In this document: positions 1 through 35,515 of the stretch, in pieces
Numbering within the stretch: the stretch's first letter is position 1
How the letters are laid out: the number at the start of each line of letters is the position of its first letter
Source of the DNA: Clostridia bacterium
GTDB lineage: Bacteria > Bacillota > Clostridia > Christensenellales > Pumilibacteraceae
Direction of reading: 5' to 3'
Length of the DNA: 35,515 nucleotides
NCBI GenBank assembly: GCA_017396125.1
Contig: JAFQMX010000024.1
Coordinates: 1 to 35,515 of the forward strand
Position numbers and translations under genes: made by a program
Notes under the pieces: generated by a model
What the model was told of the DNA's origin: nothing
The model's input: the letters and a program-made list of their open reading frames with translations, nothing else
Database searches by the model: none

Positions 1-7
1 AAGGAGG
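1..7 (+). promoter_or_regulatory. Ribosome binding site of rplJ
   Basis: AAGGAGG is a full-strength Shine-Dalgarno sequence seven bases before the ATG at 15. It fixes the rplJ start. The L10 leader RNA that usually precedes this gene would lie left of the window and cannot be seen. Confidence 0.9.
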
Positions 8-14
8 ATACAAA

Positions 15-509
15 ATGTCTTTGGAATCTATAAAGATTAAGGCAGAACAGGTTGCGGTTATCGAAGATAAAGCAAAGCGCGCTAAGGGCGTTGTTTTGGT
101 TGACTACCGTGGCTTGACCGTTGCTGAAGATACCGAAATGTGTAACAATTTGCGTAAGGCAGGCGTTGAGTACAAGGTTTTGAAAAACCGTCTCGTGCTC
201 CGTGCTTTCAACAACGTTGGTTACGAAGGTTTTGACAAGGTTCTTGAAGGTCCTACTGCAGTAGCGTTCTCGTACGACGACGCAACCGCTCCTGCTAGAA
301 TCGTAATGGAAAGCGTTAAGAAAACCAACAATAAAATTTCGGTTAAGGGCGGTATCGTAGAAGGCAAAATTCTTGATGCTAACGGAATCGTTGCAGTATC
401 TAATATTCCTTCGAAAGAAGTTCTGCTCTCGCAGTTGCTCGGCCTGCTTACCTCGCCGATGCGCAGTCTTGCCATTGCTGTTAGTGAAGTGGCAAAAAAA
501 CAAGCCTAA
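15..509 (+). CDS. rplJ: 50S ribosomal protein L10
   Basis: L10 is the base of the ribosomal stalk: its C-terminal helix carries L7/L12 dimers and its N-terminal domain binds 23S rRNA near the L11 site. The 164-residue product is close to the family's usual length. It shows the typical opening helix, the segment KGVVLVDYRGLTV and the LRKAGVEYKVLKNRL region, followed by an Ala/Lys-rich C-terminal tail that binds L7/L12. The gene is followed after 32 bases by rplL, the standard rplJ-rplL order. L10 normally represses its own mRNA through a leader that is outside this window. Identification is secure. Confidence 0.97.
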   Translation: MSLESIKIKAEQVAVIEDKAKRAKGVVLVDYRGLTVAEDTEMCNNLRKAGVEYKVLKNRLVLRAFNNVGYEGFDKVLEGPTAVAFSYDDATAPARIVMESVKKTNNKISVKGGIVEGKILDANGIVAVSNIPSKEVLLSQLLGLLTSPMRSLAIAVSEVAKKQA

Positions 510-541
510 ATTAAAAAAAATAATATAAGGAGAATATAAAA

Positions 542-916
542 ATGGCTGATCTCAATAAAATTTTAGAAGAAATCAAGGGTATGACCGTACTTGAACTTAA
601 CGACCTCGTTAAGATGATAGAAACCGAATTTGGCGTTTCCGCTGCTGCAATGGCTGTTGCTGCTCCTGCTGCTGGTGGCGCTGCTGCTCCTGCTGTAGAA
701 GAGCAGACTGAATTCACCGTAGTTCTTAAGGCTGCTGGTGGAAACAAGATCGCAGTTATCAAAGTTGTTAGAGAAATCACCGGACTCGGACTTGCAGAAG
801 CTAAGGCTCTCGTTGACAAGGCTCCTAGCAACCTCAAGGAAGGCGTTTCTAAGGAAACCGCTGATGAGTATGCTGCTAAGCTTAAGGAAGCTGGCGCAGA
901 AGTTGAACTTAAATAA
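542..916 (+). CDS. rplL: 50S ribosomal protein L7/L12
   Basis: This is the multicopy stalk protein that recruits translation GTPases to the ribosome. The 124-residue product has the N-terminal dimerisation helices (residues 1-35), an Ala/Pro/Gly-rich flexible hinge (about residues 37-52) and the compact C-terminal domain with [13 protein letters not shown]-like and [20 protein letters not shown] segments that contact EF-G and EF-Tu. An SD sequence (AAGGAGAA) lies just before the ATG. It is co-transcribed with rplJ, and a strong terminator follows at 937-968. Codon use is biased as expected for a highly expressed gene. Confidence 0.97.
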
Positions 917-936
917 TTTAAGTCACTCGCAAAACA

Positions 937-968
937 AAGGCTGTCACTACAAAGTGGCAGCCTTTTTT
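937..968 (+). terminator. Rho-independent terminator after rplL
   Basis: A 12-bp stem (AAGGCTGTCACT pairing with AGTGGCAGCCTT, one G-U pair) with an ACAA loop is followed directly by a run of six T. It closes the rplJ-rplL transcript. Confidence 0.93.
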
Positions 969-1074
969 GTTGCATTGATAATAAATCGACGTTTTAAACA
1001 AAGCTTACTTCTATAAAAAATAACGGTGGATTTGACGGATTTGTTCATCAAATTCGTTAGATAATGGTAATAAA

Positions 1075-1103
1075 TTGACTTTTTGATGAGGATAGTTTAT
1101 ACT
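1075..1103 (+). promoter_or_regulatory. Sigma-A-type promoter of the M42 peptidase gene
   Basis: TTGACT at 1075-1080 and TATACT at 1098-1103 are separated by exactly 17 bp. Transcription would begin near 1110, leaving a leader of about 30 bases with a GGGGAG ribosome binding site before the ATG at 1142. Confidence 0.8.
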
Positions 1104-1141
1104 TTAATAGTATTTATTTACTAATATTTTGGGGAGTCAAA

Positions 1142-2167
1142 ATGAAAGATAATTTTTTGCTTGATAGTCTTACTAAGTTGATGTCGATAGACAGTCCTAC
1201 GGGATTTACGCGTGAAGCGGCAGATTACGTCGTTAAAGTTGCAGATGAACTTGGCTACAAGTCTAGAGTCACCAACAAAGGATGCGTAGAAGTTTATATG
1301 CCAGGCGAGAGCAGTGATAAAAAAGTGGGAATCTCTGCGCACATAGATACTCTCGGCGCAATGGTAAGATCAATTACCGGCGAAGGCAAACTTCGTTTTA
1401 CAAAAATTGGTGGCCCGCTTATGTCTACTGTCGAAGGTGAGTATTGTAGAGTTTATACTCGTGACGGCAGGGTTTATACGGGAACTTTTATGTCCGACAG
1501 TCCTTCTGTTCACGTTTTTGACGATGCGGGAACTTTACCTCGTGACGAAGGAACAATGTGGGTAAGATTGGACGAAATTGTAAAAACTAAAGATGACGTA
1601 CAAAAGCTCGGGATAAGCGCTGGTGATTTTATTGCATTTGATCCGCGTACGACTATTACCGAAAAAGGCTTCGTAAAATCTCGTTTCCTTGATGACAAAG
1701 CAAGTGCAGCGTGTCTTTTGGCCGTAATGAACGATTTTAGCAAACAAGGTATAAAGCCAAAAAATGATACGGTATTCGTGTTTACCGTGTTTGAAGAAAC
1801 TGGACACGGTGGTGCAGCGGTAGGTGAAGGATTGGATGAAATCCTCGCACTTGATATGGGGTGTATCGGCAAGGATTTGACTTGTACCGAGTATGACGTA
1901 TCCATTTGTGCCAAGGATTCTGGCGGTCCGTATGATTATGAGCTTACCACTAGACTTATCAATATGGCAAAGGAAATCGGAATCAAATATGCGGTGGATA
2001 TTTACCCTAGATATGGCTCGGACGTAGGTGCGTATTGGAGAGCAGGACACGATGCAAAGGGCGCGCTTATCGGCCCTGGAATTCAGGCTTCTCACGGTAC
2101 GGAACGTACCCACGTTACCGCGCTCGAGGATACCGTTGCATTGGTGAAAAGATATCTTAAGGGTTAA
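1142..2167 (+). CDS. M42 family metallo-aminopeptidase
   Basis: M42 enzymes are cytoplasmic, dodecameric, two-metal aminopeptidases that trim peptides (the PepA/FrvX/TET group); some were first described as endoglucanases. The 341-residue protein has the expected metal ligands and catalytic residues in order: AHIDTLGAMV (His67, Asp69), DDKAS (bridging Asp), FEETGHGG (general-base Glu and ligand Glu), the DMG aspartate and a C-terminal SHGTERTH histidine. Length and motif spacing match the family. It has its own promoter at 1075-1103 and stands between the ribosomal operon and an unrelated hydrolase. Substrate preference cannot be read from the sequence. Confidence 0.9.
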   Translation: MKDNFLLDSLTKLMSIDSPTGFTREAADYVVKVADELGYKSRVTNKGCVEVYMPGESSDKKVGISAHIDTLGAMVRSITGEGKLRFTKIGGPLMSTVEGEYCRVYTRDGRVYTGTFMSDSPSVHVFDDAGTLPRDEGTMWVRLDEIVKTKDDVQKLGISAGDFIAFDPRTTITEKGFVKSRFLDDKASAACLLAVMNDFSKQGIKPKNDTVFVFTVFEETGHGGAAVGEGLDEILALDMGCIGKDLTCTEYDVSICAKDSGGPYDYELTTRLINMAKEIGIKYAVDIYPRYGSDVGAYWRAGHDAKGALIGPGIQASHGTERTHVTALEDTVALVKRYLKG

Positions 2168-2181
2168 TTTCGCAGTACGCC

Positions 2182-2232
2182 AAGCCGATTTGCTTTTGTG
2201 AAAAACAAGTAACAATATTTAATAATCGGTTT
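2182..2232 (+). repeat. Inverted repeat before the hydrolase gene
   Basis: AAGCCGATT (2182-2190) can pair with AATCGGTTT (2224-2232) across a 33-base loop, with one G-U pair. The right arm ends directly against the GGAG ribosome binding site of the gene starting at 2243. No function is known. Confidence 0.35.
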
Positions 2233-2242
2233 GGAGTATAAA

Positions 2243-3019
2243 ATGAAAGGTGTTTTTTTATTACACGGATTCTTGACGAGTCCAAAAGATTGCGTCCCGA
2301 TAGTTGACGACCTAAAAAAGATTTATGACAAGGTTTACTGTCCGCTGTACCCCGGACACGGCACGCGAAAGGTAAGGTTTAGGGCAGAGGATTTGTTTGC
2401 ATTGGTGGAGAGTGAATTTAAAAAATTCACAGCCGAGTGCGACGTGGTGGACGTAATAGGCTTTTCGATGGGCGGAGCAATAGCCACCTATCTTGCGTCC
2501 AAGTACGAATTTCGCAATCTCGTGCTCATGGCGCCTGCAAATAAGTATTATAACTTTGCGTTTTTGCCTATGACGGCGGTGTACTATACCAAGATGTTCT
2601 TTCGCGGTTTGAGATATCGAAGGCTGGCGAAAAAGGACGGCGACTATTCGCTTGTGGACAAGGTTAAGTCCGACGTAAAGGAGCTCAATAAAAACAAGCG
2701 CATTTCCATCTACATGGCAGCAACGCAGGTCGTGCCAAACTGGACTCCGTCCAACATAAAAAACTTTCGTTATATCGCCAAAACCTGCAACAAGGCTATT
2801 GCGGATGCGGGAAGTATCAACAAGCCTACCTTAATTCTTTGGGGACATCTCGACCAGCTTGTAAGCATAAAGTCACCCAAGTTTTTGTACGACAAGGTAA
2901 GTAGCGACAAAAAGTCGATGTTTATATTCGACGATATGACGCATCTTATGCTGTACTCCAACGACCCGAGCGAGCTGATAAACGCAATAATTTCGTTTTT
3001 GAAGCGGAACGATTGCTGA
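2243..3019 (+). CDS. Alpha/beta hydrolase, carboxylesterase or monoacylglycerol lipase type
   Basis: The 258-residue protein begins almost directly with the alpha/beta-hydrolase fold (GVFLLHGFLTSPKD, oxyanion-hole HGF). It has the nucleophile elbow GFSMGG, an acid residue in LILWGHLDQLV and the catalytic His in DDMTHLMLYS. This spacing resembles the small bacterial esterase/monoacylglycerol lipase group (Est30-like). It has no signal peptide, so it is probably cytoplasmic. The ATG at 2243 is chosen because GGAG at 2233-2236 sits at the right distance; an in-frame TTG at 2231 overlaps that site and is unlikely. The natural substrate is unknown. Confidence 0.8.
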   Translation: MKGVFLLHGFLTSPKDCVPIVDDLKKIYDKVYCPLYPGHGTRKVRFRAEDLFALVESEFKKFTAECDVVDVIGFSMGGAIATYLASKYEFRNLVLMAPANKYYNFAFLPMTAVYYTKMFFRGLRYRRLAKKDGDYSLVDKVKSDVKELNKNKRISIYMAATQVVPNWTPSNIKNFRYIAKTCNKAIADAGSINKPTLILWGHLDQLVSIKSPKFLYDKVSSDKKSMFIFDDMTHLMLYSNDPSELINAIISFLKRNDC

Positions 3020-3021
3020 GA

Positions 3022-3048
3022 TTTTGCACCCGTGCTAGTAGTGCAAAA
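3022..3048. repeat. Perfect 8-bp inverted repeat in the intergenic region
   Basis: TTTTGCAC (3022-3029) pairs perfectly with GTGCAAAA (3041-3048). No T run follows, so it is not a normal terminator by itself; it lies just ahead of the bidirectional terminator at 3091. Confidence 0.4.
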
Positions 3049-3090
3049 CGGGGAGAAAAACAACTTGATATAATTGTTTATGGACACAAA

Positions 3091-3133
3091 AAAACGGCTA
3101 CGTGGTCGAGAATTTACGACACGCGCCGTTTTT
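3091..3133. terminator. Bidirectional terminator between convergent genes
   Basis: AAAACGGC (3091-3098) pairs with GCCGTTTT (3125-3132), extended inward by CGTG..CG / CGACACG with a bulge. It has A-rich sequence on the left and T-rich sequence on the right. It can stop the plus-strand hydrolase transcript and the minus-strand MarR transcript that converge here. Confidence 0.85.
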
Positions 3134-3173
3134 GTTTGTATTAAACCCGTATACGCACGCGCAGTTGCTTTGG

Positions 3174-3599
3174 TTATTCGCCGTGAAATTCAACCAAAAA
3201 CTTTTTGATTAGATCCAAAAAGATTTTCTGCTCGTCGCTTGACAAAATGTTTAGCGTGTTTTGGTGGAAAAGCGTCATTTTTTGTTCAACGTCATTTTCT
3301 GCATCTTTGCCTGCTTCGGTGAGGAATAGCTTGTACTTCTTTTGACAAGCATCCTTGCGGTCATCGCAAACGAACTGTTTTTCGGTGAGAGTGGCTACCG
3401 CACGGGAAGTGTGGGCGCTGTCGCAACGCACCAGTGTCGAAAGCTCCTTTAGCGTAACGCCGGGGTTGTCGCTGATTGCCTTGAGGTAGATTGCGTGCAT
3501 ACCGTTTAGGCCGTACGGTGCAAGAGTTTCTGCCATCATCTTATTAAAGCGCTTTTGCATCGTTGCCATAAATATCATAAAATCGTTTAGCGTTTCCAT
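3174..3599 (-). CDS. MarR family transcriptional regulator
   Basis: The 141-residue protein has the MarR winged helix-turn-helix layout: an N-terminal dimerisation helix, then LKELSTLVRCDSAHTSRAVATLTEKQFV as the helix-turn-helix with recognition helix, a charged wing (DDRKDACQKKYKLFLTEAGK), and long C-terminal helices for dimer formation. It is the last gene of the operon, 9 bases after the second ABC transporter gene, with AAGGA as its ribosome binding site. Regulators in this position usually repress their own operon and are released by a small molecule that the transporter exports. The palindrome at 7183-7196 is the likely binding site. Confidence 0.9.
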   Translation of the reverse strand: METLNDFMIFMATMQKRFNKMMAETLAPYGLNGMHAIYLKAISDNPGVTLKELSTLVRCDSAHTSRAVATLTEKQFVCDDRKDACQKKYKLFLTEAGKDAENDVEQKMTLFHQNTLNILSSDEQKIFLDLIKKFLVEFHGE

Positions 3600-3608
3600 A
3601 GTCGTTCC

Positions 3609-5411
3609 TTATTCGTCCTTGTCGAATTGCGAGTTGTACAGCTCGCTGTAGAATCCGCCCAAAGCAAGGAGTTCGTCGTGGTTGCCTTGCTCAATAACGT
3701 CGCCGTCCTTCATTACGAGAATAAGGTCGGCGTTTTTTATCGTAGAAAGCCTGTGCGCGATAATAAACGAGGTGCGTTCGGCAGTGAGATTGTCCAGCGC
3801 CTGCTGAATCAACGTTTCGGTGCGTGTGTCTACGGAGCTGGTTGCCTCGTCGAGTATGAGCATAGGTGCATTTTCGACCATAGCGCGCGCAATAGTAACG
3901 AGCTGCTTTTGCCCCGCGGACAGTGTTGATTTGTCGTCGAGCTCGGTATCGTAGCCGTTTGGCAAAGTGCCAATAAAGTGGCTGATTCCCGCCATTTTAC
4001 AAGCCCTTTCCACTTCTTCGTCCGTGGCGGTTTTGCTGTAGACTATATTTTCTCGCACAGTGCCGTTAAACAGCCAAGTGTCTTGAAGCACCATGCTGAA
4101 CAGGTTATGAATATTCTCGCGCGAAAGGTCTTTTATGCTTATGCCGTCTATCAAAATATCTCCGCTATCTATTTCGTAAAATCTCATCAAAAGGTTAACC
4201 ATGGTGGTTTTGCCTGCACCGGTAGGGCCGACGATTGCCACCTTTTGACCTGCTTTGATAGAGGCGGAGAAGTTCCTTATTATAGGATGACCGGGCCTGT
4301 AAGAAAAGGTTACGTTTTTAAATTCCACATCACCGCGCACGTTTGGCAAGCTTGCGGTTACGTTTTCCTTTTCCATCTCCTTTTCGTCCAAAAACTCGAA
4401 TACCCTTTCCGCCGCAGCCATAGTGGACTGAAGCGAGGTCGCGATTTGCGCAATTTGACCGAGAGGGTTGGAAAACATGCGCGCGTACATAATAAATGTT
4501 ACGATTTTACCCAGCTCAATTTTGCCGTCAATAAACAGCAATCCACCCACCACGCAAACTGCAGCAAATCCAAGGTTTCCCACGAACATCATTATCGGAT
4601 GCATCATGCCTGACAAAAATTGAGCCTTCCAAGCGTTAGCACGGAGATTTTCGTTGATTGCACAGAACTTGTCGGTAACTTCCTTCTCGGCGTTGTAAGC
4701 CTTTACAGAGGTGTGACCGGAATAAGATTCCTCGATATGACCGTTAAGCTCACCTAAGGCTTGCTGTTGGCGGACGAAGTATTTTTGGCTTCTGCCCACC
4801 ATCAACTTCATAAATATAAGGCTTATTGGCACCGTAGTTATTATTACTAGTGCAAGCTGCCAGCAGGACACGAACATCATAATGAGTAATCCGACAATGG
4901 TGGATGCAGAAGTAAAAGTCGAAACGATACTTTGGTTCATGGTCATAGCGATAGTGTCCACGTCGTTTGTGACTCTCGACAAAATATCGCCGTGAGTTTT
5001 TGAATCAAAGTAGCTTAGTGGCAAACGGTTAATTTTTTTGCTTATGTCGCTACGGAATTTTTGCGAGGTGCGTTGGGTTACCGTGGTCATAATAAACGAC
5101 TGGGAGTAGTTGAATGTCAACGCGCACAAGTAGAGTATGGCAAGCAAAATACCGATACGTCCTATTGCAATTACGTCAATTTTGGTTTTTAGGCCTTGCG
5201 AAATAGCCACCAGATCCTTGCTTATCATGGTGGTAATGTCGCCGAGCTTGTCGGGCGAAATAATGTTTATTACGGTAGCGCTTACCGCAAAAATCACCGC
5301 CACGACCATAGCAGGCAAATAGCGTTTGAGGTATTTCGCCAAATGAAGAGCTGACGTTTTGAAGTTTTTTGCTTTTTCCGGAGCCCTTGTCGGTGTAAAT
5401 TTAGGTGGCAT
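3609..5411 (-). CDS. ABC exporter half-transporter, canonical ATPase subunit
   Basis: A 600-residue type I (MDR/lipid-type) exporter with an N-terminal six-helix membrane domain (about residues 30-320) and a C-terminal ATPase domain. It has Walker A GPTGAGKTT, Walker B LILDEATSSVD with the catalytic Glu present, the H-loop IAHRLSTIK, and a signature that reads LSAGQ instead of LSGGQ. The start overlaps the end of the upstream ABC gene by 11 bases, with a GGAGG ribosome binding site inside it, so the two are translationally coupled. Sequence differences between the two ATPase domains indicate a heterodimer. Likely substrates are drugs, peptides or lipids; the MarR partner favours a toxic small molecule. 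Confidence 0.92.
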   Translation of the reverse strand: MPPKFTPTRAPEKAKNFKTSALHLAKYLKRYLPAMVVAVIFAVSATVINIISPDKLGDITTMISKDLVAISQGLKTKIDVIAIGRIGILLAILYLCALTFNYSQSFIMTTVTQRTSQKFRSDISKKINRLPLSYFDSKTHGDILSRVTNDVDTIAMTMNQSIVSTFTSASTIVGLLIMMFVSCWQLALVIITTVPISLIFMKLMVGRSQKYFVRQQQALGELNGHIEESYSGHTSVKAYNAEKEVTDKFCAINENLRANAWKAQFLSGMMHPIMMFVGNLGFAAVCVVGGLLFIDGKIELGKIVTFIMYARMFSNPLGQIAQIATSLQSTMAAAERVFEFLDEKEMEKENVTASLPNVRGDVEFKNVTFSYRPGHPIIRNFSASIKAGQKVAIVGPTGAGKTTMVNLLMRFYEIDSGDILIDGISIKDLSRENIHNLFSMVLQDTWLFNGTVRENIVYSKTATDEEVERACKMAGISHFIGTLPNGYDTELDDKSTLSAGQKQLVTIARAMVENAPMLILDEATSSVDTRTETLIQQALDNLTAERTSFIIAHRLSTIKNADLILVMKDGDVIEQGNHDELLALGGFYSELYNSQFDKDE

Positions 5412-7140
5412 TTTCGAGTTCCTCCTTGCTTAGCTGAGAATATGCAATTTGACGGTAAACTTCGCAGGACTTTAGCAGTTCGCTGTGAGTTCCCATTCCC
5501 ACCAAACGCCCTTCGTCCAGCACCAAAATTTTGTCCGCGCCCACTACCGTGCCGATACGCTGAGCAACGATTATACTGGTTGCCTCGGTGGTATAATTTT
5601 TTAGCGCCTTTCGCAGCAATTTGTCGGTTTTGTAGTCGAGAGCCGAAAATGAGTCGTCAAATATATAAATTTCTGGATTTTTCGCAATAGCTCTGGCGAT
5701 GGAAAGTCTTTGTTTTTGTCCGCCGCTAAGATTTGCTCCGCCTTGGGCTGTATGAGCGTCCAAGCCCTCTTGGCGCTGGCTGATAAATTCGCTCGCCTGA
5801 GCAATCTCGGTTGCTTTTTTGATTTCCGCCTCAGATATATCGTCGCTACCAAAAGTAACGTTGGAGCGAATCGTACCCGAAAACATTATTGCCTTTTGGC
5901 TGACGTAGCCTATTTTGTCACGCAAATCCGCTTGGCGATAGTCTTTTACGTTTACGCCGTCCACCAGCACTTCGCCCTCGGTAACGTCGTAAAAACGAGG
6001 AATAAGGTTGATTAGCGCGCTTTTTCCGCTGCCCGTACCGCCTACGATGGCAACGGTTTCGCCTTTGCTTGCGCTAAAGCTAATATTACTCAATACGTTG
6101 CTTGATCCGTCGTGGAACTTAAAGGAAACGTTTTTGAATTCCACACAGCCCTTTGTGGAGGCTTGCTTAGGATCTTCGGGATCTAGTATTAGGTTTTTGG
6201 AATCCAAAATTTCCGAAACTCGCTTGGCACTGACGATCGCTCGTGGAAACATTACCGATACGACGGTGATGAACATAAACGACATAATAACGTGCGTTGC
6301 GTACATGGAAAACGCCGTCATAACGGGGAGTGACAATGCGTTTTTGTTGATGAGATACGCACCAAACCACATTATAGTCAAGTTCAGTCCGTTTTGGATA
6401 AACATCATTAGCGGATCCATAAGTGTCATTATGCGGTTGATGAACAGCGAGGTGGAGGTGAGCTCGTTGTTGATTTTTTCAAACTTTTTTTCCTGATACT
6501 GCTCGGCGTTGTAGGCGCGGATTACGCGCAAGCCAATCAAATTCTCACGCATTACGCTGTTGGTTTTGTCTACGAGGCGCTGGATAAATTTGAACTTTGG
6601 CATAACCAGCACGAAGGCTACGGCAATAAAAATAGCGAGTAGCAAAACTCCACCTGCGGTAACGAGCGACAACTCGTGGCTTTTGCCTATAATTTTGATT
6701 ATTGCATAAGTCGCCATGAGTGGACACATGAGCAAGAATTTGAATCCCATGGAAAAGACGTTGGCGATCTGCTGAATATCGTTGGTGGAGCGAGTAATAA
6801 GGCTGGCGGTAGAAAAGCGGTTAATTTCTTCCATCGAAAAGCTTTCTACCTTTTTGAACACGATTTCCCTTAGGTGCGCGGTAAAATCCGCCGACAGCTT
6901 TGCGCTGAGCAGATTAGAAATCATAGCGCACAAGGCGTTGAGGCCAGCGATTCCTACCATAATCAGGCCGTCGCGCCAAATTCTGCTTGCGCTCTTGCTA
7001 GCGCCCGTAATATCTGCCACGATATCCGACATATAGTCGGGCAAGGTGAGCGTGCAGGCAACCTGACCGATGACGGCGATTAGCATGAGAGAAAAGAGTA
7101 TCCATTCATGCAGTCTAAAGAGTCTGAAAATCTTTGTCAT
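5401..7140 (-). CDS. ABC exporter half-transporter, degenerate ATPase subunit
   Basis: A 579-residue half-transporter with six predicted membrane helices and a C-terminal ATPase domain. Walker A (GGTGSGKS) and the signature LSGGQ are intact. Walker B ends in Asp-Asp (IYIFDDSFSALD), so the catalytic Glu is missing, and the H-loop His is Gln (VAQRIGTVV). Together with LSAGQ in the partner, this gives one consensus and one degenerate ATP site, the arrangement known for heterodimers such as TM287/288 and BmrCD. The start is the ATG at 7140 because GGAG precedes it; an in-frame TTG at 7164 lies at the edge of the -10 region and would fall upstream of the transcript. Confidence 0.92.
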   Translation of the reverse strand: MTKIFRLFRLHEWILFSLMLIAVIGQVACTLTLPDYMSDIVADITGASKSASRIWRDGLIMVGIAGLNALCAMISNLLSAKLSADFTAHLREIVFKKVESFSMEEINRFSTASLITRSTNDIQQIANVFSMGFKFLLMCPLMATYAIIKIIGKSHELSLVTAGGVLLLAIFIAVAFVLVMPKFKFIQRLVDKTNSVMRENLIGLRVIRAYNAEQYQEKKFEKINNELTSTSLFINRIMTLMDPLMMFIQNGLNLTIMWFGAYLINKNALSLPVMTAFSMYATHVIMSFMFITVVSVMFPRAIVSAKRVSEILDSKNLILDPEDPKQASTKGCVEFKNVSFKFHDGSSNVLSNISFSASKGETVAIVGGTGSGKSALINLIPRFYDVTEGEVLVDGVNVKDYRQADLRDKIGYVSQKAIMFSGTIRSNVTFGSDDISEAEIKKATEIAQASEFISQRQEGLDAHTAQGGANLSGGQKQRLSIARAIAKNPEIYIFDDSFSALDYKTDKLLRKALKNYTTEATSIIVAQRIGTVVGADKILVLDEGRLVGMGTHSELLKSCEVYRQIAYSQLSKEELENAT

Positions 7141-7166
7141 AATATCTCCTATATTAGTTTGCAAAT

Positions 7167-7195
7167 ATTATATTTATATAATATTGACTTGTCAA
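7167..7195 (-). promoter_or_regulatory. Consensus sigma-A promoter of the ABC-MarR operon
   Basis: On the minus strand TTGACA (7195-7190) and TATAAT (7172-7167) are both perfect consensus hexamers with a 17-bp spacer. Such a strong promoter makes sense if it is normally held down by a repressor, and its -35 box lies in a palindrome. Confidence 0.9.
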
Positions 7196-7217
7196 TAAAT
7201 TTTGCTGACTAATCAAT
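7183..7217. promoter_or_regulatory. Probable MarR operator pair
   Basis: ATTGACTTGTCAAT at 7183-7196 is a 14-bp inverted repeat (ATTGAC / GTCAAT) covering the -35 box of the ABC-MarR promoter. A related site, GCTGACTAATCAAT at 7204-7217, matches at 10 of 14 positions, with its centre 21 bp away, or two helical turns. Two dimers could bind the same face of the DNA. That MarR binds here is inferred from position and symmetry. Confidence 0.65.
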
Positions 7218-7338
7218 AAAAATTTGGTGAAATTTTTTTGCACCAATTTTTTTTCAGTCGCAAGCGATGAATTTTGCGTGAGGGTGGAAATCTTTCTAGC
7301 AAAAAAACAACAGTATTGCGCGTATTTTATGACAATAA

Positions 7339-7380
7339 TTACTTATATAATCTTAAATTTTGGCAAAAGTTACTTATATA
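7339..7380. repeat. Two direct repeats upstream of the serS promoter
   Basis: TTACTTATATA occurs at 7339-7349 and again at 7370-7380, 31 bp apart. They lie in the AT-rich 325-bp gap between the divergent ABC operon and serS, just upstream of the serS -35 box. The rest of the gap holds the two promoters and no gene. Confidence 0.45.
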
Positions 7381-7402
7381 GTGACGGTGGACATTGATTT
7401 TG

Positions 7403-7431
7403 TTGATTTTTTGCCGTTATTGAGTTATAAT
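7403..7431 (+). promoter_or_regulatory. serS promoter
   Basis: TTGATT (7403-7408) and TATAAT (7426-7431) with a 17-bp spacer. Transcription would start near 7438, so the leader before the ATG at 7466 is only about 28 bases. That is too short for a T-box riboswitch. Confidence 0.8.
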
Positions 7432-7465
7432 ATTACAATAAATATTCATCAATCGGAGGCGTACC

Positions 7466-8728
7466 ATGCTGGACGTAAGATATATAGCCGAAAACCTCGA
7501 AGAAGTAAAAACTGCTCTTGCTAACCGTAGCGGAGTTTATGATCCCGACAAGGTGGCGAGACTTTATAACCGCAAGAGAGAAATTCTCAAAGAAGTTGAG
7601 GTTATGAAAGCCACCCGCAACAAAGAAAGCGAGCAGATTGCTATCAAGAAAAAACAAAAGCTGGACGCTACCGAGGACATCAAGCGCATGAAGGAGCTTG
7701 GTGACAAAATAAAGAATCTCGACGAGGAGCTTGCTACCATCGAGCCTGAACTCAAGGAGGCTGTGCTCAGCGTTCCTAATATTCCGCATCCGTCCGTTCC
7801 TGTCGGCAAAGAGGAAACCGACAACGTGGAAATAAGAAAATTCTCCCAGCCCACCACTTTTGACTTTGAGCCAAAGCCACATTGGGAAATAGGCGAAAAG
7901 CTGGGAATTATAGATGCAGCTACGGGCGGAAAAATCGCGGGTGCGCGCTTTACTGTTATGAAAGGCTTGGGCGCAAGACTTGAGCGTAGCGTGTACAACT
8001 TTATGCTCAACACGCATACCGAGGCAGGCTACGAGGAAATTTTCCCTCCGTTCATGGTCAATCGTGAGAGTATGTACGGCACGGGGCAGCTTCCAAAATT
8101 CGAAGAAGACGCTTTTTCGGTTAAGAACAACGGCTTTTTCCTTATTCCTACTGCCGAAGTTCCGGTTACTAATATGCTCCGCGGAGACATAGTGGACGGC
8201 GAAACGCTTCCGCTAAAATACTGCGCGTACACAGCGTGTTTTAGGGCAGAGGCAGGTAGCGCGGGCAGAGATACTCGCGGACTTATCCGTCAGCACCAAT
8301 TTAACAAGGTTGAGCTTGTAGAATTTTGTAAGCCTGAAGATTCGCTTGACGAGCTCGAAAAGCTCACTGCATCGGCAGAAAACATTTTGAAGCTATTGAA
8401 ACTTCCTTATAGAGTCGTTGCACTTTGTACCGGAGATATCGGATTCTCGTCGGCAAAGACCTTTGATATCGAGGTGTGGATGCCTAGCTACAACCGCTAC
8501 GTAGAAATTTCGTCTTGCTCCGACTTTATGGACTATCAGGCGAGAAGAATGAATATCAAGTACCGTGAAAACGGCAAGACCGCTTTCGTTCATACGCTCA
8601 ACGGCAGTGGACTTGCAGTGGGTAGAACCGTGGCTGCAATCATAGAAAATTACCAGCAGGCCGACGGTAGCGTAAAGGTTCCGGATGCTCTCGTAGAGTA
8701 CATGGGATGTGAGTATATCGGTAAGTAA
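7466..8728 (+). CDS. serS: Seryl-tRNA synthetase
   Basis: Class II synthetase that charges tRNA-Ser and the selenocysteine tRNA. The 420-residue protein has the N-terminal long antiparallel coiled coil that grips the tRNA variable arm (about residues 30-105, rich in Lys/Glu heptads) and then the catalytic domain. Motif 2 is [21 protein letters not shown] and motif 3 is [20 protein letters not shown], both textbook SerRS. GGAGG precedes the ATG. A tRNA-Ser gene is present in this window at 13277, though not linked as an operon. Confidence 0.97.
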
Positions 8729-8733
8729 TTGCC

Positions 8734-8745
8734 GGGTACGTACCC
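8734..8745. repeat. 12-bp perfect palindrome after serS
   Basis: GGGTACGTACCC sits just downstream of the serS stop. It could form a short four-base-loop hairpin but no T run follows, so termination is doubtful. No stronger terminator is visible between serS and the next gene, which may be partly co-transcribed. Confidence 0.35.
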
Positions 8746-8829
8746 TCAAATTTGTGACCATAACGCAGTTTTAGTACACACAGCGCATTGATTTTTGCAA
8801 AATAATTGCACCAAAGAGGAAAGCCAAAA

Positions 8830-9768
8830 GTGATAATAGGACTTATTGTCAACTTAATAAAAAAAATTATAGACCTGGCGACTTCATTCGTTGCTTGGCT
8901 TTTCGTCACGCTGGGACTTTGGATACCGTTTGTTTACAGCCTTGTTTTTGTAATCGTATGCGCGCTAAAAGGCGTTTCGCTTTCTTCGGTAGCGGCGCTG
9001 TATTTTTTGGGTTTGTTTTTGTCGCTGTTTGCCTCTGTTGCGCTGAGCGTCTATCAGGTCAACCGCAAATTCAAGCGCAAGAACAGACGCACAACTATGC
9101 AGCCGGGCCTAGAAAAGCGTCGCGACAAGGTTACGCTAACTAGCACCGTAAATCAGGGCGTTAGCGACGAAGAGATAGACGAGTACAAAAAAATTATCAA
9201 GCAGGAGAAAAAGGCGCAAAAGGAAAAAGAAAAGGACGAGAACGCTGCCAAAAAGCCTGTCAACATTCTCGAGGCTGCGCGCGAAGATAGCGAACGCAAG
9301 CTTAAGGAGAGTGGCTACATGAGCGAAGACGACGAAGAACAAAAGCGTCGCGAAGCAAAGAAGCTTTTGTTTGGTAAAGACACCGACGACGAAGATGTTG
9401 ACGAAGAGAAAAAGGCAAAGGATGCGCGAAAGATTCTTTTCGGTGACCGTGACGACGAGGATACTGAGCAAAAACAGCAAAAGAATGCCAAGAAATTGCT
9501 TTTTGGCGAGGATGATGAGGAAGATCTCGAAACCAAAGTCGACGACGGAATCCGACGCGGAAATCGTGAATTCAGGATGGAGGACTATCAGGCGGAGGCT
9601 CAAACGGTGGTTACTCGCGGTGGCTACAACCCTAGCGAAATGCCACGCATATTCGCCACCCGAAAAGACCCTACCGTGTTCATTTACGAGTATTCCAACC
9701 GCATAGACTTTTATAAGCGCACGAGAGGCGGAATGATTTATATGTATTCCGAATACAAGTATCAATAG
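8830..9768 (+). CDS. Acidic membrane protein with AKKLLFG repeats, function unknown
   Basis: I do not recognise this 312-residue protein. From the GTG at 8830, preceded by AGAGGA, it has two hydrophobic helices (about residues 14-38 and 45-70), a basic stretch (KFKRKNRR) that should face the cytoplasm, and a long, highly charged Glu/Asp/Lys-rich region likely to be coiled or disordered. Within it the unit A-(K/R)-K-(L/I)-LFG followed by Asp/Glu residues occurs three times, at about residues 176, 199 and 220. The C terminus (PRIFATRKDPTVFIYEYSNR...) looks folded, with many aromatic residues. A TTG at 8806 would add eight residues but overlaps the ribosome binding site. It lies between serS and spoIIE. 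Confidence 0.7.
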   Translation: MIIGLIVNLIKKIIDLATSFVAWLFVTLGLWIPFVYSLVFVIVCALKGVSLSSVAALYFLGLFLSLFASVALSVYQVNRKFKRKNRRTTMQPGLEKRRDKVTLTSTVNQGVSDEEIDEYKKIIKQEKKAQKEKEKDENAAKKPVNILEAAREDSERKLKESGYMSEDDEEQKRREAKKLLFGKDTDDEDVDEEKKAKDARKILFGDRDDEDTEQKQQKNAKKLLFGEDDEEDLETKVDDGIRRGNREFRMEDYQAEAQTVVTRGGYNPSEMPRIFATRKDPTVFIYEYSNRIDFYKRTRGGMIYMYSEYKYQ

Positions 9769-9796
9769 ACCAAACAGCGCAAAATTCGTGTTTTTA

Positions 9797-9824
9797 TTGC
9801 AAAATACGGCGTAATTTGTATGAT
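9797..9824 (+). promoter_or_regulatory. Probable spoIIE promoter
   Basis: TTGCAA (9797-9802) and TATGAT (9819-9824) are separated by 16 bp. The transcript would begin near 9831, at the foot of the hairpin at 9830-9861. I see no clear Spo0A box (TGTCGAA-like). Confidence 0.5.
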
Positions 9825-9829
9825 AAAAT

Positions 9830-9868
9830 GCTCCCAAACCGTATCAAAACGGCTTTGGAGCTTTTTTT
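9830..9868 (+). terminator. Terminator-like hairpin that contains the spoIIE ribosome binding site
   Basis: GCTCC (9830-9834) pairs with GGAGC (9857-9861), and inner AA/TT and CCGT/ACGG pairs extend the stem with small mismatches; seven T follow at 9862-9868. It looks like the terminator of the upstream gene. But GGAG at 9857-9860 is also the only Shine-Dalgarno sequence for spoIIE, whose ATG begins at 9869, right after the T run. Confidence 0.65.
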
Positions 9869-12076
9869 ATGAAACGACAAATTCTTTTGTACTCATTTTT
9901 GTTCGCGTTGCTGCTCGTTTACAGCAGGGCTGTTTTTGAAGTAACGCCGTTTGGCGCAGGACTGTACCTTGCGCTGATTTTTTTGGATTTTAACTCCCTT
10001 GCGCTGTCGCCTATGCTTATCGTCAGCGAATATTTGTTTAATTTTGCGCCGTCCTCGCTGATATCGTCCTCGGTGTGCGCGCTTGTTTGCACAGTGTATT
10101 CGCTGTTTTTTCGCCATAACAAAAGGGTTTTTCCGCTGTTTGGCGCTGCGTCGCTTATCGGCTACGGAATAAATGCGTTGCGGAGCGGAAGCGCGGTTAC
10201 CGTCGCGTTAACGCTGTTTTTGATACCGCTGTTTGCTTTCGTGTGCTACGTTTTTATAAATCCGTTGCAAAATCATCGACTAAAATATAAGCTTCTTGAT
10301 ACCGAAATAGTGTGCGGTGCGGCTATGTTGGTAGTGGCGGGCTTGGGCTTGAGCGCAACTGCCGTGGGACAATTCAGTCCATTTTGGCTGGTTGCAGTTT
10401 TTGCCGTGTGTGTGGCGGGAAAAAGCGTGAGCAACACCGTCGCGCTAGTTAGCGCAGTTTGCTTGGGGTTGGGCGCGTCGTTATATTACAATTCGCCGTT
10501 TTTCCTCGCCGCGTCGTGTGTGGTCTCAGCGACAGCAATACTGTTTTTGCCTGCGCCTAGAGCACTTGTTGCGCCTGCCGTGTGCTCGACATTCGTAGCG
10601 TTCTGCTTTTATTTTGGGGTGGAAACGCAGGGAACGCTGTACGCGCTGGCTTCGGTTTTTGTGGGCGGAGTGGCGTATGCGGTCTTGCCAAAAAAATTTA
10701 TTGCTACGGTCTCCGCGTTTTTCGGTGCGCCAAAGAGCCGTACCGCTTTGCGATATATGGTCAACAAAAACCGTCGCGACACGGGCAACGAACTGGTGCG
10801 TGTGAGTGAGATTTTTTGGGAAATGGGCGAGAGCATGGTGCAAACTACCGTTACGCCCAAAAAACTTTCTCTATTAAAGGACGCGGTTACCGCCAGAGTG
10901 TGCGAGCATTGTGTCAACCGCGATAAATGTGCCGAGCAGGGCGTTTTTCAAGAAATTTCCGCGCTTATCGAGTGCAGTATCAACAGTGACAGGGCAAATA
11001 TTCTAAACGCGTCACCGCTTTTGAGCGAAAATTGCGTAAATATCGTTGCGCTGATTGACTGCGTAAATGACCTTCTTATTAAGTACGAGGGACTCAAAAG
11101 AAAAAGCGACACCACCAATGCGGCAAAGGTAGTGGTGGCGTCACAGCTCAAGGGCGTTTCGGATATTCTCAAATCTATGTCGCTCAAGCAATCCACTCCT
11201 ATCAATTACGCAGAGGAGCATGAAAAGCGCATAATGGACGACTTGACCTACCGCGGAGTAATTGCCGGCGAGGTGTGGGTAAAAGAAGATGGAGAACTGA
11301 TTATCGTCGCGCTAAAGTCTACGCTAAAAGAGCAAATAGTAAAAAAATCGCTTCGAGCGCTGTTCAAAAAAGAGTTTTTTATAAAAATCGAGGATAGTGC
11401 GCTGACGGGCTGGGCTGTGGTTACCGCTCAGCCTACTCCCGTGTACGACGTGGTTTTCGGCTCGTGTAACAACTGCAAAAACGAGCAGGGGTGCGGCGAC
11501 ACTCACTCGTTTATGAAGCTTACGGATGGGCGGTTTATGGCGGCACTGTGCGACGGTATGGGGTGTGGAGCTAGAGCGCGAGAATTTTCGTCGAGAGTGC
11601 TGTCACTTATTGAAAACTTTTATCGGGTTGGGTTTGACCATTCCTTCGTGCTGGATAGCGTAAACAAATTTTTGTCGCTATCGGGCGAGGAAACCTTTGG
11701 CGCGATGGATATAGTGGTGGTGGATTTAAATTCACTCGTGACTGATATTATCAAAATAAGCTCACCGGCCACCTACATAAAAAATACCGAAAAGCTACTC
11801 AAAATCGAGGGCAACTGTTTGCCGATAGGCGTGCTTGACGAGATGAAGCCTGCCGTCAAAACGATGTCGCTCAAGCCCGGTGACACGGTGGTAATGACTT
11901 CGGACGGGGTTTCGGATTGCTTCGACGGGGACGATATGGCAGGCGTAATCAATTCTGCCAGCGGTTTGCCAAAGGAACTTGCGTCGTCATTAATCAACAC
12001 CGCTATAAATCAAAGGTGTGCGCGCTCCGACGATATGACGGTAATTGCATTTAGGATTTTTAAGCGAGAATTGTGA
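9869..12076 (+). CDS. spoIIE: Stage II sporulation protein E, PP2C-type phosphatase
   Basis: SpoIIE sits in the sporulation septum and dephosphorylates SpoIIAA, which frees sigma-F in the forespore. The 735-residue protein has about ten hydrophobic helices in residues 1-285, a central regulatory region with a Cys cluster (VCEHCVNRDKCAEQG, near 345-360), and a C-terminal PP2C domain with GDTHS, LCDGMGCG, GAMDIVVVDL, LPIGVLDE and TSDGVSDCFDGD metal-site and core motifs. This order matches SpoIIE rather than RsbU-type phosphatases. It implies that the organism, or its recent ancestor, makes endospores. Its ribosome binding site is buried in a terminator-like hairpin at 9830-9868. It is followed by a terminator at 12193. 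Confidence 0.93.
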   Translation: MKRQILLYSFLFALLLVYSRAVFEVTPFGAGLYLALIFLDFNSLALSPMLIVSEYLFNFAPSSLISSSVCALVCTVYSLFFRHNKRVFPLFGAASLIGYGINALRSGSAVTVALTLFLIPLFAFVCYVFINPLQNHRLKYKLLDTEIVCGAAMLVVAGLGLSATAVGQFSPFWLVAVFAVCVAGKSVSNTVALVSAVCLGLGASLYYNSPFFLAASCVVSATAILFLPAPRALVAPAVCSTFVAFCFYFGVETQGTLYALASVFVGGVAYAVLPKKFIATVSAFFGAPKSRTALRYMVNKNRRDTGNELVRVSEIFWEMGESMVQTTVTPKKLSLLKDAVTARVCEHCVNRDKCAEQGVFQEISALIECSINSDRANILNASPLLSENCVNIVALIDCVNDLLIKYEGLKRKSDTTNAAKVVVASQLKGVSDILKSMSLKQSTPINYAEEHEKRIMDDLTYRGVIAGEVWVKEDGELIIVALKSTLKEQIVKKSLRALFKKEFFIKIEDSALTGWAVVTAQPTPVYDVVFGSCNNCKNEQGCGDTHSFMKLTDGRFMAALCDGMGCGARAREFSSRVLSLIENFYRVGFDHSFVLDSVNKFLSLSGEETFGAMDIVVVDLNSLVTDIIKISSPATYIKNTEKLLKIEGNCLPIGVLDEMKPAVKTMSLKPGDTVVMTSDGVSDCFDGDDMAGVINSASGLPKELASSLINTAINQRCARSDDMTVIAFRIFKREL

Positions 12077-12192
12077 TTGTTGTTACAAAAAAAAGCATAC
12101 GGTATGCGAAATTTGTTACCATAGGTGGTTGCAGCAAGAGCGAAAAATGGCATCCATACGAGAAATAAAAGCTATCAGAAAACAAAAAAGTC

Positions 12193-12218
12193 AGGGCGAA
12201 GCGCTTCGCCCTTTCTCT
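12193..12218 (+). terminator. Terminator after spoIIE
   Basis: AGGGCGAA and TTCGCCCT flank a GCGC centre (12193-12212, a perfect 20-bp palindrome), followed by a T-rich stretch. The rest of the 309-bp gap between spoIIE and ung holds only the ung promoter region. Confidence 0.85.
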
Positions 12219-12310
12219 TTTGTTTTTCTTATGTATTGTGGCCACCTTGTCTAGTATGTGTAAGTTTTTTTGCATTATTCATAATACTTGACAAATCCAT
12301 GCAAAAATAA

Positions 12311-12339
12311 TTGTTATTTAAGCCACATTATGTTATAAT
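12311..12339 (+). promoter_or_regulatory. ung promoter
   Basis: TTGTTA (12311-12316) and a perfect TATAAT (12334-12339) with a 17-bp spacer. The -10 box lies inside the palindrome at 12324-12342. Confidence 0.75.
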
Positions 12340-12342
12340 GTG
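12324..12342. promoter_or_regulatory. Palindrome over the ung -10 box, candidate operator
   Basis: CACATTAT (12324-12331) and ATAATGTG (12335-12342) are perfect inverted arms around a 3-bp centre, covering the -10 hexamer. The 19-bp size and symmetry fit a dimeric repressor site. No regulator can be named. Confidence 0.5.
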
Positions 12343-12385
12343 CTCGTAATTTTTTGTTACAATAGTTTTACTGTTGGAGAAAAGT

Positions 12386-13102
12386 ATGGGTATTATCGGA
12401 AACGATTGGGATGAACAACTAAAAGAGGAGTTTCAAAAACCGTATTACAAGCAAATTGAACAAAAGGTTTTGGAAGAGAGAGCGAAATACAAGGTTTATC
12501 CTACCGAAGAAATGGTCTTTTCGGCGCTGAAATTCGTTGGCTTTGCTGACGTAAAGGTGGTAATTTTGGGACAAGACCCCTATCACGAGGAGGGGCAGGC
12601 AAACGGCATGGCTTTTGCGGTGGGCGACGGCACGGCTTATCCGCCCTCACTCGTCAATATTTTTAAGGAAATAGAGAGCGATATCGGTGTAAAACCCAAC
12701 AATTCCGGCACTTTGCTGGGATGGGCAAAGCAGGGTGTATTGCTGCTAAACACCGTGCTTACCGTAAGACAGGGGCAGGCGCTTAGTCACTCAGATTTTG
12801 GGTGGCAAAATTTTACCGACGCAATCATCACTGCACTAAACGGCCACGATCCCGTCGTTTACGTGCTGTGGGGCAGTAACGCTATAGCAAAAAGCAAAAT
12901 TATCGACAAAAAGCACTTTGTAATCACTTCGCCGCATCCGAGTCCGTTGTCGGCGTACCGCGGATTTTTTGGTAGCAAGCCGTTTTCAAAGGCTAACGAA
13001 ATGCTGATTCGTTTGGGCAAGCAACCGATAGATTGGGTTAATACCGACGGCAAACCGCTGGCATCGTACTACAAAACCAGCGCAACGATTCGCAAAGCGT
13101 AA
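12386..13102 (+). CDS. ung: Uracil-DNA glycosylase, family 1
   Basis: Ung removes uracil from DNA at the first step of base excision repair. The 238-residue protein carries the water-activating loop GQDPYH (Asp64, His67), the PPS loop (YPPSLVNIF), LLLNTVLTV, and the Leu-loop HPSPLSAYRGFFG with catalytic His184. These are all the family 1 hallmarks. The ATG at 12386 follows GGAG by a normal spacing; an in-frame TTG at 12374 overlaps that site. It is transcribed alone from the promoter at 12311-12339. Confidence 0.96.
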   Translation: MGIIGNDWDEQLKEEFQKPYYKQIEQKVLEERAKYKVYPTEEMVFSALKFVGFADVKVVILGQDPYHEEGQANGMAFAVGDGTAYPPSLVNIFKEIESDIGVKPNNSGTLLGWAKQGVLLLNTVLTVRQGQALSHSDFGWQNFTDAIITALNGHDPVVYVLWGSNAIAKSKIIDKKHFVITSPHPSPLSAYRGFFGSKPFSKANEMLIRLGKQPIDWVNTDGKPLASYYKTSATIRKA

Positions 13103-13191
13103 AAGCCAATGCCAAAACGAAAAACAACGCAAGCAAACTGAATGAGTGCTAATTTTTACCTGCAAATAATCAAATTTTTGCTTAAAAACAG

Positions 13192-13220
13192 TTGCATTAT
13201 TCAAAAATTTTTAGTATAAT
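13192..13220 (+). promoter_or_regulatory. tRNA-Ser promoter
   Basis: TTGCAT (13192-13197) and TATAAT (13215-13220) with a 17-bp spacer, about 50 bp before the tRNA 5' end. Confidence 0.8.
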
Positions 13221-13276
13221 GCTCTCGCTGGCTTTGAGTTGGCGACAAATTTAATAGGAATTTGCTAATTCGACGC

Positions 13277-13366
<90 letters not shown>

Positions 13367-13371
13367 ATCGT

Positions 13372-13409
13372 AACCTAATCCGAACTCAATCGGGTTAGGT
13401 TATTTTTAT
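13372..13409 (+). terminator. Terminator after tRNA-Ser
   Basis: A 12-bp stem (AACCTAATCCGA with TCGGGTTAGGTT, one G-U pair) and a six-base loop are followed by ATTTTTAT. Confidence 0.85.
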
Positions 13410-13412
13410 GTA

Positions 13413-13439
13413 AAGTCCTTTTGTAAGGGCTTTTTTCTT
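13413..13439 (+). terminator. Second, tandem terminator after tRNA-Ser
   Basis: AAGTCCTT pairs with AAGGGCTT (one G-U pair) around a TTGT loop and is followed by a long T-rich run. The remaining sequence to 13560 shows no gene or recognisable signal. Confidence 0.75.
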
Positions 13440-13555
13440 TTGCTATCACGCCGTAAATAAATGTTGCAATTTTTATTATACTTTCACACTAAAATCACGC
13501 TTAAAGTGGCGGTTTATGCCGTCGAAAGCCTCTTTTCAATAAAAATTTAGGATTC

Positions 13556-13597
13556 AATAAAAAAACAGGGAGAAACTTGAGGCTCTTCCTGTTTTTT
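13556..13597 (-). terminator. Terminator of the minus-strand surface-polymer operon
   Basis: AAAACAGGGAGA (13562-13573) pairs with TCTTCCTGTTTT (13584-13595) with one G-U pair. On the minus strand the stem is followed by a run of T (A run at 13559-13565 on the plus strand). It can also act on plus-strand transcripts. Confidence 0.85.
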
Positions 13598-13673
13598 ATT
13601 TACTTATTTATATGGGTTTTATACGGGGGATTTTGCAGATACTATGCTGTTTAATAATATCAAAATTCAATTA

Positions 13674-15527
13674 TCAAGGATCAACTTTTGTCCAGTTCTT
13701 TTTGTCATTTGCATTACCGTTGATAATATATTTGGACTTATAGAAGGTTGAATTCATATTTGTCCAACGAACGTAATAATATTCTCGTTGTTGCTGACCA
13801 TTACTATTTATAACGTCAAAATAAGATTTTTTGTTGGCTTTAACTGTGTCGTAATATTCTTGATTAGTAGAGTTGTTATTATTGTAAAGCAATTCAATAA
13901 TTGTAGGCATATAATTTGCATGATATAACTGTGCGTCGTCATTTGTTTTTAACGGAGTAGAGACGTCTCCAATTATATTAGTTCCTTCGCCTGCTTGTTT
14001 AATAAATAAAGCTGCCATAGGGACGTCATTAATTGTTTCGACATTACTTCTTGTAACCCAATTACCGTGGTCTGCCATAACGATAATCGTTGCGTCATCA
14101 TAAATTCCCAAAGCTTTCATTTGGTTGAAATACTCTTGTAAAATTTTGAAAGCACCACGGGTTTGAGAAATTTCATTACTGTTCTTGGTTTTTTTCAAAT
14201 TTTCATTGTATCCGTAAGGGTTGTGGCTAGCTAATAAATGCACAAAGCTAAAGACATTTTGTTCTTCATCTGCACTAAGACCAACGTCCGAAGATGTCAA
14301 ACGTTTATAAAATGCTAAATCACTTGACGTAGAAACGGTTTTGTCAAAATAATCAGGAGTATTTTTAATTTCCACGCAATCGTTTGGAATATTTATGTAT
14401 CCTGCAAACAGATGCTTCAAACAAAAAGGCATAAACTGATTAAGCGCTGCGGTAGTTACTGAAAAGCAAAATCTTAATTCTTTTATATCTCTGTCTTTTT
14501 CGTCAATTTTTTTAATATTATCAAACTTATCCTCAACTTGTGAAAACTCATAAAAAGTAGCTATTGAATTCAGCAATCCATTTACTTTGTAGTTATTGGC
14601 TTTTAGTGCCTCAAACAAAATCGGATTGTCCCAAGCTTTATTGGAAAATTCGATTTGTGATTGTTGCTTATCAAAAGTTTCGCCCGAAAGCAAGCCAAGG
14701 ACGGATGGGAAGGTGCCGGGATATTGTGAGATATTATCGGTATAATAAGTAAATCCCGAAAATATTTGTTTATCTTCCGGATGCTCCTCAAAAATTTCAT
14801 TAACATAATCAGTATCGAGTCTATCAAGAACAAATGTGATTATGTTGTTGTTTTTAGATAATTTCAATTGCTCATCTATGGAAAAATAGTAGAGATTATT
14901 TTTTGATGGAACGCTTTGGTATTTGTTGATAGTTGTAACCCAACCCACTAATTGCATACTGAATATTATTCCCATTATAAGAATTACAGTTTTGAACAGT
15001 GGATTAGCGGATTTAGGCACTGTTTTGGAAACGCTCTTTGCCGTTTGTGCTTTTGGGGTTTCAGGTTGTTTGCTTTTGCTCTTTTGCTGCTTAAATATAT
15101 ATATAACTGTTGGTAATAACAAAATTGCAAAGTAGAGTATTGCATTAATTATATATGTAAATATGCTGGCAGATATATAGCCGTTAACGTTTGTAATATT
15201 GCTGTCGTTAAAAAACAATAGTTGTACATAACTTGCTAGTTCGAGTCCAAAAAAGGCTAAAATAACGTGTTTGTAAATAGTTTTGTTAAAATAACATAAT
15301 ACAACCAAAATGATTGAAATAATGATGTAAGCCGAAACAACAAAAAGCAAATAATAGCCAATTATTTCCTTGAATAAAATGCCAAACTCTACTTGGTTGT
15401 TTCGAATAAAATCAATTTGCTTGAAAAGAAAAAAGCAAAATACAAAGAATAGAGAAAAAGCCAAAATAAAGAATATTTCTTTTTTACTTATGCTTTTAGT
15501 CTTTGTTATGTTGTTGTTTGGCTGCAT
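13674..15527 (-). CDS. LtaS-like membrane sulfatase-fold phosphotransferase
   Basis: The 617-residue protein has five likely membrane helices in residues 15-200 and an extracellular alkaline-phosphatase-fold domain. It carries the metal and active-site features of the lipoteichoic acid synthase / phosphoethanolamine transferase group: FVLDRLD (Asp235), YPGTFPS (likely nucleophile Thr272), LASHNPYG (His435) and VMADHGNW (Asp486-His487). Such enzymes move glycerol-phosphate or phosphoethanolamine head groups from lipids to polymers outside the membrane. Its ATG lies 32 bases inside the preceding gene, with GGAG upstream, so translation is coupled. The neighbouring phosphonate genes suggest that a phosphonate-bearing group may be its cargo. 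The donor is not determined. Confidence 0.85.
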   Translation of the reverse strand: MQPNNNITKTKSISKKEIFFILAFSLFFVFCFFLFKQIDFIRNNQVEFGILFKEIIGYYLLFVVSAYIIISIILVVLCYFNKTIYKHVILAFFGLELASYVQLLFFNDSNITNVNGYISASIFTYIINAILYFAILLLPTVIYIFKQQKSKSKQPETPKAQTAKSVSKTVPKSANPLFKTVILIMGIIFSMQLVGWVTTINKYQSVPSKNNLYYFSIDEQLKLSKNNNIITFVLDRLDTDYVNEIFEEHPEDKQIFSGFTYYTDNISQYPGTFPSVLGLLSGETFDKQQSQIEFSNKAWDNPILFEALKANNYKVNGLLNSIATFYEFSQVEDKFDNIKKIDEKDRDIKELRFCFSVTTAALNQFMPFCLKHLFAGYINIPNDCVEIKNTPDYFDKTVSTSSDLAFYKRLTSSDVGLSADEEQNVFSFVHLLASHNPYGYNENLKKTKNSNEISQTRGAFKILQEYFNQMKALGIYDDATIIVMADHGNWVTRSNVETINDVPMAALFIKQAGEGTNIIGDVSTPLKTNDDAQLYHANYMPTIIELLYNNNNSTNQEYYDTVKANKKSYFDVINSNGQQQREYYYVRWTNMNSTFYKSKYIINGNANDKKNWTKVDP

Positions 15528-17274
15528 TTTTTATCTCCTCTATCAAATATCTTCCACTTATTTCACTTGCTTTTTCGTTGTCATACATTAGACTTGCAAT
15601 AATCTCTTGTGGATTTTCTATCTTTTTAATATCTTCGATTGCTTGATTAATGTTGGATATTTCGCTTATTTCGATGGTTTTACCGATTTTATCCTTAATC
15701 GAAATTTCCAAAGGGGTTAATCCGTACTTATCCCAATCCGGATTCATAATTTTCATTGGCGTATTGATGAATAGAGCAGGCTTGTTGGTTGTGTAAGAAA
15801 ATTCCCAAGCAACGCTTGACCAATCAGAAATTATAATGTCTGCGTTTAATATGTCGGTCGCAAAGTCTAGTTGCAGAGAGTCTCCGAATTTCTTTTTTAA
15901 TATTTCCACCTTTTTAGGGAATCTTTTAATAAATTCGGGATGCGGTCTGATTATAACCTTGTATTTTGAGCTGTCCAGCTCGCTCATAATGCTATCTATA
16001 CAAGTTTCCAAAATATTGTCTTTTTGCCAACTTGGCGCAATAATAATCGTTTCTTTCTCGTTTTTTTGAGGGGTGTATTTGTTTTTTAATTGATGATACA
16101 GGTCATAGCCGGTGTTGACTAATTTTTTCTCTTTTGATCCGTAATAAGCTTCCATGGCACGAATCTCATCATTATAGTGCTTTCCAAAACAGAAAATGGT
16201 ATCAAAATGATCCAAGGAATTTTTCTTGATAGTCAAAGTAAGGCTGTTAAAACCGTGATGAACGTATACGTACTGTATGTTTTTATTAACAATTGAGCGT
16301 TTGTATTGATATTTCTGCAGGTCAGGCATAGTGAAAACTGCAACCTTGCAGTCCAATTCCATCAATACCGTAATCAATTTTTTAGGTCCACAGTAGTACG
16401 GAATAAAGTTAGGGTGATTTATTTTGAATACCTGATCATTTATATCGCTGGTCAAATAATGAACCTTAATTTTTGAGTTATTTAAGACGTATTCTATCAT
16501 GCCCTTGTAGTATTTATAAAAGCCACTGGCCTCTGAGTAAAAAACCAAATTTTTCTTGGCTTTTTTGAATTTTTTCATATCAACCGCTTGTTGCTTTTTT
16601 TGTCTTTTAATAAGGGCTCTGTCCTTTTTTTGCGGAGGCACCAGCTCATAAGTAACGTATTTTTGAGGCTTTAAAATAGCGTTACAAATAAATTGAACGG
16701 CAATTCCGAGTAAATTTCCCGATATCCAATAAATAGCAAATCCTATTCCGCAAACGTAGGCAAAGTAGAAAGAGAATATGGTCAAGAATATCGCCAAATT
16801 CCATTTTGCAAAGAAGGTCATTTCTTTTGCCAAAACGTTTGTTGCGTTTTGCGCATAGCAAAGAAGAAAAGCGGAAATCGCAGAAATTATTGGAAGTAAA
16901 ATGTTTTCGGGACGAGCGGACAAAATGCCAGATGTATCCAGCCCTCTGGATACGGCAATAATAATCGGAATTTGTAAAAATAAAGGAACCATGGAAGCAA
17001 AAGAATTATACTTTTCTTTTTTGTATAATTTTTTTTGTTCTGCTAACATGGTTTTCAGGTCGTGACTCAAATAAGCTTTAATATCATCCAACTGGGGTTT
17101 TATTTTTGCTAACTTTGCCGATTGAGACTGAGCCCAAAAGGAAAGTGGAAATAATAAAACTTTAATCGAAATTGAAAAAAGAATAATTGCTACAACATAG
17201 TTGTTGAAAATGCCGTAGTAAAGTTTTATTAATGCAATTATCGGCTTGGTAATTAAAATATCGAAAATGTTCAT
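15496..17274 (-). CDS. YidC/Oxa1 insertase domain fused to a CDP-glycerol glycerophosphotransferase domain
   Basis: A 592-residue fusion. Residues 1-215 match the YidC/Oxa1 fold: a first membrane helix with a positive residue (Lys38) where insertases have the groove Arg, a long amphipathic cytoplasmic hairpin (AKIKPQLDDIKAYL...KKLYKKEKYN), then the PLFLQIPIIIAV helix and three more. Residues 215-250 are a basic linker. Residues 255-580 are a TagF/TagB-type glycerophosphotransferase with YVHHGFNSL, IIAPSWQ, IIRPHPE and the diagnostic SDWSSVAWEFSYTTNKPALFINTP. Both domains look intact, and one continuous frame links them. The second domain normally uses CDP-glycerol on the cytoplasmic side; the nearby phosphonate operon suggests a CMP-phosphonate donor may be possible. 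Confidence 0.85.
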   Translation of the reverse strand: MNIFDILITKPIIALIKLYYGIFNNYVVAIILFSISIKVLLFPLSFWAQSQSAKLAKIKPQLDDIKAYLSHDLKTMLAEQKKLYKKEKYNSFASMVPLFLQIPIIIAVSRGLDTSGILSARPENILLPIISAISAFLLCYAQNATNVLAKEMTFFAKWNLAIFLTIFSFYFAYVCGIGFAIYWISGNLLGIAVQFICNAILKPQKYVTYELVPPQKKDRALIKRQKKQQAVDMKKFKKAKKNLVFYSEASGFYKYYKGMIEYVLNNSKIKVHYLTSDINDQVFKINHPNFIPYYCGPKKLITVLMELDCKVAVFTMPDLQKYQYKRSIVNKNIQYVYVHHGFNSLTLTIKKNSLDHFDTIFCFGKHYNDEIRAMEAYYGSKEKKLVNTGYDLYHQLKNKYTPQKNEKETIIIAPSWQKDNILETCIDSIMSELDSSKYKVIIRPHPEFIKRFPKKVEILKKKFGDSLQLDFATDILNADIIISDWSSVAWEFSYTTNKPALFINTPMKIMNPDWDKYGLTPLEISIKDKIGKTIEISEISNINQAIEDIKKIENPQEIIASLMYDNEKASEISGRYLIEEIKNAAKQQHNKD

Positions 17275-17301
17275 TTTTTACCTTCTTATTTTTTGCCAGT
17301 T

Positions 17302-17334
17302 TTAAACGAACCACTTGTTTTGTGATTCGTTTAA
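17302..17334. repeat. Intercistronic hairpin in the surface-polymer operon
   Basis: TTAAACGAA and TTCGTTTAA, plus CAC and GTG, form a 12-bp stem with one C-A mismatch around a seven-base loop. It lies in the 139-bp gap between the 85-residue protein gene and the YidC fusion gene. On the transcribed minus strand no T run follows, so it may mark RNA processing or protect the 3' end rather than terminate. Confidence 0.55.
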
Positions 17335-17413
17335 GGTGTTTTTATTTAGATATCCGGTTATGACTTAATTCTCTTCGCTTTTGTTGTTTAAAATCTGGTT
17401 GCCGGAAGGATTT

Positions 17414-17671
17414 TTAGCCGTTATCTTTTTCCGTTGTTTCGCCCTCAACAGATTCGTTTTCTTCCAATTCTAAAACAGATTCGTCCACTTCGTTTTTTTC
17501 ATTTTGACCGCTTTTTTTATGGAAAAGTTTAACCCAAAGTGACTTAAAAAAAGTTGTAATTCTTCTCCAAAAAACACCGAAAATTACGCCCAATGAAATA
17601 AAAATACCTGCCAAAATCTGCCAAATCAAAGCTGTTGATGCCGGGTCAATATAACAAAACATATTTACCAT
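17414..17671 (-). CDS. Small single-span membrane protein, YIDPAST type
   Basis: An 85-residue protein with the start MVNMFCYIDPASTALIW, one hydrophobic helix (about residues 13-34), a basic juxtamembrane stretch (WRRITTFFKSLWVKLFHKK) and a strongly acidic, Glu-rich tail that should be cytoplasmic. I recognise the opening Y-I-D-P-(G/A)-(T/S) motif as similar to small proteins seen beside surface-polysaccharide genes, but cannot assign a function. It is the first gene of the operon, with a good ribosome binding site (AAAGGAG, six-base spacing) and promoter. Confidence 0.75.
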   Translation of the reverse strand: MVNMFCYIDPASTALIWQILAGIFISLGVIFGVFWRRITTFFKSLWVKLFHKKSGQNEKNEVDESVLELEENESVEGETTEKDNG

Positions 17672-17696
17672 AAAAAACTCCTTTGTAACTCAAATA

Positions 17697-17725
17697 ATTT
17701 TAACATAGTTTTTTAAGATATGCAA
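17697..17725 (-). promoter_or_regulatory. Promoter of the surface-polymer operon
   Basis: On the minus strand TTGCAT (17725-17720) and TAAAAT (17702-17697) are separated by 17 bp, giving a leader of about 20 bases that holds the AAAGGAG site. It is divergent from the phosphonate operon promoter 47 bp away. Confidence 0.75.
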
Positions 17726-17772
17726 CTTTTTTATCGCATATCATGATTTTTTATTTTTATTTTTATTTTTAC

Positions 17773-17801
17773 TTGCAAACTACTGCTTTTTGTGTTAACA
17801 T
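17773..17801 (+). promoter_or_regulatory. Promoter of the phosphonate operon, probably leaderless
   Basis: TTGCAA (17773-17778) and TAACAT (17796-17801) with a 17-bp spacer. The expected start of transcription (about seven bases after the -10) coincides with the ATG at 17809, and there is no Shine-Dalgarno sequence. Confidence 0.65.
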
Positions 17802-17808
17802 AAGACTT

Positions 17809-18936
17809 ATGGAAACCAAGTTATTTGTTGATATATTAAAAGAAGAATTTAACTGTTCGTTTTTTACTGGAGTACCTGATTCGCAGTTAAAAGAACTGTG
17901 TTATTATTTAACTCAAAACGAGAGTGAAAATCATTTAATTTGCGCTAACGAAGGTAATGCGGTTGCTGTTGCGGCAGGAGAGTACCTTTCTACGGGTAAA
18001 ATATCTGTTGTGTATATGCAAAACAGTGGATTGGGTAATATTGTTAATCCCGTTACGTCTCTGTTAAACAACAAGGTTTATGGAATACCTTGTGTTTTTG
18101 TCGTTGGATGGCGTGGTGAACCTCAAGTAAAAGACGAGCCACAGCACGTATTTCAGGGTGAAATTACCTTGGATCTATTACATGTTTTGGGTATTCATAC
18201 TATCGTTATTGACAAAAATACCGATATTGACGAACTAAAAGCTGATTTGAGAAAGGAATCGGATTATATCAAATCCGGCAATAGCATTGCGGTAGTAGTA
18301 AAAAAGGGTGCTTTTGAGTCGGTTGAAAAGGCTAAAGCAAAAAACGACTTTAAGCTTATAAGAGAGCAAGTAATAGACAAAATCACTAAATACACCAAAA
18401 CTGATCTCATAGTTTGTACTACGGGAAAGGCGTCCAGAGAGTTGTTTGAAATAAGAGAAAAGGACAACGAATCACACAAATACGATTTTTTAACGGTCGG
18501 TTCAATGGGACATGCTTCCAGCATTGCTTACGGAATTGCCAAAAACTTATCCGACAAAAAGGTATGGTGTATAGACGGCGATGGCGCAATACTTATGCAC
18601 ATGGGGGCGATGAGTATTATCGGCAACAAAAAACCAAAGAACCTCGTGCACGTTCTTATCAACAACCAAGCGCACGAAACGGTGGGCGGAATGGCTACGT
18701 CGTCAAGTAGCATGGATTATTGCTCGATTGCAAAAGCTTGCGGGTACGCTAAACAATATAGGGTTGAGACTGAGCAAGAGCTCGAAGAAACGCTAAAAAT
18801 TGCAAAAGAGTCCAATGAATTGACATTCGTTGAAATTTGTGTAGGACTTGGCTCAAGAGCGGATTTGGGTAGGCCGACCACAACTCCACAGCAAAACAAG
18901 AATTCATTTATGGACAATATAAAGGGGAATAAATAA
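17809..18936 (+). CDS. ppd: Phosphonopyruvate decarboxylase
   Basis: This thiamine-diphosphate enzyme decarboxylates phosphonopyruvate to phosphonoacetaldehyde and pulls the unfavourable PEP mutase reaction forward. The 375-residue protein shows the family's marks: TGVPDSQLK at the start, ANEGNAVAVAAGEYLSTG (catalytic Glu region), YMQNSGLGNIVNPV, GWRGEPQVKDEPQH, and the C-terminal cofactor motif GDGAILMHMGAM ending in INNQAHETVGG. The ATG at 17809 is preferred over an in-frame ATG at 17743, because the added residues are low-complexity Phe/Tyr and the promoter lies within that stretch. It is followed immediately by the PEP mutase gene. Identification is strong. Confidence 0.95.
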   Translation: METKLFVDILKEEFNCSFFTGVPDSQLKELCYYLTQNESENHLICANEGNAVAVAAGEYLSTGKISVVYMQNSGLGNIVNPVTSLLNNKVYGIPCVFVVGWRGEPQVKDEPQHVFQGEITLDLLHVLGIHTIVIDKNTDIDELKADLRKESDYIKSGNSIAVVVKKGAFESVEKAKAKNDFKLIREQVIDKITKYTKTDLIVCTTGKASRELFEIREKDNESHKYDFLTVGSMGHASSIAYGIAKNLSDKKVWCIDGDGAILMHMGAMSIIGNKKPKNLVHVLINNQAHETVGGMATSSSSMDYCSIAKACGYAKQYRVETEQELEETLKIAKESNELTFVEICVGLGSRADLGRPTTTPQQNKNSFMDNIKGNK

Positions 18937-18937
18937 C

Positions 18938-20941
18938 ATGATAGCGTTGATTATTAATTCGGGTATAGGCTCGAGAATGGGTGAATTAACGAAAAACGAG
19001 CCAAAGTGCATGACTAAGCTTTTTAATGGCGAAACGATATTGGAAAGACAGCTCAAGCAATTGGTTTATTTTGGAATAAAAAAAGTTATCGTTACAACCG
19101 GTTATTTGGAAGATAAAATAATTAATCATTGCAATAGCTTGGATTTGCCTATTGACATAAAATTTGTAAAAAATGAAAAGTTCAGAGAAACGAATTATAT
19201 TTACTCGGTTGAATGCGCAAAAGAATATTTGGATGATGATATCGTGTTTATGCACGGCGATTTGGTTTTTGAAGACAGTGTTCTTAAACAGCTTTTGCAT
19301 AATGAAAAGAGCTGTATGGCAGTTTCTTCAACAACCCCTCTCCCGGAAAAGGACTTTAAGGCAGTAATTAAAAACGGCAGAATAGATAAAGTCGGCGTAA
19401 ACTTTTTTGATGATGCACTTACGGCTCAACCGCTTTACAAAATTTTGAGAGAGGATTGGAACAAGTGGCTCAATAAAATTTCCGAATTTTGCAAAGACGG
19501 AAACGATAAGGTGTATGCAGAAAACGCTTTTAACGAAATCTCTGATAAGTGTGTGATTTATCCGTTGGACGTCAAGGATTCGTTGTGCGAAGAGATTGAC
19601 AACGCAAACGATTTGGAAAGAGTAGTGGAAAAGTTAAAGCTAATGCCGCAAAAGACGGTTTATATGGCTTTCTCTACCGATATAATCTTGCCTGCGCATA
19701 TCAGCATTATCAACAAGGCTTCTAGATTCGGAAGATTAATAGTTGGAATTTTGTCCGAGGCAGAGGTGATTCGCTACAAGAAGTTCTCTAGAATTAAATT
19801 CGAAGAGAGAAAAATGATGTTTGCCAATATTTCCAATATTTCCGAGGTAGTGGTGCAAAATACGCTCAGCTACAAGGAAAACATATTGACCTACAAGCCT
19901 GATATCGTGGTTCACGGGGACAACTGGGTTCAGGGTCCTCAGGCGCACATTAGAGCAGAGGTTGTGGAGCTACTCGCTGAATACGGCGGAAAGCTGATAG
20001 AATTCCCATACACAAAAGACGAAAATTATCAGGAAATTGAGGAACAGCTTAGAAATAGACTGTCTATTCCGGATATCCGCCGAGGTAGATTAAAGAAGAT
20101 TCTAAGAACGAAAAATTTGGCAAGAGTTATAGAGGCGCACAGCGGTATAACAGGTCTTATTGCTGAAGAAACTATCGTTCACAAGGACGGCAAGAATTTG
20201 CAATTTGACGCAATGTGGATATCCTCTCTTTGCGATTCTACCGTAAAAGGTAAGCCGGATATTGAATTGGTAGATTATACTTCAAGATTAAAAACGATTG
20301 ATGAGATAATGGAGGTAACTACTAAACCTATTATTCTGGATGGAGATACGGGTGGAAAAATTGAACACTTCAGCTATCTCGTCAGAACCCTTGAAAGAAT
20401 AGGTGTTTCGGCTATAATCATCGAGGACAAGGTGGGACTAAAAAAGAACTCCTTGTTTGGCACGGACGTAGTCCAAACTCAGGATACGATAGAGAATTTC
20501 TCGCAAAAAATTATTGCAGGTAAGCTCGCCCAAAAGACTAAGGACTTTATGATTATTGCCAGAATCGAGAGCTTGATTTTGGAAAAGGGCATGGACGATG
20601 CGCTAGAGAGAGCGTTTGCATTTACCAAAGCAGGTGCGGACGGAATTATGATTCATAGCAGGAAAAAAGATCCGTCCGAGATTTTCGAGTTTGTTGCAAA
20701 GTTTAGAGAGCAAGATAGTGATACCCCGATTGTTGTTGTTCCTACCTCGTTTAATACCGTAACGGAGGATGAGTTTGAGCAAGCAGGCGTAAATATCGTT
20801 ATTTATGCGAACCAATTAATCAGAAGCGGAATTCCAGCAATGAAAAAGGTTGCCGAAACGATTTTGTACAATCAAAGAGCAAAAGAAGCAGACGACCTTT
20901 GTATGCCGATAAAGGAAATTTTAAGTTTAATTAAGGAATAA
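18938..20941 (+). CDS. pepM: Three-domain protein: nucleotidyltransferase, degenerate cytidylyltransferase, PEP mutase
   Basis: PEP mutase makes the C-P bond, turning phosphoenolpyruvate into phosphonopyruvate. Residues 375-667 are that domain, with DGDTGG (468-473) and the signature EDKVGLKKNS (496-505). Residues 1-230 are a LicC/PntC-like nucleotidyltransferase (INSGIGSRMGELTKNEPK, ETNYIYSVE, MHGDLVFED), the type that makes CMP-phosphonates. Residues 238-360 resemble the TagD/Fom1 cytidylyltransferase fold (VYMAFSTDI, VVHGDNWVQG), but the HxGH site reads LPAH and the C-terminal ISST-type motif after PYTK is missing, so this middle domain is probably inactive. It is second in the ppd operon, one base after the ppd stop, with AAGGGG as ribosome binding site. 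Confidence 0.93.
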   Translation: MIALIINSGIGSRMGELTKNEPKCMTKLFNGETILERQLKQLVYFGIKKVIVTTGYLEDKIINHCNSLDLPIDIKFVKNEKFRETNYIYSVECAKEYLDDDIVFMHGDLVFEDSVLKQLLHNEKSCMAVSSTTPLPEKDFKAVIKNGRIDKVGVNFFDDALTAQPLYKILREDWNKWLNKISEFCKDGNDKVYAENAFNEISDKCVIYPLDVKDSLCEEIDNANDLERVVEKLKLMPQKTVYMAFSTDIILPAHISIINKASRFGRLIVGILSEAEVIRYKKFSRIKFEERKMMFANISNISEVVVQNTLSYKENILTYKPDIVVHGDNWVQGPQAHIRAEVVELLAEYGGKLIEFPYTKDENYQEIEEQLRNRLSIPDIRRGRLKKILRTKNLARVIEAHSGITGLIAEETIVHKDGKNLQFDAMWISSLCDSTVKGKPDIELVDYTSRLKTIDEIMEVTTKPIILDGDTGGKIEHFSYLVRTLERIGVSAIIIEDKVGLKKNSLFGTDVVQTQDTIENFSQKIIAGKLAQKTKDFMIIARIESLILEKGMDDALERAFAFTKAGADGIMIHSRKKDPSEIFEFVAKFREQDSDTPIVVVPTSFNTVTEDEFEQAGVNIVIYANQLIRSGIPAMKKVAETILYNQRAKEADDLCMPIKEILSLIKE

Positions 20942-20944
20942 GTC

Positions 20945-21973
20945 ATGCAACAGCTATACAACGGCTTGGATAATCTGAATAACATTATAGAGTCTAACGG
21001 TTTGAAAAGCATTTTATTAGTTTGCGGGCAACGTGTTTTAGAAACACGCTTTGTCGCTGATGCGCTCAAAAGCTTAAAAGCAAAATATAAAGCTTTTACG
21101 AATTTTACGCCAAACCCCAAGCTTGAAGAAGCAAAGCTGTGTTTGGAATATTTCGCAAATGAAAAATTTGATGCTATAATAGCCATTGGTGGCGGAAGTT
21201 CAATGGATGTAGCAAAGTACATTAAATTGCAAACCGCTTTGCCGTTGATAGCCGTTCCGACAACTGCGGGGTCGGGAAGCGAAGCTACAAAATATGCTGT
21301 TATTTACGATAACGGTGAAAAACAGTCCATTACCTCTGAAGATATAATTCCTGAATTTGTTGTTTTTGAGTCTAAGTTTCTTGAAACATTACCGGAATAT
21401 CAAAAGAAATGCACAGTTTTGGACGCACTTTGCCATTCGATTGAATCCTATTGGTCGATAAACTCCACTACAGAATCACAAAAAATTGCTAAGGAAGCCA
21501 TTCAATTAATATTGGCTAACTATAAAGACTATGTCAACAACGACAGAAATGTTTTTAATGATATTATGTTTGCCGCAAATCTTGCCGGAAAAGCAATTAA
21601 TATAACTCAAACTACTGCAGGGCATGCTTTTAGCTACAAAATAACTTCGATATTTGATATTCCGCACGGACACGCAGTAGCGGTGTGCTTGTCAAAGGTT
21701 TGGGCGTTTTTGAACGACAATATATGCTTGTGTAGCGATCCACGAGGCGAGGTGTATTTGTCAAAAACGCTTTGTGAGCTGGAAAATATAATTAGTTTAG
21801 ATAAATTTAATAATATATTGAATTATTTTGGACTTAAAGCTCCGAAAATTAGCGAGCAATCGCAAATCGATTTGCTCGTAAAGTCGGTTAACGTTCAAAG
21901 ATTAAAAAACTTCCCAATAAAGCTTTCGGATAAAGATGTTGAGGAAATTTATAGAAATATCGGATGTCGCTGA
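20945..21973 (+). CDS. Iron-type alcohol dehydrogenase, probable phosphonoacetaldehyde reductase
   Basis: The 342-residue protein is a group III (iron-containing) alcohol dehydrogenase: IGGGSSMDVAK (cofactor loop), VPTTAGSGSEAT, and the metal ligands Asp in LDALCHSIES and His in TAGHAFSY and IPHGHAVA. In phosphonate clusters the PhpC/FomC branch of this family reduces phosphonoacetaldehyde to 2-hydroxyethylphosphonate. Placement directly after ppd and PEP mutase (3-base gap, AAGGA ribosome binding site), and the absence of an aminotransferase, make that assignment likely. It ends the operon; the terminator is at 22097. Confidence 0.85.
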   Translation: MQQLYNGLDNLNNIIESNGLKSILLVCGQRVLETRFVADALKSLKAKYKAFTNFTPNPKLEEAKLCLEYFANEKFDAIIAIGGGSSMDVAKYIKLQTALPLIAVPTTAGSGSEATKYAVIYDNGEKQSITSEDIIPEFVVFESKFLETLPEYQKKCTVLDALCHSIESYWSINSTTESQKIAKEAIQLILANYKDYVNNDRNVFNDIMFAANLAGKAINITQTTAGHAFSYKITSIFDIPHGHAVAVCLSKVWAFLNDNICLCSDPRGEVYLSKTLCELENIISLDKFNNILNYFGLKAPKISEQSQIDLLVKSVNVQRLKNFPIKLSDKDVEEIYRNIGCR

Positions 21974-22002
21974 TTTGAAAAAAAGTATTAAAAAAGTCGT
22001 TT

Positions 22003-22047
22003 GTACGTTAAACATTGGCAGTCTGCGCAAAGCAGATATAGACGTAC
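22003..22047 (+). repeat. Nested hairpin downstream of the phosphonate operon
   Basis: An outer GTACGT/ACGTAC pair (22003-22008, 22042-22047) encloses TCTGC-GCAAA-GCAGA (22022-22036). It lies between the last phosphonate gene and the terminator, with no reading frame. It may be a 3' untranslated structure or a small RNA; evidence is limited to base pairing. Confidence 0.35.
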
Positions 22048-22096
22048 ATCTTACGATTAAGTGGTTTTAAGCTTCATACATTGCGCTAAAAAGGTG

Positions 22097-22129
22097 AAAG
22101 CTACGATTTGCTCGTAGCTTTTCTTTTTT
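22097..22129 (+). terminator. Terminator of the phosphonate operon
   Basis: A perfect 10-bp stem, AAAGCTACGA with TCGTAGCTTT, a five-base loop, then TCTTTTTT. Confidence 0.92.
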
Positions 22130-22164
22130 ATCCAAAATAAAATTGCAATTTTGCTGTAAATTAT

Positions 22165-22193
22165 TTGGAAAGCCAAACGGATTATGTTACAAT
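22165..22193 (+). promoter_or_regulatory. Promoter of the histidine-utilisation operon
   Basis: TTGGAA (22165-22170) and TACAAT (22188-22193) with a 17-bp spacer, about 57 bases of leader, and GGAGAG before the hutH ATG. No obvious HutP-type terminator or antiterminator structure is visible in the leader. Confidence 0.75.
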
Positions 22194-22256
22194 AGTAGCG
22201 TAAACTTTTTTTAATAAAACTGAATATTTGCTATAAAAGGATTTGGAGAGAAAAAT

Positions 22257-23783
22257 ATGCAGGTAATACTTAACGGTAGAGATTTGACGATAGAGCAAGT
22301 TGTTGCTGTGGCGAGAAACGGCGCAAAGGTCGTGCTTAGCGACGAGGCGCAGACCGCCGTAAAAAAGGCACGCGATTACGTTGACAAAAAACTGTCCGAA
22401 AAAGCAGTGATTTATGGTCTTACCACGGGATTTGGTAAGTTTTCGGATATTTTTATCTCCGAAGAAGATACCAAGCCTTTGCAAAAAAACCTTATTATCA
22501 GCCACTCTTGCGGTATGGGTAATCCGCTTCCATTAGAAACGGTCAGGGCGGCAATGCTACTTAGATGCAACGCGCTTAGCCGTGGCAACAGCGGTATCAG
22601 ACTTAGTACGCTTCAGACCATGGTGGATATGCTCAATGCAGGTGTTCATCCGCAGATTCCAGAAAAAGGAAGCTTGGGTGCGAGCGGAGATTTGGCACCG
22701 CTTTCGCACATAGTTTTGGTTATGCTTGGCGAAGGCCACGCCGAATACAAAGGGGAGATTCTTAGCGGAAAGCAAGCTATGAAAAAGGCGGGAATTGATA
22801 CAATCGAGCTCGCGGCAAAAGAGGGACTTGCGCTGATTAACGGGACGCAAATTATGACGGCGATAGGCTGTCTAGCCGTTTACGACGCAAGAAACCTTGC
22901 AAAAACTGCGGATATTATTGGAGCAATGACCTGCGAGGCTCAGCTCGGTATCAAAAAGGCTTTTGACCACAAGATTCACGACGTGCGCGGTCATAAGGGA
23001 CAAAAGGACGTTGCGTGCAATCTTTTGAATATTTTATCCGGAAGCAATCTTGCTTTTGACACCAACCCTAACAAGGTTCAGGACGCGTACACGATACGTT
23101 GTATGCCACAAATTCACGGTGCGAGCAGAGACGCGATAGATTACGTTTGGGATGCGGTATCAAGAGAAATTAACGCCGTTACCGACAATCCTATTATCTT
23201 TCCGGACGACGACGAGGTTATCTCGGGCGGAAACTTCCACGGACAGCCTATGGCACTTGCCTTTGACTTTTTGAAGATAGCAGTTGCAGAGTATGCCGAC
23301 GTTTCGGAGCGAAGAATAGAGCGTATGGTAAATCCTCAGCTTTCTAACGGACTTCCTGCATTTTTGACCAAGTACAGCGGAGTAAACTCGGGCTTTATGA
23401 TAGCGCAGTATTCCGCAGCGTCCATGGTTTCGGAAAATAAAATTTACGCTCATCCTGCCAGCGTCGATTCCATTCCGTCTTCTGCTAACCAAGAGGACCA
23501 CGTTAGTATGGGAACTACCGCGGCACGCACCGCAAGAATGATTTTGGACAACAGCCAAAAGGTGCTGGGAATAGAACTTTTCACCGCATACCAAGCATTG
23601 TATCTTCGTGGCAAGGAGAATTTGTCGCCTGCCACCAGAGCAGTTTACAACCATATCGCAAAGAAGGTTGCGCCGGTGGAAGAAGATATCGTAATGCACT
23701 ACGAAATGGTTAAGTTTGACGAAATGATAAAGGCAAACGAAATAGTCAAAGTAGCCGAGAGCGTTTGCGGAAAATTGTTGTAA
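22257..23783 (+). CDS. hutH: Histidine ammonia-lyase
   Basis: HutH removes ammonia from histidine to give urocanate, the first step of histidine degradation. The 508-residue protein has the Ala142-Ser143-Gly144 triad, which cyclises to the MIO electrophile, inside GSLGASGDLAPLSH. It also has the catalytic Tyr53 in YGLTTGFG and the later NPIIFPDDDEVISGGNFHGQPMAL and PSSANQEDHVSMG blocks typical of histidine rather than phenylalanine lyases. It is the first gene of a five-gene degradation operon, 12 bases ahead of hutU. Confidence 0.97.
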   Translation: MQVILNGRDLTIEQVVAVARNGAKVVLSDEAQTAVKKARDYVDKKLSEKAVIYGLTTGFGKFSDIFISEEDTKPLQKNLIISHSCGMGNPLPLETVRAAMLLRCNALSRGNSGIRLSTLQTMVDMLNAGVHPQIPEKGSLGASGDLAPLSHIVLVMLGEGHAEYKGEILSGKQAMKKAGIDTIELAAKEGLALINGTQIMTAIGCLAVYDARNLAKTADIIGAMTCEAQLGIKKAFDHKIHDVRGHKGQKDVACNLLNILSGSNLAFDTNPNKVQDAYTIRCMPQIHGASRDAIDYVWDAVSREINAVTDNPIIFPDDDEVISGGNFHGQPMALAFDFLKIAVAEYADVSERRIERMVNPQLSNGLPAFLTKYSGVNSGFMIAQYSAASMVSENKIYAHPASVDSIPSSANQEDHVSMGTTAARTARMILDNSQKVLGIELFTAYQALYLRGKENLSPATRAVYNHIAKKVAPVEEDIVMHYEMVKFDEMIKANEIVKVAESVCGKLL

Positions 23784-23795
23784 GGAGAAATTACG

Positions 23796-25814
23796 ATGAT
23801 AAATAATAAAGACATAAATGGAGCAATGACCATAAAACTAGACAACATTTTGCCTGAATACCCTGCTTTTGAGGAGGGCAAACGTCGTGCGCCTGACCGA
23901 GGCTACCGCTTGACCAAGGCACAGACCGAGCTTGCGCTTAGAAACGCTTTACGCTACGTGCCGGAGGAACTTCACGAGACACTCGCTCCTGAGTTTTTGG
24001 AAGAGCTCAAGACCAGAGGCAGAATTTATGCGTACCGTTATCGTCCACAGGGTAGGATTTACGGCAAGCCCATAGACGAATACAAAGGAAATTGTCTGGA
24101 AGGCAAGGCTTTTCAGGTTATGATAGATAACAATCTCGATTTTGAGATAGCGTTGTATCCGTATGAGCTCGTAACTTATGGTGAAACTGGCCAGCCGTGC
24201 CAAAACTGGCTTCAGTATAGATTAATTAAAAAATATCTCGAACAACTTACCGAAAATCAGACCTTGGTAATCGAGTCGGGACACCCGTTGGGACTTTTTC
24301 CGTCCAAGCCTACTGCGCCAAGAGTAATTATCACAAACGCGCTTATGGTGGGAATGTTTGATAATATGGACGATTGGGAAATTGCCGAGCAGATGGGCGT
24401 TGCCAACTACGGACAAATGACCGCGGGCGGTTGGATGTATATCGGACCGCAGGGAATAGTTCACGGAACGTTTAACACTATTCTCGGCGCGGGAAGAAAG
24501 TTCCTCGGCATTTCCGAGCAAGGCGATTTGCAGGGGCGCACCTTCGTTTCATCAGGACTGGGCGGAATGAGCGGTGCACAGCCAAAGGCGGCTAATATTG
24601 CTAACGCTGTTGGAATATTTGCCGAGGTTGATAGATCGAGAATTCAGACGAGATACGATCAAGGTTGGGTAAACGTAATTAGCGACGATCTTGCCGAGGT
24701 TTTCAAGATTGCGAGAGAGCACGTTGAGAGCAAAAAGACTATTTCGATAGCATACCACGGCAATATCGTGGATTTGCTCGAATACGCCGACAAAATAGAT
24801 TTCAAGATTGACTTGCTTTCTGACCAGACATCGTGTCACAACGCCTACAATGGTGGATACTGTCCGCAAGGCTTAACCTTTGAGCAACGTACTCAAATGC
24901 TACACGACGACCGAAACGGATTTATAGAGCGAGTAAACGCTTCGCTCAAGCGCCACTTCGAAGTTATTCGTCGTCTCACCAAAAAGGGAACGTATTTCTT
25001 TGACTACGGCAACTCCTTTATGAAAGCGATTTACGACAGCGGAGTAAAGGAAATTTCCAAAAACGGCGTGGACGAAAAAGATGGATTTATCTTCCCATCC
25101 TACGTAGAGGATATTATGGGACCTATGCTGTTCGATTACGGTTACGGACCTTTCCGCTGGGTATGTCTTTCGGGCAAGCAAGAGGATTTGCGCAAGACTG
25201 ACAAGGCGGCTATGGATTGCATTGATCCAAACAGACGCTTCCAGGATAGAGATAACTATATTTGGATTAAGGACGCAGAAAAGAACAAGCTCGTTGTGGG
25301 AACTCAGGCGAGAATTTTGTATCAGGATGCGGGCGGAAGAACGCGTATTGCTTTGAAGTTTAACGAGCTCGTGCGCAACGGAGAAATCGGTCCGGTTATG
25401 CTAGGACGTGACCACCACGACGTTTCGGGAACTGACTCGCCGTTTAGAGAGACCTCCAATATCAAGGATGGTAGCAACGTTATGGCAGATATGGCAGTTC
25501 AATGCTTTGCTGGTAACGCTGCCCGTGGAATGAGCCTTTGCGCGCTTCACAACGGTGGCGGTGTGGGAATAGGCAAGGCAATAAACGGTGGCTTTGGACT
25601 CGTTTTGGACGGAAGCGAGAGAGTCGACGAGATAATCAAGAGCGCCATGATGTGGGACGTTATGGGCGGTGTTGCTCGTCGTAACTGGGCGCGTAACGAG
25701 CACTCGATTCAGACCACTATGCTCTACAATCAGGAGTCCGAGGGGAAAGCACACGTCACTATTCCGTATCTCGTAGACGACGCGCTTATCGAGCGTTTGA
25801 CCAAAAATTTGTAA
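23796..25814 (+). CDS. hutU: Urocanate hydratase, long form
   Basis: HutU hydrates urocanate to 4-imidazolone-5-propionate using tightly bound NAD+ as an electrophile. The 672-residue product is about 110 residues longer than the Pseudomonas/Bacillus enzyme; this longer form occurs in many anaerobes. Recognisable segments are ESGHPLGLFPSKPTAPR, YGQMTAGGWMYIGPQGIVHGT, SGLGGMSGAQPKAANIA (nucleotide-binding region), DQTSCHNAYNGGYCPQG, and LGRDHHDVSGTDSPFRETS near the C terminus. AAGGAG lies upstream of the ATG. Its position between hutH and ftcD confirms the role. Confidence 0.95.
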   Translation: MINNKDINGAMTIKLDNILPEYPAFEEGKRRAPDRGYRLTKAQTELALRNALRYVPEELHETLAPEFLEELKTRGRIYAYRYRPQGRIYGKPIDEYKGNCLEGKAFQVMIDNNLDFEIALYPYELVTYGETGQPCQNWLQYRLIKKYLEQLTENQTLVIESGHPLGLFPSKPTAPRVIITNALMVGMFDNMDDWEIAEQMGVANYGQMTAGGWMYIGPQGIVHGTFNTILGAGRKFLGISEQGDLQGRTFVSSGLGGMSGAQPKAANIANAVGIFAEVDRSRIQTRYDQGWVNVISDDLAEVFKIAREHVESKKTISIAYHGNIVDLLEYADKIDFKIDLLSDQTSCHNAYNGGYCPQGLTFEQRTQMLHDDRNGFIERVNASLKRHFEVIRRLTKKGTYFFDYGNSFMKAIYDSGVKEISKNGVDEKDGFIFPSYVEDIMGPMLFDYGYGPFRWVCLSGKQEDLRKTDKAAMDCIDPNRRFQDRDNYIWIKDAEKNKLVVGTQARILYQDAGGRTRIALKFNELVRNGEIGPVMLGRDHHDVSGTDSPFRETSNIKDGSNVMADMAVQCFAGNAARGMSLCALHNGGGVGIGKAINGGFGLVLDGSERVDEIIKSAMMWDVMGGVARRNWARNEHSIQTTMLYNQESEGKAHVTIPYLVDDALIERLTKNL

Positions 25815-25863
25815 TACGTATTGAAAAATTTTTAACATACAACAAATAAAAGGAGAAAATAAA

Positions 25864-26760
25864 ATGGCAAAAATCGTTGAATGCGTACCTAATATCAGCG
25901 AGGGAAGAAACCCGCAGATTATAGAAGCAGTAGTAGATCAGGTCAGAGCAGTAAAGGGTGTTACCTTGCTCGATTACTGTAGCGATCCTTCGCACAACCG
26001 TAGCGTAATTACTTTCCTTGGCTGTCCGGAAGGCGTTGCAGAGGCGGCAGTTGCAGTAGCAAAAAAGGCTGCTGAGCTTATTGACCTTACTAAGCACGAA
26101 GGCGAGCATCCAAGAATGGGCGCTGTGGACGTAATTCCATTTATTCCTATCAAGGAGATGGAAGTTGAAGAGTGTGTTGCGCTTTCTAAAGAAGTTGCAA
26201 AGAGAGTTTGGGAAGAAGCAAAAATGCCTGTTTTCTTGTACGAAGATTCCGCTAGTGCTCCACACAGAGTTAACCTTGCGCAGATCCGCAAAGGTCAGTT
26301 CGAGGGTATGGCTCAAAAGGTTCAGGAACCTGAGTGGGAACCTGATTTTGGTGGCAAAACCATTCACCCAACTGCCGGCGTCGTTGCAGTAGGTGCTCGT
26401 ATGCCACTCGTTGCGTTCAACATCAACCTTTCTACCTCTGATATTGAAATTGCCAGCAAAATCGCAAAAATCATCCGTCGTAGCACCGGTGGATTCGATT
26501 GCGTAAAGGCTCTCGGCGTTATGCTGGAAGACCGCAATATTGCGCAGGTTTCTATCAATATGACCAACTTCCACAAGACTCCGCTTTATCGCGTGCTTGA
26601 GCTTACCAAAGCCGAGGCAGCGCGCTGGGGGGTGCACGTAGTAGGTACCGAAATCATAGGTCTTGCTCCAATGCAGGCGCTTATTGATTCTGCTGAATAC
26701 TATATGCAGATAGAAAATTTTGACTTTGACAAGCAGGTTTTGGAAAACCATATGCTTTAA
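25864..26760 (+). CDS. ftcD: Glutamate formimidoyltransferase
   Basis: This enzyme moves the formimino group of N-formimino-glutamate to tetrahydrofolate, releasing glutamate. The 298-residue protein starts with IVECVPNISEGRN, followed by LLDYCSDPSHNRSVITFLG and HEGEHPRMGAVDVIPFIP, which are the hallmark blocks of the FTCD N-terminal domain, including the catalytic His. The cyclodeaminase domain that is fused in animals is a separate gene here (fchA at 28003). A strong ribosome binding site (AAAGGAG) precedes it, and the stop lies 10 bases before hutI. Confidence 0.96.
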   Translation: MAKIVECVPNISEGRNPQIIEAVVDQVRAVKGVTLLDYCSDPSHNRSVITFLGCPEGVAEAAVAVAKKAAELIDLTKHEGEHPRMGAVDVIPFIPIKEMEVEECVALSKEVAKRVWEEAKMPVFLYEDSASAPHRVNLAQIRKGQFEGMAQKVQEPEWEPDFGGKTIHPTAGVVAVGARMPLVAFNINLSTSDIEIASKIAKIIRRSTGGFDCVKALGVMLEDRNIAQVSINMTNFHKTPLYRVLELTKAEAARWGVHVVGTEIIGLAPMQALIDSAEYYMQIENFDFDKQVLENHML

Positions 26761-26770
26761 GGAGTAAAAA

Positions 26771-28006
26771 ATGCTGCTGATAAAAAATATCGGTATTCTT
26801 CAAACGCCGATAGGAAAAAACAGTCTTTGCGGTGAGGCGCAAGCACAAAACCTTAAGCTCACTAACGCAGCAATCCTTGTAGAAAACGGAAAAATTTCCG
26901 CTATTTACGAGGATGGCAAGCTTCCTAATTTGTCTAGCGTTGGCGAGTGCGAAGTAGTGGATGCGGATGGACGCTTGGTTACGCCGGGACTCGTCGATTG
27001 CCACACGCATCTCGTTTTTGGCGGATGGCGGCACAACGAAATTCCGCTAAAGCTTCGTGGGGCAACCTACCTTGATATTCTCAAGGCGGGCGGTGGAATT
27101 TTGGACACCGTGCGTCACACCCGTCAAATGAGCGAGGACGAGCTTTTTGAAAAGAGCAAGGGATTCGTAAACGAAATGCTGGCAGGCGGTGTTACTACCG
27201 TCGAGTCCAAGAGTGGATACGGACTGAATCTCGACGACGAGCTAAAACAGCTGTGCGTGAACAAGAGGTTGAACGAAGAAACCGCTATGCAGGTCGTTTC
27301 CACCTTTCTCGGCGCGCACGCAATTCCGCCTGAGTACAAGGGCAAGCCAAACAAATATATAGACTTTTTGTGCAACGTAGTGTTGCCTGCGGTAAAAGAG
27401 CAAAATCTCGCGGAGTTTTGCGACGTATTTTGCGAGGATGCGGTTTTTGACGTGGAGCAAAGCAAGAAAATGTTGCTTACGGCGCAAAAGCTTGGATTTA
27501 AGAGCAAAATTCACGCTGACGAGATAGAGGCAATCGGTGGGGCGGTTTTGGCGGGAGAGATAAAGGCTATTTCGGCCGAGCATCTTATCGCTACCAACGA
27601 GCAGGGCATAGAAAGCATGGCAAAGGGCGGTGTTACGGCAGCGCTACTTCCTGCGACGTCGTTCTATTTAGGAAAGACATACGCTCCTGCACGTGAGATG
27701 ATAAAAAACGGTATCCCTGTGGCGATAGCATCAGACTTTAATCCGGGGTCCTGCCCATCACTTAATTTGCAGTTTGCAATCAACCTTGGCTATCTCAAGT
27801 ACCGTATGCTGCCGGAAGAAATTCTTACGGCGACTACGCTCAACGCGGCTTGCGCAATAGACAGAGGTGAAACAATCGGAAGCATCGAGGTGGGCAAGCA
27901 GGCCGATCTCGTAATATGGGATGCACCGAATTTTGAGATGATTTGTTATCGATTTGGTAGCAACCAAGTAAAAACAGTAATTAAAAAAGGAGAAATAATA
28001 CAATGA
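26771..28006 (+). CDS. hutI: Imidazolonepropionase
   Basis: HutI hydrolyses 4-imidazolone-5-propionate to N-formimino-glutamate. The 411-residue amidohydrolase shows metal-binding DCHTHLVFGGWR, ESKSGYGL, the HADEIEAIGGAVLAGEI histidine, SAEHLIATN, and the DFNPGSCPSLNLQ aspartate, followed by a C-terminal composite domain (GSIEVGKQADLVIWD). Length and motifs fit the family exactly. Its TGA overlaps the ATG of fchA by four bases (ATGA), so the two are coupled in translation. Confidence 0.97.
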   Translation: MLLIKNIGILQTPIGKNSLCGEAQAQNLKLTNAAILVENGKISAIYEDGKLPNLSSVGECEVVDADGRLVTPGLVDCHTHLVFGGWRHNEIPLKLRGATYLDILKAGGGILDTVRHTRQMSEDELFEKSKGFVNEMLAGGVTTVESKSGYGLNLDDELKQLCVNKRLNEETAMQVVSTFLGAHAIPPEYKGKPNKYIDFLCNVVLPAVKEQNLAEFCDVFCEDAVFDVEQSKKMLLTAQKLGFKSKIHADEIEAIGGAVLAGEIKAISAEHLIATNEQGIESMAKGGVTAALLPATSFYLGKTYAPAREMIKNGIPVAIASDFNPGSCPSLNLQFAINLGYLKYRMLPEEILTATTLNAACAIDRGETIGSIEVGKQADLVIWDAPNFEMICYRFGSNQVKTVIKKGEIIQ

Positions 28007-28629
28007 AATTAGCAGAAATGACCATATCGGCATATTTGGATTTGCTCAATTCGGACGCACCGGCACCTGGTGGCGGTAGCGCAAGCGCACTTTGCGGAGC
28101 GCAGGGAGCGGCACTCGTATCGATGGTAGCAGGACTTACTATCGGCAAGAAAAAGTATCCTGACGATCAGGAATTGTGTATCGAAGTAGCAAAAAAGACT
28201 TCAGAACTCAAAGACGCGTTGCTTGCGCAGGTAGACAAGGACACTGAGGCGTTTAATCTCGTTTCGGCAGCGTTCAAGATGCCAAAGGAAACCGATGCGG
28301 AAAAGGCTGCTCGTTCGCAGGCTATCGCCGATGCTACCTTGGTTGCAACCAAAGTTCCTTTCGAAACCATGACTCTTTGTCTTGAAACTTTGCGTTACAC
28401 TAGATCTCTCGTTGGGCATTCCAACACAAATGCAGCAAGTGACCTTGGTGTTTCCGCTCTCAATTTGATTTCTTGTATGAAGGGCGCTTGGCTCAACGTG
28501 CTTATCAATCTCAGTGGCTTGGAAGACCAAGCGGTTGCAAATGATTTCCGTACCAAGGGCGAAGAAATGGTAAAAACCGCTCAAAAGGAGTCGGAAGAAA
28601 TTTATCAAGCCATTCTCGAAATTCTTTAA
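28003..28629 (+). CDS. fchA: Formimidotetrahydrofolate cyclodeaminase
   Basis: This enzyme deaminates 5-formimino-tetrahydrofolate to 5,10-methenyl-tetrahydrofolate and ammonia, passing a one-carbon unit to folate metabolism. The 208-residue, all-helical protein has the family opening PAPGGGSASALCGAQGAALVSMVAGLT, then KKYPD and DTEAFNLVSAAFKMPK. It is the stand-alone form of the C-terminal FTCD domain. With ftcD it completes the route from histidine to glutamate plus methenyl-folate without releasing formamide. Confidence 0.96.
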   Translation: MKLAEMTISAYLDLLNSDAPAPGGGSASALCGAQGAALVSMVAGLTIGKKKYPDDQELCIEVAKKTSELKDALLAQVDKDTEAFNLVSAAFKMPKETDAEKAARSQAIADATLVATKVPFETMTLCLETLRYTRSLVGHSNTNAASDLGVSALNLISCMKGAWLNVLINLSGLEDQAVANDFRTKGEEMVKTAQKESEEIYQAILEIL

Positions 28630-28635
28630 TCGTTT

Positions 28636-29109
28636 ATGAGCATTGACGCGGTAAAAAGATATTTTAGTAATTTTGGTGTAGAGCACAAGGTTAGAGAACT
28701 AGATAGTTCTAGTGCTACGGTAGAACTTGCCGCTGAGGCACTGGGTTGCAAGCCCGAAAGAATTGCAAAAACGCTTTCTTTTTTGGTGGGCGAAAGCCCG
28801 ATTTTGGTTGTGACCGCCGGCGACGTCAAGATTGACAACGCCAAATACAAGGCAACCTTTGGCACAAAGGCAAAGATGATTGCGTTTGAGGACGTCGAGA
28901 GGTTGATTGGTCACGACGTGGGCGGTGTTTGTCCGTTTGCGGTAAATGGCGGAGTAAAGGTTTATCTCGACGAGTCGCTCAAGCGCTTTGAAACGGTGTT
29001 TCCTGCCTGTGGCAGCGCCAACAGTTGCATTGAACTTACTATACCCGAGCTAGAAGAATATTCACGTTTTCTTTGCTGGGTGGATGTGTGTAAAATGAGC
29101 GAAGGATAA
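28636..29109 (+). CDS. YbaK/ProX-type aminoacyl-tRNA deacylase
   Basis: The 157-residue protein has the YbaK/EbsC editing-domain pattern: an N-terminal helix (MSIDAVKRYFSNFG), the ELAAEALGCKPERIAKTLSFLV block with the conserved Lys, and the GGVCPFAV loop followed by VYLDESLKRFETVFPACGS, which shapes the active site. Relatives free tRNA-Pro from mischarged Cys or Ala. It starts six bases after fchA without a clear ribosome binding site, so it probably relies on coupling and is the last gene of the hut transcript. Its exact tRNA target is unknown. Confidence 0.9.
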   Translation: MSIDAVKRYFSNFGVEHKVRELDSSSATVELAAEALGCKPERIAKTLSFLVGESPILVVTAGDVKIDNAKYKATFGTKAKMIAFEDVERLIGHDVGGVCPFAVNGGVKVYLDESLKRFETVFPACGSANSCIELTIPELEEYSRFLCWVDVCKMSEG

Positions 29110-29155
29110 TTTTTTAATCAATATCTATCATTTGAATGCATAAAGAATAATACAT

Positions 29156-29189
29156 AACCCGATAGTTAACTATCGGGTTTTTGTTTTTT
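29156..29189 (+). terminator. Terminator of the hut operon
   Basis: AACCCGATAG and CTATCGGGTT surround TTAA (29156-29179, a perfect 24-bp palindrome), followed by a T-rich tract. Confidence 0.93.
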
Positions 29190-29382
29190 AATTTGTAAAA
29201 TATTTATGATACGAACAACGCAAAAAATCTTATTATAAATTACAGAAAATAGTAAAATTTCTAGTGTTTTAGGTCTAAAAATACTCTACCAGCAATCAAA
29301 TAGTTTTATGAAAATTATATTATCAACGTAATATGAATTTTTGTAGCAATACGAAAAAAAATTGAATATTTTGTATAGCAAG
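29190..29382. other. AT-rich intergenic stretch without a gene
   Basis: This stretch after the hut terminator shows no plausible reading frame with a ribosome binding site, no RNA gene and no clear repeat. It leads into the promoter region of the giant lipoprotein gene. Confidence 0.6.
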
Positions 29383-29411
29383 TTGCGTAGTGCGACAAAA
29401 TGTTATAGAAT
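29383..29411 (+). promoter_or_regulatory. Possible upstream promoter of the giant lipoprotein gene
   Basis: TTGCGT (29383-29388) and TAGAAT (29406-29411) with a 17-bp spacer. Its -10 box is the same hexamer as in the G-tract promoter downstream. If active, it would read through the G tract. Confidence 0.4.
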
Positions 29412-29423
29412 TGTGAAAAAACC

Positions 29424-29455
29424 TTGACAAAGGGGGGGGGGTAATGTGATAGAAT
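29424..29455 (+). promoter_or_regulatory. G-tract promoter of the giant lipoprotein gene
   Basis: A perfect TTGACA (29424-29429) and TAGAAT (29450-29455), the latter preceded by TG one base upstream as in extended -10 promoters, are separated by 20 bp. The spacer includes a run of ten G at 29432-29441. The usual best spacing is 17 bp, so a tract of seven G would restore it. Variation in tract length would change promoter strength. Confidence 0.6.
29432..29441 (+). repeat. Homopolymer run of ten G
   Basis: Ten consecutive G in an otherwise AT-rich region. Such runs are prone to slipped-strand mispairing. The exact length may also be a sequencing or assembly estimate. Confidence 0.85.
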
Positions 29456-29592
29456 GTGAAAGATTACTTGACAGTTTTTTTTGGACAGTAAAAATCTAAA
29501 TAAAAAAATTGACTATAGCTCCTTTAAATAAAAAAAATTGTAACAAATTACAATGATAAAAGGAGATTAAATTATTATTTTTTGTAGCCTTT

Positions 29593-29622
29593 GTTTCTCG
29601 TAAACATTCGTTTGTAAGAAAC
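29593..29622 (+). promoter_or_regulatory. Leader hairpin before the giant lipoprotein start
   Basis: GTTTCT (29593-29598) pairs with AGAAAC (29617-29622), and GTAAAC pairs with GTTTGT through two G-U pairs, with one C-A mismatch and an ATTC loop. It ends 17 bases before the AAGGAG ribosome binding site. It may stabilise the mRNA or modulate translation. Confidence 0.5.
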
Positions 29623-29651
29623 TGCTAAATATTATTATAAGGAGAGGAAAA

Positions 29652-32600
29652 ATGGCACAGAAACGAAAACTTATCGTTAGCATTATGATGGCTATAGTAC
29701 TTGCATTGACTTGTGGTATTATGGCAGCATGTGGAGGCGACGGGAAAGTGTTCACTGTAAGCTTCGATTCCAATGGTGGAAGCGCAGTTCAGGAAGTTAA
29801 GGTCAACGATGGCGAATTTGCACAAAAGCCGGCTGATCCAACTAGAGAGAACTACGTATTCGGCGGTTGGAAGGATGAAAATGGCAATGCCTTTGTTTTC
29901 GAGAGTACTCCAATTACTAAGGATATCACTCTCAAGGCAAGCTGGGATCTCAAGACCTATACGGTAAATTTTGAGACCGACGGTGGTAATGCGATTAGTC
30001 CAGCGACAGTGCAACATGGAAGTACGGTACAAAAACCTGCAGATCCAGTTAAGACGGGGTTTGTATTTATAGGATGGTATGCTGATTCGGCGTTTACCAG
30101 ATTGTACGACTTTAGTTCCCAAATAATGGAGGCGAAAACCTTATACGCAAGATTTGTACAAGAGATCAGCGAGGTATACTCCGTAAGACTTATGGATGGA
30201 GAAACTCTTGTAGGCGAGGTACAGACTAATGCAGCAGGTATGCTCGAGAATCTTCCACAGGGAAGCGGAGATAATTTCTTAGGCTGGTGGATGAGCGACA
30301 GTGAGGATGCGGAGAAATTAACTTGTCAATACATAGATCATGTTATCGACGAAGATCTTACCTTGTATGCTGTATACGAGGGAGAGGGCGTAGCTGTATC
30401 TGTAAACGAGCATAGCATATCTTGGAGCAGTAAGGGTGTAAACAAGAGCTATAACGTAAAAATTACGGATCCAACTGGCACTGCACGTGAGCAAATTATA
30501 AGTACGCTTAGATTGGAATACGACTTTGCTAGTAAAGCAGCTGGTGAATACGTGATAGAAGTAACTTACAACGGAGTTACTACTACCGCATACTACAACA
30601 ACAAGGCTCTTGCAAGAGTATCGTTATTTGAAGTAGAAGGATTTGTTTTCAGATTCAACGCAGTAAAGAACGCAACTAGCTACAGCGTAGCAATTGATTG
30701 CGGAAATATAAATCATGAAAATGAAGTTGTAGATTTGGGCTCTGATACTTACTACGATTTCAGTACTTGTGATATGGCCGAAGGTGGAATCAAGTTTGTA
30801 GTAACCGCAAGTGCAGACGGTTATATGAGCTCAGTATCTAGAGAATACGTACTCGAAAGAAACCTCGTTGCAGTAACCAACATAAAGGTAGTTGCAACGA
30901 CCGAGCAAATTATGTGGGATGAAGTAGAGAACGCTGATAGATACGAAGTACAGATCAATGAAGAAGAACCTTATATTGTAACTGAAACTAGAAGCAAGAC
31001 TCTCAAGCATTATGCACCAGGCACAATTGCAGTAAAGATCACTGCACTTGGTGTAGGATATAACGGAGCTGTAACTGAGTATACATATAATAAGGTTACG
31101 TTGAAAGTTCCTACCAACATTGATGTACAAGGTAAAACTTTGATGTGGGATGTTGTAGATGGTGCAACTGGATACAAAGTAAATATTAATGGAAATGTTT
31201 ACAATGCATCTACCAACACTATGGAAGTACCAGACGGTATCGACCAAACTGATATGAGTATATCGGTACAGGCGTTGGGTGCAACCTCTGCGCAGAACTC
31301 TATGTTCAGTGATGTACAGAAGGTAATTGCAACGCTTGAAGGCGAAGTAAGATATGAGAGTGGAAAAGTATATTGGTCCAATATACTTGGAGCACTTCAT
31401 TATGAAGTAAAAATTAACGACGCTGAGCCAATTGTAGCATACAATGGAGCTGACGGATTTGAAGTTTCGTTCGACAGAGCAGGTGATCATAAGATTGCAG
31501 TAAGATATTATGCATCTAGTGAGCCATCTGAATGGGAAGAAATTATCGTAACTGCTTATACCATAACTATGATGTATAACTTTGAGGGATACGACGCATA
31601 TGCAACGGTTTATAGAGCAGTAGGTGATGCGCTCAATCTTCCTACTAAGGACGTAACCTTGCCAGGCTATATCTTTAAATTCTGGTCTGCTGCAGAAGAG
31701 GGTGTAGAGTATATCGAACAGACTCTTGTATCCAACGACAATCTTACCCTTTATGCGCAGTGGAATGCTAGAAAGTATAAGGTATATCTTGCACCAGAGG
31801 GTGGGAAACTCGATCAGGTAGCAGTAGAAGTTACCTATAGAGATTTATTCCAGTTGCCAGTGCCTATCAATGATGACGGCACCATGATTTTTGCTGGATG
31901 GTACGCTGAAAAGTTTGGAGAAGGTATTCAATATACTGATTATAAGGGTGACAGTATTACTGCTTATCAGGATACTGGAGAAGTTACTCTTTATGCAAGC
32001 TGGGCAAAAGCTTTTGAATTCGTAGAAGTATATAGTGAAGATTTTGGATCTGGTTATTCTGTAACGCAGGGCCCTGGTCTTAAGTATGCAAAAGAAGTAA
32101 CTATTCCAGTGTACTATTTGGGTAGATATGTAGTAGGTATTGAGGCGGAAGCGTTTGCTGATTGTAAAGACCTCACTACTGTTAATATTCCTGATACCAT
32201 TCAAAACATTGAAATGGGACAAAATGGTTCTAATGGTGTAGGTAGTGCATTTAGAAGATGTCCTTCGCTTAATAATGTAAACGTTTATGTTGCTGAAGAA
32301 AAAGTAAATTATCGTAGAAATTATGCTTCTCACGAAGGCGTTTTGTTTGGCAAAAATAGTATAACTGATGCAGTAGAAATTAAGTTCCTCCCAATAGGAA
32401 GAACAGGAAGTTATACTATCCCTGCATTCGTTGACTTTAAAGAAGAAAATTTGGAACCAGTAAGAATTATTCCTTGGATGGCAATTAAAAATGCCAATAT
32501 CAGCGAGTTAATTATTCCTCATACTATTACTAACATTGATTATCAAGCTATTTCATACTGTTATTCACTTACTAATGTAGAGTTCCTTGAGTTCCCTGAG

Positions 32601-35515
32601 GGCGAAGACGTATTGCCATTGCATCTTGGTGAAAAGATTTTCTATGGTAGTGATAAACTTACTAAGGTTAACGTACCAGGTAGAATAGCTGAGATTACTC
32701 CAACTACTTTCTCTTACAGTGAGTTTTTTGAAGAAATCAACATTACTGGCGAAAAAGTTAACTATCAATCTATTGACGGTATCGTTTATAACATAACAGG
32801 AGATACTCTTATTTATGCTCCAAGAGGTAGAGGAAAAGCAGTTACTATTCCTTCGGGAGTAAATGTCATTGCTGATTACGCATTTGCAAATCCATATCTC
32901 CTTAATGCAGGAACTGCGAATGAAAGCCTTAAGTATTATGGTACTAAGATTTCTTCCGTTTCTATTCCTGGTTACGTGACTGAAATTGGTGAAGGTGCGT
33001 TTAGAGAGAACCTTGGAATATTGTCTATAAGTTTCGATCTTAACGCAGGCAATCACGACTTGGTTATCGGAAAAGAGGCGTTCTATGGTTGTGCAGCTGT
33101 TTCTAGCTTAACTCTCCCAGAAAACCTTGTAAGTCTTGGAGCTCATGCGTTTGGTGGAATTATGCCACTTAGAGAGGTAACCGTTCTTGGTGCTGGTGAG
33201 CTCAACTACGAAGCAGACGCATTTGCATCTTTCCCAGATGCGGCTAACAACAATACTGTTTACTATTATTTGACTACGGTTAATCTTGGAGCAAAAGTAG
33301 AATCTGTTGATATCGGTGCAGTATTCGGCGCAGGCGTATTGAACGTAAGCGTTGATGCAAATAATAACAACTTTGCTTCTAATGAAGGAATGCTTTACAA
33401 TAAGGACATAACTGTGTTGTTGTTCGTTCCATTCAGCAAATCTGGTGAAGTAGTTCTTCCTAGTAGCGTTACTTCTGTAAGTGCTAAAGTATTTAACAAT
33501 AGACTTAATATTACGTCTGTTAAGTTTGGTAAAAATTTGCAGAATATTGGTATAGAAGCATTTAAGGATTGTACTGAACTTAAAACAGTAATCTTTGAAG
33601 ATGGCGGTACATCTCTTGTAATTGGTGACGGTGCGTTTAGTGGATGTAGCAAACTTACTAATTTTGTTCTTCCTAATTACGTTACTGTAATTGGTAGTAA
33701 AGTATTCTATAGATGTAATGCACTTACTACTATGAACGTTCCTGCATCACTCAAAACTCTTGGTGATTATGCATTTGAAAGCTGTACCAACATTACTTCT
33801 ATTTCCTTCGAAGAAGGTGTAGAGTATATTGGTCTGGGTGCGTTTAAGGGATGTAGTAGACTTACTACCGTAAATATTCCTGCATCTGCAGAAAACCTTG
33901 GGGTTGGATCTTCGGCATTCTCTGATTTATTTGAGGGTTGTAGCAAACTTAGCAATGTTACTATTGCAGGTGGATCTACTACCTATAGTGAAGGCGCGTT
34001 TTATTCTGTTAAGGATGGTAATCCATACGAACTTACTTATGCGCTTCCTACCACTGCAGGTGTTGAAGGTGTTTTGACTATTCCAGAAAGCGTAGTTAGC
34101 ATTGCTCCAAAGGCTTTACTTAACAATGCTAACATCAAGAAGATAGTATTTGCTGGTGATAGCCGTGCATCATTCGCTGTTGGCGAACAGGCATTTGCGT
34201 ACATGACTGCACTTCAGGAAATTGAACTTCCTAAGGGCTTGACCGTACTTAGCACTCATATGTTCTTGGGATGCTCTGCACTTAAGAAGATAGTAATTCC
34301 TAACACTGTAACTTCTTTGGCCGTAAACATCTTCTTGGGTTGTTCTTCTTTGACGGATATTATATTTGAAGAAGGTGGAACTAGTCCTCTTAGAATGCAA
34401 ACCGGTCAGAGAGCAAATGTAAGTGAGTTGGGTGTTAAGGCATATCATACTCAGGGTGTATTTAACGGTTGTACTGCACTCAGAAAGATAGTTTTGCCAG
34501 AAAGACTTACTAACATTGGTAGTTATGCTTTTGCTACTATGTACAATATTGTTAACAATAAGTGGCAGATTTATTACTCGTATATTGAGTCCGTAACTAT
34601 TCCATCTACGGTACAGACAATTGAAAATTATGCGTTCTATCAAGAAAATAGATCCTATGGACACCTTAAGGAAGTAATCATTGTTAATACCAAGGAAAAT
34701 CCAAGTAAGCTTACTACAATTGGTAACAATGCATTCACTTTCAATCCAAACCTTAAGTCGTTTAATTTTGTTGATAGCATTTCCAGCATAGGTAATTCTG
34801 CATTCTCATCTAACGCTCTCGAAGAGATAGTATTCAGCGAAAATTCTAAACTTTCTTCCATAGGAAATAACGCATTTGCCTCTGAGTATGCGACTAGAGT
34901 GGGAGCTACTAGAATAATTTTGCCACCTTCGCTTATTTCACTTGGTACTAATGCATTTGAGTATAATGGTAGTCTCACTCATTTTGAAATTCTCAATATT
35001 GCGAATGCTAAACTTAGTACTATAGGTAGTGCAGCTTTCAGATACTGTGCAAATTTGACTAGTATTACTTTACCTGCTTCTATCACGACTATTGGTGCTA
35101 ACGCATTTAGATATGATAGCAAGCTTTCGTCCGTAACGTTCCTTACTTACGAGAGTGGAACTAATAAAGGAAAATCTAGTCTTAAAAAGATTGATAATTA
35201 TGCATTTGGTAGTACTGCACTTACCGAGTTGAGATTCCCTACTAGTACTAATTCAACTATTACTATTGGAACGCAGGTTTTGGAATATATTTACACTCTT
35301 AAGAAAGTATATCTTTCTAAGTCGGTAACTAACCTTTCCAAACTCTTTGCATATTGCTATGTTGAAGAAATTGAAGTAGCACCTGACCATGCTGTATTTA
35401 AGCGTCACGATGAATTGCCATTGCTTACCAATGCAAATGGAGACAGCATTGAGTTTACCTTTGGTGAAATCAAGACAGAAGATGGCGTATACATTATTGA
35501 TGACAATCTTACTAA
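29652..35515 (+). CDS. Giant BspA-type leucine-rich-repeat lipoprotein (3' end outside window)
   Basis: The frame is open from the ATG at 29652 to the window edge (1954 codons, no stop), with AAGGAG seven bases upstream. Residues 1-27 are a lipoprotein signal peptide ending in IMAAC-GG (Cys27 as lipid anchor). Residues 33-245 hold three InlB-type repeats (FDSNGG..., GGW, GWY). Residues about 250-635 hold five fibronectin-like units marked by motifs such as YEVQINE, YKVNING and YEVKIND. Residues about 636-790 hold two more InlB-type repeats, and residues about 800 onward a long BspA/LRR_5 tract (LTxVxIPxxVxxIGxxAF, often ending GC). Such proteins bind host or bacterial surface ligands. Codon use (many GTA, ACT, CTT codons) differs from the flanking hut genes. 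Confidence 0.9.
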   Translation, partial: MAQKRKLIVSIMMAIVLALTCGIMAACGGDGKVFTVSFDSNGGSAVQEVKVNDGEFAQKPADPTRENYVFGGWKDENGNAFVFESTPITKDITLKASWDLKTYTVNFETDGGNAISPATVQHGSTVQKPADPVKTGFVFIGWYADSAFTRLYDFSSQIMEAKTLYARFVQEISEVYSVRLMDGETLVGEVQTNAAGMLENLPQGSGDNFLGWWMSDSEDAEKLTCQYIDHVIDEDLTLYAVYEGEGVAVSVNEHSISWSSKGVNKSYNVKITDPTGTAREQIISTLRLEYDFASKAAGEYVIEVTYNGVTTTAYYNNKALARVSLFEVEGFVFRFNAVKNATSYSVAIDCGNINHENEVVDLGSDTYYDFSTCDMAEGGIKFVVTASADGYMSSVSREYVLERNLVAVTNIKVVATTEQIMWDEVENADRYEVQINEEEPYIVTETRSKTLKHYAPGTIAVKITALGVGYNGAVTEYTYNKVTLKVPTNIDVQGKTLMWDVVDGATGYKVNINGNVYNASTNTMEVPDGIDQTDMSISVQALGATSAQNSMFSDVQKVIATLEGEVRYESGKVYWSNILGALHYEVKINDAEPIVAYNGADGFEVSFDRAGDHKIAVRYYASSEPSEWEEIIVTAYTITMMYNFEGYDAYATVYRAVGDALNLPTKDVTLPGYIFKFWSAAEEGVEYIEQTLVSNDNLTLYAQWNARKYKVYLAPEGGKLDQVAVEVTYRDLFQLPVPINDDGTMIFAGWYAEKFGEGIQYTDYKGDSITAYQDTGEVTLYASWAKAFEFVEVYSEDFGSGYSVTQGPGLKYAKEVTIPVYYLGRYVVGIEAEAFADCKDLTTVNIPDTIQNIEMGQNGSNGVGSAFRRCPSLNNVNVYVAEEKVNYRRNYASHEGVLFGKNSITDAVEIKFLPIGRTGSYTIPAFVDFKEENLEPVRIIPWMAIKNANISELIIPHTITNIDYQAISYCYSLTNVEFLEFPEGEDVLPLHLGEKIFYGSDKLTKVNVPGRIAEITPTTFSYSEFFEEINITGEKVNYQSIDGIVYNITGDTLIYAPRGRGKAVTIPSGVNVIADYAFANPYLLNAGTANESLKYYGTKISSVSIPGYVTEIGEGAFRENLGILSISFDLNAGNHDLVIGKEAFYGCAAVSSLTLPENLVSLGAHAFGGIMPLREVTVLGAGELNYEADAFASFPDAANNNTVYYYLTTVNLGAKVESVDIGAVFGAGVLNVSVDANNNNFASNEGMLYNKDITVLLFVPFSKSGEVVLPSSVTSVSAKVFNNRLNITSVKFGKNLQNIGIEAFKDCTELKTVIFEDGGTSLVIGDGAFSGCSKLTNFVLPNYVTVIGSKVFYRCNALTTMNVPASLKTLGDYAFESCTNITSISFEEGVEYIGLGAFKGCSRLTTVNIPASAENLGVGSSAFSDLFEGCSKLSNVTIAGGSTTYSEGAFYSVKDGNPYELTYALPTTAGVEGVLTIPESVVSIAPKALLNNANIKKIVFAGDSRASFAVGEQAFAYMTALQEIELPKGLTVLSTHMFLGCSALKKIVIPNTVTSLAVNIFLGCSSLTDIIFEEGGTSPLRMQTGQRANVSELGVKAYHTQGVFNGCTALRKIVLPERLTNIGSYAFATMYNIVNNKWQIYYSYIESVTIPSTVQTIENYAFYQENRSYGHLKEVIIVNTKENPSKLTTIGNNAFTFNPNLKSFNFVDSISSIGNSAFSSNALEEIVFSENSKLSSIGNNAFASEYATRVGATRIILPPSLISLGTNAFEYNGSLTHFEILNIANAKLSTIGSAAFRYCANLTSITLPASITTIGANAFRYDSKLSSVTFLTYESGTNKGKSSLKKIDNYAFGSTALTELRFPTSTNSTITIGTQVLEYIYTLKKVYLSKSVTNLSKLFAYCYVEEIEVAPDHAVFKRHDELPLLTNANGDSIEFTFGEIKTEDGVYIIDDNLT
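29748..30391 (+). repeat. InlB B-type repeats, first group
   Basis: Three units of about 65-70 residues, each with a Tyr/Phe-Thr/Ser-Val opening, a central GW(K/Y/W) and a closing Leu-x-Ala/Tyr-x-(W/F/Y). The third lacks the NGG core and is more divergent. A second group of two units lies at about 31558-32011. Confidence 0.75.
32080..35515 (+). repeat. BspA-type (LRR_5) leucine-rich repeats
   Basis: More than 20 tandem units of roughly 23 residues with the pattern L-x-x-(V/I)-x-(I/L/F)-P-x-x-(V/L)-x-x-(I/L)-G-x-x-(A/V)-F, many followed by x-x-C. Clear units are at about 33540-33960 and 34690-35110. The tract continues past the window. Confidence 0.9.

Follow-up and report, generated by a model that had tools for sequence, protein, structure and literature searches.

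Among the described systems closest to the locus reported here is the Lic pathway of Streptococcus pneumoniae, which comprises LicA, LicB, LicC and LicD together with the flippase TacF and uses CDP-choline as the activated head group, TacF moving a choline-bearing, lipid-linked chain. Relatives of TagF use CDP-activated donors and two catalytic histidines, LtaS draws its group from an outer-leaflet lipid, and Oxa1/YidC proteins are known for basic tails that bind ribosomes. Lipid scrambling in liposomes has been reported for purified E. coli YidC as well as for Oxa1 and Get1 (PMC10491306). MprF, which unites a lysyl-phosphatidylglycerol synthase and a flippase, has been described as bifunctional (PMC5898192), and Pnt clusters with PEP mutase-fused cytidylyltransferases have been described by Rice et al. 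2019 (PMC6697681).

The module described here combines a YidC domain, a TagF-like transferase, an LtaS-like PF00884 enzyme (the "sulfatase") and a one-helix segment called YIDP. In class I, YidC is fused to TagF, and YIDP either stands alone as a small protein or forms the sulfatase's N-terminus. In class II, YIDP is fused to TagF and YidC to the sulfatase, the two genes being adjacent in most of the class II loci examined. The class I locus studied lies on a stretch of 35,515 nt (the window) from a genome that is 67.6% complete. With somewhat less than even confidence, its YidC-TagF fusion is interpreted as the inner-face half of a surface-decoration machine for CMP- or CDP-activated head groups, which in the window would most likely be 2-hydroxyethylphosphonate (HEP).

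Gene content of the window

Transcription on the minus strand runs from the YIDP gene via the fusion to the LtaS-like enzyme, whose gene shares its first 32 bases with the end of the fusion gene. The phosphonate genes on the plus strand run divergently from these three genes (Table 1).

Table 1. Features of the locus, with positions in the window
Feature	Position	Strand	Characteristics
LtaS-like PF00884 ("sulfatase") membrane enzyme, 617 aa	13674..15527	-	Five long N-terminal helices and catalytic domain
YidC-TagF fusion gene	15496..17274	-	Single open frame of 592 codons (592 aa), no internal stop
TagF-like (PF04464) cytosolic transferase domain, fusion residues 241-592	15499..16554	-	Profile, fold, invariant residues
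Basic linker, about fusion residues 206-240, predicted helix 216-238	16555..16659	-	
YidC/Oxa1-type membrane domain with cytoplasmic hairpin, fusion residues 1-205	16660..17274	-	PF02096, model, Foldseek
YIDP protein, 85 aa, single TM helix (about residues 11-38) preceded by a YIDPAS motif	17414..17671	-	
Phosphonopyruvate decarboxylase (Ppd)	17743..18936	+	TIGR03297, 467 bits (cut-off 312.5)
Triple fusion of LicC-like nucleotidyltransferase (PF12804), CTP_transf_like (PF01467) and PEP mutase (TIGR02320)	18938..20941	+	
Iron-type alcohol dehydrogenase	20945..21973	+	PF00465

The initial annotation had described one uninterrupted frame that joins a complete YidC domain with its cytoplasmic hairpin to a TagF-type domain, and the profile and structural analyses bear this out. 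Both Pfam matches exceed the curated cut-offs: PF02096 covers fusion residues 26-198 (E 1.7e-28; 100 bits, cut-off 35) and PF04464 residues 372-517 (E 2.9e-8; 33.5 bits, cut-off 22.1). The score for the NCBIfam YidC subfamily-domain TIGR03592 lies below its cut-off (75.0 vs 84.3 bits). An AlphaFold2 model calculated with 16 homologues as input (mean pLDDT 83.8, pTM 0.72) shows an N-terminal domain made of helices, which a short linker connects to an alpha/beta domain at the C-terminus. Foldseek returned TagF (3l7l, E 3.5e-9) as top match of this model, together with further GT-B folds, and also matched it to Bacillus halodurans YidC (3wo6/3wo7, TM-score by target 0.68-0.73), so that the five-helix core and the hairpin are supported by profile and structure alike. 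Basic residues prevail around the linker, with 14 K/R against 3 D/E in residues 200-240. In the TagF domain, the RPHP and DWS motifs (R443-P-H445-P, D484-W-S486) are unchanged in 16 of 16 class I proteins, and H340 and H445 are present in all of these and in 6 of 6 class II proteins. Of the motifs noted earlier, RPHP and DWS are thus confirmed as invariant, while in "HHG" only the second histidine, H340, has this property.

The initial annotation had passed over both the enzyme that resembles LtaS and the genes for phosphonate synthesis. In the LtaS-like enzyme, residues D235, T272, D486 and H487 are invariant in 17 sequences; H430 is an invariant residue too. LtaS is its best PDB profile match (E 2.9e-9) and the closest in sequence. 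From the model of the 617-residue protein, with five long N-terminal helices and a predicted topology, the catalytic domain is predicted to lie outside the cell and to carry the threonine nucleophile and the metal ligands of its superfamily. YIDP is a conserved domain of its own, which other genomes encode as part of the sulfatase or of TagF. In 61 genomes, comprising that of the window and those of relatives, the copy in the window was the only good match, so YIDP is not a housekeeping gene there. No paper containing the motif "YIDPGTG" was found in the non-subscription literature searched. There is no support for the 85-residue protein as a client of the fusion; it behaves as a constant subunit or domain.

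Both PEP mutase and phosphonopyruvate decarboxylase, the two enzymes by which phosphonate biosynthesis was judged, are encoded in the window. The PEP mutase part of the triple fusion scores 413 bits with TIGR02320 (cut-off 319.6), and its EDKVGLKKNS sequence fits the EDKXXXXXNS motif. The true start of the decarboxylase is likely the methionine of METKLF at 17809. Since the alcohol dehydrogenase remains below the PsrA equivalog cut-off (138 vs 424 bits), reduction of phosphonoacetaldehyde is assigned by gene context, which makes it a probable phosphonoacetaldehyde reductase yielding HEP. From what is established for these enzyme families, the pathway would lead from PEP via phosphonopyruvate, phosphonoacetaldehyde and HEP to CMP-HEP. 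The six genes of the locus include neither LicD nor TacF, and no glycosyltransferase lies between them, so the module looks self-contained.

Distribution and reshuffling of the module

When the contigs of 84,980 species genomes were scanned, the same full-length fusion was found on 15 named MAG contigs, with 35-57% identity over the best segment. These MAGs are labelled as Oscillospiraceae, Clostridia, Coriobacteriales and, in one case, "Prevotella", and such labels can be wrong. Among genomes drawn from the class, 5 of 391 contain the full fusion, i.e. four in addition to that of the window, and among those drawn from the phylum, 2 of 398. Altogether, the fusion is known from at least 20 bacterial loci. 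Its recurrence in the 15 named MAG loci and the four further genomes, which amount to 19 more homologous fusions, rules out a chimera, a frameshift or a mis-assembly as its origin. As the fusion is absent from the 36 other genomes of the window's own family that were looked at, the locus was probably acquired horizontally. A mobile or phage gene was also considered and rejected, because a scan of viral contigs with two peptide patterns yielded no relative of the fusion.

Class II was detected in 11 of the 391 class genomes, and its TagF proteins carry the motif YIDP[GA]TG at their own N-terminus in every case. With a joint TagF profile, which favours both classes because it was built from both, the TagF subfamily of this second set of loci scores 367-483 bits as opposed to at most 38 bits for ordinary PF04464 proteins; against canonical PF04464 proteins, the scores of the TagF subfamily lie at 367-578 bits. 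A profile of class I alone also recovers class II TagFs, at about 134-171 bits. In phylogenetic analysis, the YidC domains of class I form one clade (support 100) that groups with ordinary clostridial YidCs. Those of class II form a separate clade, and a joint clade of both classes is not rejected (AU p 0.35). Within class I, fusions of YIDP to the sulfatase occur in L042 and L044-L048 and, as identified by blastp, in L080. Because YidC, TagF, YIDP and the sulfatase recur together while their fusions change, there is strong comparative evidence that the four form one functional unit. Two to four exofacial enzymes are often found beside one TagF (L038, L047, L143, L158), which would suit a shared membrane intermediate such as a lipid.

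Genes for head-group activation adjoin both classes. A HEP-type set of PEP mutase, Ppd and iron-type alcohol dehydrogenase is present in L082 and L083 as in the window, and an aminoethylphosphonate (AEP)-type set with an aminotransferase in place of the dehydrogenase in L037 and L151; L146 has PEP mutase and Ppd. Choline-type sets of LicC-LicA and a BCCT transporter are found in L038 and L087, and LicC-LicA also in L039. In L036, L147 and L158, a LicC-like nucleotidyltransferase is fused to a CobD/HisC-like PLP domain, which perhaps points to an ethanolamine-type phosphate. The initial designation of the TagF-like part as a glycerophosphotransferase probably names the wrong substrate, as the neighbouring genes make CMP-phosphonate or CDP-choline-type donors. 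Among the 391 class genomes, PEP mutase is encoded in 12 of the 15 with class I or class II and in 20 of the 376 others (Fisher p 4e-12, a value that overstates independence because the genomes are related). The neighbourhood association is partly carried by one genus, and the excess survives removal of this dominating genus (5 of 6 vs 19 of 375, p 4e-6). An O-antigen-ligase-like protein is encoded near the module in L082, and polysaccharide-synthesis genes lie near some loci, so a polymer product is possible there.

In one distant genome (L164), genes for PEPM-NTP, Ppd, NTP, AEP transaminase, TagF and two PF00884 proteins follow each other in a row. Its TagF is a stand-alone member of this subfamily (378 bits), and the stretch read contains no YidC, which suggests that YidC is not needed for the chemistry. 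Together with the other loci containing head-group genes, this points to TagF and the sulfatase as the chemical core, acting with a cytidylyl-activated donor, to which YidC and YIDP would have been added as membrane parts.

Proposed mechanism and the role of the YidC fold

These comparisons give strong support to a link between the module and surface decoration, in which the TagF-like enzyme of the fusion probably attaches phosphonate or choline-phosphate groups. In the window, the plus-strand operon would produce HEP and activate it to CMP-HEP, the enzyme families being evident from the profiles and the product deduced from them. At the cytosolic face, the TagF-like domain would then use CMP-HEP as donor and load its phosphonate onto a carrier in the membrane, which is most likely a lipid. 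The YidC fold, kept on site by the fusion, could act as a local scramblase or flippase for this polar-headed carrier. Outside, the LtaS-like enzyme is expected from its family to detach the group from the carrier by means of its conserved threonine and to pass it on to an acceptor at the surface. If this enzyme takes its group from an outer-leaflet lipid, the enzyme inside must make a lipid that crosses the membrane. The one-helix YIDP segment, given its fusions to both enzymes, may be the constant membrane subunit that ties the transferase to the exofacial enzyme.

The flippase step is the weakest of these steps. A hydrophilic groove is a feature of the YidC family, and YidC is the part of the module with such a family groove. 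In class I fusions, position 38 in TM1 is occupied by lysine in 16 of 20 cases, including the window, and by arginine in 4, so that the positive charge is kept throughout. The initial annotation had singled out Lys38 as replacing the groove arginine, a view that was rejected because lysine is the commonest residue here in ordinary YidCs as well (35 of 46, with arginine in 11). In class II, the residue is uncharged (N, S, Q or T in 8 of 8), and the groove may therefore act differently in the two classes. A second YidC of the ordinary type is encoded on another contig of the same genome, which makes that of the fusion an accessory copy. The comparative evidence favours the earlier idea, in which the groove serves the transferase as a platform or lipid passage, over protein insertion, because an ordinary YidC is present and the four domains recur in two shuffled architectures beside head-group-activating genes. 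These observations suggest that the recruited YidC fold helps to bring a chemical group instead of a protein to the cell surface. More specifically, though with less confidence than the decoration reading, it may have become a dedicated flippase for a lipid carrier, through a single recruitment with reshuffling or through two. Phosphonate tailoring would then have its missing step of transfer and export, and the YidC/Oxa1 superfamily would have, to our knowledge, its first member whose biological substrate is a lipid-linked head group instead of a polypeptide.

A serious rival, though in itself unlikely, leaves the decoration pathway unchanged but makes YidC only a membrane anchor and docking platform for TagF: nothing would pass along the groove, and the crossing would be due to a separate flippase or to movement of the donor lipid by itself. 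This would agree with class II, where TagF has the one-helix YIDP segment for its anchor and the groove has lost its charged residue, and with L164 and its lack of a nearby YidC. However, a five-helix insertase is a costly anchor, each of the 20 class I fusions retains the YidC hallmarks K/R38 and the invariant TM5 residues W183 and N187, and where TagF is anchored otherwise, YidC is not lost but relocates to the exofacial enzyme. It is improbable that the domain still inserts proteins such as the LtaS-like enzyme and YIDP and thereby co-ordinates assembly of the complex. The basic segment behind the YidC domain does resemble the ribosome-binding tails of Oxa1/YidC, the overlapping genes would permit co-translational assembly, and a connection with the Sec holotranslocon has been reported for the loading of metal into exported enzymes, LtaS among them (PMC10550928). 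Against these points stand the ordinary YidC elsewhere in the genome, the class II YidC, which is fused to its supposed client and has lost the charged groove residue, and the fusion to a cytosolic, nucleotide-dependent transferase, which an insertase would leave unexplained. Very improbable is a polymer synthase, in which TagF would polymerise the activated unit, e.g. to poly-hydroxyethylphosphonate, a phosphonate analogue of teichoic acid, for export or finishing by YidC and the sulfatase: PF04464 includes teichoic acid polymerases (TagF) and the free hydroxyl of HEP is polymerisable, but choline phosphate and AEP, the predicted units of sister loci, are chemically unable to form such a chain, and the joint-profile scores place the domain far from canonical PF04464 proteins.

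Relation to described systems

If YidC acts as a flippase here, the YidC/Oxa1 superfamily serves more than proteins. A natural use of the in vitro lipid scrambling of insertases becomes testable, as the YidC fold is hard-wired to the transferase in one class and to the outward-facing enzyme in the other. For the question of how activated phosphonates such as CMP-AEP and CMP-HEP reach bacterial surfaces, which becomes testable too, the module puts forward a transferase, an exofacial enzyme and a membrane component. The transfer and export steps that phosphonate tailoring has lacked may be the ones that it supplies. Three of the four domains or segments belong to known families, and all four have relatives elsewhere. 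Neither the fusion nor the swapped architecture nor their tie to phosphonate or choline activation is described in the non-subscription literature searched, and searches for YidC combined with a glycerophosphotransferase, with LtaS or with extra domains returned nothing relevant.

The membrane domain is homologous to the YidC/Oxa1/Alb3 insertases and has their hallmark residues, and in the fusion it is an accessory copy within an enzyme operon. With TagF/TarL, among which it has its best structural match (3l7l), the transferase shares the fold and the positions of the catalytic histidines, but it represents a far subfamily with an N-terminal YidC or YIDP and a gene context of phosphonate or choline instead of CDP-glycerol. 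The sulfatase shares five N-terminal helices, a catalytic domain, the threonine and the metal ligands with the LtaS/EptA-type phosphotransferases of the alkaline phosphatase superfamily; it differs in the fusion of its relatives to YIDP or YidC and in the presumed head group. MprF follows an analogous logic, a lipid-moving membrane domain fused to a lipid-making cytosolic domain, although the folds are unrelated and the likeness is one of analogy only. The PF12804-PF01467-PEPM arrangement of the window matches a type counted, with 42 proteins, in the survey of Pnt clusters (PMC6697681), and cytidylyl activation of the phosphonate is common to both. The neighbours named there are LicD-like phosphotransferases and glycosyltransferases, and YidC does not occur in that text. 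The Lic pathway is alike in its activated head group, in the LicC/LicA-type genes of several sister loci and in the presumed surface target, but in the window's locus a transferase of the PF04464 family, accompanied by YidC, YIDP and the LtaS-like enzyme, takes the place of LicD and TacF, and for the module, transfer by an outside enzyme is predicted.

Duplication and apparent absence of module components in other genomes

The exofacial enzyme, an LtaS-like membrane sulfatase of predicted topology, is strongly duplicated in L158, where four YidC-sulfatase genes accompany a single gene fusing YIDP, the one-helix protein, to TagF, together with two nucleotidyltransferase genes, all within 14 kb. 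In L164, neither YidC nor YIDP was found in the stretch that was read, and this locus represents a possible YidC-free form of the proposed decoration system.

Nucleotidyltransferase-PLP fusions

The fusions adjoining the module of YidC, TagF, YIDP and sulfatase domains in L036 and L147, accompanied in L036 by a methyltransferase, possibly belong to a pathway that turns an amino acid phosphate into activated (methylated) ethanolamine phosphate.

Other features of the window

Features of the compared loci and the window
Locus	Position	Strand	Feature
L158	4948-18640		Cluster with duplicated YidC-sulfatase
L036	8142-10001		LicC-like nucleotidyltransferase fused to CobD/HisC-like PLP domain
L147	2093-4006		As in L036
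L164	8798-13221		Stand-alone TagF of the fusion's subfamily, following an aminoethylphosphonate pathway and preceding two PF00884 genes
Window	17300-17345		Inverted repeat TTAAACGAA...TTCGTTTAA between YIDP and fusion genes
Window	22257-28629	+	Histidine-degradation-like series (named by eye)
Window	29652-35513	+	Repeat-rich protein, at least 1954 aa, truncated by contig end

The inverted repeat is followed, on the plus strand, by a T-rich stretch. Named by eye, the histidine-degradation-like series comprises histidine ammonia-lyase, urocanase, formiminotransferase, imidazolonepropionase and a cyclodeaminase-like member, and the repeat-rich protein combines a lipoprotein-like N-terminus with InlB-type repeats and leucine-rich repeats of BspA-like type.
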